Part shown: one piece after another, positions 1 through 64,000 of the stretch | Layout of the letters: each line of letters opens with the position of its first letter | How positions within the stretch are numbered: the stretch's first letter is position 1 | Source of the DNA: Sulfurimonas sp. | Lineage (GTDB): Bacteria; Campylobacterota; Campylobacteria; Campylobacterales; Sulfurimonadaceae | Length of the DNA stretch: 64,000 nucleotides | NCBI RefSeq assembly: GCF_026196735.1 | Contig: NZ_JAPHUF010000002.1 | Location: 186,001 to 250,000 of the forward strand | Reading direction: 5' to 3' | Notes under the pieces: model-generated | The model's database searches: none | The model's input: the letters and a program-made list of their open reading frames with translations, nothing else | What the model was told of the DNA's origin: nothing | Translations under genes and position numbers: made by a program

Positions 1-360
1 TATTAACTCATCTATATCATCTTTGAACGAGTATGCTTGACCGGCCGGTAGTTCTATCGCCACCGGCTTTTGATTATCTTTAAAGTTGTTTACATAACAC
101 CAATCACTTGGAGCTGCTTCAGATTTTGCTTTTGCTTGTAAAAAAGTCATTACAGTGGAGTGCTTACCACTTCCTGATGGACCCATGGCAAATAAATTAT
201 AGCCGTCTTGCTGGATATTTGTACCAAAATCAACTGCTTTTAGAGCATTTTCTTGACCTATAAATTGTTCTAGTGGTTCTAATTCTTTTGTAGTTTTAAA
301 TGAAAAAAGTGAAGTATCACATGTATTATATAGCTGTGAAGACTCTAGAGACTTAAGCAT
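1..360 (-). CDS. Lon-like ATP-dependent protease, N-terminal part (runs off the left edge)
   Basis: Reading leftward from an ATG at 358-360, 120 codons stay open to the edge of the window. The protein has an AAA+ N-terminal region with a Walker A motif (GPSGSGK) near residue 60, preceded by an 'LEPLEQFIGQENALKAVDFG' style segment. That arrangement is seen in the Lon-related AAA_32 proteases rather than in classical LonA, which carries a longer substrate-binding domain first. The family degrades misfolded proteins in the cytoplasm. The catalytic Ser-Lys domain lies outside the window. The gene is divergent from the small heat-shock gene, which fits a protein quality-control neighbourhood. Lon-like assignment is good; the exact subfamily is inferred. 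Confidence 0.75.
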   Translation of the reverse strand, partial: MLKSLESSQLYNTCDTSLFSFKTTKELEPLEQFIGQENALKAVDFGTNIQQDGYNLFAMGPSGSGKHSTVMTFLQAKAKSEAAPSDWCYVNNFKDNQKPVAIELPAGQAYSFKDDIDELI

Positions 361-503
361 ATTACCCCTTTGAACAATCAATAAAATATATTTAATCTAG
401 GTTTATGAAAAATTATACCTCTACTTTCAAAAATAGAGCTTAAATATGCTTACAAGTTTATACAAAAAGTTATTCAATATTAATTTGTATTATTTAACTA
501 GAA

Positions 504-509
504 TATAAT
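504..509 (+). promoter_or_regulatory. Candidate -10 box for the hsp20 gene
   Basis: A TATAAT hexamer stands about 98 bases upstream of the hsp20 start in an AT-rich stretch. Campylobacterota sigma-70 promoters depend mainly on the -10 box, so lack of a clear -35 is not a problem. This is a pattern match only. Confidence 0.35.
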
Positions 510-563
510 AATGTAGAAATATTTACTAATTGTTAATTATAAATTATTAATATTCGTTTTAGG

Positions 564-578
564 TTGTACGAAGTACAA
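564..578 (+). promoter_or_regulatory. Perfect inverted repeat upstream of hsp20
   Basis: TTGTAC-GAA-GTACAA is a perfect palindrome with a three-base spacer, centred about 36 bases before the hsp20 start codon and just before the ribosome-binding site (aaaggag, 595-601). It does not match CIRCE (HrcA) or HAIR (HspR) consensus. It could be an operator, or an RNA hairpin in the leader. Confidence 0.4.
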
Positions 579-606
579 TCAGGTATAAATGTAAAAGGAG
601 TTTATT

Positions 607-1032
607 ATGTTTTTAACTAAATACGATCCATTTAAAGAATTAAGAGAGTTGGAGAGAAAAATCTCTGTCGGTTTTCCTTCCTTGAGTGAAGAGGGTGAAT
701 TATCTGGTTTTTCACCGGTTGTAAATACAAGAGAAGGTGAGTTCGCATACCATATAGAAGCAGATTTGCCAGGTGTAAAAAAAGAGGATATCTCTGTTGA
801 GACAAAAGATGATATTTTAACTATCTCCGGAGAAAGAAAGCATAAAAAAGAGGTGCAAAAAGATGACTACTACAAGTTAGAGAGTAGTTATGGCAAGTTT
901 CAAAGAAGCTTTACACTTCCAAAAGGCGTTGACGCTGAGAATATAAAAGCTTCATGTGATAACGGTGTTCTTGAAGTGACTATTCCAAAGTTAACCACAA
1001 AAAATGATAAGAAAAAAATTAAAGTTAAGTAA
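607..1032 (+). CDS. Small heat-shock protein (Hsp20 / alpha-crystallin family)
   Basis: A 141-residue cytoplasmic holdase that binds unfolding proteins without ATP. The alpha-crystallin domain spans roughly residues 38-130, with the typical 'ADLPGVKKEDISVE' strand and the 'GVLEVTIPK' motif near the C-terminus. It ends in a Lys-rich tail (KKKIKVK), carrying a degenerate IxI/V-type oligomerisation signal. A strong ribosome-binding site (aaaggag) lies 6 bases before the ATG. The gene stands alone, with a palindrome in its leader and a hairpin terminator after it, so it is probably monocistronic and stress regulated. Confidence 0.93.
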   Translation: MFLTKYDPFKELRELERKISVGFPSLSEEGELSGFSPVVNTREGEFAYHIEADLPGVKKEDISVETKDDILTISGERKHKKEVQKDDYYKLESSYGKFQRSFTLPKGVDAENIKASCDNGVLEVTIPKLTTKNDKKKIKVK

Positions 1033-1041
1033 AGTAAACTC

Positions 1042-1072
1042 AAGGCGCGAGAAAGTTCGTGCCTTATTTTTT
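1042..1072 (+). terminator. Rho-independent terminator after hsp20
   Basis: AAGGC-GCGA...TTCG-T-GCCTT forms a stem of about 10 pairs followed on the plus strand by a T-rich tract (ATTTTTTATTT). It lies immediately after the hsp20 stop and before the convergent gene at 1075. Confidence 0.75.
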
Positions 1073-1074
1073 AT

Positions 1075-1398
1075 TTAATGATTTACTTTTCTACCTATAG
1101 CTTTTTCAACTGAAGCTATTTTAGTTTTTAGTCTGTTTTTTGTATTTTTTCTGATATCAAATTTCAGAGATGAGTATACTCGCTCACAATCTTTTAGTTG
1201 TTCATAAGCCAGTTCTATAATTGCTAAGGCTTCTTTCATAGTTTTTGTTTCAACTACGGTTCCCATCGGTGTTAATTGGTATGCAACACCAGACTTGTCT
1301 ATAGCATCTATTACCTTGCTGACTTGCGCAGATACAGAAGCACCTTCTCTGCCATCAGGCGATGTCGGGAACATACTAAACTCTAATAAAACACTCAT
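1075..1398 (-). CDS. MTH1187/YkoF-like thiamine-binding family protein
   Basis: A 107-residue soluble protein matching the MTH1187 family (PF01910): the start 'VLLEFSMFPTS' and the central 'YQLTPMGTVVETKTMKEAL' segment are characteristic. Members are ferredoxin-like dimers thought to bind thiamine or a related pyrimidine. No transport gene is adjacent, so the role is unknown here. It sits upstream of nothing obviously related; the DsrE-like gene begins 31 bases upstream on the same strand, so the two may be co-transcribed. Confidence 0.8.
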   Translation of the reverse strand: MSVLLEFSMFPTSPDGREGASVSAQVSKVIDAIDKSGVAYQLTPMGTVVETKTMKEALAIIELAYEQLKDCERVYSSLKFDIRKNTKNRLKTKIASVEKAIGRKVNH

Positions 1399-1428
1399 TT
1401 GATTTCCTTCATTTTTTAATCAATCGTA

Positions 1429-1782
1429 CTAAAAAGTTAGTACTTTGTCACTCTTAATTACCCAATCAGATAAAATCTGCATAGTTGAAGATATTTTATC
1501 ATCGAAGTAGGGCTCATTTTTGAATATACCGCATCGTGCATTACATGTACCGCATACTTGAAGATTAACTCCATCAGCATACATTTTTTTAAGCATATCT
1601 ACTAAGTCATAGTCATAACTGTCTGGTTTTGTGGTTTTGTCTCTTGCTAAATCAACTGCATTATTCATTAAAAATATATTTACATCTTCGCCATTTTTAT
1701 GAAGTGTCTTTGCCAAGCGTAAAGCATTCCAAGTTACATCAGTTCCATCATAGGGCTGGTGGTTTAATATTATAGTTATCAT
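1429..1782 (-). CDS. DsrE/DsrF-family sulfur relay-like protein
   Basis: A 117-residue DsrE-fold protein. The opening strand 'ITIILNHQPYDG', the 'ALRLAKTL' helix and the cysteine motif 'VCGTCNARCG' around residues 76-85 are typical of the DsrE/TusD clan, where a cysteine carries persulfide sulfur. Three clustered cysteines suggest sulfur transfer or redox function. Sulfur-oxidising Campylobacterota carry several such proteins. The exact partner is not shown by the context. Confidence 0.8.
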   Translation of the reverse strand: MITIILNHQPYDGTDVTWNALRLAKTLHKNGEDVNIFLMNNAVDLARDKTTKPDSYDYDLVDMLKKMYADGVNLQVCGTCNARCGIFKNEPYFDDKISSTMQILSDWVIKSDKVLTF

Positions 1783-1824
1783 ACTTTATTCCCTGAGTTA
1801 CTTATTTTCAACTTTCTTGTTTTT

Positions 1825-2193
1825 CTACTTTAAATACTCGTACATGTTGCTTCTCTCAAACTTTTGTGCAAGCATAGGAGCCGTAACTCCTCTAGCATTG
1901 GCAATGCTCTTATCAGCACCACTCTCAACTAGTAGAGATACTAAATCTGGCATATCATCCATAATAGCCTCCATAAGAGGAGTCCAGCCAACGCCATCAA
2001 CTCTGTTAATATCTGCAGCATTTTCAAGTAAAAAACTGACCATCTCTCTTCTGTCTCTCCTGATGGCAATATGAAGAAGAGTCCATCCATACTTGTTTTG
2101 AATATTTATGTCATCTAGTTTTTCAACTTCTGTTTTAAAAGCATTAAAATCATTATCATAAACTATTTTTTCAAATTTCTCAAAGGTATTCAT
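1825..2193 (-). CDS. Ankyrin-repeat protein
   Basis: A 122-residue protein with about three ankyrin repeats: 'YGWTLLHIAIRRDRREMVSFLLENAADIN', then 'VGWTPLMEAI...LVSLLVESGADKS', then a shorter final repeat. Ankyrin repeats bind protein partners; small stand-alone versions are often periplasmic or cytoplasmic regulators of catalases in related genera, but no signal peptide is visible here. The stop lies about 43 bases upstream of the DsrE gene start on the same strand. Confidence 0.85.
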   Translation of the reverse strand: MNTFEKFEKIVYDNDFNAFKTEVEKLDDINIQNKYGWTLLHIAIRRDRREMVSFLLENAADINRVDGVGWTPLMEAIMDDMPDLVSLLVESGADKSIANARGVTAPMLAQKFERSNMYEYLK

Positions 2194-2203
2194 TTATTGC
2201 CCT

Positions 2204-2740
2204 TTAAAACATATTGACTATACCGTAGTCAAGTAACTCTTCGTATTGATCTGCCGTTAAAATAGTTTTAACTTTTGTTATACATCTAAGATGTGACTTG
2301 GTTAGCTCAGCTCTTAATTTTGCTATCTCATCTACTTTATCAAAAAAACTCTCAGCTTTTACATCGTTGTATTGTAATGCTATGTCACTAACTATTTCAA
2401 GCTCAAGTTTTTTGATTTTAATAGCTACTTTTGCCATTTGAGGCATTACTGTTTTTTGAATATTTACTAGTGCAGCTATCTGTTGTTTTGTTAACTCAAG
2501 GTTTGAAGAGTTTGAATTGTAAAGTGATAAGCCGACTAAAAAAGGCAGATTTTTAGTTATTAGTAAATAGCCTTTTGGAAAATCTTCTTTTGCTACAAAT
2601 GGACCTGGATCACCGGCAAGTTTTTCCATTTCAACTACATCAGCAATTGGAGGCGGTAAATTGGGCGCTGCTATGGCGCTAGTTGAGAAAAGTAGAGATA
2701 CTAATAGAAGGGGAGCGGTTATTTTAAATGATTTCATCAT
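2204..2740 (-). CDS. Exported Spy/CpxP-like protein
   Basis: A 178-residue protein with a clear signal peptide (MMKS...LLLVSLLFSTSAIA, cleavage near residue 24). The mature part is helical, with an 'LTKQQIAALVNIQKTV' segment and a second 'LTADQYEELL' motif; paired LTxxQ motifs are the hallmark of Spy/CpxP periplasmic chaperones and metal-resistance sensors. A Cys is present at 'LRCITKV'. It begins just upstream of the ankyrin gene (10 bases between), so the two are probably one transcript. Confidence 0.65.
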   Translation of the reverse strand: MMKSFKITAPLLLVSLLFSTSAIAAPNLPPPIADVVEMEKLAGDPGPFVAKEDFPKGYLLITKNLPFLVGLSLYNSNSSNLELTKQQIAALVNIQKTVMPQMAKVAIKIKKLELEIVSDIALQYNDVKAESFFDKVDEIAKLRAELTKSHLRCITKVKTILTADQYEELLDYGIVNMF

Positions 2741-2817
2741 TGTTTTTCCTTTTAATGTTTTACATGTAGCGTGTATTATACATTGGTATATTAAATGATA
2801 ACTTGAGTTATAGTAGT

Positions 2818-2843
2818 TTTAAAATCCACCTCAAAAGAGGCGG
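2818..2843 (-). terminator. Terminator after the fabL-like gene
   Basis: On the minus strand CCGCCTC-TTTT-GAGGTGG is followed by ATTTT. It stands just after the stop of the leftward dapA/reductase pair and ends that long operon. Confidence 0.65.
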
Positions 2844-2850
2844 AGCTTAT

Positions 2851-3645
2851 TTATTGAAATGAAGTTCCACCGTCAACAACGATAGTTTGTCCTGTTAACC
2901 AAGATGAGCCATTTTCACACAAGAAGATACATGCACCAGTTAGGTCTGTAGCCTCACCCATACGGCTAAGCGGTGAGCGTTTGACTACTTCACCTTTTAC
3001 CTCTTCGTAATTAGGAAATGCTTTAAGTGCATCTGTGTCGATTGGACCACCGCTTACAGCATTAACACGGATATTTTTCTCACCAAGTTCAGCAGCAGCG
3101 TATTTTACCATTGTCTCAACAGCTGCTTTATTTGTGCCGTGACCCGCATAGTTTGGAGTGTAAACAAGGTTACCTGTAGAACTCATGCTTATTATGCTTC
3201 CACCGCCAACTGCTTCCATGCGCTTAGCTGCTTCTTGAGCGCCAACAACAAAAGCTTCAACAGTAGCTGTATAGATGTTGCCAAGACCTTTTGGCTTAAG
3301 TCTCATAAATGGAGCAAATCCACCAACAACAGCACGACCGGATATGATTGCATTTGAGATAAAGTAGTCAAGTCTATCGAAGTCTTCATCAAACTCTTTG
3401 TACACATCTTTGTAAGTTAACGGCTCCATGATATCTAGTTTATAAGCTTTACATTTTACGCCGTGTTTTGCTTCAATGTCAGCGATAATCTCATTTGCAG
3501 TATCTGCATTTGAAGCGTAAGTAAATGCTACATCACAACCTTTTTGGGCGAATGCATAAACGATTGCTTTACCAATACCTCGAGTTCCTCCGCTAACAAA
3601 TAAAGTCTTGCCTTTCATTGTTTGTCCTGTGGTTTGTTCAGCCAT
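2851..3645 (-). CDS. fabL: Enoyl-ACP reductase, FabL-like short-chain dehydrogenase
   Basis: A 264-residue SDR enzyme with the NAD(P)-binding motif GGTRGIGKA near residue 19. The active site reads Y-A-G-H-G-T-N-K around residue 167, i.e. Tyr-x6-Lys. This spacing is that of enoyl-ACP reductases FabI/FabL, not of ordinary SDRs (Tyr-x3-Lys). It probably carries out the last reduction of fatty-acid elongation. The C-terminal 'WLTGQTIVVDGG' is standard for the fold. It follows dapA by two bases; the dapA-reductase pair is conserved in Campylobacterota. FabL rather than another role is an inference from the active-site spacing. Confidence 0.72.
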   Translation of the reverse strand: MAEQTTGQTMKGKTLFVSGGTRGIGKAIVYAFAQKGCDVAFTYASNADTANEIIADIEAKHGVKCKAYKLDIMEPLTYKDVYKEFDEDFDRLDYFISNAIISGRAVVGGFAPFMRLKPKGLGNIYTATVEAFVVGAQEAAKRMEAVGGGSIISMSSTGNLVYTPNYAGHGTNKAAVETMVKYAAAELGEKNIRVNAVSGGPIDTDALKAFPNYEEVKGEVVKRSPLSRMGEATDLTGACIFLCENGSSWLTGQTIVVDGGTSFQ

Positions 3646-3647
3646 TT

Positions 3648-4541
3648 TTATAGTCCTTTGATCTCATAATTTTTCATAACTTTTTCGATTTTTTTCATAT
3701 TCTCAATGCTTGGCGCAAGAAGTGGAAGTCTATACTCTAGAGTTTCTATCAATCCTGCAATATACATAGCAGCTTTTATGGGGATAGGGTTAGCTTCACA
3801 AAACATAACCGAGTTAAGTGGGTATAACTTGTCATTTATGGCTTTTGAACCTGCAAAATCACCCTCAAGTGCTAGTTTTACTAATTCACTTTTTAAATCA
3901 GGCATTAAGTTTGAAGTAACAGAGGTTATTCCTGCTCCACCGTTTGCTAAAATTGGGTAGTCAATAGCATCATCACCAGAAAATACTTTAAGTTCAGGAC
4001 GACGAGAAAGAAGTTCAACTGCACGCTCTAGGCTTCCAGTAGCTTCTTTAATTCCATATATATTTTTAACATCATCAAAAAGTCTAATAACAGTATCTGC
4101 TTCAATGTCAACAACTGTGCGACCAGGTACATTGTAAAGCATAAATGGCAAATCTGGCACCGACTCAGCAATTGCTTTGTAATGTTGGTAAAGCCCCTCT
4201 TGAGATGGTTTTACATAATAAGGTGCAACTGAAAATATAGCATCAACACCACACTCTTGTGCATTTTTTGCAGCGTTTATAGCTTCAGATGTTGAGTTGC
4301 TTCCAGCACCTGCAAGAACTTTAGTATTAGTTCCTTTACAAACTTCAACTGCAATTTCCATACATCTTTTGTCTTCATCGTATGACAAAGTAGCACTTTC
4401 GCCGGTTGTTCCAACTGGACATACCGCGTTCATGCCGTTATTTATTTGACGTTTGATTAGTGCAGCATAAGCCTGCTCATCAAGTTTCCCATTTTTAAAC
4501 GGAGTGATAAGTGCTGTTGAAGAACCTGTTACAATATTCAT
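3648..4541 (-). CDS. dapA: 4-hydroxy-tetrahydrodipicolinate synthase
   Basis: A 297-residue class I aldolase that condenses pyruvate with aspartate semialdehyde, the first committed step to diaminopimelate and lysine. Visible are the 'GTTGESATL' loop (residues 44-52) with the catalytic Thr pair, Tyr in 'MLYNVPGRT' near 133-138, and the Schiff-base Lys in 'YGIKEATGS' near 163. Length is normal. The FabL-like gene follows after two bases. Upstream is a 185-base gap before the phospholipase-like gene. Confidence 0.96.
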   Translation of the reverse strand: MNIVTGSSTALITPFKNGKLDEQAYAALIKRQINNGMNAVCPVGTTGESATLSYDEDKRCMEIAVEVCKGTNTKVLAGAGSNSTSEAINAAKNAQECGVDAIFSVAPYYVKPSQEGLYQHYKAIAESVPDLPFMLYNVPGRTVVDIEADTVIRLFDDVKNIYGIKEATGSLERAVELLSRRPELKVFSGDDAIDYPILANGGAGITSVTSNLMPDLKSELVKLALEGDFAGSKAINDKLYPLNSVMFCEANPIPIKAAMYIAGLIETLEYRLPLLAPSIENMKKIEKVMKNYEIKGL

Positions 4542-4653
4542 CTAATTACCCTTGTTTTAATAATGCGCAATTATAGCTAAAAAGTTTTAAACGAAGGAAA
4601 TTAAAATCATTATTGGACATAATTATCAACAATAAATATTATATATATTTACT

Positions 4654-4691
4654 GAGTTGAGCAAACCTTCAAAGTTTGAGAGCAACAACTC
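4654..4691 (-). terminator. Possible stem-loop terminator after the phospholipase-like gene
   Basis: GAGTTG pairs with CAACTC and an inner AAAC with GTTT, giving an interrupted hairpin about 35 bases beyond the stop of the gene at 4726. The following T-tract is poor, so termination is uncertain. Confidence 0.3.
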
Positions 4692-4725
4692 ATATGTTTA
4701 ATAAAATATTACACCAATACAAAAA

Positions 4726-5742
4726 TTAAAACTGTGATTTTTTATCTCTTTTTAAAATATTTTTTGTGCTCCAGTTTAGCAGTTTTAAGTCTGCTTTTAC
4801 TGCGTTTAGGTGTAAAGAATAAACAAAATCTTCATATCTAGGATCGTTTTCTTTAAACTTACATGTAGAACCGTTTTCTAGTGTCATTAAGCCTTCTTGA
4901 CCAAATAGCGGGGAGTTGTTTTTAATGTAATATTTTCCAAAATATTCATCGCTCTTAGGTGGTGTCCAAAACTCTTGCCATGTAAAATTTGGACACTCGG
5001 GTATTTCTTGTTTTAAAAGATTGAGTGTTTTAGTTGCCGCATTGAAGCGTATCTCTTCTAAAGTCTCACTGTTTGTATCTATCTCATGACAAAGAAGATT
5101 ATCATGCTGTAGTTCATTTAAAAGACGCTGAGTATCGGGTGCGATATAGTCTATATTGTCTTTTATCATGTGTTTATATTTATCTTTATACTCTTGCATA
5201 TATGTGACGAGAGGCTTAAGTGTTTTAGGACCGATAACGCTGATAACTGTCGGACCGTGGTAAACAGGCACTACATGTGCAGGACTGGTTATGTCCTCAA
5301 CCAAATGAATAAGACCTCCGATAAAAAGTAGTTTATTATAATTTTTCTCATTAGACTTTAGCCCATCTTTTAAACCTTGCCACAATCTAATATGTGATTG
5401 CTCAACTAAACCTGCACGCGACATGTCTTCTTTGTTGGGATTGTAAAAGTGCCAGTTAAATGGGCGTTTGGCTTTAGAAAAAACCTTTTCTCCCCTTAAA
5501 GAGAGCACATCGAATATATTAAATTTCAAGCCTTCATCCATTGCTATGTTTCCAGCTATAACTCTGCTTTTTGCATCTTCGACAATGTCATACATCGTAT
5601 CACCTGGAAAACATTCATTGTAGATTGTTAGTGCTGTATTTAAGAGTGGTTCATGAACAGTCTTTGCTTCATAGGCTTGAGTATTTGATGAGAGTGCTAT
5701 TAATGCAGCAACAAAAATCAAATAATTTTTTATCGGTCTCAC
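4726..5742 (-). CDS. Exported zinc-dependent phospholipase C / P1 nuclease-like protein
   Basis: A 338-residue protein with a signal peptide (MRPIKNYLIFVAALIALSSNTQA). The central part has 'GGLIHLVEDITSPAHVVPVYHG' near residues 140-165: the H-x3-D-x4-P-x-H pattern of the zinc-binding core of the PLC/P1 nuclease fold. An upstream 'HFYNP' and His in 'EQSHIRLW' would supply further ligands. Substrate (phospholipid or nucleic acid) cannot be told. The gene and its two upstream neighbours sit between the M16 peptidase and dapA, which adjoin in Helicobacter. Confidence 0.65.
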   Translation of the reverse strand: MRPIKNYLIFVAALIALSSNTQAYEAKTVHEPLLNTALTIYNECFPGDTMYDIVEDAKSRVIAGNIAMDEGLKFNIFDVLSLRGEKVFSKAKRPFNWHFYNPNKEDMSRAGLVEQSHIRLWQGLKDGLKSNEKNYNKLLFIGGLIHLVEDITSPAHVVPVYHGPTVISVIGPKTLKPLVTYMQEYKDKYKHMIKDNIDYIAPDTQRLLNELQHDNLLCHEIDTNSETLEEIRFNAATKTLNLLKQEIPECPNFTWQEFWTPPKSDEYFGKYYIKNNSPLFGQEGLMTLENGSTCKFKENDPRYEDFVYSLHLNAVKADLKLLNWSTKNILKRDKKSQF

Positions 5743-5901
5743 TTTATTTCCTTAAAAATATAATAAATCTAATTATAAGCAAATTTTGTTTTTTAAGCCA
5801 TACAAATACAAAATTACTTAGTAATGTGTTAAGTTTTAAAGTTGTGCAAGAGTTGTGTTTGAAGCATAGTTATAAAGATAGGTTTAGTAGGGTGAAATAG
5901 C

Positions 5902-5925
5902 AAAAGGGCAAATAAGCCCTTTTTT
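5902..5925 (-). terminator. Bidirectional-looking terminator after the Gly-rich gene
   Basis: AAAAGGGC-AAATAA-GCCCTTTTTT is a clean GC hairpin with A/T runs on both sides. It lies 5 bases from the stop of the leftward gene at 5930, so it most likely serves that gene. Confidence 0.8.
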
Positions 5926-5929
5926 AAAA

Positions 5930-6277
5930 CTATCTGCGACCACCGCCGCCACCAGGGCCCATTCCACCGCCAGAGCCCATTCCTTGTCCAGAACCCATTC
6001 CGCCGCCAGAATTCATTCTACCGCCTCTTTCAGGTACTTCGTCAGGCATTGAGAGACCACGCTCTTTGGCTCTCTCTTTCATGCGCTCATGATGTTCTTT
6101 ACGAATTTGTTCTCTCTCTTGCTCATTTTTAGCTGAACGCAATTGATTTCTATGTTTATTACGCTCTTGCTGTGTCATCAGCTCAGAACCATAAACTCGA
6201 TCAGCTGCAAAAACTGATGTACTTGTTAAAAGCAGGGCAGCTGCCAAAGCAGACACTATGAATGTTTTTTTCATCAT
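5930..6277 (-). CDS. Small exported Arg/Glu-rich protein with a Gly-Met tail
   Basis: A 115-residue protein with a signal peptide ending FAA-DRV. The mature part has a charged helical stretch (residues 35-75, rich in Arg, Glu, Gln and Lys) and then a low-complexity tail of GGGM/GSGQGM repeats ending GGGGGRR. The repeats make this stretch locally GC-rich. No function is known to me; similar short exported proteins occur across sulfur-oxidising bacteria. It has its own ribosome-binding site (aaggag) and terminator, so it is probably transcribed alone. Confidence 0.7.
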   Translation of the reverse strand: MMKKTFIVSALAAALLLTSTSVFAADRVYGSELMTQQERNKHRNQLRSAKNEQEREQIRKEHHERMKERAKERGLSMPDEVPERGGRMNSGGGMGSGQGMGSGGGMGPGGGGGRR

Positions 6278-6367
6278 AAACTCCTTGTATGTTTTAAAAT
6301 ATTATATATCTTTTAAACTTAAAATAGCTATTGTTTATAACATTAAATAACTTTTATGGTTGGTTTA

Positions 6368-6652
6368 CTAGGTGTTCTTTGGTTTATGAAGCCATTCCGT
6401 GTCTCCGAGAGAAAATGGGTGCTGATTTGCGAACTCTTCTTTTGTGCATCTAAATTTAAAATTATTTATATAAGCATTTAAAATTTTATACGCTTTATTT
6501 ATTTCTTGAAATTTTTCAACTGAGCCATCAGGCATGTCTGGGTGGTATTTGCGAGATAGTTTTAAGTATCTTTTTTTTATGTCATCTTTGGTTTCTACAC
6601 CAATAAGCCCAAGTGTTTCTACGGCTTGTTCAAATTCTGCGTATGTAACCAA
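6368..6652 (-). CDS. J-domain (DnaJ-like) co-chaperone
   Basis: A 94-residue protein consisting of little but a J domain. The HPD tripeptide (RKYHPDMPDGS, residues 36-39) that stimulates DnaK ATPase is intact, followed by 'EINKAYKIL', the usual helix III. No Gly/Phe or zinc domain follows, so it is a type III co-chaperone. It begins 6 bases after the M16 peptidase stop and is likely co-transcribed with pyrD and the peptidase. Confidence 0.85.
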   Translation of the reverse strand: MVTYAEFEQAVETLGLIGVETKDDIKKRYLKLSRKYHPDMPDGSVEKFQEINKAYKILNAYINNFKFRCTKEEFANQHPFSLGDTEWLHKPKNT

Positions 6653-6658
6653 AAAAAT

Positions 6659-7960
6659 TTACTCGCCTTTTTTGAGAATCATTGTAGTTGATTTGTTGAA
6701 GTCAAAGTACTTATTTGCAACTTCTTTAACTGATTTTTGAGTTACTTTTTCAATGTCTTCTTCGTATGTTAAAAGAGGTTGTAAGTCTCCGCGAACAAGA
6801 TAACTTCCAAAAAGGTTTGCAACAGAAGTCGAGCTTTCTAGTGAGTAGATAAAATCAGCTTTAGAGTTGATTTTGACTTTGTCTAGTTCAGCTTTGGTTA
6901 CTTGCTTGTTTTTTATAAGTTCTATCTGCTCAATCAGCTCTTTTTCAACATCTTCAGCTTTTACCCCTGGATTACATGTAGCTAAAAATATAAAAAGACC
7001 TGGGTCAATATTTTCCATATTATATGCATATACACTGTTTACAAGATGCTTTTTATCTACTAACTCTTTATATAGTCTTGAGCTTTTTCCAGAGAACAAA
7101 ATCTCTGAGATGACACTCAGCTCAACCTGATCTTTACTTTTAAAATTAGGAATATGAAAAGTTATGGCTACCATCTCTACTTCAGAGTCCTTATATATAG
7201 TCGCTCTTTTTGGTCCATCTTGTTCAGGCTCTACAAATTTAAACTCTGGAATTTTAGTTCCATTTTTAATGCTATCAAACTCTTTTTTAGCTTTTTTAAA
7301 CACTTCCTTGGGGTCAACATCACCGGTAACCATTAAGATGGCATTGTTTGGCTGATAGTAAGTCTTATGAAAGTCTTTAATATCTTGGAGTGTCCATGTT
7401 TGGATATCGTTCATAAAACCGATAGGTGTCCAGTGGTAAGGATGGTATGTATAGGCATTGTTAAACAGTGCAAAGTAAAGATAACCAAGAGGATTGTTCT
7501 CTGTTCTCCAGCGTCTCTCTTCTGCAACAACATCTCGCTCAGGTTGGAACTCTTTGTCTTTTAGCTTAAGGTTTTGCATAAGCTCAGCGTAAAGGGATAG
7601 TGACTTAGAGAGATTATCTGTGCTTGATTTTATGTAGTAGTGAGTGTAGTCAAAACTAGTCGATGCATTGTTTATACCGCCTATGCCTTTTACCTCTTTG
7701 TCAAACTGACCGGCTGGCAAATTCTTTGTAGATTTGAAGTTCATATGCTCCAACATATGAGCTATTCCGGTTTTACCCATAACTTCATTTCTGCTTCCGA
7801 CTTTGTAAAATATATCTGTGCTTATAACATTAGTTGAGTTCTCTAGAGGGATTACAACTATCTGCAGTCCATTCTTTAGAGTCTTTGTTTCGTACTTTGG
7901 TAGTGATGTTGCCATTGCTAAATTTCCTAAAATTAGTATGAGTGCTATGAAAATCTTCAT
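6659..7960 (-). CDS. Exported M16 family zinc peptidase
   Basis: A zinc metallopeptidase of the pitrilysin/PqqL group. The inverted zinc motif HxxEH is present (HMLEHMNF) with the distal Glu in 'VAEERRWRTENNP'. A signal peptide is seen if the ATG at 7958-7960 is used (MKIFIALILILGNLAMA), giving 433 residues; the frame also offers an upstream GTG at 7978 overlapping pyrD, but that adds six residues in front of the signal peptide. Homologues next to pyrD and dapA are conserved in Helicobacter and relatives. It follows pyrD directly. Confidence 0.9.
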   Translation of the reverse strand: MKIFIALILILGNLAMATSLPKYETKTLKNGLQIVVIPLENSTNVISTDIFYKVGSRNEVMGKTGIAHMLEHMNFKSTKNLPAGQFDKEVKGIGGINNASTSFDYTHYYIKSSTDNLSKSLSLYAELMQNLKLKDKEFQPERDVVAEERRWRTENNPLGYLYFALFNNAYTYHPYHWTPIGFMNDIQTWTLQDIKDFHKTYYQPNNAILMVTGDVDPKEVFKKAKKEFDSIKNGTKIPEFKFVEPEQDGPKRATIYKDSEVEMVAITFHIPNFKSKDQVELSVISEILFSGKSSRLYKELVDKKHLVNSVYAYNMENIDPGLFIFLATCNPGVKAEDVEKELIEQIELIKNKQVTKAELDKVKINSKADFIYSLESSTSVANLFGSYLVRGDLQPLLTYEEDIEKVTQKSVKEVANKYFDFNKSTTMILKKGE

Positions 7961-7961
7961 A

Positions 7962-9020
7962 TTATTTTCTATCCGCACCTATAGCTTCAGTGATATTTGA
8001 GTATCCGTCAGCTTTTATGAGCTCTGTAAGCTTTTTATTGATGTTCATAATCATGTCAGGACCGTGAAAAACAAGACCGCTTAATATCTGAACAAGTGAA
8101 GCACCTGCTTTTATGCGTCTGTATGCTTCTTCTGCTGAATCTATTCCGCCAACAGAAATAAGTGTAGTTTTTCCGTAAAGCTCTTTGGCTATAGCTTCAA
8201 ATATTTCAAAACTTTTTTGTTTGAGTACTGCACCGCTGAGTCCGCCTTTGTCGTAAGGACTTTTTACAAGCGAGTAGTCAACAGTCGTGTTTGTCGCGAT
8301 GATACCGTCAGCTCCTTTTTCAACCGCCATAGTCGTAAGTGCTACTGCATCTTCTATCGACATGTCAGGAGCTATTTTTAGTAAAATCGGCTTATCTGTT
8401 ATGGCTTTTGCCTCTGCAAAAAGTCTAGTGATGAACTCTTCGTTTTGGAGGTCGCGAAGCCCCGGAGTATTTGGTGAAGAGATATTTATGACAAGGTAGT
8501 CACCAAGAGCGTGAAGAGCTTTTATGAGAGTTGTGTAGTCGTTTATAGCCTCACTATCAGGCGTTACCTTGTTTTTACCGATATTTACACCGATAGGAGT
8601 CGTAAAAGGATAGCGCTGCTTCAATCTCTTTTGTACTTTCAGCAGACCTTCGTTGTTAAAACCCATAGCATTTTGGATAGTTTCTTCTTCTACATGTCGC
8701 CACATTCTAGGCTTTGGATTGCCTTCTTGCGCTTTAGGCGTAACTGTACCTATCTCTGTGAAACCAAATCCCAAAACCTGCATACCGCGAATCATAGTAG
8801 CGTTTTTATCAAACCCGGCACCGAGTCCGACAGGGTTTAGAAATGTACGACCAAACAGCTCTTGAGTCAAAATATCGTTTGTGACGAAGTGAGACTCTAA
8901 AAAAGAGTTAAAAGGAATCTGACAGATGTTAGGAAGTCTAAGTACACATTCCGCTACATGGTGAGCGTTTTCGGGCTGTAGTTTAAATAACAGAGGCTTT
9001 ATGCTTTGATAGTTTATCAT
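7962..9020 (-). CDS. pyrD: Dihydroorotate dehydrogenase, quinone-dependent (class 2)
   Basis: A 352-residue enzyme that oxidises dihydroorotate to orotate in pyrimidine synthesis, passing electrons to membrane quinone. The N-terminal helical extension (residues 1-45) that marks class 2 enzymes is present. FMN-site motifs are 'NPVGLGAGFDKN', 'NISSPNTPGL' with the catalytic Ser, and 'GGIDSAEEAYRRIKAGASLVQI' near the C-terminus. It is the first gene of the leftward pyrD-M16-J-domain group. Confidence 0.96.
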   Translation of the reverse strand: MINYQSIKPLLFKLQPENAHHVAECVLRLPNICQIPFNSFLESHFVTNDILTQELFGRTFLNPVGLGAGFDKNATMIRGMQVLGFGFTEIGTVTPKAQEGNPKPRMWRHVEEETIQNAMGFNNEGLLKVQKRLKQRYPFTTPIGVNIGKNKVTPDSEAINDYTTLIKALHALGDYLVINISSPNTPGLRDLQNEEFITRLFAEAKAITDKPILLKIAPDMSIEDAVALTTMAVEKGADGIIATNTTVDYSLVKSPYDKGGLSGAVLKQKSFEIFEAIAKELYGKTTLISVGGIDSAEEAYRRIKAGASLVQILSGLVFHGPDMIMNINKKLTELIKADGYSNITEAIGADRK

Positions 9021-9077
9021 TTAGTTATCTCTTTAGCTTTATATAGTTGAGTGATTATACTGAAAAAAGGTTAAGAG

Positions 9078-9965
9078 TTAGCAATATTGATCTTTGCAGT
9101 GCTGCACTTCAAACTCTAAAGTAGAATGTACAATAGAAAACTGCTCTTTTAGCACTTGCTTCAAATTCTCTTTTATCTCTTGTACATTATTGAAATTTTC
9201 AAGCACTACATGGGATTCAAGAGCATTTTTATGTTCATCCAATTGCCAAAGGTGCAGATGATGAATCTCAATAACTCCGTCAATCTCTTGCATCTTTTTA
9301 GTAACATCATCTATATTGATGTTTTTAGGAGTGCCTTGCATAAGAATATGAATTGTTTGAGGTAATAGCGTTGCAGCCTGATAGAGAATATATGCCGCAA
9401 TTATAAGTGTCAATATGGTATCACTCCAATACCACTCATTCATCAAGATAAGAGTACCTGCAACAATTACACCAACGGAAGCTAGTGCATCTGAGAGATT
9501 GTGTAAAAAAGCCGCACGCATATTCATGCTGTTTTTTGACATACTGTAGGTCAATATGGCTGTGATAATGTCAACAATAAGCGCAACACTCGCTACTATC
9601 ACTACCATCCAACCCTCTATGATTTGTGGTTCATATAGACGCCATAATGCTTCATATATCAAGTATATACCAACAATAACAAGGGTCACAAGGTTTATAA
9701 GAGTTGCAATTATCTCAGCTCGTTTGTATCCAAAACTTTTAAAATAATCTGCTGGTTTTCTTCCTATCTTGCGTGCTACTAAGGCGATTAAAAGTGAAGC
9801 TGCATCACTAAAGTTGTGAAGTGCATCTGCAATAAGAGAGAGACTTCCAGAGATGATACCACCAATGATTTGCGCTAATGTCAAAAGCATATTGATAGCA
9901 ATCGCCCAGAGTAAACGACTATCGCCCATGTTTTCTAGGTCATGATGGTGGTGGTTATGACTCAA
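9078..9965 (-). CDS. Cation diffusion facilitator (Zn/Co/Cd efflux, CzcD-like)
   Basis: A 295-residue inner-membrane proton-coupled metal exporter with six predicted helices. The two metal-binding motifs HNFSDAAS (helix II, near residue 46) and HNLSDALAS (helix V, near 157) are both intact. The N-terminus is His-rich (SHNHHHHD) and the C-terminal 75 residues form the usual cytoplasmic ferredoxin-like metal sensor, ending in a Cys pair. The His/Asp pattern suggests zinc as the main substrate. It precedes the helix-hairpin-helix gene on the transcript order by 10 bases. Confidence 0.93.
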   Translation of the reverse strand: MSHNHHHHDLENMGDSRLLWAIAINMLLTLAQIIGGIISGSLSLIADALHNFSDAASLLIALVARKIGRKPADYFKSFGYKRAEIIATLINLVTLVIVGIYLIYEALWRLYEPQIIEGWMVVIVASVALIVDIITAILTYSMSKNSMNMRAAFLHNLSDALASVGVIVAGTLILMNEWYWSDTILTLIIAAYILYQAATLLPQTIHILMQGTPKNINIDDVTKKMQEIDGVIEIHHLHLWQLDEHKNALESHVVLENFNNVQEIKENLKQVLKEQFSIVHSTLEFEVQHCKDQYC

Positions 9966-9975
9966 ATATCTTTCC

Positions 9976-10287
9976 TTATGAAAATTTCTTTGCTATCTTC
10001 GTAACATTCTCCCTGAAAGTTCGCTTTCGTTCATCTGTGAACTCCCACCATGCTTTAGGTTCTCCTCCCTCCATAAAATCAATGGCTGATATAAATACAT
10101 CTATGATACATGGATCAAGCTTTTTACCAATCTTTTTACATAGTTTAGCATATAAGTCAAAAGCATCTTTTTTAATTAAAGATTGAGGAGTTTGGATACC
10201 AGCCATATTTAGATAGTGAGCCATTTTTTTGCCAATGTTTGGGAGATGCTCTAACTTTGATACTGTTTTACGATTAGGATTTTTCAT
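9976..10287 (-). CDS. Helix-hairpin-helix protein (Cdd1 / mitomycin-resistance-like family)
   Basis: A 103-residue protein with an HhH motif 'LEHLPNIGKKMAHYLNMAG' (residues 12-30) and a second half containing 'KLCKKIGKKLDPCIIDVFISAI' and 'GGEPKAWWEFTDERK'. This matches the small family annotated as 'pathogenicity locus' Cdd1. HhH motifs bind DNA backbone non-specifically; the biological role is not known. It lies just upstream of the CDF exporter on the same strand. Confidence 0.65.
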   Translation of the reverse strand: MKNPNRKTVSKLEHLPNIGKKMAHYLNMAGIQTPQSLIKKDAFDLYAKLCKKIGKKLDPCIIDVFISAIDFMEGGEPKAWWEFTDERKRTFRENVTKIAKKFS

Positions 10288-10322
10288 TTATCAGAAGCTC
10301 CATATTTGTATATTTAAACTGT

Positions 10323-10814
10323 TTATTTACCGTATTTTTCTTTTCTTGCTCTCATAAAATCTTCCACTTCTTTGGCGTATTTTTCTTTTCGTTCTTTTTT
10401 AATTTTTTCTAGTTCTTTTTTGAGGCGCTCTTTGTTCTTTTTAGCTTGTTCTTCTTTTAAAAGCAAGTTGTCTTTTAGTGATTGCATAGAATGGTCTCTG
10501 TGAATATTTTTTCTAATATTTTGATTAATTATGGAAAAAATCAATACAGGCAGAAGCGACATTGATAAAAAAAGCCAGCTAAAACATGTATCTCCACAAG
10601 TAAAAGCAAAATAAATTAAATATAAAAAAAACAGCGTCGGGACTAGAGACACGATGGCTAAAAGAATATATGGTGAATATTTTTTATTTTTGTCTTTCAA
10701 ATATTTTATAATTCTTAAACTAATCAAAAATGGTATAAGATGTATCCATAAAAACAGAGCCAAAAATATAAAAATAGCGCTGAAATATATAATTTTGTCT
10801 GAATCGAGTTCCAT
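10323..10814 (-). CDS. Membrane protein with charged coiled-coil tail, unknown
   Basis: A 163-residue protein with three hydrophobic segments (about residues 9-33, 45-70 and 77-97) followed by a highly charged Lys/Glu helix (residues 105-163), probably a coiled coil. I recognise no family. There is no attC beside it, so it is not clearly an integron cassette, although it lies near the array end. Confidence 0.55.
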   Translation of the reverse strand: MELDSDKIIYFSAIFIFLALFLWIHLIPFLISLRIIKYLKDKNKKYSPYILLAIVSLVPTLFFLYLIYFAFTCGDTCFSWLFLSMSLLPVLIFSIINQNIRKNIHRDHSMQSLKDNLLLKEEQAKKNKERLKKELEKIKKERKEKYAKEVEDFMRARKEKYGK

Positions 10815-10844
10815 TTATTATCTTATATTAGTAGATAGGAGGTA

Positions 10845-10873
10845 TTATATATTTAAGAAGCTTAAATATATAA
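10845..10873. repeat. Perfect AT-rich inverted repeat (13-bp arms, 3-bp loop)
   Basis: Arms at 10845-10857 and 10861-10873 are exact reverse complements around AAG. It stands between the decayed RelE reading frame and the membrane-protein gene. All-AT arms with few GC pairs make it a weak terminator at best; it may be an operator. Confidence 0.5.
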
Positions 10874-10888
10874 GGCTTTATGTAAACT

Positions 10889-11038
10889 TTAATATACTTC
10901 TTTTATATGAGCAATTCTGATAAGCGTTATGACTAAAATATCATTCTCTTTTATCTTTAAATAAAGTAGTTTTTGGTTTTTTGAGTCTATTTTCTCTAGC
11001 TCTTTAAAGGCAGCTTTTGGAATAATGATTTTGAACAT
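10889..11038 (-). pseudogene. RelE/ParE-type toxin remnant (internal deletion)
   Basis: A 49-codon frame begins with ATG overlapping the stop of the upstream antitoxin-like gene. The first 20 residues (MFKIIIPKAAFKELEKIDSK) look like the N-terminal helix of RelE/ParE toxins, and the last residues (VITLIRIAHIKEVY) look like the C-terminal strand. Normal members have about 85-95 residues; the central sheet with the catalytic arginines is missing. I infer an inactive toxin left by an in-frame deletion. A genuinely short novel protein is the alternative. Confidence 0.55.
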
Positions 11039-11163
11039 CAATTAAGACCAAGTCTTTGTGCTACCTCTTCAAGTGAATAAACTTCAGTTTTTCCAGCCTT
11101 TAGTTCATCAATTCTTTTGTCAGAAATCATTTCATCTATACGAATATTGATTGCTTTTTTCAT
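11038..11163 (-). CDS. Small antitoxin-like protein (41 aa)
   Basis: The frame MKKAINIRIDEMISDKRIDELKAG... ends at 11038 and shares bases with the toxin remnant start (ATG/TGA overlap), as in type II toxin-antitoxin operons. The opening 'INIRIDEMISDKRIDELK' resembles the DNA-binding or toxin-masking helices of RelB-like antitoxins. It is shorter than usual (about 70-90 residues), so the pair is probably degenerate. It starts six bases from the outer end of the last attC. Confidence 0.5.
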   Translation of the reverse strand: MKKAINIRIDEMISDKRIDELKAGKTEVYSLEEVAQRLGLN

Positions 11164-11168
11164 AATGT

Positions 11169-11252
11169 TGTCAACCGCGGTGTTAAAATAGGCAATAATA
11201 AAGCAAATAAGTGACCGCTAAGTAACTTATTTGCTCCTATGATTTGTTAGCA
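11169..11252 (-). repeat. attC site, last (distal) in the array
   Basis: On the minus strand it runs from TGCTAAC through an L-box with AGGAG, paired inner arms (AAATAAGT / ACTTATTT) to a GCGGTTGACA end. It is longer and less like the others on its distal side, as often seen at array ends. It follows the RelE-type toxin gene, whose last codons and stop lie inside it. Confidence 0.7.
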
Positions 11253-11583
11253 TATGTCCTCTTAGTAGTTTTTGTAATAACAACTCTTCTACATTTTGTC
11301 TTGAATCAAAAATAGCCATAATATAAACAGTGTCATTTTCAATTTTGTACATTATTCTGTAAGGTTGTGCAATCAGTTCTCTATAAATAGTTATACCTTC
11401 TTTTAGAAGTTCAGGAACCACTCTGCCTCTTAAAGAAAAAAAGTTGCTAGATTGTGCTTTTTCTTTTATTTGTTCATAAATTTTTCTTGCAGCACTTAAA
11501 TTATCTTTTTTGATATAATCAACAATATTTAAAAGGTCTTCTTTTGCATTTGAAGTCCATTTAATTTTATAAATTTTACTCAT
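11227..11583 (-). CDS. RelE/ParE-family toxin (integron cassette)
   Basis: A 118-residue toxin of the RelE/ParE superfamily: 'KIKWTSNAKEDLLNIVDYI' at the start, then 'RGRVVPEL...YRELIAQPYRIMYKIENDTVYIMAIFDSRQ', with the basic and aromatic residues typical of this fold. Members cleave mRNA on the ribosome or inhibit gyrase. It overlaps the antitoxin stop by four bases. The last seven residues and the TAA stop are encoded by the attC site. Such pairs are common in chromosomal integrons and are thought to stabilise arrays. Confidence 0.88.
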   Translation of the reverse strand: MSKIYKIKWTSNAKEDLLNIVDYIKKDNLSAARKIYEQIKEKAQSSNFFSLRGRVVPELLKEGITIYRELIAQPYRIMYKIENDTVYIMAIFDSRQNVEELLLQKLLRGHMLTNHRSK

Positions 11584-11852
11584 TTACTAAGGAGTTCTTC
11601 AACAGAGTTAAAAACATCTTCTTCAGCATGAAGATTTCCACTTCTAATATCTTCTTCTGCAAATGAAAGAAGCTTCATTATAGCGAGAGCATTTTTCATA
11701 TCTTCATAACTTTTTGGATCTTGTATAACAGCTTTAGCTTCACCATTTTGTGTGATTATCATAGGTCTATGAGTTTCATTGATATATTTTAGAACATCAG
11801 CTGCTCTACTTTTTAGATAGGTAACAGGCTTTATATCATTTACAATTTGCAT
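11580..11852 (-). CDS. Phd/YefM-family antitoxin (integron cassette)
   Basis: A 90-residue antitoxin. The N-terminal Phd/YefM fold is clear ('VTYLKSRAADVLKYINETHRPMIITQNGEAKAVIQDPKSYE'), which binds operator DNA; the acidic C-terminal 35 residues would wrap the toxin. ATG follows a good ribosome-binding site (aaggag). Gene order antitoxin then toxin with a four-base overlap is typical. With the toxin it fills one cassette of about 740 bases, and carries its own upstream sequence for a promoter. Confidence 0.88.
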   Translation of the reverse strand: MQIVNDIKPVTYLKSRAADVLKYINETHRPMIITQNGEAKAVIQDPKSYEDMKNALAIMKLLSFAEEDIRSGNLHAEEDVFNSVEELLSK

Positions 11853-11908
11853 AAAATCTCCTTCAGTCCTTTTATTGTACCAAATTAAGACTTAATATGC
11901 AAATGTGA

Positions 11909-11977
11909 TGTTAACGTTTAAGGAGAGCAATATGAAACCGCTTGGGGTTTCATATTGGCTCCTGCGTTTTGTTAGAC
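11909..11977 (-). repeat. attC site
   Basis: Minus strand GTCTAAC...GTTAACA frame a 69-base site with inner arms CAATATGAAACC / GGTTTCATATTG. It follows the 211-residue gene by one base. The outer sequences (aacgtttaaggagagcaata / tattggctcctgcgttttgtt on the plus strand) match the sites at 18103 and 19818. Confidence 0.9.
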
Positions 11978-11978
11978 A

Positions 11979-12614
11979 TTATTTCATACCGCATTCATGT
12001 TTCATTTTGTCAAAAATAACTATGAAATCATTTATTAAGTTGCGTGGGAATAATGTATAGTTAATTGTTTTTAATTCACTTTTATCTGTAACTAAATCTC
12101 TATTTTTTATATTCATAATCTCATCGAACTTAGTTATATTATCTCTGAGTTTTTTTGGTATGTCTACTTCTAATGTAATTTCTAATTCTTTTTGATTTTT
12201 ACAATGAAATGTTAAATCGAGATCTTTTTTCATTTTATTTCGTATTGTTCTTATCATTATTAGTCCACGAATAATACTAGGTTGAGATAAATAGTTTATA
12301 CAAGAATTGTTTAGTTCTGAATAATTTCCATTAGCTAGTCCTGTCATAAATTTTGTAAAATCATTTGAAATAGTGCCTTTAAACTCGTAAGCCAACTTAC
12401 TAATAACAAAGTCAATTAGTTCTCTTGATATAAAAAAACTTTCTTTTATTATTGAAGTAAGCTTATGGTCGTTTTGTAAATTATCATATGAACCAACTAA
12501 ACTATTTAATAAGTCTTCTGGTAAGTCTATTTCTAATTTAAATGATTCTATTTTTTGATAACATTCTTTTAGCATTTCCAGTCTGATTTCATATTTTGTA
12601 AGTTGTTGTCTCAT
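11979..12614 (-). CDS. Unknown helical protein (integron cassette)
   Basis: A 211-residue soluble, mostly helical protein rich in Lys, Asn and Ile. I recognise no family. Features: an N-terminal charged helix, a central 'IIRGLIMIRTIRNKMKKDLDLTFH' segment, and a strand-like 'ELEITLEVDIPKKLRD' stretch. It is alone in its cassette, bounded by attC sites at 12634 and 11909, and ends one base before its attC. Low G+C fits the rest of the array. Confidence 0.75.
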   Translation of the reverse strand: MRQQLTKYEIRLEMLKECYQKIESFKLEIDLPEDLLNSLVGSYDNLQNDHKLTSIIKESFFISRELIDFVISKLAYEFKGTISNDFTKFMTGLANGNYSELNNSCINYLSQPSIIRGLIMIRTIRNKMKKDLDLTFHCKNQKELEITLEVDIPKKLRDNITKFDEIMNIKNRDLVTDKSELKTINYTLFPRNLINDFIVIFDKMKHECGMK

Positions 12615-12633
12615 TCAGTTCTTTCCTAATGGT

Positions 12634-12699
12634 GTCTAACGGTCGACTTGAACTGTAAATTTTCAGAGAAAATTTATTAGTTCCAAGGTTTTGTTATAA
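12634..12699 (-). repeat. attC site
   Basis: A 66-base site with outer ends GTCTAAC (plus strand) and GTTATAA, and inner arms TAAATTTTC / GAAAATTTA. It follows the restriction endonuclease-like gene by four bases and closes the restriction-modification cassette. Confidence 0.85.
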
Positions 12700-12703
12700 C
12701 TTT

Positions 12704-13456
12704 TTAGTCTGAAGCAGTTAATTCTTTGATTACATCCCAATTTTCTTTATAATGGGGAATATCAGTTAATTTTACTTTTTGGCAATCTTCTAAACTTAAT
12801 GAATCTGCCCAAGGCATTGGAACGATATAGCATATTCCAACTTGTTTATCTACAGCAACATAAATATCACAATCTTCGGATGTAATCCGCTGTCCTATGT
12901 TTGTTGCATGAGTGTGGTCTATACCTTGTCCACCTCTGTCTCTGTCTTTAAAGCTAATATTGCTTCCTGTACTAATTCCTTTAATTTGTACTCTCAAGAG
13001 TTTATTATTGTAATCAATGATTGCATCATAGCGACTACTACGGACATCAACACTACTGCAATTAAATCCTGCAAGTATTGCACGAGCAACAAAAATAAAC
13101 TCAGCACTATCTCCAGCATTTGCTGTCATAACACCACTCTCTATATCATTTATATTTACAGGAAATCCATTGGTCATAGCAATATATAATGATTTTTCAA
13201 TAATATGTTTTAGTTCAGTTTTGATAAACTTAAATTTTTGTTGTTTTTCATCAGATACCTTTGATGCAATTTCTTCTATATTTAAATTTGCTAATTCTTG
13301 TAAATCTAAATCTTCTGCAATTTCTGAAAAGAACTTCATACTGTAGAATTTTTTCAATTGAGCTTCAGTCAATCCATGTGAAAGAGCAATTTCTTTTACT
13401 TTGCTTTTCACATAATTTTTATCTATTAATTCTTGTACTAATTCATTTTCATCCAT
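12704..13456 (-). CDS. PD-(D/E)xK restriction endonuclease-like protein (integron cassette)
   Basis: With the ATG at 13454-13456 the protein has 250 residues; the start overlaps the methyltransferase stop by 8 bases. A TTG 39 bases upstream is possible but inferior. The nuclease core reads Glu in 'SAEFIFVARAILAGFN' (about 119), Asp in 'SSRYDAIID' (144) and 'VQIKG' (Gln157-x-Lys159). This Glu-Asp-QxK layout is the PDDEXK_5-like fold also found in I-Ssp6803I-type nucleases. The N-terminal 75 residues are helical and may bind DNA. Tight coupling to a cytosine methyltransferase indicates the restriction partner of a type II system. Target sequence unknown. Confidence 0.75.
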   Translation of the reverse strand: MDENELVQELIDKNYVKSKVKEIALSHGLTEAQLKKFYSMKFFSEIAEDLDLQELANLNIEEIASKVSDEKQQKFKFIKTELKHIIEKSLYIAMTNGFPVNINDIESGVMTANAGDSAEFIFVARAILAGFNCSSVDVRSSRYDAIIDYNNKLLRVQIKGISTGSNISFKDRDRGGQGIDHTHATNIGQRITSEDCDIYVAVDKQVGICYIVPMPWADSLSLEDCQKVKLTDIPHYKENWDVIKELTASD

Positions 13457-14489
13457 ATTTAAGAGCTTCCTTGATTTTTTTTGCAATTGCTTCAATTACA
13501 GGGACTGTAACAGAATTACCAATTTGTTTGTATATATGTGAATTTGCAAGTTTATCACTTAAAATAAAATTATCGTCATAACCTTGAAATCTAGCACATT
13601 CTCTTGGTGTTAATTTTCTAATATCTTTATCGTCAATTATTAATGGAACATTATGACCACCGGTACCCATGTTTGCTGTTAAGGTTGGACAAAGTTTACT
13701 TTTATTTTCTCTAACATAAACTCTTCTCCATTGATAAATAGTATCTCTATTTTTCATTTCTTCTTTTAATTGCTTATAGTATCTACTATTTGTATAATAA
13801 AATTTTTCTTCTACTTCATTGTCTATTAAATCTTCTATTTTTTTAGTTAATTTTTTTGGCTTAGGAAATTCAAAATTATTAAATACTTTTTCATCCTTAA
13901 AGCCAACAATATATATTCTTTCTCTATTTTGCGGCGTATTTCCATATTCAGAACTATTTAATACTTTATTTTTGACATGAAAGCCTCTGTCTTCCAGTTC
14001 TTTCAATATTCTTTTAAAGGTGTTTCCTTTATCGTGTCCTTGTAAGTTTTTTACATTCTCTAAAAATATAATTTTTGGTTCCAAGTCATCAATAAATCTT
14101 AATATCTCAAAAAATAAATTTCCTCTGTCATCTTCAAATCCTTTTCTGTGACCAGCTACAGAAAATGCTTGACATGGAAATCCACCTGTCAATATATCAA
14201 TTTTTTCAACTTCACTTGTTTTTAAATCTTTTAAATCTTTTTCAAATAATTTGTGCTTGTGATTTGCTTTATAAGTTATAGCAGCATTTTTATCTATTTC
14301 ATTAGCCCATGAAATATCAAAACCGACTTTTTTAAAACCTAATTCAATTCCACCAATGCCTGCAAATAGACCACCTAAAGTTAGTTTTTTAACTTCTTGT
14401 TTTCTAATATTTGAACTAATTATTTTTGTCATACTTCTATTTTCAGCATCAAAATTGAATAACATTTGTGAATCAATCATCTTTGTCAT
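13449..14489 (-). CDS. DNA (cytosine-5) methyltransferase (integron cassette)
   Basis: A 346-residue C5 methyltransferase with all main motifs: I FAGIGGIELGF (42-52, SAM binding), IV GGFPCQAFSVAG with catalytic Cys106, VI ENVKNL (144-149), VIII QNRERIYIVGF, IX RECARFQGY and X QIGNSVTVPV. The target-recognition region between VIII and IX contains TLTANMGTGG. It modifies the site cut by the partner nuclease downstream, protecting the host. A good ribosome-binding site (aaagga) precedes the ATG. The pair forms one cassette of about 2 kb between attC sites 14659 and 12634. Confidence 0.95.
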   Translation of the reverse strand: MTKMIDSQMLFNFDAENRSMTKIISSNIRKQEVKKLTLGGLFAGIGGIELGFKKVGFDISWANEIDKNAAITYKANHKHKLFEKDLKDLKTSEVEKIDILTGGFPCQAFSVAGHRKGFEDDRGNLFFEILRFIDDLEPKIIFLENVKNLQGHDKGNTFKRILKELEDRGFHVKNKVLNSSEYGNTPQNRERIYIVGFKDEKVFNNFEFPKPKKLTKKIEDLIDNEVEEKFYYTNSRYYKQLKEEMKNRDTIYQWRRVYVRENKSKLCPTLTANMGTGGHNVPLIIDDKDIRKLTPRECARFQGYDDNFILSDKLANSHIYKQIGNSVTVPVIEAIAKKIKEALKYG

Positions 14490-14658
14490 GTAATATCCTT
14501 TTTGTGCCTACTATATCCTTAATTTTGATATTTTGTAATAAATATGACAATTTGCAATATTTATTTTATTTGTATATTTTATCTTTTTTTTCTTGAATAG
14601 TCTGTTAAGAAAATCAACTGTATATAAAAAGCTAATATGCTTTAAATAATTTTTGTGG

Positions 14659-14728
14659 TTATAACGTTTATCGTGAGCGATAATTTTCCCGCAGGGTAAA
14701 TTATTGCGTCTCCTCGTACTTGTTATGT
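14659..14728 (-). repeat. attC site
   Basis: A 70-base site, nearly identical to the one at 22955 (shared aacgtttatcgtgagc start, TAATTTTCCCGC / GGGTAAATTA arms and tctcctcgt end). The stop of the HEPN-like gene lies inside its right end. Confidence 0.92.
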
Positions 14729-15283
14729 TCTTTTTACAGCGTAACTGCCATTGCCAAGGCTAAACAGCCTACTTTTTGAAATATCAGATTGACTCTGTTC
14801 ATGGAACTGCTCAATTATTTCTTTAGTGTTTTTTAGTATCACTTCTGCATTTTTAATAGTACAAAATTTATCTATATGTGATGATAGATTTAACATAGCA
14901 CCTTTTGTATTATTTTGTGGATTCTTGACCTTTTTTATAACTTGTTCACTATGTCCATGAACAATAAGGTCTCTAAATTGAAATAATGGAGTGATGATTG
15001 AGAATATATCATTATTAAAGTCGATATCTAAATGAATAATTTCAGCAAGCTTTTTTACTTTAGTTTTAAAGCAAGGGTGCTCATCTGAATCCCATTTATT
15101 CCACTCTTCATTTTGCTCAATAAATCCTTGATGATTTATATATGCTTCTAGACTAAAAGCACAAAATGAGATACATGAAACTAAATTATAAAATTGCCCC
15201 TCGTTATTTAATTTTGCACTATCAAAAAGAAACTCTGCCGTTTTATAATGATTTACAAATGTATTATGATTAAAGTAATCCAT
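14723..15283 (-). CDS. HEPN-like protein (integron cassette)
   Basis: A 186-residue, mainly helical protein. It carries 'FRDLIVHGHSE' near residue 90-100: Arg-x4-His followed by further polar residues, the motif that marks HEPN-family RNases. Preceding helices ('FYNLVSCISFCAFSLEAYINHQ') fit the HEPN four-helix bundle seen in proteins annotated as hypothetical near defence genes. HEPN proteins often act as toxins or as defence nucleases, but no MNT-type antitoxin is adjacent. It starts 3 bases after the upstream stop. Family call rests on one motif, so it is tentative. Confidence 0.55.
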   Translation of the reverse strand: MDYFNHNTFVNHYKTAEFLFDSAKLNNEGQFYNLVSCISFCAFSLEAYINHQGFIEQNEEWNKWDSDEHPCFKTKVKKLAEIIHLDIDFNNDIFSIITPLFQFRDLIVHGHSEQVIKKVKNPQNNTKGAMLNLSSHIDKFCTIKNAEVILKNTKEIIEQFHEQSQSDISKSRLFSLGNGSYAVKRT

Positions 15284-15286
15284 CTA

Positions 15287-15631
15287 TTAGTTGTCTTTCA
15301 TTAAAATTTTATAGATAGCTTTATCAAAATTCTCTGTTGTTGAACCATTTATTTTGTCATATTCTTCAGTCTGTTGACATATATTAATCATAACTTCTAA
15401 TTTTGTCAAACCTTTTAAGTTGTGATTTCTATTTTCAGGCTTTATATTTTTAGCTAATTCTTCCATCCTATCATACATTGCTATTCCAAAAGATGGAAAG
15501 TCGCTTTCTTTATCGTTAATAAGTAATATGCATTCTTCTTTGATATTATTTTCACCTACATTTCTGATTAAGCTGGTTGCACCAACTAATAAGGCTAATA
15601 AAATTACAATTACTACAGCTATTTTCTTCAT
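15287..15631 (-). CDS. Small membrane-anchored or exported protein, unknown (integron cassette)
   Basis: A 114-residue protein with an N-terminal hydrophobic helix (MKKIAVVIVILLALLVGATS) acting as anchor or signal peptide. The rest is a soluble domain with two Cys (CILLIND, NICQQ) that may form a disulfide. No family recognised. Its ATG lies 3 bases past a half attC, whose AGGAG element is well placed as ribosome-binding site. Confidence 0.65.
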   Translation of the reverse strand: MKKIAVVIVILLALLVGATSLIRNVGENNIKEECILLINDKESDFPSFGIAMYDRMEELAKNIKPENRNHNLKGLTKLEVMINICQQTEEYDKINGSTTENFDKAIYKILMKDN

Positions 15632-15634
15632 TAG

Positions 15635-15655
15635 TGCTCCTATGATTTGTTATGT
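15635..15655 (-). repeat. Half attC remnant
   Basis: TGCTCCTATGATTTGTTA (15635-15652) is identical to the right half of the attC at 11169-11252 (11232-11249). The matching left half is missing, and the next gene starts at once. This looks like a cassette junction where half of attC has been lost, fusing two cassettes. Confidence 0.7.
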
Positions 15656-16393
15656 GTAATTGTGCTTTATATTTAAATTTATATTAATATTATTCTTTTT
15701 TAGCCATTTTTCTAATTCCGTGTTAAATTCTTCATAAATACTAATAATATCTGAAACTCGCAAGTAGTCATTTTTATAGGGAAGTTTTAACATTTTCGTA
15801 TTTAACTCTTCCTTGTCAAGTCCCTGTAAAAGAACTAGTTGGTTTTCTGGAGCACAATTAGTTTGCTTAAAACACCAATGGCTACCAAAATCATTAAGCA
15901 TAAAATATTTTTTTGTGTCCAATTGAATAATAATCTCAAATAATCGTTTTGGAAAAAATGGATTATAAATTATATCGTTGTTAACCTCATTAAACCATTG
16001 CCAATGTAATTCTTTAGTTTTAAACTGATGAGTAATATATTTCGTACTTTCTAAATTTAGTAATGAATTATAATTAATTATAGAGAATGGTATAAAACTG
16101 CTTAATAATATTTTATCTTCTTTTTTAGATAGTAGAGTAGATGAATTGTAATTTTTTTGCATATAATTTAAATATTCTATAATTAATTTTAATTGTTCTT
16201 TTAATACTTCATTTTCTAGTCTGCTTTTTTGCCATTGAGAATAAGAAATATATGCCAAAATTAAAGTCACAACGATTGCATTAGTTCCAACAAGAGGCAT
16301 TAAAAGTTTTTCAGGAATTAAACAATAAAAATAATATTCAAAGAATATTATTGATATTGACAGAAAAATTAAAAAAATTAATGTTTTTTTCAT
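15650..16393 (-). CDS. Two-helix membrane protein with cytoplasmic domain, unknown (integron cassette)
   Basis: A 247-residue protein with two N-terminal membrane helices (about residues 4-28 and 36-52), then a coiled-coil-like stretch (SRLENEVLKEQLKLIIEYL) and a soluble domain to the end. This architecture (2TM plus variable cytosolic domain) occurs in several abortive-infection-like and signalling proteins, but I see no known catalytic motif. The stop lies in the half attC. Confidence 0.65.
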   Translation of the reverse strand: MKKTLIFLIFLSISIIFFEYYFYCLIPEKLLMPLVGTNAIVVTLILAYISYSQWQKSRLENEVLKEQLKLIIEYLNYMQKNYNSSTLLSKKEDKILLSSFIPFSIINYNSLLNLESTKYITHQFKTKELHWQWFNEVNNDIIYNPFFPKRLFEIIIQLDTKKYFMLNDFGSHWCFKQTNCAPENQLVLLQGLDKEELNTKMLKLPYKNDYLRVSDIISIYEEFNTELEKWLKKNNININLNIKHNYT

Positions 16394-16412
16394 ACAACCT
16401 CTTATTTTTTAT

Positions 16413-16482
16413 ACATAACGTTTATCGTGAGCAATACTAAACCGCTTTAGGTTTAGTATTACGCTCCTCGTATTTGTTATAT
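16413..16482 (-). repeat. attC site
   Basis: A 70-base site: aacgtttatcgtgagc start, arms CAATACTAAACC / GGTTTAGTATT and end gctcctcgtatttgtta. The TAA stop of the 391-residue gene falls within the GTTATAT end. Confidence 0.92.
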
Positions 16483-17652
16483 CTTATTCTCTATTTCAAG
16501 CGTGTGATAACTACACATGATTTTCCAACCGCGGTCTTGATTACTACGATATCTTTCATATAATCTAAATTGTATTTTGTCTTTATCTATTTTAATGTGA
16601 CTGATATAGTACCCTCTACCCGCCACTATAATTACATTTTTTGGAAGTTTTATATGGACTTCTTTTATAAAGTCTCCATTTTTTGAGAACTTCCATAAAA
16701 TAATTTTAGATGAGTCATCGATTGATGTTCTAAATATATATTTATTTTCATTTGTTGAAAAAGTAGTTCCTATAAAATGTTGGCTAAATTCAATGGTCTC
16801 TGCTTTAACCGTATGTGATGTATTGTTGACATCAAACACGAAACTATCGCTATTAGTTTTTATACTATGATCACCATATTGAGTTGTCCACTTTTCATAT
16901 TCATCCTTTTCACGCTTGTCAGATTTATCAGATGGACACACTGATTCTTCACTACTAAACAATAGTTTGCTGTTAACATCATATGTATCTTTTTCCCATC
17001 CCCAAGATTTATTATAAATTGAATCCTTGGGATAAATTATATTAAGCTCATCTGAGAATTTCAAACAAGCTTTTAATCTTTTTATTGTTCTTTGATAGTT
17101 GTCATTTTTTAAAATAATATCATCACCATCTAAATTTCCAATATAACGTGAAGAAGCATTTTTACTTATATGGTTACTTGTAAAATAAAGTTTATTTGAT
17201 TGTAGATTTTTTGTAAATATTTTTTCTGTTCCACATTTCAATATTGTTTTTGCTTCTTGTTCCTTGTAGGTATTAAATACAAATACTAAACCCCAAACAA
17301 CTAAAATTGTCAATAGAATTCCTGCAATTATCTTTGTTCGTTTTTTTATTTTAGGACTTCCATATTTTATTTTGAAATAAAAATAGATACTCCATGCAGA
17401 AATGTACCAAATCAATGGAATAGCAGGTGCCCATCCACCTAAAACTATAGAACCATGCATTTGCAATGCATCTCCTTGGAGCATAACAATTACATAAACC
17501 ATTTCCTTTAAAACATATGGTATTAATAGTACAGCTAAAGCCCATTTTACTTTTGTTTTGCCAGATACTAATTTTGAAAAAATAATTAAAATAACTGGTA
17601 ATAAAGCAATAATATATTTAAGGAAAACTCCTACTAAAAGTCCTGTTCTCAT
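16477..17652 (-). CDS. Membrane protein with extracytoplasmic domain, unknown (integron cassette)
   Basis: A 391-residue protein with four hydrophobic segments in the first 130 residues (about 8-25, 35-55, 67-90, 106-127) and a large soluble C-terminal domain of about 260 residues. The C-terminal part alternates short strands with Asn/Ser/Lys-rich turns, as in beta-rich domains. No family recognised. It is alone in a 1.25-kb cassette between attC sites 17666 and 16413. Confidence 0.75.
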   Translation of the reverse strand: MRTGLLVGVFLKYIIALLPVILIIFSKLVSGKTKVKWALAVLLIPYVLKEMVYVIVMLQGDALQMHGSIVLGGWAPAIPLIWYISAWSIYFYFKIKYGSPKIKKRTKIIAGILLTILVVWGLVFVFNTYKEQEAKTILKCGTEKIFTKNLQSNKLYFTSNHISKNASSRYIGNLDGDDIILKNDNYQRTIKRLKACLKFSDELNIIYPKDSIYNKSWGWEKDTYDVNSKLLFSSEESVCPSDKSDKREKDEYEKWTTQYGDHSIKTNSDSFVFDVNNTSHTVKAETIEFSQHFIGTTFSTNENKYIFRTSIDDSSKIILWKFSKNGDFIKEVHIKLPKNVIIVAGRGYYISHIKIDKDKIQFRLYERYRSNQDRGWKIMCSYHTLEIENKI

Positions 17653-17665
17653 TTAAATCCTTTTG

Positions 17666-17801
17666 ATATAACGGTCGAGTACAAAAATATGTTACCAGCT
17701 TTTGTGCTTGATTAAATTTTACAATGGGAACTAAATATCTTTAGTTCTTGAAATTTTTTTCGGCTGTGGTAACATATTTTTGTTGCTACGATTTGTTAAT
17801 G
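17666..17801 (-). repeat. Long attC site (about 136 bp)
   Basis: Outer ends ATATAAC and GTTAATG. Long perfect arms CAAAAATATGTTACC (about 17682-17696) and GGTAACATATTTTTG lie inside, with a further small hairpin (GAACTAAA...TTTAGTTC) in the loop. Twice the length of most sites here, comparable to Vibrio repeats. It follows the zinc-ribbon gene. Confidence 0.85.
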
Positions 17802-17811
17802 GTCTTTATGT

Positions 17812-18093
17812 TTACTCTCTTTGCATCTTTTCCCATCTATTATTACAATAAGAACATTTACCATTATAAATATCTATTTCCATATCTTCATAACTGATTG
17901 GTTCCTCACAGTTTGGACACTCATACATAAGAAAGTCTGATATTCCTTCTTCTAGTGTATACTCCTGTTTTTCACTCAAAGTATCTATTCCTTTGTCAAT
18001 AGCAAGTTTTGCTATACCTTTTGCCGCACTATCATCTATTTTATCAAGAATACTTTCTAAGTATTCTATTAATCCATCTTGTCTTTTTATCAT
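17812..18093 (-). CDS. Small zinc-ribbon protein (integron cassette)
   Basis: With the ATG at 18091-18093 the protein has 93 residues; it is preceded by GGAG at ideal spacing. An in-frame ATG four codons earlier (18103-18105) begins directly at the cassette junction and has no ribosome-binding site inside the cassette. The C-terminus carries two CxxC knuckles (YECPNCEE and GKCSYCNN) that should bind one zinc. The N-terminal 50 residues are helical. Function unknown; could be a DNA- or RNA-binding adaptor. Confidence 0.75.
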   Translation of the reverse strand: MIKRQDGLIEYLESILDKIDDSAAKGIAKLAIDKGIDTLSEKQEYTLEEGISDFLMYECPNCEEPISYEDMEIDIYNGKCSYCNNRWEKMQRE

Positions 18094-18102
18094 ATTTTGC
18101 TC

Positions 18103-18171
18103 CATTAACGTTTAAGGAGAGCAATAGTTTTCCCGCTAGGGTAAACTATTGGCTCCTGCGTTTTGTTAGTC
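18103..18171 (-). repeat. attC site
   Basis: A 69-base site: ttaacgtttaaggagagc start, arms CAATAGTTTTCCC / GGGTAAACTATTG and end ggctcctgcgttttgttag. Same subfamily as the sites at 11909 and 19818. Confidence 0.92.
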
Positions 18172-18840
18172 TGGATTATAAGTAAGAAAAACACCTACAC
18201 CAGTAGCAACTAAACTTAATATACTTACGATAAACGACCATAGTTCATAATTAGTTCGTTTAATATCCTCTTTTAGTATTATTTTTGTTTTTGGAAATAG
18301 TTTACCATCTTGATATTTTTGAAATGATGAATGTAAAATATATACCATTATCAGTGGAGCTAATGAAAATATATACATTTCCTTAGCTATTAAAAAAATG
18401 AAAATCATTGAAAATATACCAGTAAATATACCGTTTAAACTAGCAAAATGTTTAGAAAAATTTGTATACCATGGTTTTTTCTTTTCTAAAAAGGAGTTTA
18501 CTTGCTCTATTTTCCCTAGAAACCAAGCTTCATCATGTGCATGTATTTGATAGTCTGAAACAGTTTTTCTAAAGCTTAAAAAAATTCCTCTATCTATTGT
18601 ATTATCTTGTGTCCAACCTTTTACACTACATGTTAGACCATCTATCTCATTTGGTAATTCTTGTGAAAACAAATCATCTAAGTTATCTGCTCTTATCTGC
18701 ACATCATCATGGTGTATACTAAATTCAAATGCATGAGTATGTTCAGGAATACCTTCTATTAGTATTTTCATTAACGATTTTACATCATCAAGTTTTAAAA
18801 GTACTACAGGAGTATCTATAATTTTTCTATATTCTTTCAA
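18166..18840 (-). CDS. Membrane protein, unknown (integron cassette)
   Basis: A 224-residue protein. Residues 1-125 form a soluble mixed domain; then come hydrophobic segments at about 136-152, 156-170 and 199-218, with a lysine-rich cytosolic loop between the last two. No family recognised. The stop codon lies in the attC. It occupies one cassette of about 750 bases. Confidence 0.75.
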   Translation of the reverse strand: MKEYRKIIDTPVVLLKLDDVKSLMKILIEGIPEHTHAFEFSIHHDDVQIRADNLDDLFSQELPNEIDGLTCSVKGWTQDNTIDRGIFLSFRKTVSDYQIHAHDEAWFLGKIEQVNSFLEKKKPWYTNFSKHFASLNGIFTGIFSMIFIFLIAKEMYIFSLAPLIMVYILHSSFQKYQDGKLFPKTKIILKEDIKRTNYELWSFIVSILSLVATGVGVFLTYNPD

Positions 18841-18854
18841 TTTGTTCCTTTGTA

Positions 18855-18923
18855 GACTAACGTTTGAGTTGAGAAATATTTGAGCCGCAGGGCCAAATAT
18901 TTCTCTCCAAGGTTTTGTTATCT
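18855..18923 (-). repeat. attC site
   Basis: A 69-base site: gactaacgtttgagttgag start, arms AAATATTTG / CAAATATTT, end ctctccaaggttttgttatct. It follows the 231-residue gene by one base. Confidence 0.9.
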
Positions 18924-19619
18924 TTACTCCTCAGCAACATCTATAATTTCTCCATCTTCAGTTATCTGAGGTAAAAGGTTCTCTTGATTAGCACTTGAAA
19001 TAGTATTCAGTAAAGGAAGGTTGTTTCCTTTAATATTAATATTGACTGTCAAGCTAAAAAGTCCTTTTAATTCCTTGAGTAGTACTTTAGCTTTAGGTTC
19101 TAGATTGGAATAAATATTTAATTCAAATAAAGATCCTAAAATACCTTTCATTGATGTGATGTCTTGGTTAAGTTCTTGCGTTAATTTTTCTAAAATCTTA
19201 TTTATTTTAATAGTTTGTTTCTCGTCAAATATATTTGAAGTATTAATTTTATCTTTTATACTATTTAGTAATGAATTTATTTCAGTTAATTCATCTTCAG
19301 TTACATCATAAATAATTGTATTAAAATGGTTATCAAAAGAGTCATTATGTGAAACAAATATAATTTCTTTGTAAATTTGTTGTAGATATCCTCTGAGGTT
19401 AGGAAGTTGATCACTTGATTTTAAGCTTTTTAAATATTTACTGCATATTTCAAGGTCATATTTTTGACAAAATATTTTTATAATTCCTATCATCTTTATC
19501 ATATCAATTTCATTAATTTTTCCTGACATTACAGATTCCATATTTGTTTCAAGGTAGGTTTCTAAATGCTTGACAGGCTCTTCCATATTTGTTAAGTCTT
19601 TAAATTCTTTTATTGTCAT
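18924..19619 (-). CDS. Unknown helical protein (integron cassette)
   Basis: A 231-residue soluble protein, almost all helix by composition (many Leu, Ile, Lys, Glu and Asn), with an acidic C-terminus (ITEDGEIIDVAEE). No signal peptide, membrane segment or catalytic motif seen. Alone in its cassette. I do not recognise it. Confidence 0.72.
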   Translation of the reverse strand: MTIKEFKDLTNMEEPVKHLETYLETNMESVMSGKINEIDMIKMIGIIKIFCQKYDLEICSKYLKSLKSSDQLPNLRGYLQQIYKEIIFVSHNDSFDNHFNTIIYDVTEDELTEINSLLNSIKDKINTSNIFDEKQTIKINKILEKLTQELNQDITSMKGILGSLFELNIYSNLEPKAKVLLKELKGLFSLTVNINIKGNNLPLLNTISSANQENLLPQITEDGEIIDVAEE

Positions 19620-19640
19620 ATTTAATATTTCCTTTTAGTA

Positions 19641-19749
19641 AGATAACGGTCAAGCCGAGCGATACTCTGAGAAACAGTATAGCAAACTTTAGTTTGCGGT
19701 ACTGATACGATAGAGTTGGAAGAGTGTTCGCTCCAGCGACTTGTTATCC
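19641..19749 (-). repeat. attC site with complex secondary structure
   Basis: Outer ends AGATAAC (plus strand) and GTTATCC; about 109 bases. Inside, CAGTA-TA-GCAAACT pairs with AGTTTGC-GG-TACTG. The first 15 bases after the junction (19645-19659) are also exactly complementary to 19782-19796, beyond the apparent end of the site, so an alternative much larger fold is possible. Confidence 0.75.
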
Positions 19750-19817
19750 GAAGCCGTAAGGCGGAGGAAAACAAGAACTTACTCGGCTTGACCGTTCATC
19801 CCTCGCCGTTGGCGAGA
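19750..19817 (-). other. ORF-less cassette spacer between two attC sites
   Basis: Between the attC at 19641 and the one at 19818 lie only about 70 bases, with no reading frame of note. The stretch is relatively GC-rich and contains a hairpin: GTTCATC-C-CTCGCC-GTT-GGCGAG-A-GATGAAC (19794-19824). It would be an ORF-less cassette of about 177 bases counting its attC. Such cassettes may carry promoters or small RNAs, or be remnants. Confidence 0.6.
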
Positions 19818-19886
19818 GATGAACGTTTGAGGAGAGCAATAGTTTTCCGCTCGCGGTAAACTATTGGCTCCTGTGTTTTGTTATGT
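19818..19886 (-). repeat. attC site
   Basis: A 69-base site: gaacgtttgaggagagc start, arms CAATAGTTTTCCGC / GCGGTAAACTATTG and end ggctcctgtgttttgttatg. It follows the S24-domain gene. Confidence 0.9.
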
Positions 19887-19933
19887 TTACTTTTAAAATT
19901 AAAAACCCACATAGAGTAGCGTCTATAACATCA

Positions 19934-20308
19934 TTAAAAAGTACTAAAAGATAAAACTACTTTAGCTACAACACGTACTTCGACTTCATTGTAAACTAAA
20001 TGTGAAAATGCTTTATTGATGGAGACGAATGTCATACCAGTATTTTCTTGCTTAGCTTGTTTTATCCACATGCTATTATTTTGATAGACGAGATAAATTC
20101 CTTGATCCTGTACTACTCTTTGGGAGAGATCAGCCACAACCAAGGCACGGTCTTTAATAACAGGTTGCATAGATTTACCATCTACCTTTATTACAAAAAG
20201 CGACTCTTTATTTACGGATTCAGGTAGTAGATCCATAGAAAATTTTAAAACTTTTTTTTCGTTTTTTCCACCAAGAACATCCACATATTCAAGAATAACA
20301 AGGGACAA
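19934..20308 (-). CDS. Stand-alone S24 (LexA/UmuD-type) peptidase domain protein (integron cassette)
   Basis: A 124-residue protein starting at a TTG preceded by AAGGA at good spacing. It contains the S24 fold: Ser in 'VDGKSMQPVIKDRALVVAD' (about residue 46) and Lys in 'NSMWIKQAK' (about 86), the Ser-Lys dyad of self-cleaving repressors and UmuD. There is no helix-turn-helix domain and no clear Ala-Gly cleavage site. It is too short for a phage repressor, so it may be a UmuD-like or anti-repressor-like factor. No umuC is nearby. Confidence 0.75.
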   Translation of the reverse strand: MSLVILEYVDVLGGKNEKKVLKFSMDLLPESVNKESLFVIKVDGKSMQPVIKDRALVVADLSQRVVQDQGIYLVYQNNSMWIKQAKQENTGMTFVSINKAFSHLVYNEVEVRVVAKVVLSFSTF

Positions 20309-20363
20309 ATTAATCCTTATTTTTTAATTATTAACAGATGTGTAACTATATCATTTGATTTCA

Positions 20364-20431
20364 ATATAACGTTTAAAATGAGCCGATGAATTGCCGGCAG
20401 GTAATTTATTGGCTCCACTGTTTTGTTATGC
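20364..20431 (-). repeat. attC site
   Basis: A 68-base site: ataacgtttaaaatgagcc start, arms GATGAATTGCC / GGTAATTTATT (imperfect), end ggctccactgttttgttatg. It follows the SIR2-STAND gene. Confidence 0.88.
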
Positions 20432-20473
20432 TTTTAAAATTCCATATCGGTAAACTGATAATAAATATATCTG

Positions 20474-22909
20474 TTAAATATTCTCTAAAATTTCGTTTAG
20501 TTTTTGATGACAGTAATCCATTCTATTGCTTTCAGTAAAGTATCCTTTATGTAAACCATCTAGCTTTTTGGCCATATCTTGAACATATGATTTAAAATGG
20601 CTTTTATTTTTATTAGATAGTTTTGTATACTTTTCTTGAAAATAATCATTATACACTTCTACTTGTCTATATTTATATTGGTCATCATATAAGTTGGTTA
20701 ATAGTTTATGTGCTTTTTTAAAATACTCCATACTTTTATTTTGGTCATGCTCTCTTAGTGAAAGTTGAATCCATAATCTTGACTGTTGAGCATCTAAATA
20801 TGATGTGTCATAACCTTCATAAGCCTTTGCATAAGCAGTATCTAAACAATTTTGAGCATTATTAAAATCATCTATTGCTATCCTTGCCATTGCATATTGA
20901 AGCCAAAAATGAGGAGTTTTTTCTAGTCTATCAATACGAGTTTTTAATTGCTCATAGTATCTTATCAACATATTTGTCTTATTTTCATTAGGTAGAGAGC
21001 GTTCAATAAAAGAAAATTTAAGTAATGCCCTATAAATACTTGATTCAATATTTCCATTAGAACGTAAATTTTGGAATTTTTCTGCGACATCTAATAATTT
21101 ATTTATTGTATATAGCCCTTTAAAGTGATTTTTTAATAAGTTTCTAGCATATAATGATGACTTTGTTAGAATCTTACTATTCTTTGATGGAAACAATTGA
21201 ATAAAATCAGGATTTTGAGTTAACTCTGAACTAAAAATTGCATTAGATAAAGAAACTTCGGAAATAAGACTAAATGTTAAAGGTTGATTCATAATTTCCA
21301 ATATACATATAGCTAAAATTGTATCTTGGTATTCCTTATTTTTAAAAAGATTTACTAATAGGTTATCAATCCTTGATTTCATTTGAGGTGCATTAAGAAT
21401 ATTTAGTAATGTATGAGAAATTTGTTTTTTATTTTTTTGTTCAATTATTTCAACTTTTTTCTCAGTTGAAAGACCTGCTTGCTCACCCCATAATGCAGCA
21501 TTTTCCAAAATATCAGAAAAAGATATAACTTCTTCATGAGATAAAATATCAATATTTAGCTCTAATGAATTTTGAATAATTTGAAAATCATCATAGTAAT
21601 GTCCATGATTTGAACTTCTAGTACTTAAAATTATTTTTATATTATCTGAGTTAATCAAGGTAATATACTTAATAATATCTAAAGAATTTTCATAATTATC
21701 AATAATAATATATATTTTTTTATTCAGTGATAACAATTTATCAATATCTTCACTGTAGTTTCCTTCAATATTATTCAGCATAAATACTGATTTACCATTA
21801 ATAGTTAAGAGTGAAGCCAATTCATTTAAAAATACACTTTTCCCATTACCAAAATCACTTAAGATTGTTAAGCAATTTGTATCTTTTAAAAGTTCAATAG
21901 CCTGAGTAAGACCTTGTCTTATTATTAAATAAGGCAAATGTTGTATTCCAGTCATAGCATCATTTACATAATTATTATCTAACTTTCCATGTAATAAAAA
22001 TTCTAAAATATCCTTATCTTCAATCTCTTCTGTATTATTTTCTAATTCAAAAGCATTAAAACAATCTAACCAAAATTCATGCTCAACTTTTTTAGGCATA
22101 TTTTGAATTAGTTCTTTTGCAAAGCCATCTGTTCCAATAGTATATACTTTCCCAAATTCAGAAAGTTCAAATAGAGATTTCTTCGAGCTATCTTCATGAG
22201 TGATAAAAAATGTTTTTTCTTTAAAATGTTTGGATTCAAATAATATTTTTTGAATTTCAATATCATATAAAGAATATCCTACGAATACAATTGCTGAAGC
22301 CTTTTCTAAATCCTTTTTAAATGAATAGAACCAATTAGAATTTAAAAAAGAATCAGCTGATAGATAAGAAGCTGTTGATAATTTAAAACTTTCAGGAATC
22401 TCATCACTATTCAAAGAAGCAATATTACCGTTAATTTGAACACATATATTTTTCTTTTTATAATATACTTTTGGGTCTTCATTGAGAGTAATACATTCTC
22501 CAATTAATCCATTTGCTCTTAGTCCTAGCTCTATTGAATTGTCATAGTTTGTTGTATAAATTCTTCTCCATGGAATAGAACAAATATCTTTATGCGATTG
22601 ATGAATACTTTTTAATGTATATTGTTCTTTTAAAAGTTCAATTAATTCAATATCATTTTTTATTCTTAAAAAATAATTTGCAGAAAATTTTAAATCACCT
22701 TCTCCATCAAATTTACCTTTTTCTGCAATTAGTTTAGCTAGCTCACTGGCTCTTGGAGGTTCTTTGCCTACTATATTTGTTGCATTACTTGAAAATCCTG
22801 CACCAGTAAATAATATTGAATTACTAGAAGATATTTTTTGTAATACTTCTTCTAAATTATCATTTGAATTAGTCAATTCTAAAACATTAATTTTTTTTAT
22901 TTCTTCCAT
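20474..22909 (-). CDS. SIR2-STAND-TPR protein, probable anti-phage defence (integron cassette)
   Basis: An 811-residue protein in one cassette of about 2.6 kb. Residues 30-230 are a SIR2-like domain: TGAGFS (35-40), TTNYD with Asn121, and the SIR2_2-type C-terminal motif FVGYSLYD (209-216). The position of the catalytic His in the usual 'K-hydrophobic-H-G' motif reads Q-I-N-G (Asn160). Residues 340-560 form a STAND/AAA-type P-loop NTPase: Walker A SDFGNGKS (351-358), Walker B YIIID (400-404), sensor-like LSTR (428-431). The C-terminal 200 residues look like TPR helices. In this family the NTPase/TPR part senses a phage product and the SIR2 part depletes NAD. Function is inferred. Confidence 0.8.
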   Translation of the reverse strand: MEEIKKINVLELTNSNDNLEEVLQKISSSNSILFTGAGFSSNATNIVGKEPPRASELAKLIAEKGKFDGEGDLKFSANYFLRIKNDIELIELLKEQYTLKSIHQSHKDICSIPWRRIYTTNYDNSIELGLRANGLIGECITLNEDPKVYYKKKNICVQINGNIASLNSDEIPESFKLSTASYLSADSFLNSNWFYSFKKDLEKASAIVFVGYSLYDIEIQKILFESKHFKEKTFFITHEDSSKKSLFELSEFGKVYTIGTDGFAKELIQNMPKKVEHEFWLDCFNAFELENNTEEIEDKDILEFLLHGKLDNNYVNDAMTGIQHLPYLIIRQGLTQAIELLKDTNCLTILSDFGNGKSVFLNELASLLTINGKSVFMLNNIEGNYSEDIDKLLSLNKKIYIIIDNYENSLDIIKYITLINSDNIKIILSTRSSNHGHYYDDFQIIQNSLELNIDILSHEEVISFSDILENAALWGEQAGLSTEKKVEIIEQKNKKQISHTLLNILNAPQMKSRIDNLLVNLFKNKEYQDTILAICILEIMNQPLTFSLISEVSLSNAIFSSELTQNPDFIQLFPSKNSKILTKSSLYARNLLKNHFKGLYTINKLLDVAEKFQNLRSNGNIESSIYRALLKFSFIERSLPNENKTNMLIRYYEQLKTRIDRLEKTPHFWLQYAMARIAIDDFNNAQNCLDTAYAKAYEGYDTSYLDAQQSRLWIQLSLREHDQNKSMEYFKKAHKLLTNLYDDQYKYRQVEVYNDYFQEKYTKLSNKNKSHFKSYVQDMAKKLDGLHKGYFTESNRMDYCHQKLNEILENI

Positions 22910-22954
22910 GTAACTACCCCTTATAGTTTAAATTTTAGTTTTTTATCTTGTGTA

Positions 22955-23024
22955 GCATAACGTTTATCGTGAGCAATAATTTTCCCGCTAGGGTAAATTA
23001 TTGGTCTCCTCGTTCTTGTTATCT
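22955..23024 (-). repeat. attC site, first in the array
   Basis: A 70-base site nearly identical to that at 14659: gcataacgtttatcgtgagc start, arms CAATAATTTTCCC / GGGTAAATTATTG, end tctcctcgttcttgttatct. The end of the transglutaminase-like gene reads 36 bases into it before its stop. Confidence 0.92.
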
Positions 23025-23602
23025 GTTTTAGCAAGTTCAATATCAGGAAAATTATTTATCATCTCATCATAAGTTTTAAATTTTTCTAATGTTTGAACTA
23101 TTATTTCTAATGGTTTTTCATATATCTTTGGTAAATTAAATTCATTTTCTCCTAATTCAAATGCTAATTTTTCAATAGGTGGATTAAATTGTGCATTTAC
23201 ACCTTCTTTGTTTCCTCTTGAATCTACTTTATACCAACCATAATCTTTTAGATATATTGCATTTAATCCATGCAGACAAAAGATATCCTCTTTGTATTCA
23301 CCACAGCTTAGCCTTTGATAACAAAATCCCGTAGGGATATAATTAGCTCTCAGTAAAGCTGCCAATAAGTGACTTTTTGCATAACACCATCCGGTTTTAT
23401 ATTTTAATACATCACTTGCTTTGCATGTGGTGGTATTATCTTTATAATCTCCAGTATGATTTATATTATCTCGTACATATTCAAAACAATTTTTTGCTAT
23501 TTCTACATCTGCTTTACAATCAGTTGATAAACTCATTGCTAGTTTTTGTATGTCTTGATTTGAATAATCTATAATATTCGTTTCTTCTAAAAACTTTGTC
23601 AT
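22988..23602 (-). CDS. Transglutaminase-like cysteine protein (integron cassette 1)
   Basis: A 204-residue protein with the transglutaminase-like triad: Cys in 'KTGWCYAKSHLLAALLRA' (near 74), His in 'FCLHGLNAIYL' (near 109) and Asp in 'WYKVDSRGN' (near 123). This superfamily includes peptidases, amidases and protein-crosslinking enzymes; no signal peptide is present, so it is cytoplasmic. It is the first cassette, so closest to the presumed array promoter. The last 11 residues (DNKNEETNNLP) are encoded by attC sequence, a product of insertion rather than of the domain. Confidence 0.82.
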   Translation of the reverse strand: MTKFLEETNIIDYSNQDIQKLAMSLSTDCKADVEIAKNCFEYVRDNINHTGDYKDNTTTCKASDVLKYKTGWCYAKSHLLAALLRANYIPTGFCYQRLSCGEYKEDIFCLHGLNAIYLKDYGWYKVDSRGNKEGVNAQFNPPIEKLAFELGENEFNLPKIYEKPLEIIVQTLEKFKTYDEMINNFPDIELAKTDNKNEETNNLP

Positions 23603-23623
23603 TTTTTTGATACTCCCATTTTC

Positions 23624-23630
23624 AGATAAC
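23624..23630 (-). other. Putative attI recombination core
   Basis: GTTATCT on the minus strand sits between the integrase and the first cassette gene, and equals the outer end of several attC sites here. It marks the expected insertion point (G/TT) of new cassettes. The rest of attI would lie in 23631-23700. Assignment is by position and core match only. Confidence 0.55.
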
Positions 23631-23731
23631 TATTTATTGATGCCCATTGTAGTGAATACTACCTTAAATAACATTATTAATAACATAAAAAAATGTCCTA
23701 TTAAAATTAAAGAAACATCTAAATTTATCAA

Positions 23732-23737
23732 ATTATA
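23732..23737 (-). promoter_or_regulatory. Candidate cassette promoter Pc, -10 box
   Basis: TATAAT on the minus strand, about 130 bases upstream of the first cassette gene and about 100 bases before the presumed attI. No strong -35 box precedes it, as usual in Campylobacterota. Candidate only. Confidence 0.3.
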
Positions 23738-23870
23738 TGACAAATTGACATATTTTTAATTTGTTTTGCTTTTTTGCTCTATTATCCTTAAAAATAAAAT
23801 GTCTTTTTATTACGAAATTAGCCGTTATTTAGACAAACTATTGCGTTATTTGTGTAATAATTCATTAAAA

Positions 23871-23883
23871 GGACATAGTGTCC
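23871..23883 (+). promoter_or_regulatory. Palindrome upstream of intI
   Basis: GGACA-TAG-TGTCC is a perfect inverted repeat ending 21 bases before the intI ATG, immediately ahead of the ribosome-binding site (aggag, 23894-23898). It could be an operator or a leader hairpin limiting integrase production. A similar stem-loop occurs after dctM (43285-43309). Confidence 0.4.
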
Positions 23884-23904
23884 CTTAAGTGATAGGAGTT
23901 AATT

Positions 23905-24873
23905 ATGGAAATTAAAAAAAAATTACTTGATATTGTTCGTGATAAAATTAGGTTTAAGCATTATAGTATTTCCACGGAGAAAACTTATATTTATTGGATA
24001 AAGCATTACATATTATTTCATGACAAAAAGCACCCAAGAGAGATGGGAAAAGTGGAAATAGAACAATATTTAACTTCTTTGGCAGTTGAAAATAAAGTTG
24101 CACCTGCTACACAAAATCAGGCATTTTCTGCAATTTTATTTTTATACAAAGAAGTTTTAGGTGTAGATTTAAGCAATGAAAATATTCAAGCTTTAAGAGC
24201 CCAAGAAAGAAAACACATACCTGTAGTTTTAACAAAAGAAGAAGTTTTAAACGTGATTGAAAATATTACAGGTATATATCAACTTATAGTTACACTTATG
24301 TATGGTTGTGGGCTTAGGATGAGTGAGGTACTAAATTTAAGAGTTAAAGATATTGATATGGGATTTGATAAAGTTTATGTTTGGGATTCTAAATCGCTTA
24401 AAGATAGAACTGTTCCATTGCCTCAAAAGTTAAAGCAAAGATTATCAGTGCAAATTGAAGCTGTTGTAGAATTACATAAAAAAGATATAAATAACGGTTA
24501 TGGAACTGTGTATATGCCTTTTGCCTTAGAAAAAAAATATCCAAAATCAAAAAGTGAAACAAAATGGCAATATTTATTTCCAATGACAAAAGTTTCTAAG
24601 GATCCCAAAAGTCAAGTTGTACGAAGGCATCATGTCCATCCAAAAACATTAGGTAGAAATATAAAGCAAGCTTCTCAAAAAGCAAATTTAAATAAACGAG
24701 TAACTTCGCATATCTTTAGACACTCTTATGCTACTCATTTGTTACAAGCGGGGATAGATTTGAGAAGTATTCAAGAGTTACTGGGGCACAAAAGTGTTGA
24801 AACTACTATGATTTATACACATGTTGTTTCAGAGATGAATAAGGCTAAAGTCATAAGTCCTTTAGATTTTTAA
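23905..24873 (+). CDS. intI: Integron integrase IntI
   Basis: A 322-residue tyrosine recombinase that inserts and excises cassettes at attI and attC. The catalytic set is complete: Arg138 (GLRMSE), His269 and Arg272 ([13 protein letters not shown]), His295 (LLGHK) and Tyr304 (TTMIYTHV). The IntI-specific extra segment is present at about 203-226 ([20 protein letters not shown]), followed by [14 protein letters not shown]; this distinguishes IntI from XerC/XerD and phage integrases. A consensus ribosome-binding site (aggag) lies 6 bases before the ATG. Divergent orientation to the cassettes is canonical. It appears intact. Confidence 0.96.
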
Positions 24874-25452
24874 TTAGTACCTAACAGCCTTATCAGCCAT
24901 AGCTAACATCTCTGTATCGCCTGAACTGTCACCGTAGGCATATATGGTCTCATAATCTTCTACATGTAGCAGTTCTTTTACTCGGTTTTCTTTCTCTTTT
25001 CCGTGGCAGTTAGGAGTTAAAAACCTGCCTGTAAATTTGCCGTCTTTAAACTCTAATTGAGTTGATAAAAGCTCGATGTTGTTTTTATCACACCAAGGCT
25101 GCAGCCAGCACTTCATAGAAGCTGAGACTATAATGATTCTATCGCCATTTTGTCGATGTTTTTCTAGTATTGCTAATCTGTCTTTTCTCATTATTTGGTC
25201 TAGTTTTGTTAGAGAGAAGTTTTTTGCAATGGCTTTGAAGTTTTTCTCATCTACGCCTTTAAAAAATATTCTAAAAAGGTGTTCTTTTGCTACGCCGTTG
25301 TTCATCAGTTTTGTTTGCCATAAAATGAAGTATGGGATAAACTTAAGCGTGTTTAGAATGTACTTTTTTCTGCTGACACTATGTTTTAAAAACTCATCAA
25401 GTGAATCTTTTGAAGTTAGTGTTCCGTCAAAATCAAACAGTGCTAGATTCAT
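24874..25452 (-). CDS. HAD-family phosphatase (candidate polyprenyl-phosphoribose 5-phosphatase)
   Basis: A 192-residue HAD-IB phosphatase: DFDGTLT (7-13) with the nucleophile Asp, SAS (about 110), and GDSSGDTEML (about 172-181). The fold is that of SerB/PGP-like enzymes. It is the last gene of the six-gene arabinose-lipid operon, overlapping the glycosyltransferase by four bases. In this context it could remove the 5-phosphate from polyprenyl-phosphoribose-5-phosphate before epimerisation. Its stop abuts the stop of intI with no base between. Phosphatase call firm, substrate inferred. Confidence 0.8.
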   Translation of the reverse strand: MNLALFDFDGTLTSKDSLDEFLKHSVSRKKYILNTLKFIPYFILWQTKLMNNGVAKEHLFRIFFKGVDEKNFKAIAKNFSLTKLDQIMRKDRLAILEKHRQNGDRIIIVSASMKCWLQPWCDKNNIELLSTQLEFKDGKFTGRFLTPNCHGKEKENRVKELLHVEDYETIYAYGDSSGDTEMLAMADKAVRY

Positions 25453-26942
25453 TTGCTCTCATCATCATTATAGTATCTGTCATTAAAGTAACATTCACCC
25501 ACAGGAAGCCAATCGGGTATGTTGTAAAACTTCTCTTTTTGCACATCTAGGTAAAAAGTCTTATATTTTTCGTAGTCAAACTTTTTACATGTAGCTATAT
25601 AAAAATCAGCTTTTGCAATTTCTGTTTTTTTAACTTTGAACGAGCCGCAAACTTGTTTTAATTCCCTCTCGTTTATAGGTTTTTTATTGAAAAATATAAT
25701 GTTTTTGTCTGAAAGAGTTCTCACATCCAGCAGTTTGTCATCCATTCTTCCATATTTGGATGTGCTAAAAAGAACCGTAAGGTCTTTGTTGCAGTGGTGA
25801 GAGAGAACCGCAGCAGTAGAGTAACTAGAAGTAAAAATCCTATCATCACTAAGTTTATCCAGCTCTTTACAAACTTCCTCAGGCTGTGTGTACATAACTA
25901 TATCTGAATACTTTTTATGGTTTTCTAATAGTGATGTCGGAATCAGTAAAATGCTCATAAGTATAGCTATATGGATAAAAGTAAAAATAGCATTGTATTT
26001 GAAAAGTTTGTTTAGGCTTTTTTCATGCACAAAGGTAAAAAGTAAGAACATGTACGGAGTGAAAAGCAAGAACCAGTGCAGACCTATTTTATTTTTAAGT
26101 GAAACAATAAAAAACAGTAAAAATGCTACTGCCAAGATAGACACCAGAAGTCTTTTTAGCGGTTTTCTCTTTGTGAACTGAGTTTTAAACAGATAGTATA
26201 ATCCCCAAGGTGTGAAGATGTATATTATCATCCCAAAGTAGCCAAGAACAGTTTTATAGTTATATGCATTGTTTTCAGTTCTTGCAAAGAAGTTGAACAT
26301 TATATTGTTCCAGCAACTGTTATAGTTGAAGTAGAGGTTCTGTGCTACAAAGAGCAGTATGAGCAGAGTAACAACAACTACAGTTTTAGTAGCTTTTCTT
26401 TTGTACATGTAAAACGAAAATATAAGCAGTGAGAACATAAGAAATACTGCAAAATACTTACTTAAAAATGCAGCACCTAAAAAGATGCCTGCAAGCAGGG
26501 CATACCTGAACCACTCTTTTTTTTCTAAAGAGTAAAGCAAAAACATAGTTCCAAGTGAGCTAAAAAGAAGCAGAGCGATGTCGTTTGTCATAAGTGCTAA
26601 AAGCAAGTCAACCGGCGAAGCTAAAAAGACAAGTGCCGTATAGTATGCTTTTGAAGGGCGTACTTTATAAAGCAGGGCGATCTTGTAAATAACCCAGGCA
26701 ACAACAAATGTCGTAGCAATAGGAAACATCCTGAAAAATATATGCGAGTCGTTTACATAACTCATCAGGTAAATCAGCCATCCAACCATAGGAGGATGAT
26801 CGTAATAACCCTGATTTAGATTGTCTGCCCATTTGATAAAGTATGCTTCATCTCCCGTAAGAGGAAGCAGCGATAAAATAACAATCTTAAAGAGAAAGAT
26901 TGCAATGAGGATATTGACCTCTTTTTTGTAGTATTCTCTCAT
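25449..26942 (-). CDS. ArnT/PMT-type membrane glycosyltransferase (GT39/GT83 fold)
   Basis: A 497-residue protein with about 10-12 membrane helices. It has the acidic loop 'LTGDEAYFIKWADN...YYDHPPMVGW' near residues 27-55, the signature of ArnT and related transferases that use polyprenyl-phosphate sugars on the periplasmic face. A soluble C-terminal domain of about 130 residues follows. It overlaps its neighbours by four bases on each side. In this operon it is the likely arabinosyl transferase; the acceptor (lipid, polysaccharide or protein) is not shown. Confidence 0.82.
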   Translation of the reverse strand: MREYYKKEVNILIAIFLFKIVILSLLPLTGDEAYFIKWADNLNQGYYDHPPMVGWLIYLMSYVNDSHIFFRMFPIATTFVVAWVIYKIALLYKVRPSKAYYTALVFLASPVDLLLALMTNDIALLLFSSLGTMFLLYSLEKKEWFRYALLAGIFLGAAFLSKYFAVFLMFSLLIFSFYMYKRKATKTVVVVTLLILLFVAQNLYFNYNSCWNNIMFNFFARTENNAYNYKTVLGYFGMIIYIFTPWGLYYLFKTQFTKRKPLKRLLVSILAVAFLLFFIVSLKNKIGLHWFLLFTPYMFLLFTFVHEKSLNKLFKYNAIFTFIHIAILMSILLIPTSLLENHKKYSDIVMYTQPEEVCKELDKLSDDRIFTSSYSTAAVLSHHCNKDLTVLFSTSKYGRMDDKLLDVRTLSDKNIIFFNKKPINERELKQVCGSFKVKKTEIAKADFYIATCKKFDYEKYKTFYLDVQKEKFYNIPDWLPVGECYFNDRYYNDDESK

Positions 26943-27670
26943 ATACTCATTTTCTTAAACATAAACTCTGGAATATGTTTGATAATAAGCATAACAAGCA
27001 TCCAGATTGATTTTGTGTAAAGTATGTTTCTTCCGCTTTGTTGTGCTTTGTAAATGTCGTTTGCAACATCTTCAGGCTCGGCTGTTAGTTTCTCAGGAAG
27101 ATCAAGGTGCTCAGTCATCTTAGTGTTAACAAAGCCCGGTTTTACAGTAAGGACTTGTACTCCGCTCTCATGTAGTCTGTTTCTAAGACCACCTAAGTAT
27201 GCAGTAAATGCAGCTTTAGCACTTCCGTAGATATAGTTGGCTTTTCTGCCACGGTCACCTGCAACAGAACTGACACCAACAATAAAACCGCGTCTTTCAG
27301 TTTCAAAATCATTAGCAATAATATTTAAGATGCTGACCGCACCTGTATAGTTAACATTGATAGTTTGTAAAGACTCATTCCAATCTTTTTGAGCTAGTTT
27401 TTGCTCGACCATGTAGCCTGAAACTACTACTACGCCAAGAGGTTTTTCTTCAAGCTCTGAGTAAAACTTTTCATGCGTTTCATATGAAGTAATATCAAAC
27501 TCTTTAAGCTTAACTTCTACACCGCTTCTAACTTCGATGTCTTGTTGTAAATCTTCGAGTTCTTCGGACTTTCTAGCTGCCAGATAAAGGTTGTAACCGT
27601 TCTTTGCATATACTCTTGCCACTTCTTTTGCTATATCGCTTTTTGCGCCGATTATCAGAACATAACTCAT
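26939..27670 (-). CDS. DprE2-like short-chain dehydrogenase
   Basis: A 243-residue SDR reductase: N-terminal 'VLIIGAKSDIAKEVARVYAKNGYNLYLAARK' and catalytic 'YIYGSAKAAFTAYLGGLRNRL' (Tyr-x3-Lys). The sequence pattern matches DprE2, which reduces the 2-keto intermediate made by DprE1 to yield decaprenylphosphoryl-arabinose. A hydrophobic C-terminal stretch near residues 225-240 may tether it to the membrane. It overlaps the DprE1-like gene by four bases, as in other DprE1/DprE2 pairs. Confidence 0.83.
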   Translation of the reverse strand: MSYVLIIGAKSDIAKEVARVYAKNGYNLYLAARKSEELEDLQQDIEVRSGVEVKLKEFDITSYETHEKFYSELEEKPLGVVVVSGYMVEQKLAQKDWNESLQTINVNYTGAVSILNIIANDFETERRGFIVGVSSVAGDRGRKANYIYGSAKAAFTAYLGGLRNRLHESGVQVLTVKPGFVNTKMTEHLDLPEKLTAEPEDVANDIYKAQQSGRNILYTKSIWMLVMLIIKHIPEFMFKKMSI

Positions 27671-28959
27671 ATTTGTACCCTTTTTGATTGTAATGATTGC
27701 AGTTTTTCACTCATATTATTCTCTCTTCTGAACTCTCTAAATTTCTCAATTCGTGGATAACCATGCTCAAAAGTTTCTTTGCTTACCCGTACATCTTTTG
27801 TGAGGTAAATACGACCGCCGTATTTGAGAACTATCTCATCTAAAGTATCCAGCAGTTCAAACAGACCTTCTTCTATTTTAAAGTCAAGCGCCAAAGAGTA
27901 ACCCTCTATCGGAAAAGAAAGATAGTTATCGTTTTCTTTGCCATATAGTTTTAAAACAGCCAAAAATGAGCCTTTTCCGGAGTTTGAAATCTTTGTAAGA
28001 ATCTCTTGCAGACCTTCGTAACTGTTCTCTTTTGGCAGTATAAACTGATACTGAGTAAAGCCGTTTTTACCATATATACGGTTCCAGTTCCCGATGGCAT
28101 CAAGCGGATAAAAAAATGAGTCTATGCCTACTTTTTGTTTAGATATTCCGTTTGGAGCTTTCGCGTAGTAGAGCCAGTTGAAAGCTTTTACACTCAGAGT
28201 GTTTAGAGCAAATGATGGGAAGTTAAACGGTATGCTCAACTTCTTTTTGCTTTTATACTCCAAGTCGCCATCATCGGCAAAATCACCTACCATCAGCAGA
28301 CACTTTCCGATGTTCTCATCTTTAGCCAGACAGTCTATCCATGCGACTGAGTAGGGTAACTCTTTGTTGTTCTCAAAAGCCTCAAAAGTCTCTTTTAGGT
28401 TTTTTGTTTTTATAGTTGTCTGTTTTATGAACTGTGAGTTTATCTTTTTAAGAGATATCTTTGCAGTTAGTATAACACCTGTCAGTCCCATACCGCCACA
28501 TGTAGCTTTGAAAAGTTCATCGCCTTTTTTACATGTAGTAGTCTCGCCATCAGGAAGCATGATTGTAAACTCTTTTACGCATTCGCTAAAACAGCCCTCT
28601 ATATGATGGTTTTTGCCATGAACATCAGAGGCAATCGCACCGCCGACTGTTATGAGCTTAGTTCCAGGTGTTACTTTTAAAAACCAACCGCGTTTTACAA
28701 CTGAATCAAGTATCTCGCTTAGAAGTACGCCGGCTTGACATGTCAATATGCCGTTTTTCTCATTAAAGTCTAAAAAGTTGTTATATGGTTTTACATGTAC
28801 TATATTTTCGTTTATTGCAGAGTCGCCGTAGCTTCTGCCGTTTCCAAATGGGATAAACTCGTAAGTATTTGACATGTAGCTATTTAAAGAAGTCACATCT
28901 CTTAGAGAAAATTTTTGGTTTTTGATTTTAGGGTACATTCCCCAACTAATTAAACTCAT
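27667..28959 (-). CDS. DprE1-like FAD-dependent oxidase
   Basis: A 430-residue flavoenzyme of the DprE1 / VAO family. FAD-binding segments: 'GNGRSYGDSAINE' (about 38-50), 'PGTKLITVGGAIASDVHGKNHH' (about 98-119). The C-terminal part has 'SFPIEGYSLALDF', where mycobacterial DprE1 has Cys387 (target of benzothiazinones); here the residue is Ala. Lys in 'IYLTKDVR' matches the catalytic Lys418. It would oxidise C2 of polyprenyl-phosphoryl-ribose, the first half of epimerisation to arabinose. Confidence 0.85.
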   Translation of the reverse strand: MSLISWGMYPKIKNQKFSLRDVTSLNSYMSNTYEFIPFGNGRSYGDSAINENIVHVKPYNNFLDFNEKNGILTCQAGVLLSEILDSVVKRGWFLKVTPGTKLITVGGAIASDVHGKNHHIEGCFSECVKEFTIMLPDGETTTCKKGDELFKATCGGMGLTGVILTAKISLKKINSQFIKQTTIKTKNLKETFEAFENNKELPYSVAWIDCLAKDENIGKCLLMVGDFADDGDLEYKSKKKLSIPFNFPSFALNTLSVKAFNWLYYAKAPNGISKQKVGIDSFFYPLDAIGNWNRIYGKNGFTQYQFILPKENSYEGLQEILTKISNSGKGSFLAVLKLYGKENDNYLSFPIEGYSLALDFKIEEGLFELLDTLDEIVLKYGGRIYLTKDVRVSKETFEHGYPRIEKFREFRRENNMSEKLQSLQSKRVQI

Positions 28960-28962
28960 AAT

Positions 28963-29361
28963 TTAATCCTTTTTACCATCAGTAAATACAAATGTTTTAT
29001 CTAAGAAGTATTTTACTACATAACCTATGCTAAGACCAAGAACAGCTCCTGCATATTTGGCATTTTCACTCGCGAACATGTTGTCAAACCAAATCTCAAA
29101 ACCCCAAAATATAAAAGTAGTAAAAACTCCCATAAGAGAGTACAAGATGAACTTCTTACCATCATCTTTTTTGCTTTTTGGAGTATGAAAGAAGATATAT
29201 TTTTTATCCAGCACATATTTTAAAACAAGTCCTGCAACCGTACCTACAAACATAGCTACATACAGAGATATAAAGCCATCATAAACTAAAAAAGTAAGAT
29301 ACTGAAACAGTATGTTTACAATAGTCGATATTATAGCGAAGAGGGCGTATCTAAAAATCAT
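28963..29361 (-). CDS. GtrA-family membrane protein
   Basis: A 132-residue protein with four membrane helices and the family pattern 'RYALFAIISTIVNILFQYLTF' and 'VFTDGKKD' end. GtrA proteins are thought to flip polyprenyl-phosphate sugars across the inner membrane; mycobacterial Rv3789, next to dprE1, is of this family. It overlaps the UbiA-like gene by four bases. Confidence 0.87.
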   Translation of the reverse strand: MIFRYALFAIISTIVNILFQYLTFLVYDGFISLYVAMFVGTVAGLVLKYVLDKKYIFFHTPKSKKDDGKKFILYSLMGVFTTFIFWGFEIWFDNMFASENAKYAGAVLGLSIGYVVKYFLDKTFVFTDGKKD

Positions 29362-30224
29362 ATAAACTTAACAATCATGATAAAACTTATAAGCCAAAAG
29401 GCAATAGTGAGCTTCATAAACATATCTCTGATAACTACTTTTGTAGGAGAGCCGCTGTTTTGTTCTACAAAAGTAATCTGCATATATCTTAAAACACCAA
29501 GGATGACAAAGAATGAAGTCAGATAAAGGTAATGAGAACCAAGTCTGGCTATTACTTCAGCAGAGATAGTGTACTGGATGTAACTGACAATGACGACTCC
29601 CGCCATAAGAACCATAGCAGCATTTACAAACTCTAAGTTGTAGCCGTCTATATTTTTTCGTGTTTCTTGACCTTCTAAGGAGAGAAGTACATCATCTCTG
29701 CGTTTTGCAAGAGCTAAAAAGATAGCAAGTAAAAATGTCATAAGAATAATCCACATCGACAGCTCAATGTCTGTAACTGCAGAGCCTGCAAAAAGACGCA
29801 ATACAAATCCTGTTGCTATTATGAATATATCTAAAATAGAGATGTGTTTTAGTTTTAGTGAATAGGCAATATTTAAAATAAAGTATGCAAAAAGAACAAG
29901 AAAAAGATCAAAGTTAAAAACAAAAGATATGAAAAGTGAAGACAGTGCTAAAAGTGCTATAAGCATCTTTGCAGTTTTGGCTGATACGGCTCCGCTTGCA
30001 AGAGGGCGATACTTCTTCTTTGGATGCGCTCTGTCTTCATTTATGTCCATAAGGTCGTTAAAGATATAGATACTGCTTGCAAGAATAGAAAATAAAATAA
30101 ATGCTACTAAAGTATTGAGATTATTTTCAAGATTTGAAAAAGAGAACGAGAAGAGCAGGGGCATAAAAATAAATAGATTTTTTATGTATTGATGAACTCT
30201 AAAGAGTTTAAAAATTTCTCTCAA
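29358..30224 (-). CDS. Polyprenyl-phosphate phosphoribosyltransferase (UbiA family, DPPR-synthase-like)
   Basis: A 288-residue integral membrane prenyltransferase with about nine helices. The first Asp-rich motif is 'NDLMDINEDRAHPKKKYRPLASG' (about residues 57-78); the HPxKxxRPxAxG continuation separates the decaprenyl-phosphate phosphoribosyltransferase group (Rv3806c-like) from UbiA proper. It would attach phosphoribose from PRPP to polyprenyl phosphate. It is the first gene of the leftward operon, which has a clear order of synthesis, flipping, epimerisation and transfer. Confidence 0.85.
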   Translation of the reverse strand: MREIFKLFRVHQYIKNLFIFMPLLFSFSFSNLENNLNTLVAFILFSILASSIYIFNDLMDINEDRAHPKKKYRPLASGAVSAKTAKMLIALLALSSLFISFVFNFDLFLVLFAYFILNIAYSLKLKHISILDIFIIATGFVLRLFAGSAVTDIELSMWIILMTFLLAIFLALAKRRDDVLLSLEGQETRKNIDGYNLEFVNAAMVLMAGVVIVSYIQYTISAEVIARLGSHYLYLTSFFVILGVLRYMQITFVEQNSGSPTKVVIRDMFMKLTIAFWLISFIMIVKFI

Positions 30225-30304
30225 TTACTTCCCCTGATAAAATTTAAAGTAGATTATATCATTTTAAGTATAAAATGGGATGAATAAATTACTTAGGAGC
30301 AATT

Positions 30305-30865
30305 ATGAGTAGAGTTTTAGTACCACTTGCAAGAGGATTTGAAGAGATAGAAGCAGTTAGCATAATAGATGTTCTTAGACGCGCAGATATAGAGGTTTTA
30401 GTGGCTTCTTTAGATGAAAATAGAGCGGTAAAAGGTGCTAACGGTATCACTGTTATGAGCGATATGCATGTAAAAGATGTTGGAGCTGATGAGCTTGATA
30501 TGATAGTTTTACCTGGCGGTGTTGAGGGAACTTATGCTCTGGCTGAGGATGCAAATGTTATTAAAATACTTCAAGAGATGGATTCAAAAGGTAAAAATAT
30601 CGGAGCAATTTGTGCAGCACCATATGCACTAAATAAAGCTGGTGTGTTAAAGCAAAATTATACATGTTACCCGTCATTTGAAGAGTATATAAAAGATGAT
30701 GGATATATGGGAGATAAGGCTATGGTTGTTGAAGATGGCAATGTTATGACATCTCGCGGACCTGCTACTGCTATCTGCTTTGCACTTCAAATAGTTAAAA
30801 AGTTAAAAGGCGAAGAGACTTACCTGATGCTAAAAGGCGGATTATTAGCTGATTTTTGTGAATAA
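30305..30865 (+). CDS. DJ-1/PfpI family protein
   Basis: A 186-residue DJ-1/ThiJ protein: 'LARGFEEIEAVSIIDVLRRA' with the conserved Glu, 'VLPGG' and the nucleophile Cys in 'IGAICAAPYAL' (about residue 102), then 'TSRGPATAICFALQIV'. Members act as stress-response glyoxalase/deglycase-like proteins. ATG is preceded by taggag. Its stop lies two bases from the stop of the convergent cytochrome gene. Confidence 0.92.
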   Translation: MSRVLVPLARGFEEIEAVSIIDVLRRADIEVLVASLDENRAVKGANGITVMSDMHVKDVGADELDMIVLPGGVEGTYALAEDANVIKILQEMDSKGKNIGAICAAPYALNKAGVLKQNYTCYPSFEEYIKDDGYMGDKAMVVEDGNVMTSRGPATAICFALQIVKKLKGEETYLMLKGGLLADFCE

Positions 30866-30867
30866 TT

Positions 30868-31416
30868 CTATCTGTCATGACATGTGAAACAAAGTGCACT
30901 GTTAGTATTGCTATGTCTAAGGTAGTTTTTATTGGTTTTATTGTGAACACTATGACAACTGATACAGACAACTTTTCCATTAGCAAGAAGATCACTTATT
31001 TTAGTTGCATCGTTCCACTCATGAAGTTGAGTGTTTTTGCTTCTTAAGCTTGATTTTCCCTCGATATACTCAGCATAAATTGGGTGACCATTTTCACGAT
31101 TTATTGTAACAGAGGATTTGTGAAGCACATTTTTTGCATTCACACCATCGTGACAACTAAGGCACAGACCTGATGATTTAATTGGCGTATAGTTTTCATC
31201 TACTTCCAAATCAGACCCAGCTGTAACTATATTTTCTATTAAAAATTTATAATTGAGTGCAAAATAACCTGAATATTCGCGTAAAAATGATAAATGGCAA
31301 GTTTTACAACCATCACTATTTAAATCTTTGCCTCTTATGTCAATATCGTGCGGGTTATCCACAACTGCTGCAGAAACTAATGTTTTTAGTAGTAAAAGTA
31401 TATATATTTTATGCAT
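30868..31416 (-). CDS. Exported tetrahaem c-type cytochrome (doubled CXXCH)
   Basis: A 182-residue protein with an N-terminal signal sequence (MHKIYILLLLKTLVSA). Four CxxCH haem sites are seen: CKTCH (near 38), CLSCH (near 85), CISCH (near 149) and CFTCH (near 176). Spacing fits the 'doubled CXXCH' domain family of periplasmic electron carriers. No partner oxidoreductase is adjacent. Likely part of respiratory electron transfer; specific role unknown. Confidence 0.87.
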   Translation of the reverse strand: MHKIYILLLLKTLVSAAVVDNPHDIDIRGKDLNSDGCKTCHLSFLREYSGYFALNYKFLIENIVTAGSDLEVDENYTPIKSSGLCLSCHDGVNAKNVLHKSSVTINRENGHPIYAEYIEGKSSLRSKNTQLHEWNDATKISDLLANGKVVCISCHSVHNKTNKNYLRHSNTNSALCFTCHDR

Positions 31417-31514
31417 ATTTCACCTGCCTAAAATTAGATGTCTTACACATTATACACAATTTTATATTAATTTCTATTATTTATTAATTTTTAAGTGAAA
31501 ATAATTAATTACAT

Positions 31515-32447
31515 TCAAAATAATTTATCAGATGTTTTTCTTTGAAAAACCAGATTTTTTAGTGATTTTTCTTCATTTTCACTGGCAAACTCTTTAACAT
31601 TTTCAAGTCGTTTGACAAACTTGAAACTAGGTGCGAGTTCATTTATGAGCTTTATTATAAAGTCTGCATCCAAATCGGGTGAGTTTAAACATGCCAAAAG
31701 CGTGCAATTTTCTGCTGCAATTTGGGGCAATTTCATGATAAGTTTTCTATAATCTTTAGTAGCTTCGAAACTTCCTTTTTGAAAAGTTGGTGGGTCTATG
31801 ATGATTAGGTCATAGGGACCTTTTTTCTTGATGCGAGAGAATGATTTTAGTATGTTGTATGGCAAGAAACCAACACCTTTTGTATCTATGTCGTTTAAAT
31901 GATGATTTGCTCGTCCTGTGCTTAGTGCTCCCTTGCTCATATCTATGTTTGATACACTCTTTGCTCCGCCAAGTTTTGCAGCAATACTAAACGCACATGT
32001 ATATGAAAAAAGATTTAAAACACTTTTGTCTTTTGCATTGGCTCTTATGAACTCTCTACCGTTTTTCATGTCAGGAAAGTATCCGCTGTTACGGTTTGAG
32101 AGAAGATTAAGTTTTAGCTTCATGCCGTTTTCAACTACATGTAGATTTTCTTCAAGCTCCCCGGCTATCACTTCACTCGTTGTTCCTTTTATGTATCTTC
32201 TTTGAAGAACTATAGTCTTGTGCCTAGTTTTAGAGATAAAATATATCAACATGTCAATCAGTTCAGCTTCAAGAGTCGGCTCCATCTCAAAGTAAAGAGC
32301 CACACTCAGTATATCATCTATAGAGTCAATTGTTAGATGCTTCCATTCATCATATAGCCCGCCGCGACCGTGAAAAAGTCTTTTAAACTCGTTAGTAAGT
32401 TCTTTGGAGTTTTCTTGCAAGTGTGTTTGTATATCGTTTATAGTCAA
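31515..32447 (-). CDS. Class I SAM-dependent RNA methyltransferase (RlmI/RlmK-like)
   Basis: A 310-residue protein: SAM-binding region 'KSVLNLFSYTCAFSIAAKLGGAKSVSNIDMSKGAL', and catalytic 'DLIIIDPPTFQKGSF' (DPP motif). This layout is that of the RlmI family of 23S rRNA methyltransferases, but the N-terminal PUA domain of E. coli RlmI is not evident. The Cys used by m5C enzymes could be in 'TLLACLNSPD'. Target rRNA position is not determined. Confidence 0.8.
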   Translation of the reverse strand: MTINDIQTHLQENSKELTNEFKRLFHGRGGLYDEWKHLTIDSIDDILSVALYFEMEPTLEAELIDMLIYFISKTRHKTIVLQRRYIKGTTSEVIAGELEENLHVVENGMKLKLNLLSNRNSGYFPDMKNGREFIRANAKDKSVLNLFSYTCAFSIAAKLGGAKSVSNIDMSKGALSTGRANHHLNDIDTKGVGFLPYNILKSFSRIKKKGPYDLIIIDPPTFQKGSFEATKDYRKLIMKLPQIAAENCTLLACLNSPDLDADFIIKLINELAPSFKFVKRLENVKEFASENEEKSLKNLVFQRKTSDKLF

Positions 32448-32585
32448 AGTAATTCTTTTATTTGTTTAATTTATATGAAATAATAGCAAATAAATATCAA
32501 AAATACTTATTTAATAAAGGATATTTTTATATTAACAAAGTATAACTTCAAAATATTTAATATTTATAATAAACATAGGATAACA

Positions 32586-32864
32586 ATGAGTATTTCTTCT
32601 GAACATATAAACATTGAGAATAACACTAAGCAGGCCTTGCTGAAAACTTTAAACAACATAGGTGATGATTCGATTGCGGCCACTATTATGGAGCTATCTA
32701 AGTCTTACTCATCTAAACTTATAACATTTCAAGATATTATGGATAAGATTGATTCTATTTTGTATGGTGAAGACGGAGGAGAGGCAACTCTTGCAATGCT
32801 TCAATCAGTTGAAGATTTTAAGAGAGAGTTTTCTATTTCTTATTTAGATGCACAAAAAAGTTAA
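32586..32864 (+). CDS. Small conserved-looking protein, unknown
   Basis: A 92-residue, helical, acidic protein with its own ribosome-binding site (aggataac-ATG) and an AT-rich upstream region. It lies alone between two leftward genes. No signal peptide, membrane segment or known motif. I do not recognise it. Confidence 0.6.
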   Translation: MSISSEHINIENNTKQALLKTLNNIGDDSIAATIMELSKSYSSKLITFQDIMDKIDSILYGEDGGEATLAMLQSVEDFKREFSISYLDAQKS

Positions 32865-32882
32865 GACTACAGCTTTATAGAC

Positions 32883-34289
32883 TTACACTTTTTCCCAAAA
32901 AGTGCCTTGTGGCGTATCCATTATGTTGACGCCAAAGGCTAAAATCTCATCACGAAGTTTGTCAGAAGCTTCAAAATCTTTGGCTTTTTTGGCTTCATCT
33001 CTTTTTTCTATCAACATGTCAATCTTTGCTTTTGTATCTTCCTCAATACCAAACTGAAAATACTCATACGGATTTTTAACACCAAAACCTAAGACTTTTT
33101 CTATATAAGCTAGATTAGAGATAGTCTCTTTTTTTAGTTGTTTATGCTTACCTGCAGAGTCAAGTGCCTCGTTTGCAGTTGAAATCATCTCATCGATTAG
33201 CGCTAATGCTAATGATACATTCATGTCATCACTAAGAGCAGTCAATAACTCATCTTGAAATGCTGTTTTATCAGAGTTCTGAGCTAATCCAAACAGGCGT
33301 TTTTTAAGTCTGTAAATCTTGTCTAGTCTCTTTTTTGATAATGCAAGGTCTTCTGTGTTAAAGTTGAAGTTACTTCTGTAGTGAGTACTTAGAAGGTAAA
33401 AGCGTAAAACCTCTCCGTCATACTCTTTAAGTGCATCTTTTAAAAAGAAAGAGTTTCCTAAAGACTTACTCATCTTCTCGCCGTCAATGTTTACAAAACC
33501 GTTATGCATCCAGTAGTTTGCAAGTGCGTGGTTTGTACCGCATCTAGTCTGTGCAGCTTCATTTTCATGATGTGGAAAAAGCAGGTCAGCTCCGCCACCG
33601 TGGATATCTACAGCAAATTTATTCTCAGGTTTTGCCAAGTGTTTTTCTACCATCGCAGAACACTCTAGGTGCCAACCAGGACGGCCTTTGCCAAAAGGAG
33701 ATTCAAATGTGATAGTGTCATCTTTTACACTTTTCCAAAGGGCAAAATCAGCAGGGTTTTTCTTGGCAGATGAACTCTCTACACGCTGAAGTTTATCATC
33801 TTCATCTTGAACTCTATGTGATAATTTTAGGTACTCGCTGTCGCTTGAAGTATCAAAGTAAACATCGCCTTCATCAGTTGGGTAAGCGTGTTTATTGTCA
33901 ATTAGTTTTGTAATCAGTTCTATCATAGCCTCAAGTGATTCCGTAGCCTTAGGCTCAATCGTAGGAAGCGATACTCCAATGGCCTGCATCTCTTTGTGAA
34001 AAGCTTCAGTATAAAAGTCTGTAATCTCTTTTATATCTTTGTTTGCTTCTTGTGCTTTTTTGATAATCTTGTCATCAATGTCAGTAATATTTCTAGCGTA
34101 AGTAACATCATAACCGTTAGCAGTTAGAACGCGCGTAAGAAGGTCAAAAACCAATGCAGACTTTGCATGCCCTAAGTGAGCGTCATCATAAACAGTCGGT
34201 CCACAGACATAAAGAGAAACTTTTCCTTCTTCTAATGGGATAAATTTCCGTTTTGTTTTTTGTACAGAATCAAATATAAGCACTAGCAA
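32883..34289 (-). CDS. cysS: Cysteinyl-tRNA synthetase
   Basis: A 468-residue class I synthetase charging tRNA-Cys. The HIGH motif is HLGH ('DDAHLGHAKSA', about 37-41), KMSKS is present ('EKMSKSLGNS', about 260), and zinc ligands are Cys in 'LYVCGPTVYD', Cys in 'WHLECSAM' and His in 'FPHHENE'. Length is normal. It overlaps murJ by 20 bases; cysS and murJ adjoin in Helicobacter as well. Confidence 0.97.
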   Translation of the reverse strand: MLVLIFDSVQKTKRKFIPLEEGKVSLYVCGPTVYDDAHLGHAKSALVFDLLTRVLTANGYDVTYARNITDIDDKIIKKAQEANKDIKEITDFYTEAFHKEMQAIGVSLPTIEPKATESLEAMIELITKLIDNKHAYPTDEGDVYFDTSSDSEYLKLSHRVQDEDDKLQRVESSSAKKNPADFALWKSVKDDTITFESPFGKGRPGWHLECSAMVEKHLAKPENKFAVDIHGGGADLLFPHHENEAAQTRCGTNHALANYWMHNGFVNIDGEKMSKSLGNSFFLKDALKEYDGEVLRFYLLSTHYRSNFNFNTEDLALSKKRLDKIYRLKKRLFGLAQNSDKTAFQDELLTALSDDMNVSLALALIDEMISTANEALDSAGKHKQLKKETISNLAYIEKVLGFGVKNPYEYFQFGIEEDTKAKIDMLIEKRDEAKKAKDFEASDKLRDEILAFGVNIMDTPQGTFWEKV

Positions 34290-35676
34290 ATTCCTTGAAA
34301 ATTATAAGTAAAATTGTAAGTAAAATTGAGCCAACTACAAGATAGAGAGCATTTTTATTTCGAAGTATATCAAAAAAGTTTTTGACTCCAAATGCTTTGA
34401 TAGTTAGAGTGAATCCTACAAAGCCGCTGATAGTACCTGCCAGAGCTAAACCGCTAGCTCCCATAGGTGATATAAGTGTCAACGCAAAAAGTATGTATGA
34501 GCCAAGAGAAAAGGTTGCTATTTTTGCAGCACGGAGCTGTTGTTCTTTTGCGTATAGCCACAGTAAAAAGAGTTTTTGAAGTCCATACGGCAGAAGTCCT
34601 ATCATGTACATCTGTAAAACAAGTGTAGTATTTAAAGTATCTTCTGGTGTGAATGAACCTCTTTGAAACAGCAGCCAAGTTATCTCATGTGAAAGTACAA
34701 TACCGCCTATGGCACTGGCAGTTAAAAGAAATGTTAAAAACCAAAATGCTTTTTTTAAAAAAGCTAATGCTTGAGTATCATCTTTGTTTTTTATATATCC
34801 TGCAACTCTTGGAAAAAGAGCTATTGAAGTTGCGATGGCAAAAAGAGCAAGGGGAAGCTGAAAAATACGGTTAGCATAGTAGAGGTAGCTTATGGAACCG
34901 CTTACTAAAAATGATGCTAAAAATGTATCTAAAAAAGCACTAACCTGTGGTGTTGAATTTCCCCAAATTGCAGGAAAAAACTGTTTTTTAAACTTCTTAG
35001 TCTCATTTGTAATCAGTTTTGACTTAATTTTTAAATATTTAAAGCCGCCAAATATAAGCTTAAATAGTCCAAGGTTGTATATGGCAATCATATGCACAAT
35101 AAGTTGTAAAATACCGCCGATGACTACACCAAAACTAAGGTAGTAAACTATTTCTATTTGGCTTTTGTCTTGAGAAAAAAACAGAGCTAATATAAGGGAG
35201 ATATTTAGCAGTGCTGTTGAAAATGCAGTAGTTGCAAAATGGTGTTTATATTGAAGTAATGTACTTAAAAATGTAACCATAAATATAAGAGGAAGATACC
35301 AAAAATTGATGGCAACAAAGGGTGATGCAATCTCTACAGTCTTATCATCAAAACCTACGGCAATTGCCTGTGTCGCAAGCCCTGGCAGAAGATTTACAAA
35401 TAGAGTAATAATAAGTATGATTGACAAGAAAATTAAAAATATATTTGCTGAGAAAACAGACCTGTGTTTTGAAGAAGCATAAGCAGGAATAAAGACTTGT
35501 GTAAAAGCACCTTCGGCAAAGATGCGACGGAAGAGATTTGGCAGTTTAAAAGCAACAAAAAATATGTCACTGTATATGTTTGCACCAAGTGCCGATGCTG
35601 TAAGTAAATCTCTAAAAAATCCTAAAATCCTTGAGATTAATATTCCAAAACTATTGGTAAATATGGCTTTAAACAT
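34270..35676 (-). CDS. murJ: Lipid II flippase MurJ
   Basis: A 468-residue MOP-family exporter with about 13 membrane helices that moves lipid II across the inner membrane for peptidoglycan assembly. Typical signatures: 'ISRILGFFRDLLTASALGA' at residues 14-32 with the essential Arg, 'KLPNLFRRIFAEGAFTQVFIPAY' (48-70) and 'FLDTFLASFL'. The gene is divergent from fapA. Confidence 0.96.
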   Translation of the reverse strand: MFKAIFTNSFGILISRILGFFRDLLTASALGANIYSDIFFVAFKLPNLFRRIFAEGAFTQVFIPAYASSKHRSVFSANIFLIFLSIILIITLFVNLLPGLATQAIAVGFDDKTVEIASPFVAINFWYLPLIFMVTFLSTLLQYKHHFATTAFSTALLNISLILALFFSQDKSQIEIVYYLSFGVVIGGILQLIVHMIAIYNLGLFKLIFGGFKYLKIKSKLITNETKKFKKQFFPAIWGNSTPQVSAFLDTFLASFLVSGSISYLYYANRIFQLPLALFAIATSIALFPRVAGYIKNKDDTQALAFLKKAFWFLTFLLTASAIGGIVLSHEITWLLFQRGSFTPEDTLNTTLVLQMYMIGLLPYGLQKLFLLWLYAKEQQLRAAKIATFSLGSYILFALTLISPMGASGLALAGTISGFVGFTLTIKAFGVKNFFDILRNKNALYLVVGSILLTILLIIFKEFASAYI

Positions 35677-35770
35677 GGGCTTCTTTAGAATTTAATTATA
35701 ACTTTTACGAAAGTTTAACAAATATTTGATTAAAATGTAGAGTTTAATTTTAAAAATTTAATATGGATTA

Positions 35771-37687
35771 ATGTATATGGGATTATTTGGCTCAACAGAC
35801 AAGCAAGCAGAACTATCTAAAACAATTCGTCCAACTGTGATAAAAACACAGAATGTTGCTAAAGAACTAATTGAAATTGCAAAGAAAAACTCTGTCAGTG
35901 TCAATAGTTTAGATTTTGACCTTTTAGAAACTGAAACATTTTCAAGAGAAAATGAAGAAAAGGGTGAAGTAGACTGGGAAGAGATAAGTGTTGAAAAGTT
36001 GCGTAGCTTAGATAATGCAACGGCAATTTTAAATCCAAAATTTGAAATAATGCAGACATACGAAATAGAAGTTTACTCCAAATCAGATGATTATGCTTTT
36101 AAAGACTTTCATGCTGCTGTTGGTGCTAATGCAACAAAGTGTAAAATTTATTTGAGTATAAAAGAGGGTTCTAAATTAACAGCTAGTCCAAGTTTTGAGA
36201 ATGATTTTACAGACTACATCAATAAAAGTAAAATTCGTGCAGGAATATTAATAAACATTTTTGACAATATGGTTTCTGATTTTGTATCTAAAGTTTCAGC
36301 AATAGTAAAAGTAGAAGAAACTATGACATATGATGAAAATGAAACTATTTTAATCGCCGAATCATACGAACCAGTCCCTACTACCGATGATAATCTAATA
36401 ATGCACTTTGAAAAAAAGAAGGCAATTGTTTCTGAAAATGAGAAAGTGGATTATTCAAATAGAGGATTTATACTCAGTGTTTTAGAAAATGATCTTTTGA
36501 TAGAGTACATAAAACCAAAAATCGGAATAGCCGGCAGAAATTGTCGTGGAGAGTTTTTAGAGCCAACGGAGCCTTTGGTTAATCATGAGCCGACTTTTGG
36601 TGTAGATGATACTAAAATACAAACGGTAGACAATGAAAATTCTATTGAATATCGAGCCAAAGAGAGTGGGTATGTAACACTTGACGGTGCTGTCTATACA
36701 ATAAAGTCAGACATGAATGTGGATACTATTGATTTTAAAACAACCGGTTCAATTTCTTCGGGACTAGACTCTGATGTATCGCTGAGCGTTAAAGAAAATG
36801 ATTCGCAAAAAGATGCTATCGGCAATGGTATGACGGTAGAAGTCAGCGAGATAGATATTGGCGGAAATGTAGGTTCTAATGCAAAAATACATGCTAAGCG
36901 TGCGACGGTAGATGGGCAAACACATCAAAGTTCTGAAATAAAAGCAAATGATTTAACAATTAATGTGCATAAAGGCTTAGCAATCGGTGACAAAATAAAT
37001 ATAGCACGACTTGAACATGGAGAAGTTATCGGAAAACATGTTGAAATAGCTCAAGCTGCCGGTGGAGAGATAAGAGCCAAAGAGATAGAAATAGGAATTT
37101 GTCACTCTTATGTTAAAGCAACTGCTTCAAAGACAATAGAGATTAAAAAACTTCAAGGTAGCGAGAATGTTTTTACAATTGATCCATTGTTGCAAAAAAA
37201 TAAAAAAGACGAACTTTGTGATAATCAACATGAGGTAGATGAGCTTAAAAAAAGTCTAAAATCAATACAGGCAGAGATAGACAAATATAAAAAGCTAATT
37301 AGAGATAATACAGCTTCTTTTAACGATATTAAAAAGAAACTGGTTCACAATAAAAACAGTGGTATTAAAATGCCGGCACCTCTTGTAAATAAATATAAAC
37401 AATTTCAAAAAATGCAAGAATATTTAGAGTCTATAACTAGTGAACATAGTGCCAAAAATGACAAGCTAATGTTATTGACAACAAAAACAGCGTCTTTTCA
37501 AGATAGTATATTTGATGCAAGAATTATAAATAGAGATAGATGGCATGGGCATAATGAGTTGGTATTTAAACTTGTTGATCCCCCTATAGAGCTTAGTTAC
37601 AAGCCTCCAGAAGATTCAGAAGACAAAATATTTGCTGTAGTTAATACGGAAGACGGAACATTTGAGATAAGGGCGGTACAAGAGTGA
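35771..37687 (+). CDS. fapA: FapA family protein (DUF342)
   Basis: A 638-residue protein with the DUF342/FapA beta-solenoid in its middle ('SGYVTLDGAVYTIKSDMNV', 'GMTVEVSEIDIGGNVGSNAKIHAKRATVDG') and a coiled coil at about 485-570 (KKSLKSIQAEIDKYKKLI). In Vibrio and Pseudomonas, FapA takes part in polar flagellum and chemoreceptor placement. The start reads ATGTATATGGG; the third-codon ATG is also possible. It heads a rightward run fapA-ruvA-ddl-hydrolase-murF. Confidence 0.85.
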   Translation: MYMGLFGSTDKQAELSKTIRPTVIKTQNVAKELIEIAKKNSVSVNSLDFDLLETETFSRENEEKGEVDWEEISVEKLRSLDNATAILNPKFEIMQTYEIEVYSKSDDYAFKDFHAAVGANATKCKIYLSIKEGSKLTASPSFENDFTDYINKSKIRAGILINIFDNMVSDFVSKVSAIVKVEETMTYDENETILIAESYEPVPTTDDNLIMHFEKKKAIVSENEKVDYSNRGFILSVLENDLLIEYIKPKIGIAGRNCRGEFLEPTEPLVNHEPTFGVDDTKIQTVDNENSIEYRAKESGYVTLDGAVYTIKSDMNVDTIDFKTTGSISSGLDSDVSLSVKENDSQKDAIGNGMTVEVSEIDIGGNVGSNAKIHAKRATVDGQTHQSSEIKANDLTINVHKGLAIGDKINIARLEHGEVIGKHVEIAQAAGGEIRAKEIEIGICHSYVKATASKTIEIKKLQGSENVFTIDPLLQKNKKDELCDNQHEVDELKKSLKSIQAEIDKYKKLIRDNTASFNDIKKKLVHNKNSGIKMPAPLVNKYKQFQKMQEYLESITSEHSAKNDKLMLLTTKTASFQDSIFDARIINRDRWHGHNELVFKLVDPPIELSYKPPEDSEDKIFAVVNTEDGTFEIRAVQE

Positions 37688-37700
37688 GATTTAATTTAAA

Positions 37701-38267
37701 ATGATTGTTGGATTAAAAGGAAATATTGAGCACAAAGAACCAGGTTTTGTACATGTAGAAGTGAGTGGTGTTATATATGAAGTGTTTATATCTTTGCAAA
37801 GTTTTTCTGCTTTGGGGAGTGAGAAAGTCAAGCTTTTTACATCTCATATCATACGCGAGGATGCTCAACTACTATATGGATTTGTGGATCTTAGTGAAAA
37901 GAAGCTTTTTGAGAGGCTCATAAAAATAAGCGGGGTAGGTCCAAAAGTAGCTATGGCAATTTGTTCAACTTACACTCCTTCTCAATTTGCAACTGTTATA
38001 AGCAACAAAGATATAAACGGGGTAAAAAAAGTACCCGGCATTGGCCCTAAAAGTGCAGGTCGTATTTTAGTTGAGTTAAATGGCTTTGATATTGAACTTG
38101 TGTCTTCATCAGATGAACCAATGAATCAAGCTTATAATGAAGCGAGCGAAGCATTGGAATCTTTAGGATTTAAAAAAGATAAAATATCTAAAGCTTTAAC
38201 AACATGTAGTGGCAGCGACACCGCTTCACTGGTAAAAGAAGCTCTAAAACTTCTACAAACAATTTAA
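37701..38267 (+). CDS. ruvA: Holliday junction helicase subunit RuvA
   Basis: A 188-residue DNA-binding subunit that holds Holliday junctions for RuvB. OB-fold N-terminus (residues 1-62), two helix-hairpin-helix motifs ('[14 protein letters not shown]' at about 71-84 and '[13 protein letters not shown]' at about 105-117) and a short C-terminal domain III. Length is close to the usual 183-203. It follows fapA after 13 bases. Confidence 0.96.
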
Positions 38268-38282
38268 TCAAGGAAACATATA

Positions 38283-39320
38283 TTGAAATTAACAATTTTA
38301 TTCGGCGGCGCTAGTTTTGAGCATGAAATAAGTATAGTAAGTGCAATAACTCTAAAAGAAAAACTCTCAGATTTTGATTTAAGTTTTATTTTTTGTGATC
38401 AGGACCATACATTTTATCTAATAGAAGACTCAAAAATGAAGGCAGTTACTTTTAGTAATGGTGAACACAAAAAAATGCCGCAATTGACACTTGCCAATGG
38501 CGCATTTATCCAAAAAAGTATGTTTAGTTCAAAAGAACATGGTGGCGTGTTTTTAAACCTTATTCACGGTGCTGATGGAGAAGATGGAAGTATTGCGGCA
38601 CTTCTTGACTTTTTTTCTCTTAAATATATTGGACCTAGGATAGATGCCAGCGTGTTTTCTTATGATAAAAGATATACAAAGTGGTTATGTGATGCTAGGG
38701 GTATTAAAAGTGTAAAATATGAAGAGTTAAGCATAGCTGAGCATGACCATATTGACATACCGTACCCTGTAATAATCAAACCGACTCGTCTTGGAAGCTC
38801 TATAGGTGTTAGTATCGTCAAAGATGAAAGTGAGCTTGATTATGCTTTAGATACTGCATTTGAATACGACAGCAATGTTATTGTTGAGCCATTTCTACAA
38901 GATGTAAAAGAGTATAATCTAGCCGGTTTTATGGCCAATGGAGAAATTCATTATTCTATAGTCGAAGAGCCTCAAAAAGAGGAATTTCTTGATTTTGAGA
39001 AGAAATACATGGACTTTTCAAGAAGCCAAAGAGTTTTAAAAGCGGATATAAGCAGTGCACTAGAAAAGAAACTAAAAAAGAATTTTGAAAAAGTCTATAA
39101 AAACCTGTTTGAGGGTTCACTTATAAGGTGTGATTTCTTTGTTGTGGATTCAGAGGTCTATCTTAACGAGATAAATCCTATACCGGGGTCTATGGCAAAC
39201 TATCTATTTGAAGATTTTCATTCATCTTTAGAACTTCTTTCAAATTCACTTCCTCTTGTAAAAAGAGCGAAAGTAGATTATGCATATATTCACAATATCT
39301 CCAAAGCAAAAGGCAAATAA
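38283..39320 (+). CDS. ddl: D-alanine--D-alanine ligase
   Basis: A 345-residue ATP-grasp ligase that makes D-Ala-D-Ala for peptidoglycan. Motifs: 'LFGGASFEHEISIVSA' at the start, 'HGADGEDGSI' (about 97-106), 'PVIIKPTRLGSSIGVSIV' (about 163-180) and 'NEINPIPGSMANYLF' near 301. The start codon is TTG at 38283-38285, preceded by aaggaaac; no ATG gives a full-length family start. The stop overlaps the start of the hydrolase gene (TAATG). Confidence 0.96.
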   Translation: MKLTILFGGASFEHEISIVSAITLKEKLSDFDLSFIFCDQDHTFYLIEDSKMKAVTFSNGEHKKMPQLTLANGAFIQKSMFSSKEHGGVFLNLIHGADGEDGSIAALLDFFSLKYIGPRIDASVFSYDKRYTKWLCDARGIKSVKYEELSIAEHDHIDIPYPVIIKPTRLGSSIGVSIVKDESELDYALDTAFEYDSNVIVEPFLQDVKEYNLAGFMANGEIHYSIVEEPQKEEFLDFEKKYMDFSRSQRVLKADISSALEKKLKKNFEKVYKNLFEGSLIRCDFFVVDSEVYLNEINPIPGSMANYLFEDFHSSLELLSNSLPLVKRAKVDYAYIHNISKAKGK

Positions 39321-40057
39321 TGGCTGTAAAGTCTATCCAATTTAATCATCATACTTTAGATATAAGTTATGAAATTTTAAATCCAGATGCAAAAGTTGAT
39401 TTGATCATTCTTCACGGCTGGGGTAGCAATAAAGGTTTAATGAAAAAATCATTTGCACCTTATTTAAGCGGTTTTCGTCATATTTATATAGATTTACCGG
39501 GATTTGGAAACTCTACATGTAACTTGACTTTAACTACTAAAGATTATGCAAGAATTGTTGAGCTTTTGATGATTCACCTAAATGCAGCCAAAGATATAAT
39601 ACTCGGACACTCTTTTGGCGGTAAGGTTGCACTGTTGCTTGACCCAAAAGTACTTGTTTTAGTTTCAAGTGCGGGTATTTATGTTTCAAAACCTTTGAAT
39701 GTAAAAATTAAAATAGCTATTTTTAAAGTTTTTAAAATATTTGGACTTGCAAAGTTTAGAAACTTTTTTGTAGCAGATGATGCGAAAACACTAAGCGAAC
39801 CAATGTATGAAACATTTAAGAATGTTGTAAATGAAGATTTTTCGGATGAATTTTCAAAATACGAAGGCAAAGCACTTTTATGCTGGGGTGAAGACGATAC
39901 GGCAACGCCACTAAGCAGCGCAAAGAAAATTAATACTCTTATTGATGATTCAAAGTTAATCACATATCCTGGCGATCATTTCTTTTTTATGAATGTTGCC
40001 AAAGATATATCTATAAATATAAAAGAAACATTTCTAAAAACACTGGAGCACAAATAA
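39320..40057 (+). CDS. Alpha/beta hydrolase
   Basis: A 245-residue alpha/beta hydrolase with the nucleophile elbow GHSFGG (about residue 94-99), oxyanion region 'LHGWGSNKG' and catalytic His in 'PGDHFFFMN'. A homologue occupies the same slot between ddl and murF in Helicobacter. Substrate is unknown; proximity suggests a cell-envelope esterase. It overlaps ddl by one base and abuts murF. Confidence 0.87.
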   Translation: MAVKSIQFNHHTLDISYEILNPDAKVDLIILHGWGSNKGLMKKSFAPYLSGFRHIYIDLPGFGNSTCNLTLTTKDYARIVELLMIHLNAAKDIILGHSFGGKVALLLDPKVLVLVSSAGIYVSKPLNVKIKIAIFKVFKIFGLAKFRNFFVADDAKTLSEPMYETFKNVVNEDFSDEFSKYEGKALLCWGEDDTATPLSSAKKINTLIDDSKLITYPGDHFFFMNVAKDISINIKETFLKTLEHK

Positions 40058-41503
40058 ATGGATTCTTTTGAGATTTTAACAGCATTTGTTGTCAATGTAC
40101 TTTTTGTAACCGTTCTTGGTTGGTATCTTATAACAAACCTGCAATGGTATGATTATAAACTCTCTCGTGTAATTTTAAAGCATCATAAACCACACTGGCA
40201 TATACTGTACTTTCTTATACCGTTTATGGCTTATTACACAACGGGTAAGTTTTTTATAATTTTCTTCTTCTTTGCGGTTTTGCCGGCAATTTTTATTTGG
40301 CACAAGAAACTTGACAAGAAACTAGTTTTAACATGGAGAGTAAAAAGATTTTTAATTCTTTTAATATCTCTTGTTTTCTTTCAGGATGTACTTTGTACTC
40401 TAAAATCGGCATGTGAAACATATGGCGTATTTATGCCCTTAGCTCTTGCTTATGCCGGAAGTATTATGATTGAAGGTTTTCTCTTTATGTCGTTTAAAAA
40501 AGAGGCAAAAAAGAAGCTTAATGATATGAAAGATTTACGAATAATATGTATTACGGGAAGCTATGGCAAAACAAGTATAAAAAACTTTGTAGCGGAAATT
40601 TTAGCTAAAAAATACAAGGTATATGCTACTCCTAGAAGCGTAAATACACTTGGTGGGATTATTAAAGATATAAATGAATCCTTACCAGCTGAGACTGAAG
40701 TTTATGTTTGTGAAGCAGGCGCAAGAGAGAGCGGCGACATCTATGAAATAACAACTTTTTTAGAACCTCAAACAGTTGTTGTAGGTAAAGTAGGGCTTGC
40801 TCATATTGAGTATTTTAAAACTCTTAAAAATATTATTGCTACCAAGCTTGAGATTATGCAGTCTCCTAGACTTGAATCTGCATATATTCACACTTCCGTT
40901 ACCGACGAGGCACATGAGAAAGTCTCTTTCTTCGGACATGAGATCCAAAATGTAAAATCCACTTTAGATGGAACTGATTTTGATTTAAACCTAAATGACG
41001 GTGTTTTATCTCTGCATACAAATATTCTTGGTTCGTTTCAAACTATGAATATAGATGTGGCAGTTAAAATTGCTAAAGAATTCGGACTTAGTAATGATCA
41101 GATTAAAGAAGCTGTAGCAGAGTTGACTCCGGTTGAGCATAGACTGCAAATGATAAAAACCGGCGGTAAACTCATTTTAGATGATGGCTACAACGGTAAC
41201 ATTGACGGAATGCTTGAGGGAGTGAGATTGTGCTCGCTTCATGATGGAAGAAAAGTTATGGTTACTCCAGGTCTTGTTGAGAGCACTGATGAGTTAAACT
41301 TAAAACTAATAGAAGCTATAAATGATGTTTTTGATATTGTAATAGTTACCGGTGCACTTAATGCTGAGCTTTTTAATAAACATCTAAAAGTCAAAAACAA
41401 AATTATGCTGCATGACAAATCTAAGATTCAAGATGTTTTAATCAAGCATACGCAAGCTGGAGACATCATTCTCTTTGCAAATGATGCACCGAATTTTATA
41501 TAA
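40058..41503 (+). CDS. murF: UDP-N-acetylmuramoyl-tripeptide--D-Ala-D-Ala ligase
   Basis: A 481-residue Mur ligase that adds D-Ala-D-Ala to the peptidoglycan precursor. The ATP-binding loop is GSYGKTS (about 168-174), followed by 'YVCEAGARESGDI' and 'LTPVEHRLQMIKTGGKLILDDGYNGN'. Unlike E. coli MurF it has an extra N-terminal part of about 150 residues with 3-4 membrane helices, a known Campylobacterota form. The ATG directly follows the hydrolase stop. It works with ddl just upstream. Confidence 0.95.
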   Translation: MDSFEILTAFVVNVLFVTVLGWYLITNLQWYDYKLSRVILKHHKPHWHILYFLIPFMAYYTTGKFFIIFFFFAVLPAIFIWHKKLDKKLVLTWRVKRFLILLISLVFFQDVLCTLKSACETYGVFMPLALAYAGSIMIEGFLFMSFKKEAKKKLNDMKDLRIICITGSYGKTSIKNFVAEILAKKYKVYATPRSVNTLGGIIKDINESLPAETEVYVCEAGARESGDIYEITTFLEPQTVVVGKVGLAHIEYFKTLKNIIATKLEIMQSPRLESAYIHTSVTDEAHEKVSFFGHEIQNVKSTLDGTDFDLNLNDGVLSLHTNILGSFQTMNIDVAVKIAKEFGLSNDQIKEAVAELTPVEHRLQMIKTGGKLILDDGYNGNIDGMLEGVRLCSLHDGRKVMVTPGLVESTDELNLKLIEAINDVFDIVIVTGALNAELFNKHLKVKNKIMLHDKSKIQDVLIKHTQAGDIILFANDAPNFI

Positions 41504-41511
41504 GTAGATAT

Positions 41512-41997
41512 ATGAATTTAATAGATAAAAGCATAAAATATCTCGGCTATTTTACAGCTTTTATCTTGGCTATACTAGTTTTACTTGTTGTTTATGATGC
41601 AACAGCAAGATATCTATTCTCAACCGGTTCTATCGCACTTCAAGAGTTAGAATGGCACCTTTTTGACATTATCATTCTTTTTGGTATTGCATACACTCTA
41701 AAAGAGAACGCACATGTAAGAGTTGATATATTTTACGCCTCTTTTTCTGAGAAGAAAAAAGCTTTTGTAAACATCATCTCTTCGTTGTTTTTTATCTTGC
41801 CTTTTTCTTTTTTGATTATTTATATAGGTTTAGATTTCGTATCTCAGAGTTTTATTCAAAATGAGTGCTCATCAAATCCGGGTGGTTTAGAATATCGCTA
41901 CCTTGTAAAAGCACTTATGCCTCTTTCTTTTGTATTTTTGTCGCTTCAAGCCATAGTTGATGCAAAAAGAAATTTTGACATGTGGAGAGCATTATGA
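41512..41997 (+). CDS. dctQ: TRAP transporter small permease (DctQ)
   Basis: A 161-residue protein with four membrane helices, the DctQ pattern 'LDATARYLFSTGSIALQELEWHLFDIIILFGIAYTLKENAHVRVDI' being clear in slightly altered form. It forms the small membrane subunit of a sodium-driven importer for organic acids. It follows murF after 8 bases and overlaps dctM by four (ATGA). No solute-binding protein (DctP) gene lies nearby. Confidence 0.9.
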   Translation: MNLIDKSIKYLGYFTAFILAILVLLVVYDATARYLFSTGSIALQELEWHLFDIIILFGIAYTLKENAHVRVDIFYASFSEKKKAFVNIISSLFFILPFSFLIIYIGLDFVSQSFIQNECSSNPGGLEYRYLVKALMPLSFVFLSLQAIVDAKRNFDMWRAL

Positions 41998-43277
41998 TTG
42001 CTCTATTTATGTTTGTAATAGTTTTAGCACTTCTTTTAGTTGGTATTCCGGTTGCCTTTGTTTTTGGTGCTGTATCGATAGTTTTTGCATTTTTTATCCC
42101 AGAACTTGGCTTTGAAGTTTTTTCTGTTTTGCCTTTTAGAATTTACGGAATCATGTCAAATACAACGCTTATGGCGGTTCCGCTTTTTATTACCATGGGA
42201 TTATTGCTAGAAAAATCACTTATGGCAGAGCGGCTATTAACAGCAATGAGTTCACTGTTTCGCGGGGTGCGAGGCGGTTTGGCTGTGAGTGTTGTTTTGG
42301 TCGGAGCAATGCTTGCCGCTTCAACTGGAATTGTCTCGGCATCTGTTGTTATGATGAGTGTAATTGCTCTCCCCTTGATGCTAAAAGCAGGCTATGATAA
42401 AGGTCTTGCCTCTGGAACTGTGGCTGCTTCTGGGACATTAGGGCAGATAATTCCTCCATCAATCATACTAATCATTTTAGGCGATGTAATGAGCGTGAGT
42501 GTAGGCGATCTTTTTATGGGAGCAGTCTTACCAGGGCTTGTGCTTGTTGGACTATATGTGGCTTATATTTTGATTTATTCTTATTTCAAACCTGAAATTG
42601 CACCGATACCTAAAGACATAAAAAGTATTTCTACAAAAGAGGCTATTATCTCGATAGTTCCACCGCTTATTTTAATGGTTTCAGTTTTAGGAAGTATATT
42701 TGCCGGAATCGCATCTCCTACCGAATCAGCCGCATTTGGCGTTGTTGGTGCTATGTTACTGAGTCTGTTAAACAAATCACTCAACTTTGACATGTTGAAG
42801 TATGCTTCACTTGGTGCTGTTAAACTTAGCGGTATGATTTTTATGATTCTCATAGGAGCCACAGCTTTTTCGCTTGTCTTTAACGAACTTGGCGGAAGTG
42901 ATTTGATACTTGAATTTTTTAGTGAAGATATTGGCGATGTATGGATATTTATAGCAATAGCGATGCTCAGCATATTTATACTCGGTTTTTTTATAGATTT
43001 TATAGAGATATCATTTATAATAGTACCTATTTTAGTGCCGGTAATGGAAGCTTTTGGCATAGACCCAATCTGGTTTGCTGTTTTGATAGCTCTAAATCTG
43101 CAAGCCTCATTTTTAACACCTCCATTTGGACTTTCGCTCTTTTTTTTAAAAGGAGCAGCAGGAAACACCATAAAAACCATGGAGATATACAAAGGAATCA
43201 TTCCGTTTATTTTTCTTCAGCTTTTAGGACTACTTTTGGTTATAATATTTCCAGATTTAGTTTTTGCGTTTTTATAA
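41994..43277 (+). CDS. dctM: TRAP transporter large permease (DctM)
   Basis: A 427-residue protein with about 12 helices. Signatures: 'GIPVAFVFGAVS', 'ASGTLGQIIPPSIILIILG' and 'LTPPFGLSLFFLKG'. I prefer the ATG at 41994, which overlaps the dctQ stop (ATGA), has GGAGAG at good spacing and matches the family N-terminus; an upstream GTG at 41982 would add four residues. The substrate-binding subunit is missing from the window. Confidence 0.93.
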   Translation: MIALFMFVIVLALLLVGIPVAFVFGAVSIVFAFFIPELGFEVFSVLPFRIYGIMSNTTLMAVPLFITMGLLLEKSLMAERLLTAMSSLFRGVRGGLAVSVVLVGAMLAASTGIVSASVVMMSVIALPLMLKAGYDKGLASGTVAASGTLGQIIPPSIILIILGDVMSVSVGDLFMGAVLPGLVLVGLYVAYILIYSYFKPEIAPIPKDIKSISTKEAIISIVPPLILMVSVLGSIFAGIASPTESAAFGVVGAMLLSLLNKSLNFDMLKYASLGAVKLSGMIFMILIGATAFSLVFNELGGSDLILEFFSEDIGDVWIFIAIAMLSIFILGFFIDFIEISFIIVPILVPVMEAFGIDPIWFAVLIALNLQASFLTPPFGLSLFFLKGAAGNTIKTMEIYKGIIPFIFLQLLGLLLVIIFPDLVFAFL

Positions 43278-43284
43278 CTAGTTC

Positions 43285-43309
43285 GTAAAAGGAACAAAGT
43301 CCCTTTTAC
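43285..43309 (+). terminator. Stem-loop after dctM
   Basis: GTAAAAGG(A)ACAAAG(T)CCCTTTTAC is a near-perfect inverted repeat 8 bases after the dctM stop. The T-run is short, so it may be a terminator or an operator of the HIT gene. It resembles the palindrome upstream of intI (23871-23883). Confidence 0.45.
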
Positions 43310-43371
43310 TTCGCTGGCGCCGCTGTGGCGACTAAAGATTGGCTCTTTGAGACAAAAAATAAAGGATTATT

Positions 43372-43863
43372 GTGGAAGATATTTTATACGCACCTTGGCG
43401 AGATGAGTATGTTACTAGCAAAAAGATTGAAGGCTGCGTTTTTTGCCATATAAGTGCTAACAAAAGTGAAGATAGTGACTTACATGTACTTTACAGAGAT
43501 GAGCACTGTTTTATGGTTATGAACAAGTTTCCCTACACTCCAGGGCATTTTATGATTATCCCTCATATACATACTGATAAACTTGAAGATTTAGACAGCG
43601 AGATATGGCTGCATATGAGTTCTTTAGCACAAAAAGGAGTTAGACTCCTAAAAGAGGCTTTAAATGCTCCTGGTGTAAATATTGGTATGAATCTTGGAGC
43701 TGCCGGCGGGGCAGGGATAGCTGAACACATTCACATGCATATTGTTCCTAGATGGGAGCGTGATACTAACTTCATAACAGCTATTGCAGATACAAGAGTT
43801 TACTCTACAGATTTTGATAAAATATATAAAAAGATTAAGAGTTTGCTGCCAGAGTATATCTAG
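43372..43863 (+). CDS. HIT family protein (AP4A-phosphorylase-like)
   Basis: A 163-residue HIT hydrolase/transferase acting on nucleotide phosphates. The His triad is HIHMHIVP (about 125-132). N-terminal 'CVFCHI' carries a CxxC zinc site with later His. The start is GTG at 43372, preceded by aaagga. In Helicobacter the homologue follows murF directly; here dctQM lie between. Confidence 0.92.
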   Translation: MEDILYAPWRDEYVTSKKIEGCVFCHISANKSEDSDLHVLYRDEHCFMVMNKFPYTPGHFMIIPHIHTDKLEDLDSEIWLHMSSLAQKGVRLLKEALNAPGVNIGMNLGAAGGAGIAEHIHMHIVPRWERDTNFITAIADTRVYSTDFDKIYKKIKSLLPEYI

Positions 43864-43958
43864 TTTTTTTTAGATTTTAGTACAAAATAAAATACTGCAG
43901 CTATAACAACAAAAACAAGAGTTCTAATAGTGAGAGTCAATCCGTCAGTTTCAGCCAT
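43860..43958 (-). CDS. Small single-helix membrane protein (32 aa)
   Basis: MAETDGLTLTIRTLVFVVIAAVFYFVLKSKKN: one membrane helix with a Lys-rich C-terminal tail. A good ribosome-binding site (aaaagg) sits 7 bases upstream of the ATG. It overlaps the HIT stop tail to tail. No function known. Very short, so the call rests on the helix, start signal and charge pattern. Confidence 0.5.
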   Translation of the reverse strand: MAETDGLTLTIRTLVFVVIAAVFYFVLKSKKN

Positions 43959-44006
43959 ATTGTGCCTTTTATCATATAAAGTATGCAATTATTGATTTTT
44001 ATGTTG

Positions 44007-44081
44007 TGGATGGGGTAGAGGGATTCGAACCCCCGAATATCGGCACCAAAAGCCGAGGCCTTACCGCTTGGCGATACCCCA
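44007..44081 (-). tRNA. tRNA-Gln (anticodon TTG)
   Basis: Minus strand: 5' TGGGGTA acceptor arm pairs with TACCCCA, then T and an encoded CCA. Cloverleaf with AAGCGGTAAGG D-arm, anticodon loop CTTTTGG and GGTTCGAATCC T-arm. The anticodon stem differs from the second tRNA-Gln at 48876. Confidence 0.96.
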
Positions 44082-44181
44082 TCATCGAAATGTAGATCTT
44101 TATCAAAATGATGCGGAATTTTATCAAATCGAAACTTATGCAAATCTGAAAAGAACAAAAAATAGATAACAAAAATTAATC

Positions 44182-44964
44182 TTATTTTTTATCTTTTTTC
44201 TCTTGCTTGTTAGTAAAGAGGGTGCCTTTATTATGAACTCCCTCTATTAAAAATTCTCTAGCAGATGTCAAATCGTAGCCATTACACAAAAACATATCTC
44301 TATTTTTATCCATAAGAAATTGGGCAGCTTTTAGTTTTGTGACTATTCCACCAGTTGCAAATTGAGAGTTTGGAGTATGCTTTTGATCTAACTCCTCATC
44401 TTTTATCTCAGTTACAAATTTTCTTATTTTTGCTTTAGGATTATCTTTAGGGTTAGAATCGTAATAACCGTCAATATCACTCAGTATTATAAGAATATCT
44501 GCGTTTGTATGGTAAGTAACATGAGCAGAGAGTTGGTCGTTGTCTCCAAATAGTTGATCTGGAGTTGTTGAGATATCATTTTCGTTAACAATAGGTAAAA
44601 TATCATGCTTGAGTGTTCTCTCTATAATATCTTGAAAAATTCTAGTGTGCACTCTTGAATCAAAATCTTCCTCTGTTAAGAGTATTTGAGAGATAGTAAC
44701 ACCATAAATATCAAACATATTTTTATAAGAACTCATAAGAACAGATTGCCCGACAGAAGCTAAAACCTTTTTACTTGTGGGTATGCTTCTGTTTAATTTA
44801 ACCGCTGTATATCCAGCGGCTACAGCACCAGATGAGACTAAGATAACTTCATATTTTTTTCTAGCTTCAGTAATCAAAGAGACTAGATGTAACATTCTCT
44901 CCTCTGCTATATTTGTTGTTTCTGTTAAAACACTGCTTCCGACTTTTATAACTATTCTTTTCAC
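44182..44964 (-). CDS. proB: Glutamate 5-kinase (no PUA domain)
   Basis: A 260-residue kinase that phosphorylates glutamate in the first step of proline synthesis. Motifs: 'IVIKVGSSVLT' (3-13), 'LVSSGAVAAGY', 'NENDIS' and 'FGDNDQLSAHV'. E. coli ProB has 367 residues with a C-terminal PUA domain; here the enzyme ends after the kinase domain, as in other Campylobacterota. It follows putA by 43 bases on the same strand, so a synthetic enzyme lies behind a degradative one. Confidence 0.94.
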   Translation of the reverse strand: MKRIVIKVGSSVLTETTNIAEERMLHLVSLITEARKKYEVILVSSGAVAAGYTAVKLNRSIPTSKKVLASVGQSVLMSSYKNMFDIYGVTISQILLTEEDFDSRVHTRIFQDIIERTLKHDILPIVNENDISTTPDQLFGDNDQLSAHVTYHTNADILIILSDIDGYYDSNPKDNPKAKIRKFVTEIKDEELDQKHTPNSQFATGGIVTKLKAAQFLMDKNRDMFLCNGYDLTSAREFLIEGVHNKGTLFTNKQEKKDKK

Positions 44965-45007
44965 TTTTTTCCTTACTTTATTTAAAATTTCAATCTCAAT
45001 AATCGAT

Positions 45008-48000
45008 TTAAACCTCTTCTAATGTCAAACCTTGAATCCCTAAATTGCCGTATCTATGATAACTATTTGAGATGCTTTGCTCAATAAAATAGTGCATAAG
45101 CTCTAGGCGACCATGTGAGACAAACGGATTGTTTGCTATATATATTGCTTCGCTTGCAACTCTCTCATAAATATTTTGTCTTACATTATCTGGATGTAAA
45201 AATCTAACTCTTTGAACTTTAGGCATCATCTCTATTAGTTCATCTTCATCATCTCTTTTTATGCTATCTTCTTTACCTATAAATGAGGCTTGTTTTGATT
45301 CTAACCAAATGAATTCGGCTTTTTTGCTTCTTTTAGGAATAGATATATGAATTTTTGCACCAACCATTTTAATAGCCATAATAGTTGTTAAAATCTCATC
45401 TAATTCATCTTTTTCTTCCACTCTTAAAAGCACGCTCTCAACCGGAAGATAGCGAGTAATATTACTCTCACCTCGTATATGTGAATAGTCATGTTCTTTT
45501 AAAAACTCAACTTCATGCCAATGAGCAAAGTGAGAAATGTGACGAAGTGCCAGCTCACACTCATCATTAAATACAGTATCGCGAGTCAATAAACTTCTCA
45601 TTTGGTCTATAAACTGTGTTGAGCAACTTTCATAAATATTAGTCTCTTTATAATCAATGTTCATAAATTGGCTAACATAATTAAATCCGCCAGCTTTTTT
45701 ACCACTGCCAATAGCAGACTTTCTCATTCCGCCAAATGGCTGACGAATTACAATAGCTCCAGTCGTACCGCGGTTTATATAAAGATTTCCTGCAAGAATT
45801 TTATCTCTCCAGTAATCTTGTTCTCTTTTATCTAGCGTTTCTATGCCTGAAGTTAAACCATAGCCCGTTGAATTTACCAGCTCAATTGCGTGTTCTAGAT
45901 TATCTGCGCACATTACACTAAGAACTGGACCAAAAAGTTCGTTCATGTGACAAAAATCATTCTTTTTTGTTCCCCATCTAACTGATGGTGTAAGCATATA
46001 TGGGTTGCCTTTATCTGCGTAAGTTGGAGGAACAAGCCACTCTTCTCCATCATCAAGATATGTAAGAGATTTTTTAAGCTCTTCTGAGGGTAAATTTGCC
46101 AGAGTTCCAATACGATTGGAAAAATTCCACACTGAACCTGTTTGAAGTGATTCTACTGCTTCTTTTAAAGTTTTTTTGAAACCTTCATCTTCATATACCT
46201 CTTTTTCTAAAATAAGGAGTGAAGTAGCTGAACATTTTTGTCCGGAGTTGTGAAATGCAGACACAACTACATTTTTAATAGCTTGGTCTCTATCGGCAAG
46301 TGCTGTTACAATTGTTGCATCTTTACCACCTGTCTCTGCACTCAAGCTTATATCTGGGCGTGATTTTATGATGTTGTATGCTGTTTTTTCGCCACCTGTA
46401 AATATTGTAAAATTAATATCTTTACTTGGAATTACATGTTTACCAACTTCGCTTCCCACCGCTGGAAGAAACTGAAGTGTATTTTTACTTATCCCTGCAT
46501 CCCAAAAACATTGACAAAGCCTATATCCACAAAGTATAGAATCTTCTGCGGGTTTTAGTATCACCGTATTTCCAGCGGCTAGAGATGCCACAATTCCTCC
46601 AACAGGAATAGCGATAGGAAAATTCCAAGGACTAATAACCAAGCCAACACCTTTACCGCTTGCTTGAACACCCGTAAGACCTGACATTTTTGCTACACTA
46701 TAAGGGTAAAAATTTGCAAAGTCTATCGCTTCACTTACTTCTACATCTGTTTCAGTAAAAACTTTTCCAACTTCAGCGGCAGCTACACCAATTAAATCAG
46801 CTCTTGCCAATCTTAACTCATGAGCCACATCCATTAAAATCTTTTGTCTCTCTAAGTAGTGTAATTTTCTCCAACCATCTGGGTCCTCTTTTGCAGTAGC
46901 AACAGCTACTCTCATGTCATCTTCATTTGCTTGTGTATAATGCCCGGTTAATTTTTTCTCATGATATTGTGATTTGTCAATTACATCTATAATATTTTCA
47001 TCTCTTTGTACAATTTTACCACCCACAACCGGATAAGCGTTAAAACCGCCAATTTCGCCAATATTTTGCCATTTGCTGCGGATACCCTCCGCCCATTTTC
47101 TATTTGCTTTTAAAACAAAATCTGTATCTGGTTCGTTTTCAAAATGATAATCTTTTGGGTCAATATTTTTTTTGCTTATCTCTTTGTTTCTATCTTGAGT
47201 TCTGTATGGTTTTTGATCGAGCGTTGGTATCAAAGCAATGGCGTCATCATAACTTTTTATAAGAGTTTCCCATGCAGGAGTATTAACTTCAAGACCAAAA
47301 CTATGTCTTAAAAAATTTTGATCTGCTGTATTTTCATCAAATCTTCGAACCAAATAAGCAATAGCATTTGTAAAGGTATCTTTAGTAGCGGTAGGAGCGT
47401 AAAGTATTACATTTAATCCTTCATCTTTTAGCACCTCATAAGCTGCCTCACTCATCCCCTCTAACATCTCAGCAGAGCAATACTCTCGTGTGCCTCTCTC
47501 TTTTGCTAAAAGCATCGCTAAAGCATGGTCAAAAAGATTATGAGAGGCTACACCCGTATGAACATATGGTGCGACTTCTGGGTCTAGTAAAAAATCCATT
47601 GCTATTTTAAAGTTTGCATCACTTTGCGCTTTTGATGAATAAGTAACATTATTCCAACCTCTTAAAGATGCTTCGGTTAACTCCATCTCTTGATTTGCGC
47701 CTTTAACAATGCGGATTTTTATAGGAGCTCCACCATTAGCAACTCTGTTTTTAGCCCAAGACGCTAAATCTCTAATGTAAATCATAGCATCTGGCAGATA
47801 AGTTTGAATAACAATACCTGCATAAAAATTTTTAAATTCCTCTTGCTCTAAAACATTTTTAAATGAATCAATAGTAATTTCAATATCTCTATACTCTTCC
47901 ATATCAAGATTTACAAATTTATGCTTATTTTTGCCATCTTTATCTTTGTAAGTGTTTTTCATAGCTGAGCGATAAACTTTTTCTAATTGCGCGGAGATTT

Positions 48001-48595
48001 TTGCAATATTATTATCATGAGCATGTGGAATTATTTGAGAAAAAAGATTTGAAATTTTTATAGAGAGGTAATCAACATCGGGATTTTGTAAAAGTTTTAT
48101 ATATTTATTAACTCTCTCCCCAGCTTCTTCCTCACTAAGTACTATTTCGCCAATAACATTGATATTTACACGAGTTCCCTCATCGCGTCTAGCTTTCATG
48201 TGCTTAGCTAAAAGTGGGTCTTCGCCTTTTATAACAATGCTACTAATGTCATTTCTAAGATACTTAATAAAAAGCGGTATAGATATAGAACTTACATAAA
48301 TTCCCACATCACGAAACAACCATATAAGAATCTGCTCAAACTGAGAGAAAAAATCTGTACTTTTATATTTTGTAAATATATGCTCTAACTGGTCAGCAAC
48401 TCTATCTGCATTTTTAGAACGAAAACTCTGGTCTAGCAACTCAATAAGAAATATTTTATTAATAGGGTTTTTCAACATTTTCATCATCATGTCATGAAAA
48501 TCTTGCTCTTTACCTTTTCTTGATACCTGAATCTTTTTTTGCCATTCATAAGCTATGTTTTTTACTTCTTGGATTGTTTTTTCTGGTATGCTCAT
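45008..48595 (-). CDS. putA: Bifunctional proline dehydrogenase / glutamate-semialdehyde dehydrogenase
   Basis: A 1195-residue two-step enzyme turning proline into glutamate. The proline dehydrogenase barrel covers about 130-440 ('IRIVKGANQEMELTEASLRGW', 'EMLEGMSEAAYEVL'). The aldehyde dehydrogenase covers about 500-980: 'VISPWNFPIAIPVGGIVASLAAGNTVILKPAED', 'SAETGGKDATIV' and catalytic Cys in 'FHNSGQKCSATS'. About 200 further residues form a C-terminal extension. No N-terminal ribbon-helix-helix domain is present, so it is not an autoregulator. Confidence 0.97.
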   Translation of the reverse strand: MSIPEKTIQEVKNIAYEWQKKIQVSRKGKEQDFHDMMMKMLKNPINKIFLIELLDQSFRSKNADRVADQLEHIFTKYKSTDFFSQFEQILIWLFRDVGIYVSSISIPLFIKYLRNDISSIVIKGEDPLLAKHMKARRDEGTRVNINVIGEIVLSEEEAGERVNKYIKLLQNPDVDYLSIKISNLFSQIIPHAHDNNIAKISAQLEKVYRSAMKNTYKDKDGKNKHKFVNLDMEEYRDIEITIDSFKNVLEQEEFKNFYAGIVIQTYLPDAMIYIRDLASWAKNRVANGGAPIKIRIVKGANQEMELTEASLRGWNNVTYSSKAQSDANFKIAMDFLLDPEVAPYVHTGVASHNLFDHALAMLLAKERGTREYCSAEMLEGMSEAAYEVLKDEGLNVILYAPTATKDTFTNAIAYLVRRFDENTADQNFLRHSFGLEVNTPAWETLIKSYDDAIALIPTLDQKPYRTQDRNKEISKKNIDPKDYHFENEPDTDFVLKANRKWAEGIRSKWQNIGEIGGFNAYPVVGGKIVQRDENIIDVIDKSQYHEKKLTGHYTQANEDDMRVAVATAKEDPDGWRKLHYLERQKILMDVAHELRLARADLIGVAAAEVGKVFTETDVEVSEAIDFANFYPYSVAKMSGLTGVQASGKGVGLVISPWNFPIAIPVGGIVASLAAGNTVILKPAEDSILCGYRLCQCFWDAGISKNTLQFLPAVGSEVGKHVIPSKDINFTIFTGGEKTAYNIIKSRPDISLSAETGGKDATIVTALADRDQAIKNVVVSAFHNSGQKCSATSLLILEKEVYEDEGFKKTLKEAVESLQTGSVWNFSNRIGTLANLPSEELKKSLTYLDDGEEWLVPPTYADKGNPYMLTPSVRWGTKKNDFCHMNELFGPVLSVMCADNLEHAIELVNSTGYGLTSGIETLDKREQDYWRDKILAGNLYINRGTTGAIVIRQPFGGMRKSAIGSGKKAGGFNYVSQFMNIDYKETNIYESCSTQFIDQMRSLLTRDTVFNDECELALRHISHFAHWHEVEFLKEHDYSHIRGESNITRYLPVESVLLRVEEKDELDEILTTIMAIKMVGAKIHISIPKRSKKAEFIWLESKQASFIGKEDSIKRDDEDELIEMMPKVQRVRFLHPDNVRQNIYERVASEAIYIANNPFVSHGRLELMHYFIEQSISNSYHRYGNLGIQGLTLEEV

Positions 48596-48707
48596 ATGTT
48601 TTCCTCATTTGCTATTTCTTATCTTTAAATAAAAAATGATTATAACTAAAAAATTTACGCTAACTAAATTTAAAGCAATTGTTTGTGGGATTTAAAATAT
48701 ATTTTGT

Positions 48708-48784
<77 letters not shown>

Positions 48785-48875
48785 AAATTTTATTTTCTTC
48801 TTCGTCAAACTTCAGCTCACATATTTCAATATGCTTCGCTAAACTTTCCCTTGAATAAAGAAAAATTAAAAGGGG

Positions 48876-48950
48876 TGGATGGGGTAGAGGGATTCGAACC
48901 CCCGAATGGTAGCACCAAAAGCTACTGCCTTACCGCTTGGCGATACCCCA
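48876..48950 (-). tRNA. tRNA-Gln (anticodon TTG), second gene
   Basis: Same body as the tRNA at 44007, but with a different anticodon stem (AGTAGCTTTTGGTGCTACC). CCA is encoded. It lies between the two fMet genes in a leftward cluster. Confidence 0.96.
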
Positions 48951-48964
48951 ATATTTGTTTAAAT

Positions 48965-49041
<77 letters not shown>

Positions 49042-49198
49042 GTGTTTAACAAACGCCGTTACCATGTTTGTTGGAGCGAAATTATAGGCGAATAACATTA
49101 ATTTGTCAAGGGATTGCAAGTTGAATTCATAAAGTTTATTTGAACTAAAATTAATCAAGTTTTATATATAATGCGATAATTAAAACAAAGAAGAATAT

Positions 49199-50227
49199 AT
49201 GACACCTACCCAAAGAGTACTAGAAGCAATTGACGAGATAAAAAAAGGAAACATGGTCATCATGATTGATGATGAAGATAGAGAAAATGAGGGGGATTTA
49301 GTTTATGCCTCTGCTTTTTCAACTCCAAAACATGTAAACTTTATGGCAACACATGCAAGAGGGCTTATTTGTGTAGCTCTTAGTAAAACCATAGCAACTC
49401 GTCTTGAGCTAAATCCAATGGTAAGTTCAAATACATCTTCATATGAGACTGCCTTTACCGTGTCTGTCGATGCTAAAAATGCTTTAACAGGGATTTCAGC
49501 CTCAGAGAGGGATGATACTATCAAGATTTTAGCTAATCCTATCAGTCATGCTGATGAATTAGTTAAACCAGGACATATCTTTCCTCTTATAGCTAAAGAT
49601 GGCGGTACACTAGTTAGAACGGGTCATACTGAGGGCTCTGTTGACTTGTGTCGTTTAGCAGGACTTAGTGAATCATCTGTTATCTGTGAGATCATCAAAG
49701 AAGACGGGACAATGGCTAGGCGTGATGATTTGGATATTTTTGCTGATGTGCACAACCTTAAAACAGTTTTTATATCTGATATTGTTGAATATCGCTTAGC
49801 AAATGAGAGACTCGTCAATGAAACTGCTGTTGAGGAGATGGAGTTTTTTGGTGTTAAAGTAAAAAAACACATATTTGTAGACCATGACAGTGTTGAGCAT
49901 ACTGCCATTGTATTTCATAATGCCGGCACTACCGCAAATGTTAGAGTTCACAATGTTATTCCAGATATAGAGCTTCTTTTAAATCAGAAAAAATATAACA
50001 ATCTTGTCTCTTCTATACAATACTTAAAACAAAATAGCGGAGTGCTTGTTTTCATAAATAAGACAAATCATCAAGATAATGCTGCTATGAAAGAGATTGG
50101 AACCGGCGCTCAGATACTAAAATCTCTTGGAATATCTAAAATGAATCTTTTAACATCTCTAAAACAAACAGAGTTTGTAGGTTTGGGTGGATTTGGACTA
50201 GAGATTAATGAGGTTATCAATATATAG
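49199..50227 (+). CDS. ribB: 3,4-dihydroxy-2-butanone 4-phosphate synthase with degenerate GTP cyclohydrolase II-like domain
   Basis: A 342-residue riboflavin-synthesis enzyme. The first 200 residues are RibB: 'IDDEDRENEGDLVYAS' (about 22-37), 'THARGLICVAL' and 'RTGHTEGSVDLCRLAG', all active-site segments. The remaining 140 residues resemble RibA but lack the zinc Cys cluster (GSxRCDCGxQ) of true GTP cyclohydrolase II. The same form in Helicobacter has only RibB activity. It may still need a separate ribA. Confidence 0.92.
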   Translation: MTPTQRVLEAIDEIKKGNMVIMIDDEDRENEGDLVYASAFSTPKHVNFMATHARGLICVALSKTIATRLELNPMVSSNTSSYETAFTVSVDAKNALTGISASERDDTIKILANPISHADELVKPGHIFPLIAKDGGTLVRTGHTEGSVDLCRLAGLSESSVICEIIKEDGTMARRDDLDIFADVHNLKTVFISDIVEYRLANERLVNETAVEEMEFFGVKVKKHIFVDHDSVEHTAIVFHNAGTTANVRVHNVIPDIELLLNQKKYNNLVSSIQYLKQNSGVLVFINKTNHQDNAAMKEIGTGAQILKSLGISKMNLLTSLKQTEFVGLGGFGLEINEVINI

Positions 50228-50235
50228 GTATCTAA

Positions 50236-51189
50236 ATGTTTAGAAACCTATTTTTCATTGTTGTTTTAGCGCTCTCACTAGAGGCTAAGACACTCTCCCG
50301 TACGCAAGTAATCATGTCAACTTTTGTAACTATATCAGTTGATGAAAAAGATAAAAACTATATAGAAGATGGTTTTGATATCATAAAAGATGTAGATTTA
50401 TCTCTCTCTTCATATAATCCAAAAGCTAAAATATTTTTACTAAATAAAAATCGACATGTAGAGTTGGATAACTACTCTTTAGAAGCATTAAAGCTAAGCC
50501 AAAAGTATTATATAAAAAGTGATGGATATTTTGATATTACTATTGGTTCAATCACAAAAGATTTGTATAGATTTGGCGAAGCTGAGCGCCTAGTAAGCAT
50601 CCAAGAGCTAAAGAGTGCAAAAGTCGATTTTAAAGGCCTACATGTACAAAACAACAAAGCCTCTTTAGATGCCGGTATAAAGGTTGATTTGGGCGGTATG
50701 GGCAAGGGTTTTGCTGTTGATAAAGTTGCGCAGTTTTTTCGAAACAGCGGTGTAAAAAATGCTACTATATCTGCAAGTGGAGATATACGATGCTTATCTA
50801 CATGTAGCATAGATGTGCAAGACCCGTTTGGCGAGGGTATATTACTCTCCTTTGAGACTGCAAAAAAAGACTTAGGCATTACGACCAGCGGAAACTACAA
50901 CAGATATGTAGAATCAACTAAAAACAATCATCTAATCAACCCAAAACTAAAGCAGTCTCAAACAAAGTTCATATCTATAACACTCATCGGTGACATGTCA
51001 AATAGTGATTTAGATGCTTATGCCACTGCTTCAAGCGTTATGCCCATGGAAAAGGCTTATGAGTTTTTAGAAAGAATTGGAGCAGGGTATATAGTTTTAC
51101 AAAGCGACAAGAACTTAGTAGTAAGTAAAAATATATCTAAGTATGTAACAAACCTACTCTTTAATAATGCTGCGAAGAAGCAACCATGA
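50236..51189 (+). CDS. apbE: FAD:protein FMN transferase (ApbE)
   Basis: A 317-residue exported enzyme that covalently attaches FMN to a Thr in partner proteins. Signal peptide MFRNLFFIVVLALSLEA. Motifs: 'KVDLGGMGKGFAVDKVA' (about 150-166), 'ISASGDIRC' and 'LDAYATASSVM' (Asp/Thr metal ligands). It is convergent with, and close to, a gene for an FMN-binding protein that carries the flavinylation motif at 52057, its likely substrate. The 3' end overlaps the convergent gene by 36 bases. Confidence 0.94.
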   Translation: MFRNLFFIVVLALSLEAKTLSRTQVIMSTFVTISVDEKDKNYIEDGFDIIKDVDLSLSSYNPKAKIFLLNKNRHVELDNYSLEALKLSQKYYIKSDGYFDITIGSITKDLYRFGEAERLVSIQELKSAKVDFKGLHVQNNKASLDAGIKVDLGGMGKGFAVDKVAQFFRNSGVKNATISASGDIRCLSTCSIDVQDPFGEGILLSFETAKKDLGITTSGNYNRYVESTKNNHLINPKLKQSQTKFISITLIGDMSNSDLDAYATASSVMPMEKAYEFLERIGAGYIVLQSDKNLVVSKNISKYVTNLLFNNAAKKQP

Positions 51190-51600
51190 TACATAAAGTA
51201 TAAGAGCTAAAAATATAAAAAAAGAAAACAGCTTTATATATGCAAAAAACTCTAAACCGACAACTATAAGAAATGGAGTAAACATCTCGAGCAGGGCAGT
51301 TGTAAAAGTCAGATAGATTAAAACCAAAGTACTTTTTTTATATCTATGTTCAGTAAAGACTAAAAAATGCAAAAGAACCATTGCTAAAAGCCCAAAAACA
51401 AAGATATGCGGAAGAACTATTTTTAATATTCCAACTAAGCTTTTTGCTGGGATAAATTTATCTTCATTACCAACATAATAATCAACTACACCGTTAAAAC
51501 TAAAGCCTATTTTATGCTCAAACAGCATAACCGCACTGACAATTAGAAGTAGAGAAAAAGCAAGGTAGTAAAGGATAGAGAGCTTATACGCTTTTTGCAT
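51154..51600 (-). CDS. Four-helix membrane protein, paralogue of the upstream gene
   Basis: A 148-residue protein with four membrane helices (about 9-26, 58-82, 90-112, 117-142). The segment between helices 1 and 2 ('GFSFNGVVDYYVGNEDKFIPAKSLVGILKIVLPHIF') resembles the corresponding part of the upstream protein, and a His sits at the start of helix 2 in both. No family known to me. It overlaps the upstream gene by 17 bases. Confidence 0.75.
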   Translation of the reverse strand: MQKAYKLSILYYLAFSLLLIVSAVMLFEHKIGFSFNGVVDYYVGNEDKFIPAKSLVGILKIVLPHIFVFGLLAMVLLHFLVFTEHRYKKSTLVLIYLTFTTALLEMFTPFLIVVGLEFFAYIKLFSFFIFLALILYVSWLLLRSIIKE

Positions 51601-52057
51601 TTAGTTTCCAAAATGAGTACAAAATCATATACAAAGCCATAATATGCCAGATAAAATAAGTAAAAATATATAAATGAACAAAAAAGTTTGACATGTAGTA
51701 AGCTAAAGGTAAAAAGATAAGAGATGATATGGAGCTAATCATCAGTATATTTGTTAAAATAATTCTGCTTCTCTTAGCAACTCTTATAAAAATAGCACTA
51801 AGAGTAAGCAAAATCATCATGATAAAGAAGATTTCAGTATGCCAAAACTCCAAAAATGAAGCTTCGCTTATAGGGTCTATGTACTCTTCTTCATTCCCAA
51901 ATAGAGTTGTGTTTACCTTATCGGCGGATATTCCAAAGTTTGAGTTCATAACTACTACATCAGAGACTAAATAAAGAAGTATAAAAACTAAAAAGCCCTT
52001 TAAGACAAGGCTCATAGCGCTGTCTTTTTGCAGGTTGTTGATAAGTGTAAATTTCAC
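51584..52057 (-). CDS. Four-helix membrane protein, unknown
   Basis: A 157-residue protein with four membrane helices. Before helix 2 it has 'NFGISADKVNTTLFGNEEEYIDPISEASFLEFWHTEIFF', aligning with the downstream protein. Conserved His residues at helix ends (WHTE, FIWHIM) could bind haem b. It lies between the FMN protein and its paralogue, so it may pass electrons across the membrane to the flavin. Inference only. Confidence 0.72.
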   Translation of the reverse strand: MKFTLINNLQKDSAMSLVLKGFLVFILLYLVSDVVVMNSNFGISADKVNTTLFGNEEEYIDPISEASFLEFWHTEIFFIMMILLTLSAIFIRVAKRSRIILTNILMISSISSLIFLPLAYYMSNFFVHLYIFTYFIWHIMALYMILYSFWKLNAKSV

Positions 52058-52584
52058 TATTTGCCTTTTAATATCTCTTCATAAAAAGCAAAAGCGATTC
52101 TTGAGCCATCTACTATGCTTCTAGCACTCAGCGTGGCACCGGTAATAGTTGGAATTTCATTTCCTACTCTTAGTCTTTTATCTGTTGAGATTTCTTCAAA
52201 TTGAGCTATCCAGGTCTTTGAAGGCACATACTCCATTGGCTCATTAAAAGCTATAATCTCTACGCTTTTTAAAATAGAATCTTTTGATATTATATAAATA
52301 ATAGCAGCATTTTTAGAACGCACTTTTTTATTTACAATAATTCCATAACCAAGAATTTTATCGTTTTTTACAGCTTGAAATACTTTAAATATCTTACTTT
52401 TTATTTTTGTTTTTGCATCTTTTTGAATATTATTGGCTTGGTCATTTTTCAGTAAAATATTTTTTTTGCTAACCTTACTATTTTCTCCGAAACTCTGCTT
52501 CATAACATCTATAGGAGATACAAGCATTTTTGCGCTTAAGGGAAGGGTTAACACTAGAAGTAGATATATAGAAAAATGTTTCAT
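52057..52584 (-). CDS. Exported FMN-binding domain protein (NqrC/RnfG-like)
   Basis: With the ATG at 52582-52584 the protein has 175 residues and a clear signal peptide (MKHFSIYLLLVLTLPLSA). A longer frame to 52653 would put 23 residues in front of the signal peptide, which is unlikely. Near the C-terminus is 'VGNEIPTITGATLSARSIVDG': the (S/T)GAT motif whose Thr receives FMN from ApbE. Such single-domain flavoproteins are extracytoplasmic electron carriers. Its start overlaps nothing upstream; the downstream membrane gene begins at its stop. Confidence 0.85.
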   Translation of the reverse strand: MKHFSIYLLLVLTLPLSAKMLVSPIDVMKQSFGENSKVSKKNILLKNDQANNIQKDAKTKIKSKIFKVFQAVKNDKILGYGIIVNKKVRSKNAAIIYIISKDSILKSVEIIAFNEPMEYVPSKTWIAQFEEISTDKRLRVGNEIPTITGATLSARSIVDGSRIAFAFYEEILKGK

Positions 52585-52663
52585 TAGTTTACTTTTTTTT
52601 AATTTTTTTGGATTGTATAAAAGAATCTTTATTTTGTCAATGAAATCCATCAATAAACAAAGA

Positions 52664-52689
52664 GCCTTGCATATTTATTTGTGCAAGGC
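52664..52689 (-). terminator. Hairpin between the porin and FMN-protein genes
   Basis: GCCTTGCA pairs exactly with TGCAAGGC around a ten-base loop, 14 bases after the porin stop, followed on the minus strand by TCTTTGTTT. A terminator or attenuator reducing expression of the downstream genes. Confidence 0.65.
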
Positions 52690-52702
52690 CACATTGTATC
52701 TT

Positions 52703-53956
52703 TTAAAATATAAAACCCATAGAAAGACTAAATATGTCTTTATCGGCAGATCCATCTTGTGTCTGCATTGCATAATCAGCTTTAAGTACAACTTGTGGAT
52801 GAGGGAAGTAGTTGATACCTACAGTTGTTGTCTCAATAGCTTCACCAGAGCCTCCGCCCTTTATATCGTTTTGAGCATCTACACTTTCATACTGAACAAA
52901 GAATGGAAGTTTTTGATTGGTCCCAGGAGTCAATGACAGCAGGTCATAGCCAAGATTTAAGTAGCCGCCTTTTGCTGTTTTGGGTTCTCCAATTGGTGCA
53001 TTGTCACGCTCAGACTGAGTTAAAACACCATAAGCTCTAAAAGCATTTTTATTGTAGTCAAAATGAACATCAATCATAGTTAAGTCTGAATCAGCGTAAG
53101 CAGAAGTACCAAGAAGTAAACCATTTACGCCTGTATAGTCGAGCCTGCCAACAACAGCTAGTCCTAGTCTGTTTTGATTTCTGTATGATCCGATACGACT
53201 GTTTCTAATCCATTTGTCTCCGTCTCCAAGCCCAGCAGTCAAGTCTAAGGCAGAAAAGGCACCTATTTTATATGAAAGTCCATCAGCTATATTGCCGTAA
53301 GCCATAATACCACTCTCATGCCATGTAGATGGGATAAGATTCTTCTCTGTGCTTGGTCTTTGCACAGTAGTAAATAGTGTTGGTTCATGTTTCTCATTTA
53401 TCAATCCCATAGGCATCAACATATTACCGACTCTTAAGTTTATGTTTTTGTTAAAAAGAAAGTCAAGATACATAAACTCTACAATAACATAGCCATCTCC
53501 ATCTACATTGGCTCCACCACCACCATGCTCAAACTCTAACTCAACATTTAAGATGATATCGTCTGCAAACTTATAACCTATATATGGAACAAATCTATAA
53601 ACATCAAGAACATCTGAGTTTGCAGAGCCGTCATTAGAGGTGTGAGCATAATACATCTCACCATAACCACCAATACTTAGCGGTGATTTAGAGTAGTAAA
53701 CCTTTGAAGCAGCGGCTCCTAATCCACTATGTGATTTTTGGGTATCAACTTTCGTATAGTTAAAACCAGTTTGAAGATCACTTGTCTCATCAATTAATGA
53801 TTGTGTCTGTTCTTGTTGTATCTTACTCTGTTTTGTCAGCTCAGCTATTTGCCTTTTAAGCTCAGCAATGTCTGATGTATTGTCTGCAAATACAGCCGTA
53901 GATGCTAATAGTGCCGTAACTGCACCGACTTTAAGTTTGTTTTTTAATAATTTCAT
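52703..53956 (-). CDS. Outer-membrane porin-like protein
   Basis: A 417-residue protein with a signal peptide (MKLLKNKLKVGAVTALLASTAVFA), a short coiled coil (DIAELKRQIAELTKQSKIQQEQTQSL) and a beta-barrel with alternating aromatic residues ending in '...SLSMGFIF', the terminal Phe needed for barrel assembly. It resembles OprO/OprP-type or Campylobacterota multi-copy porins; substrate unknown. Two palindromes with Fur-box character lie upstream, which suggests iron-regulated expression. Confidence 0.83.
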   Translation of the reverse strand: MKLLKNKLKVGAVTALLASTAVFADNTSDIAELKRQIAELTKQSKIQQEQTQSLIDETSDLQTGFNYTKVDTQKSHSGLGAAASKVYYSKSPLSIGGYGEMYYAHTSNDGSANSDVLDVYRFVPYIGYKFADDIILNVELEFEHGGGGANVDGDGYVIVEFMYLDFLFNKNINLRVGNMLMPMGLINEKHEPTLFTTVQRPSTEKNLIPSTWHESGIMAYGNIADGLSYKIGAFSALDLTAGLGDGDKWIRNSRIGSYRNQNRLGLAVVGRLDYTGVNGLLLGTSAYADSDLTMIDVHFDYNKNAFRAYGVLTQSERDNAPIGEPKTAKGGYLNLGYDLLSLTPGTNQKLPFFVQYESVDAQNDIKGGGSGEAIETTTVGINYFPHPQVVLKADYAMQTQDGSADKDIFSLSMGFIF

Positions 53957-53970
53957 TTAAATCCTTTTAT

Positions 53971-54001
53971 AATGATAGTGATATCTATTATCACAATCAT
54001 T
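53971..54001 (-). promoter_or_regulatory. Imperfect inverted repeat overlapping the porin leader
   Basis: AATGATAGTGATA and TATCACAATCATT form 13-base arms with one mismatch around TCTAT. GATA/TATC-rich palindromes are typical of Fur operators. It lies 15 bases upstream of the porin ATG. Confidence 0.5.
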
Positions 54002-54044
54002 TATTTTGAGAATTGTATATTTTATTTACTTAAATTAATATTAA

Positions 54045-54063
54045 AATGATAATTATTATCATT
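54045..54063. promoter_or_regulatory. Fur-box-like palindrome
   Basis: AATGATAATTATTATCATT is a perfect 19-base palindrome matching the classical Fur consensus (GATAATGATAATCATTATC) closely. It lies between the divergent porin gene and the gene at 54130, and could act on either. Binding is inferred from sequence. Confidence 0.7.
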
Positions 54064-54129
54064 AAAATAATGAGTAATAATTTTATTTTTGTTAGCTATA
54101 ATTATAAAAAAATAATTATGAAGTGATAC

Positions 54130-54873
54130 ATGAGAGAAACATTCAGTAGAATCGAAGATGATCAAGAAGTAAACATAGAAGTTTTTCTTGATGCAAAAGA
54201 GTATCAAGAGTCTAATCCTTGGTTGTTTAGCGTATTTATAAAGTATGATGCTTATAATGAAGCAGAAGATGGACTGGATGAGTTTTTTGAGACAAAAGAG
54301 TCTCTAATTATTGCCTTAGAACATAAAGACAGAGCAACATATGTGGGCAATAGGTTAGTTGGTGAGTGGAGCGAGATATATTTTTATGCAGAGGATTCAA
54401 AGCAGCTGGATATGATTACAGCTAAAATACTCAAGTCGACAAATTACATATATGAGAGTAATGTTGCAAGAGATAAAGATTGGGAGTTTTTCACTTATAA
54501 TATTTTTCCAACAGACTTAGAACTCTCTTTTATGCAGAGCGCAAAAATAATATCTATGATGGAAGAAGAGGGTGACGATATCTCTATACCAAGAGAAGTG
54601 GAGCACTATGCATCATTTGATACAAGAACTCAAAAAGAGAGATTTGTTCAAAAAGCGCAAGAGGTAGGCTTTGTGTTTAAAGATGATATCAGCAGTGAAG
54701 ATTTTGACTATGGTGTAGCACTAACAAAAGAACATAATTTGACAAAGGAAGAAGTACAAAAAGTTATAACTTCTTTTGTAGAATTAATCAAAGAAGATCA
54801 TGGCGAGTATGAACTTTGGAGTGCACTTTTGCAAGATGATAATGAAATAACAACAAAGGAATTAAATATATGA
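54130..54873 (+). CDS. DUF695 / RraB-like protein
   Basis: A 247-residue acidic cytoplasmic protein. The first 140 residues resemble DUF695 ('WLFSVFIKYDAYNEAEDGLDEFFETKESLIIALEH', 'YVGNRLVGEWSEIYFYAED'). The rest resembles RraB, an inhibitor of RNase E ('SFDTRTQKERFVQKAQEVGF', 'LTKEEVQKVITSFVELIKEDHGEYELWSALL'). This fusion occurs in many proteobacteria; role in RNA decay is untested outside E. coli. The stop overlaps the next gene by four bases. Confidence 0.78.
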   Translation: MRETFSRIEDDQEVNIEVFLDAKEYQESNPWLFSVFIKYDAYNEAEDGLDEFFETKESLIIALEHKDRATYVGNRLVGEWSEIYFYAEDSKQLDMITAKILKSTNYIYESNVARDKDWEFFTYNIFPTDLELSFMQSAKIISMMEEEGDDISIPREVEHYASFDTRTQKERFVQKAQEVGFVFKDDISSEDFDYGVALTKEHNLTKEEVQKVITSFVELIKEDHGEYELWSALLQDDNEITTKELNI

Positions 54874-56069
54874 AAACAACATTGATAATCGGAGCCGGCG
54901 GAGTTAGCCGTGTAGTGGTACACAAGTGTGTACAAAATGCAGAAGTATTTGGACGCATTGTATTGGCAAGTAGAACACTTTCTCGATGTGAAGAGATTAA
55001 AAATGAGCTTCCAGATGCAAATATCGAAGTAGCTCAGGTAGATGCTGACAGTGTTGAAGAGTTGGTAAAATTAATATCTACATGTAAAGCAGATATAGTT
55101 ATCAATGTTGCGCTACCTTACCAAGATTTGACTATTATGGATGCATGTATTGAAACTAAAACACCGTATCTTGACACAGCAAACTATGAACATCCTGATG
55201 AAGCGAAATTTGAATACAAACTTCAGTGGGAGAGAGATGAAAAGTTTAAAGAAGCCGGAATCATGGGACTGCTTGGAAGCGGATTTGACCCGGGAGCTAC
55301 AAATGTATTTTGTGCGTATGCTCAGAAGCATTACTTTGATGAGATTCATACTATAGATATACTTGATTGTAATGCAGGTGACCATGGTTACGCTTTTGCT
55401 ACAAACTTTAACCCTGAGATAAACCTTCGAGAAGTCTCTTCAAAAGGTCGTTATTGGCAAAAAAATGAAAATGGGATAGGAGAGTGGATAGAGACTGAGC
55501 CGATGGAAATTATGCAAGTTTGGGATTATCCTGAAGTCGGCCCAAAAGATTCTTACTTGCTTTACCATGAAGAGATGGAATCGCTTGTAAAACACATCAA
55601 AGGTTTAAAGCGTATAAGATTTTTTATGACATTTGGGCAAAGCTATTTAACTCATATGAAGTGTTTAGAAAATGTAGGAATGCTAGGTATAGAACCAGTA
55701 GAACATAAGGGGCAAAAAATAGTTCCAATGGAGTTTTTAAAGACTCTTCTTCCGGATCCTGCTTCACTTGGACCAAGAACAAAAGGTAAAACTAACATTG
55801 GTATAGTTGCCGAGGGTATAAAAGATGGCAAAAAAAGAAAAATATATATCTATCAGGTGAAAGACCATGAAGAGTGCTACAAAGAGACAAACTCTCAGGG
55901 TGTTTCATACACTACAGGCGTTCCTGCGATGATAGGTGCAAAACTTATGCTAAAAGGCATCTGGAGTGGAGTCGGTGTGTTTAATATGGAACAAATGGAC
56001 CCAGACCCGTTTATGGATGAGATGAATACGCAAGGTTTGCCTTGGCAGATAAAAGAGTTAAGTATTTAA
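54870..56069 (+). CDS. Carboxynorspermidine dehydrogenase (saccharopine dehydrogenase family)
   Basis: A 399-residue NAD(P)-dependent enzyme condensing aspartate semialdehyde with a diamine to carboxy(nor)spermidine. The N-terminal Rossmann motif reads 'LIIGAGGVSRVVVHKC', then 'ASRTLSRCEEIKNEL', and the family-typical 'LGSGFDPGATNVFCAYAQKHYFDEI'. The matching decarboxylase, nspC, lies 1.7 kb downstream, separated by two HDOD genes. This polyamine route replaces SpeE in many Campylobacterota. Confidence 0.92.
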   Translation: MKTTLIIGAGGVSRVVVHKCVQNAEVFGRIVLASRTLSRCEEIKNELPDANIEVAQVDADSVEELVKLISTCKADIVINVALPYQDLTIMDACIETKTPYLDTANYEHPDEAKFEYKLQWERDEKFKEAGIMGLLGSGFDPGATNVFCAYAQKHYFDEIHTIDILDCNAGDHGYAFATNFNPEINLREVSSKGRYWQKNENGIGEWIETEPMEIMQVWDYPEVGPKDSYLLYHEEMESLVKHIKGLKRIRFFMTFGQSYLTHMKCLENVGMLGIEPVEHKGQKIVPMEFLKTLLPDPASLGPRTKGKTNIGIVAEGIKDGKKRKIYIYQVKDHEECYKETNSQGVSYTTGVPAMIGAKLMLKGIWSGVGVFNMEQMDPDPFMDEMNTQGLPWQIKELSI

Positions 56070-56070
56070 T

Positions 56071-56910
56071 ATGACCTTTGAGCGAATTGTAAAAAATATT
56101 GATTCTCTTCCGCCTCTGTCTAATGCTGCAAATATTATTCAGACACTCTATGCGGGAGGACTTGAAAATCTAGATGTAAGTAGATTAATAAGAGTCATTC
56201 AATCAGATGCAATGCTCGCTGCAAATATTTTAAAAATGATAAATGCTCCATATTATGGTTTTGATAACCGCATTGCTTCCGTTTCTCAAGCTGTATCACT
56301 TTTTGGAACTAGCAAAATTTACATGTTAGTTATTCATTATGCTATTTCTCAGCAGTTAAAGGCAGACCCGAGTATATACGGCTTTACAAATGCTCAATTT
56401 AATGATGTATGCAATCTTCAAAGTGCTTTGATGCTTCAATGGTACTCTAAAGTAAATGCAAGAGATGCCAGATTTTTAACTCCTTTGGCTTTGATGATGG
56501 AATCTGGAAAGCTAATACTGGCAAATGAAGTCATCAAAAGTGACTACTGCGGTGAGTTTAGAAAAGGTTTTAATGAGTGTGAAAATATACAAGAGTATGA
56601 GATGAGCTTGATAGATATGACTTCATATCATCTTAGTGCACTACTGTTTGAGCATTGGAACTTAGAACCTAGATATGTAGAGATATTAAAGTCATTAGAC
56701 TCAAAAGAAGAACCAGAAGAAAAAGACCCTTCTAAAAAACTTAGAAGTTATAAAAAAGAACTTGATGTAATAAGAACGGCAATAAATGTTAAAGATATTT
56801 TATCGGACAATTCTATTAAAAAAGCTTCAAATATGGTAAATGAAATGGGATTGGATGCCGAGCATTTTGAAGATGTGGCACATAAAATTAGAAAGTCATA
56901 CATTGGATAA
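56071..56910 (+). CDS. HDOD domain signalling protein, copy 1
   Basis: A 279-residue HDOD protein: 'SLPPLSNAANIIQTLY', 'VIQSDAMLAANILKMINAPYYGFDNRIASVSQAVSLFGT' and so on. HDOD domains are degenerate HD domains without phosphohydrolase residues, linked to chemotaxis, motility and stress signalling. It begins one base after the dehydrogenase stop. About half of its residues match the next protein, so the pair arose by duplication. Confidence 0.9.
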   Translation: MTFERIVKNIDSLPPLSNAANIIQTLYAGGLENLDVSRLIRVIQSDAMLAANILKMINAPYYGFDNRIASVSQAVSLFGTSKIYMLVIHYAISQQLKADPSIYGFTNAQFNDVCNLQSALMLQWYSKVNARDARFLTPLALMMESGKLILANEVIKSDYCGEFRKGFNECENIQEYEMSLIDMTSYHLSALLFEHWNLEPRYVEILKSLDSKEEPEEKDPSKKLRSYKKELDVIRTAINVKDILSDNSIKKASNMVNEMGLDAEHFEDVAHKIRKSYIG

Positions 56911-56925
56911 AAGGATAGTAAATAA

Positions 56926-57777
56926 ATGACATTTAAGCATATTATTACACAACTAGAGTCTTTGCCGCCACTCTCAAACACTCCTTTTATAATACAGCAG
57001 ATATATAGTGTGGGAGCACAAAATATTGATATTTTAAAACTTGTAAAAGTGATTGAAAACGATGCTGTTTTGGCAGCAAATATTTTAAGAATGATAAATG
57101 CACCAATATATGGTTTTTCAACAAAGATTGCTTCAATTTCTCAAGCTGTTACGCTCTTTGGAACAGATGAGATTTATGGTCTTGTTTTAAAGTATGCAGT
57201 TGATGAGCAGCTAAAAGCAGATACAGATATTTATGGTGTAAACAATAAAGAGTTTAATGACATCTGTCAGCTTCAAAGTACCCTGATGCTGCAATGGTAT
57301 TCTAAAATAGATATCAGACATGCACAGTTTTTGGCACCCCTAGCTTTGATTATGGAATCTGGTAAACTTGTTTTAGCAAATGAGGTAATGAAGAGCAACT
57401 ATATTAAGAAATTTACTTTGGGATATAAAAATACAAAATATGTATCAGAGTTTGAGCATAGTTTGCTTGGAACAACTACTTATTATTTAAGCGGGCTTCT
57501 TTTTGAGTATTGGAAATTAGAGCCTCTGTATGTAGAGATATTAAAGGGGCTTGATTTTGAAGACAATTACAGTCCTAAAATTGCGTCTTTTATTGATTCG
57601 TTGGATGTGGTAAGAACAGCTGTCAATCCTAAAAATGCTTTGACTAAAGATTCTATAAAAGAAGCAGCTGAATTGGTTGAAGATATAGGTCTTGAACCGG
57701 AGCATTTTGTAAAAGTTGCATCTAGAGTTAGAGAACAATATAACAAAATTTTAATAAACAGAATGAGAAAAAAATAA
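56926..57777 (+). CDS. HDOD domain signalling protein, copy 2
   Basis: A 283-residue paralogue of the preceding protein with the same layout ('LESLPPLSNTPFIIQQIY', 'VIENDAVLAANILRMINAPIYGFSTKIASISQAVTLFGT', 'FNDICQLQSTLMLQWYSKID'). No additional domain. It sits 15 bases downstream of copy 1 and 12 bases before nspC, so all are likely one transcript. Confidence 0.9.
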   Translation: MTFKHIITQLESLPPLSNTPFIIQQIYSVGAQNIDILKLVKVIENDAVLAANILRMINAPIYGFSTKIASISQAVTLFGTDEIYGLVLKYAVDEQLKADTDIYGVNNKEFNDICQLQSTLMLQWYSKIDIRHAQFLAPLALIMESGKLVLANEVMKSNYIKKFTLGYKNTKYVSEFEHSLLGTTTYYLSGLLFEYWKLEPLYVEILKGLDFEDNYSPKIASFIDSLDVVRTAVNPKNALTKDSIKEAAELVEDIGLEPEHFVKVASRVREQYNKILINRMRKK

Positions 57778-57789
57778 ATATAGGCAAAA

Positions 57790-58947
57790 ATGAAAATGAT
57801 GAAAGATTTAGATAAATTAAATACTCCATATTACTTGTGTGATGAGTCACTTCTGAAAAATAATCTTGAAATATTAAACTATGTACAAGAACAAAGTGGA
57901 GCAAAAATTATTTTGGCTCTTAAGGGCTTTGCAATGTGGGGTACATTTCCTCTTATAAAAAAATACTTAAAAGGGTGTACTTCGAGTGGTCTTCATGAAG
58001 CACTGTTAGCAAGAGAAGAGTTTGCTAAAGATGACAACTCTTTAGAGGTTCATACATATTCACCGGCTTTTAAAGATGAAGACATAGAAGAAATAGCAAA
58101 AATTTCAGACCATATAGTTTTTAATTCGCCAAACCAGCTGTTTAAATTTAAAGATAGAGTGAAAAAAATAAATTCACATGTAAGTCTCTCTTTGAGAATA
58201 AATCCTGAACACTCATCATCTCCTAAAGAGATATATAACCCATGCGGTATATACAGTCGTTTGGGAACAACGCTTGCAAATTTTGATGAGGAAGTTTTAA
58301 AATATATAGACGGACTTAATTTTCATGCACTTTGTGAGCAGGATGTTGGTGCTCTTGAAGAAGTTTTAGCGGCTTTTGAAGAAAAATTTTCAAAATATTT
58401 TAAAAATTTAAAGTATATAAACTTTGGCGGCGGTCATCATATAACCAAAAAAGGTTATGATGTTGAAAAATTGATTAAGATTATAAAAGAGTTTAGAGCC
58501 AAATATGATGTAGAAGTATATTTAGAGCCTGGCGAAGCAGTCGGATGGGAAACGGGTGTGCTTGTAAGCAGTGTTTTGGACACAATGCACAATGGTATGG
58601 ATTTAGCGATACTTGATACTTCAGCAGAAGCTCATATGCCTGATACTCTTGCTATGCCTTATCGTGCAGAGATTAGAGATTCTGCAAAGGCTGGAGAAAA
58701 AAAATATACATACAGACTAGGCGGAAATACATGTCTGGCAGGTGACATTATGGGAGATTACTCTTTTGATGAGCCTCTTAAAGTAGGTGATAAAATTATT
58801 TTTGAAGACCAAATTCACTATACTTTTGTAAAAAATACTACTTTTAATGGTATAAAATTACCATCATTGGTTATACTACGAGAAGATAAAACTCTTGATG
58901 TTGTTAAAGAGTTTGGATATGAAGATTATAAAAATCGGTTATCATAA
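57790..58947 (+). CDS. nspC: Carboxynorspermidine decarboxylase
   Basis: A 385-residue PLP enzyme of the alanine-racemase-fold decarboxylase family, producing norspermidine or spermidine. PLP Lys is in 'ILALKGFAMWG' (about residue 44); 'NPEHSSSPKEIYNPCGIYSRLG' , 'FGGGHHITKKGYD' and 'LEPGEAVGW' bind substrate and phosphate; 'CLAGDIMGDY' carries the catalytic Cys. It pairs with the dehydrogenase at 54870. Confidence 0.95.
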   Translation: MKMMKDLDKLNTPYYLCDESLLKNNLEILNYVQEQSGAKIILALKGFAMWGTFPLIKKYLKGCTSSGLHEALLAREEFAKDDNSLEVHTYSPAFKDEDIEEIAKISDHIVFNSPNQLFKFKDRVKKINSHVSLSLRINPEHSSSPKEIYNPCGIYSRLGTTLANFDEEVLKYIDGLNFHALCEQDVGALEEVLAAFEEKFSKYFKNLKYINFGGGHHITKKGYDVEKLIKIIKEFRAKYDVEVYLEPGEAVGWETGVLVSSVLDTMHNGMDLAILDTSAEAHMPDTLAMPYRAEIRDSAKAGEKKYTYRLGGNTCLAGDIMGDYSFDEPLKVGDKIIFEDQIHYTFVKNTTFNGIKLPSLVILREDKTLDVVKEFGYEDYKNRLS

Positions 58948-58967
58948 AATAAATTAAGGATAATGCA

Positions 58968-59522
58968 ATGATTGAAGATAAACAAAGATGGAATGAGAGA
59001 TATTTAGATAACCCAATGCCTCAGGAAGTTTCTCCATTGGTAGAAAAATACATAGAGCATGCACATGTGGGACAGGCTATTGATATTGCATGCGGAACAG
59101 GCAGAAACACTCACTATTTAGCTGATTTAGGTTTTTTAGTCGATGCAATAGATATCTCTGATTATGCTTTGGAGCGCGTAAAAAATAGTTCTACTATAAA
59201 TAAAATAGATGCAGATTTAGATAAATACAACTTAACTCCAAATAAATATGACCTTATAGTAAATGTAAATTATTTAAACCGTCGTCTGGTTTCACAGATG
59301 AAAGATGCTTTAAAAAGTGGTGGAGTAGTAATGTTTGAGACCTTTATTGTAGCTCATGGTGATTTTAAAATGCCGACAACAAATCTTGACTATCTTCTTC
59401 GTAAAAATGAGCTTCTGCACTCTTTTATAGGACTAGATGTTATCTACTATGAAGAAAGAATTGATACAAACCTAAGAGGTGAAAGAATTAAAGTGGCTTC
59501 TATTATAGCAAAAAAAGTATAA
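58968..59522 (+). CDS. Class I SAM-dependent methyltransferase (TehB-like)
   Basis: A 184-residue methyltransferase. SAM loop 'AIDIACGTGRNTHYLADLGFLVDAIDIS' (about 38-65) is intact. The start 'WNERYLDNPMPQEVSPLV' fits the TehB/thiopurine group. Substrate unknown. It follows nspC by 20 bases. Confidence 0.85.
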   Translation: MIEDKQRWNERYLDNPMPQEVSPLVEKYIEHAHVGQAIDIACGTGRNTHYLADLGFLVDAIDISDYALERVKNSSTINKIDADLDKYNLTPNKYDLIVNVNYLNRRLVSQMKDALKSGGVVMFETFIVAHGDFKMPTTNLDYLLRKNELLHSFIGLDVIYYEERIDTNLRGERIKVASIIAKKV

Positions 59523-59604
59523 TATATTATTATGTTTTGTAATTTGTAATATTTTATAATTTGTTATAATTCTCTATATTAAATTTTATAACAAGGTAAA
59601 TAAC

Positions 59605-60186
59605 ATGAAAAAAATAACAGTCTTTTTGTTTTCTATTCTATTATCAACACTGGCTTTTGCCTCAGATGCTGTGATCAATTACAATGGTGAACAGGTAAAA
59701 GTTAAAGGAAATTTTCCTAGTGTTGGAAAAAAAGCGCCTAAGGCTCGTGTAACAGAGCCAAACTTTGCTATTAAAACGATAGGTGGTAAAAGTGACAGAG
59801 TGCAGGTACTAGCTACTGTTCCATCAATAGACACACCAATATGCTCGGCTCAATCAAAGAGATTTGATGATGAGATTAAGAATTTTCCGGATGTAGATAT
59901 GACAGTTGTTTCTATGGACCTGCCTTACGCAGATGATCGCTTCTGTAAAGGACGCGGGATAGCAAACATAACAGTTGCTTCAGATTTTGCTTACCAAGAA
60001 GTTGGTGAAAAATATGGTGTTGCAATAACAAGCGGAGAGCTTAGAGGTTTACTTGTTAGATCAATCTTCATAATTGGAAAAAACGGAAGAATTGTTTACC
60101 AAGAGATAGTTCCGGACATAAATCAGGAACCAAATTATGCTAAGATAATGGAAGCTATTAGAATTGCTGACTCAATAAAAAAATAA
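59605..60186 (+). CDS. tpx: Thiol peroxidase with signal peptide (periplasmic Tpx)
   Basis: A 193-residue atypical 2-Cys peroxiredoxin that removes peroxides. Peroxidatic Cys in 'PSIDTPICSAQSKRF' and resolving Cys in 'ADDRFCKGRGI' are both present. Typical Tpx is about 165 residues and cytoplasmic; here a signal peptide (MKKITVFLFSILLSTLAFA) is added. The next gene is dsbD, which could supply reducing power in the periplasm. Confidence 0.9.
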   Translation: MKKITVFLFSILLSTLAFASDAVINYNGEQVKVKGNFPSVGKKAPKARVTEPNFAIKTIGGKSDRVQVLATVPSIDTPICSAQSKRFDDEIKNFPDVDMTVVSMDLPYADDRFCKGRGIANITVASDFAYQEVGEKYGVAITSGELRGLLVRSIFIIGKNGRIVYQEIVPDINQEPNYAKIMEAIRIADSIKK

Positions 60187-60219
60187 TTTAGTTAAAAGTA
60201 AATTTTGTAGGAGCATAAG

Positions 60220-62136
60220 ATTTTAAAAAGAAGCATATTGACTATATTCTTTTTAAGTACATTATTTTTACCAAGTATTGTATTTTCAAATGATAATGCT
60301 CTAGCAGTAGTCGAAATTCAACAAGATAAAAAAAATTTTGACATAACTATAACTACAAAGGATGATGGGTATATCCTAGAGGATACGCTTGACATCTCTG
60401 TTATTAGCAAGACAGCTTATCTTAACAGTGTTTTTTATCAAGATTCTGAAATCTTTGATAATCATGATGTTTTTTGGAATAAAACTAACATCAAAGTAGT
60501 AGTTGAATCTCCGCCGGAAATAGACTTTATTATTCAAACAAGCTACCAAGTATGTAATAATCTACATGTATGTTCCAAGCTTCAAAAATTTGAAAAATCA
60601 TTTAGTATACCAAAACCAATAAAAACTAAAAAGACTACTCAGGATATCGATAATACTACATTAGTAGATCCAGTGATTGCAAATCAAAATGCTCTTCTTC
60701 ATAATAAAACAGATGAGTGTGAAAAGCTGGAGATATGTCCTAAGGTTCATCTCTCAGAAGAAGAACATAATGATAAAGTTGATACATCATTACTTCAAAG
60801 TGATGAAAATGAAGAAGATTTTCAAGAAATAATCAGCGAACAAGACAGTATCGCCTGTATGTTAGAAGATAAAAGTTTAACACTTACACTACTTACTTTT
60901 TTTGGTTTTGGACTTCTTTTAGCGTTTACTCCATGTATGCTTCCTGTTATTCCGATATTATCGGCTGTAATCATCTCTAAAAAAGAACGAATAAGCACAA
61001 GAGAAGGTTTTTTGCTCTCTTTGACATATGTTGTTTCCATGTCAGTTGTATATGCGATAGCAGGTGTTGCAGCTGCATCATTAGGCGGCAATATACAAGC
61101 ATTTTTCCAACAAACATGGATTATAATCATTGTCAGTGCTTTTTTCTTTATTCTCTCTTTGGGTATGTTTGGAACATTTTCAATAGAGATGCCAAAAAAA
61201 GTCCAATCGTTTCTTAACTCCAAAGCTGTTTACGGCAAAGGACGATCGTATTACAGTGTAATGTTTTTAGGAGTTCTCTCAGCGCTCATTGTCGGTCCAT
61301 GCGTTGCGCCACCATTAGCTGGAGCACTTATTTACATCAGTCAGACCGGTAATGAGTTGATAGGCGGTCTCTCTTTGTTCGTCATGAGTTTTGGAATGGG
61401 TGTCCCTCTACTTTTAATTGGTGCCGGTGCCGGTAAATTTTTACCAAAACCAGGTCCTTGGATGACAGATATAAAGTTATTTTTTGGTTTTGCGATGATT
61501 GGATTTGCTATCTGGATTCTTTCTCGCATCTTGGATACGCAAATAATTTTACTAATGTGGGGTATTTTACTTACAGCAATTGCAATATTTTTGAATATAT
61601 TTGAAAATAAGGCATGCGCAGCTATAGACAGTATTTATCACTTAAAAAAGCTGATTGCATTGTTGATACTATTATACGGAATAGTTTTAATGCTTGGTGC
61701 AATTGCCGGCGCTAAACATATAAATGACCCATTGGAACCTTTTAAAGGTAAGTTTATTCAAGCACAAGCTCCAAGCAGAGTTACTTTTAAGATTATAACC
61801 GCTGAACAGCTTGATAGTGTTGTCAGACAATCAAGTAAACCTGTAATGGCAGTTTTTACCGCAAAGTGGTGCGAAAACTGTAAAGAGCTTGACGCAAATG
61901 TATTTAGTAAAAGCGATGTAGCTCTTGAAGTAGAAGGGTTTGAAAGATTTAAAATAGATATTACTCAAAATAGAGATATTGATATAGAGCTATTAAAAAA
62001 GTTCTCTCTGTTTGGTCCTCCCGGTACGATATTCTTTGATAAAAACAAAAAAGAGCTAAAAGCTTACCGTCTATCAGGAAACAAGGAAAAAGAAGTATTT
62101 ATAGAGCATATACGAAAAGTTAAAAAAGTTTTATAG
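60220..62136 (+). CDS. dsbD: Thiol:disulfide interchange protein DsbD
   Basis: About 638 residues, passing electrons from cytoplasmic thioredoxin to periplasmic proteins. N-terminal DsbD-alpha-like domain (Cys in 'YQVCNNLHVCSK'), a membrane domain of eight helices with the redox Cys in 'LLLAFTPCMLPVIP' and 'IVGPCVAPPLAG', and a C-terminal thioredoxin domain (AKWCENCKEL). The best-supported start is an ATT at 60220, six bases after AGGAG, giving a normal signal peptide (MLKRSILTIFFLS...); a TTG at 60238 would lack the basic N-region. Confidence 0.93.
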   Translation: MLKRSILTIFFLSTLFLPSIVFSNDNALAVVEIQQDKKNFDITITTKDDGYILEDTLDISVISKTAYLNSVFYQDSEIFDNHDVFWNKTNIKVVVESPPEIDFIIQTSYQVCNNLHVCSKLQKFEKSFSIPKPIKTKKTTQDIDNTTLVDPVIANQNALLHNKTDECEKLEICPKVHLSEEEHNDKVDTSLLQSDENEEDFQEIISEQDSIACMLEDKSLTLTLLTFFGFGLLLAFTPCMLPVIPILSAVIISKKERISTREGFLLSLTYVVSMSVVYAIAGVAAASLGGNIQAFFQQTWIIIIVSAFFFILSLGMFGTFSIEMPKKVQSFLNSKAVYGKGRSYYSVMFLGVLSALIVGPCVAPPLAGALIYISQTGNELIGGLSLFVMSFGMGVPLLLIGAGAGKFLPKPGPWMTDIKLFFGFAMIGFAIWILSRILDTQIILLMWGILLTAIAIFLNIFENKACAAIDSIYHLKKLIALLILLYGIVLMLGAIAGAKHINDPLEPFKGKFIQAQAPSRVTFKIITAEQLDSVVRQSSKPVMAVFTAKWCENCKELDANVFSKSDVALEVEGFERFKIDITQNRDIDIELLKKFSLFGPPGTIFFDKNKKELKAYRLSGNKEKEVFIEHIRKVKKVL

Positions 62137-62748
62137 ACCTTCAAGTAAAATATACCAAAGTCTCTCTACCTCATTGTCGCTTAGAAATATAGTGGATTTG
62201 TTTTGAAGTAACTCATGAAAAGCATCCTCTTTTATACTAAATGTATGTGTGCACTCTTTATGAGTTGGTAAAAATGCACGAATAAGCGAGACATCTTTTT
62301 GGATTGGAAGGTTGCATAAAAAACACTCTAATTCAGTGTGAAGCCTACCTTCATATTCTAATAATTCTACATATGACTCTATTGCTATTCTTTTAGGATT
62401 TTGTTTATCCCAGTTTAAAGAAGCACTCTGTAGAAGGTTAAAGTAAAATTCATCCAGCTCCTCAGCGTCTTTAAGATGTTTGTGAAATAATGCAACAAAA
62501 TCTTGCCACACTCTGAGTAGCTTATTGTCGTTAATCCATTTATAGCCTATATGTATTACATCTTTGAGCCTAGATATAGTCGATTTTGCCGAAGCATCTT
62601 GTTCGTAATCTATCTTGAATCCAAGGTTTATTACTCCGTGTCTGGCTCCATAGAATCTATAAAGAGTGTATAAGTTATCTTTTGATAGAATCGTTACTAT
62701 CAAATCTTCATCTTTTACTTTGTTTAGATTTAGTATAAAACCTTGCAT
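62131..62748 (-). CDS. recO: DNA repair protein RecO
   Basis: A 205-residue protein with an N-terminal OB-fold ('MQGFILNLNKVKDEDLIVTILSKDNLYTLYRFYGAR') and helical C-terminus with two Cys in 'LECFLCNLP'. It anneals single strands and loads RecA with RecR. Campylobacterota RecO is divergent and short, as here. Its end overlaps dsbD tail to tail by six bases. Confidence 0.85.
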   Translation of the reverse strand: MQGFILNLNKVKDEDLIVTILSKDNLYTLYRFYGARHGVINLGFKIDYEQDASAKSTISRLKDVIHIGYKWINDNKLLRVWQDFVALFHKHLKDAEELDEFYFNLLQSASLNWDKQNPKRIAIESYVELLEYEGRLHTELECFLCNLPIQKDVSLIRAFLPTHKECTHTFSIKEDAFHELLQNKSTIFLSDNEVERLWYILLEGL

Positions 62749-62925
62749 AATTGCTTCTTTTTCCTACACTTTTATAGTTTATTTAAAATATATTACTGAT
62801 ATTATACTTTTTTAAACCTTTAAATAGTAAAATACTTGACTTTGTCACTAAATAGACTAAGTTTCTTTAAAAAGTGCTTAAATTTTAAAGAAATTTTAAT
62901 AAATTTGTAAATTTTAGGAGTAAAA

Positions 62926-64000
62926 ATGGTTGAACATCATGATTTATTAAGATCATTCAAAGATAATTGTGGATTTGGGCTTGTAGCCAATATAAAAAAC
63001 AGAGCTTCTCATAAAGTTTTAAATGATGCCGTAACGGCATTAGAGAGAATGATGCACCGTGGTGCAGTTGCAGCTGACGGCAAAACTGGGGACGGCAGCG
63101 GATTGCTTTTATCTTTGCCGGAAGAATTTCTTCGTAAAGAAGCATCTGCAAAAGGTACTGAGCTACCAAAGCAGTTTGCAGTTGCAGTTGTTTTTACTAA
63201 AGACATAAAGCATCTAAAAACTATTAAATCAATTTGTGAAAACAATGATCTTAAAGTTATACTTAGTCGTGATGTTCCGGTTGATACGAAAGCACTTGGT
63301 GAGCAAGCAATAGCATCGCTACCAAATATTGTTCAACTGTTTATAATACCTAATTCCATTATGGCAACAAGCAGATTTGATGCTCTTCTTTATTTAAGCC
63401 GTAAAGAAGCTGAGCATAAACTAGTACAAGACAAAGATTTTTATATAGCTTCTATGAGTTCAAAAGTCCTTTCTTATAAAGGTCTTGTTATGCCTACTCA
63501 TATCAAAGAATTTTACAAAGATCTTCAAGATGAAAATTTTAAAATCTCTTTTTCGCTATTTCACCAAAGATTCTCAACAAATACACTTCCGGAGTGGAGA
63601 CTAGCTCAGCCGTTTCGTGCAGTAGCGCACAATGGCGAGATTAATTCTGTAGAAGGTAACCGTTTTAATGTGGCAATCAAATCTGAGTCAATTAAAAGTG
63701 AAGTTTTTACAGATGAAGAAATACAAAGAATATTACCTATATTACAGCTAAATTCATCTGATAGCGCAAGTGCTGATAATTTTTTCGAATTTTTAATCGT
63801 TAATGGTATGGACTTTTTTAAAGCTGTTCGTGCGGTTATCCCAGGTGCATGGCAAAATGCTCCGCATATGGATCCTGAACTTCGTGCATTTTATGAATAT
63901 CACTCAACTGTGTTTGAAGCGTGGGATGGTCCGGCAGCATTTTCTGTAACCGATGGTCGTTATATAGGTTGTGTACTAGACAGAAACGGTCTTCGTCCGT
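62926..64000 (+). CDS. gltB: Glutamate synthase large subunit, N-terminal part (runs off the right edge)
   Basis: 358 codons are open to the window edge. The N-terminal glutaminase domain is clear: nucleophile Cys14 in 'DNCGFGLVAN' after a short propeptide, 'MMHRGAVAADGKTGDGSG' and 'FHQRFSTNTLPEWRLAQPFRAVAHNGEINSVEGN'. It transfers the amide of glutamine to 2-oxoglutarate. A good ribosome-binding site (taggag) lies before the ATG. Confidence 0.97.
   Translation, partial: MVEHHDLLRSFKDNCGFGLVANIKNRASHKVLNDAVTALERMMHRGAVAADGKTGDGSGLLLSLPEEFLRKEASAKGTELPKQFAVAVVFTKDIKHLKTIKSICENNDLKVILSRDVPVDTKALGEQAIASLPNIVQLFIIPNSIMATSRFDALLYLSRKEAEHKLVQDKDFYIASMSSKVLSYKGLVMPTHIKEFYKDLQDENFKISFSLFHQRFSTNTLPEWRLAQPFRAVAHNGEINSVEGNRFNVAIKSESIKSEVFTDEEIQRILPILQLNSSDSASADNFFEFLIVNGMDFFKAVRAVIPGAWQNAPHMDPELRAFYEYHSTVFEAWDGPAAFSVTDGRYIGCVLDRNGLRP

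Follow-up and report, generated by a model that had tools for sequence, protein, structure and literature searches.

An EfAvs5-type SIR2–STAND gene, probably encoding an anti-phage sensor, in a chromosomal integron cassette of Sulfurimonas sp.

The gene and its cassette array

The window (the whole 64,000-nt stretch of Sulfurimonas sp. DNA that was analyzed) contains a gene encoding an 811-aa protein in an intact frame with zero internal stops, located in an array of integron cassettes (Table 1). The N-terminal part of the protein is matched by Pfam SIR2_2 (PF13289, E 5e-11), and its SIR2 motifs read G36-A-G-F-S40, T119-T-N121-Y-D123, Q158-I-N160-G161, and G211-Y-S213. Another region is predicted to be a STAND-type NTPase, based on weak Pfam matches below the gathering score (nSTAND_NTPase5, 1.8e-6, and nSTAND3, 1.2e-3), the intact P-loop GNGKS at residues 354–358, and the fold of an AlphaFold2 model (pLDDT 86, pTM 0.81, input alignment of 46 sequences); the Walker B residue D404 and the conserved arginine R431 of this module are also present in the alignment. 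The C-terminal part, residues 460–811 approximately, is modeled as stacked helices and can be aligned with EfAvs5 to its end. Of the SIR2–STAND–TPR defence-like architecture proposed in the initial annotation, the SIR2 and STAND modules, the repeats, and the homology to a defence protein (EfAvs5, see below) stand, while the name TPR is justified by fold only, a Pfam search of the protein having found no TPR.

The integrase gene intI is divergent from the array, which extends leftward from it. The attC sites were identified with a covariance model built on seven sites of the array, excluding the site of the Avs5-type gene itself; the canonical core pattern RYYYAAC/GTTRRRY, tried on the array, yielded nothing useful because the cores here are divergent. 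Genome-wide, the model matched nothing beyond this array except a single site on a different contig. With an attC at the 3′ end of the gene and the array adjoining intI, the gene has the anatomy of an integron cassette, and the earlier suggestion that a single cassette carries it is borne out by its own attC, its place in the array, and the nearby integrase. The second position in the array may entail weak expression.

Table 1. Features of the EfAvs5-type gene and of the integron carrying it (coordinates in the window).
Feature	Position	Strand	Details and basis
EfAvs5-type SIR2-STAND-helical-repeat protein	20474..22909	(-)	ATG start, 811 aa
N121 codon (catalytic Asn of TTNYD, invariant in the family)	22547..22549	(-)	codon arithmetic and alignment
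Q158 codon, CAA	22436..22438	(-)	sequence and alignment
N160 codon, AAC (NG replacing HG)	22430..22432	(-)	sequence and alignment
Integron cassette, from recombination point to recombination point	20370..22960	(-)	2,591 bp, array position 2; attC cores in the sequence and covariance model
attC of the Avs5-type cassette	20366..20432	(-)	covariance model R1, 44.8 bits, E 2e-8, site held out of the model
attC of the first (preceding) cassette, with the R′ core that delimits the Avs5-type cassette on the 5′ side	22957..23025	(-)	covariance model
Integron integrase intI	23905..24873	(+)	322 aa; TIGR02249, E 1.6e-124
First cassette: transglutaminase-like protein	22988..23602	(-)	PF01841, 5.6e-13
Cassette array, attC sites (eight strong and two weak)	11195..23025	(-)	covariance model

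The product of the third cassette (19934–20308, minus strand) consists of a UmuD/LexA-like S24 peptidase domain (124 aa, TTG start), with no DNA-binding domain. At 12704–14489 (minus strand) of the same array, the gene of a C5 cytosine methyltransferase (13449–14489) overlaps the gene of a PD-(D/E)XK endonuclease (12704–13495), and these two probably constitute a type II restriction-modification pair. The distal end of the array (11227–11852, minus strand) contains genes of a ParE-type toxin and a Phd/YefM antitoxin. One more cassette ORF (11979–12614, minus strand) has a weak sub-threshold match to prokaryotic STING (40 residues, E 0.002), probably a chance one. Over 64 bp, the attC at about 22958–23021 matches part of an Aliarcobacter faecis plasmid with 95% identity. 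The single site away from the array, an attC of the array's type, is at 532533–532600 of contig C7 (genome G000, E 1.1e-11).

The EfAvs5 clade and its integron-borne members

Avs5 is a known type of antiviral sensor in bacteria that, on detecting a phage, destroys the NAD of the cell. Among solved structures, phmmer finds one full-length match, the EfAvs5 filament 9JAP (“Helical structure of EfAvs5(SIR2-STAND)”; E 1.9e-137, residues 8–783, 35% identity). The same structure is the top hit of a structure search with the AlphaFold2 model (Z 33.4, 710 aligned residues, 35% identity), and the rmsd of 22 Å in this comparison presumably reflects a differing domain arrangement. The next Foldseek match to the model is the AVAST5 filament 9NC9 (E 1e-17); a profile search revealed no sequence link to 9NC9, and the tie to it is by fold only. 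We collected and aligned about 105 relatives encoded on plasmids, in genomes, and on viral contigs, and the family profile scores the 811-aa protein at E 2.4e-252. One of the relatives, encoded on an E. coli plasmid (L004, 5947–8496), is near-identical to EfAvs5 over all 849 residues, which anchors the collected family to a characterized protein. The 811-aa protein shows the features of the EfAvs5 clade, that is, full-length similarity, GAGxS and TTNxD, HG or NG, a STAND NTPase, and C-terminal helical repeats.

The curated Avs5 models NF041814 and PDLC02170 do not match the 811-aa protein. The E. coli plasmid copy of EfAvs5 fails both models as well, and hence it is the coverage of the models that falls short. 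PADLOC and NCBIfam naming of the gene yielded only ThsA-type SIR2 matches or none, a search with NF041814 for classical Avs5 in approximately 250 genomes of one genus provided no true member to align, and a search of phage records gave no match. Thus, the standard Avs5 annotation models miss the whole EfAvs5 clade and, as even a near-identical copy of EfAvs5 escapes them, annotation pipelines probably under-call it.

Full-length relatives are present in only one other genome among 135 of the window's genus, and only a handful of the 397 genomes of the phylum sample have relatives. Given this rarity, the gene was probably acquired laterally.

Similar genes are observed in integrons of other bacteria. 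In Marinobacter lipolyticus SM19 (L022, 1787–10242), intI (1787–2770) is accompanied by an EfAvs5-type gene (5974–8457) with clear attC-like sites directly on both sides, and in Vibrio sp. RE88 (L024, 5668–8640) a chromosomal integron has such a gene between two VCR-like attC sites. In Solimonas flava (L054, 4785–8433), an integron-type integrase adjoins an Avs5-like gene, with an apparently fragmented downstream attC and a transposase-like ORF nearby; the cassette status of this gene is less certain, as the far attC is not clear. Since the attC scan of relatives was noisy, we counted only sites confirmed by eye, either adjacent to an integrase or in VCR-like pairs (L022 and L024). The closest relative of the 811-aa protein, from a Sulfurovum MAG (L020, 57% identity), has no attC by the model and no adjoining integrase. 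The proteins from Marinobacter and Vibrio group closely together and apart from the protein of the window, the simplest count giving three changes on the tree, and this grouping makes at least two integron captures likely.

The proteins encoded in cassettes are not shortened: over the shared span, the protein of the window has 782 residues vs. the median of 797 in relatives outside cassettes. Hence the carriage of a defence gene on one cassette, highlighted in the initial annotation, is indeed notable for its size (2.6 kb, unstreamlined), but is not unique, given the genes of Marinobacter lipolyticus and Vibrio sp., and integron-borne defence cassettes are already established. We observe that full-length, unstreamlined Avs5 sensors of the NLR-like type travel as integron cassettes in several genera, with a size exceeding the usual cassette expectation.

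The NG motif and the His two positions before it

The position of the canonical catalytic His is occupied by Asn160 (codon AAC), as initially reported, and the rest of that reading of the site holds as well: Asn121 is invariant in the family, and G211-Y212-S213 is present. The conclusions drawn from Asn160 do not hold. It had been taken as a hint of an inactive or altered SIR2, or else of a new subclass; we observe Asn at this position in 90 of 102 aligned proteins, including EfAvs5 itself, which reads HING, and His in the remaining 12. In a tree computed after removal of the two motif columns, the HG proteins sit in a single group of 20 rows, with four changes. This agrees with a 2026 study of Avs5: roughly half of the homologues carry the NG variant, and in PaAvs5-1, where it is natural, N153A and N153Q abolish protection, while N153H keeps a part of it (PMC12931631). 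Upon infection, NAD+ drops threefold in the PaAvs5-1 system, with hydrolysis of NAD+ to ADP-ribose (PMC12931631). As NG is family-wide and both functional and required in PaAvs5-1, N160 marks neither inactivity nor a new subclass. In some SIR2 contexts Asn may still fail to support catalysis, since a structure containing NAD fragments was determined with the H146N mutant of KomC, a SIR2 NADase (according to the title of 9XVC).

The departure lies two residues earlier. At the −2 position relative to N160, all 100 other aligned relatives have His, the 811-aa protein has Gln, and its closest relative has Asn (codon AAT). Eight columns never vary outside these two proteins, namely N121, Y122, D123, H158, G161, G308, G356, and K357; seven of them are kept here, the exception being Gln at position 158. 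This is also the only difference among the 36 columns conserved in at least 90% of the family, and thus the protein shows no sign of decay. Compared to the other domains, SIR2 does not evolve at a higher rate: its identity with the closest relative is 57%, and that of the NTPase is 45%. His is kept in a relative from the same genus as the window (L115, 33% identity) and in one from the same order (L010). A sequencing error at Q158 is unlikely, as the closest relative, in another genome, also departs at this position.

Judging by the spacing of two, the −2 His presumably shares a strand face with the catalytic position, and, as the invariant His is replaced by Gln, the activity of SIR2 may be impaired or altered. 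The His two residues before NG or HG is family-wide in our alignment and has no standing as a published criterion; its loss lowers the certainty about activity and leaves that about homology untouched. The initial annotation had allowed for the catalytic His being found elsewhere by alignment. The alignment shows the reverse: it is the relatives that hold a second nearby His, and the 811-aa protein is without it. Both this replacement and the recurrence of such genes as cassettes in other bacteria had been overlooked. Hence a misleading clue, Asn in place of His taken as the mark of a dead or new SIR2, gives way to a sharper one: two sister proteins have lost a residue that elsewhere varies no more than the catalytic Asn or the P-loop Lys.

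Predicted function and comparison with known systems

We consider it probable that the gene is an anti-phage sensor of the EfAvs5 type held as a chromosomal integron cassette, and, by analogy with its relatives, the 811-aa protein is most likely an active NADase acting in abortive infection. Its C-terminal helical repeats would bind a phage protein, upon which the nucleotide-binding STAND module would switch and the subunits assemble into filaments. The SIR2 domain would then hydrolyse NAD+ with the participation of N121 and N160: N121 and D123 of TTNYD may position the water, while N160 of the NG motif would act in place of the canonical His, like its counterpart in PaAvs5-1. Gln158, replacing the otherwise invariant His, would be tolerated or slightly retune the site.

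An opposite, rather unlikely, explanation is that the SIR2 domain of this lineage, having no His at either position of H-x-N-G, is catalytically dead, and the protein retains only nucleotide binding and assembly or is a non-functional passenger. It draws on the loss of an elsewhere invariant His both here (Gln) and in the nearest relative (Asn), but all other residues of the NAD site and the P-loop are intact, the departure is restricted to a single conserved column in an intact ORF, and the domain has not accelerated. The same pair of sister proteins, carrying two different residues at an otherwise invariant site with all else kept, could also point to active enzymes with altered chemistry, that is, with changed NAD affinity, another substrate (e.g., NADP or a signalling nucleotide), or another product (e.g., cyclised ADP-ribose). 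However, one substitution followed by drift in two sisters may be neutral, and we regard such altered chemistry as quite improbable. In a broader scenario, the second, otherwise invariant His of H-x-N-G would have disappeared from an Avs5 sub-lineage of Campylobacterota-like bacteria, one case of which is an integron cassette, and SIR2 would work there without any His in the active-site strand, its chemistry or regulation being altered. This scenario is speculative and seems to us rather doubtful.

With an active sensor as the preferred reading, the 811-aa protein is a new protein of an already described type in an already described carrier, both the NG motif and integron-borne defence having been published. 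EfAvs5 (9JAP; clade 3 of Avs5 in PMC12931631) shares with it the order of SIR2, STAND NTPase, and helical repeats, the motifs GAGFS, TTNYD, NG, GYS, and GNGKS, and 35% identity, and differs in having H-I-N-G instead of Q-I-N-G. Plasmids of E. coli and viral-type contigs carry genes near-identical to that of EfAvs5, whereas the gene studied here is an integron cassette. PaAvs5-1, from clade 1, has the same domain order and a functional NG replacing HG, while its Walker B reads IIFIE in contrast to IIID404 here; its trigger is JADA, and the identity between Avs5 clades is only about 18–21% (PMC12931631).

The SIR2 defence NADases ThsA, DSR2, and KomC share the SIR2 fold (Z of about 20–23 over about 245 residues, ~3 Å), but have the canonical HG and other sensor modules; in KomC, the −2 residue is Lys (IIKFHG). 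Finally, phage-defence cassettes of integrons have been described in several studies (Darracq 2025; Kieffer 2025; Getz et al.; reviewed in PMC12409362). As in the case considered here, these are defence genes in attC-bounded cassettes; the published ones are reported to be streamlined in size (PMC12409362), whereas the EfAvs5-type cassette spans 2.6 kb.
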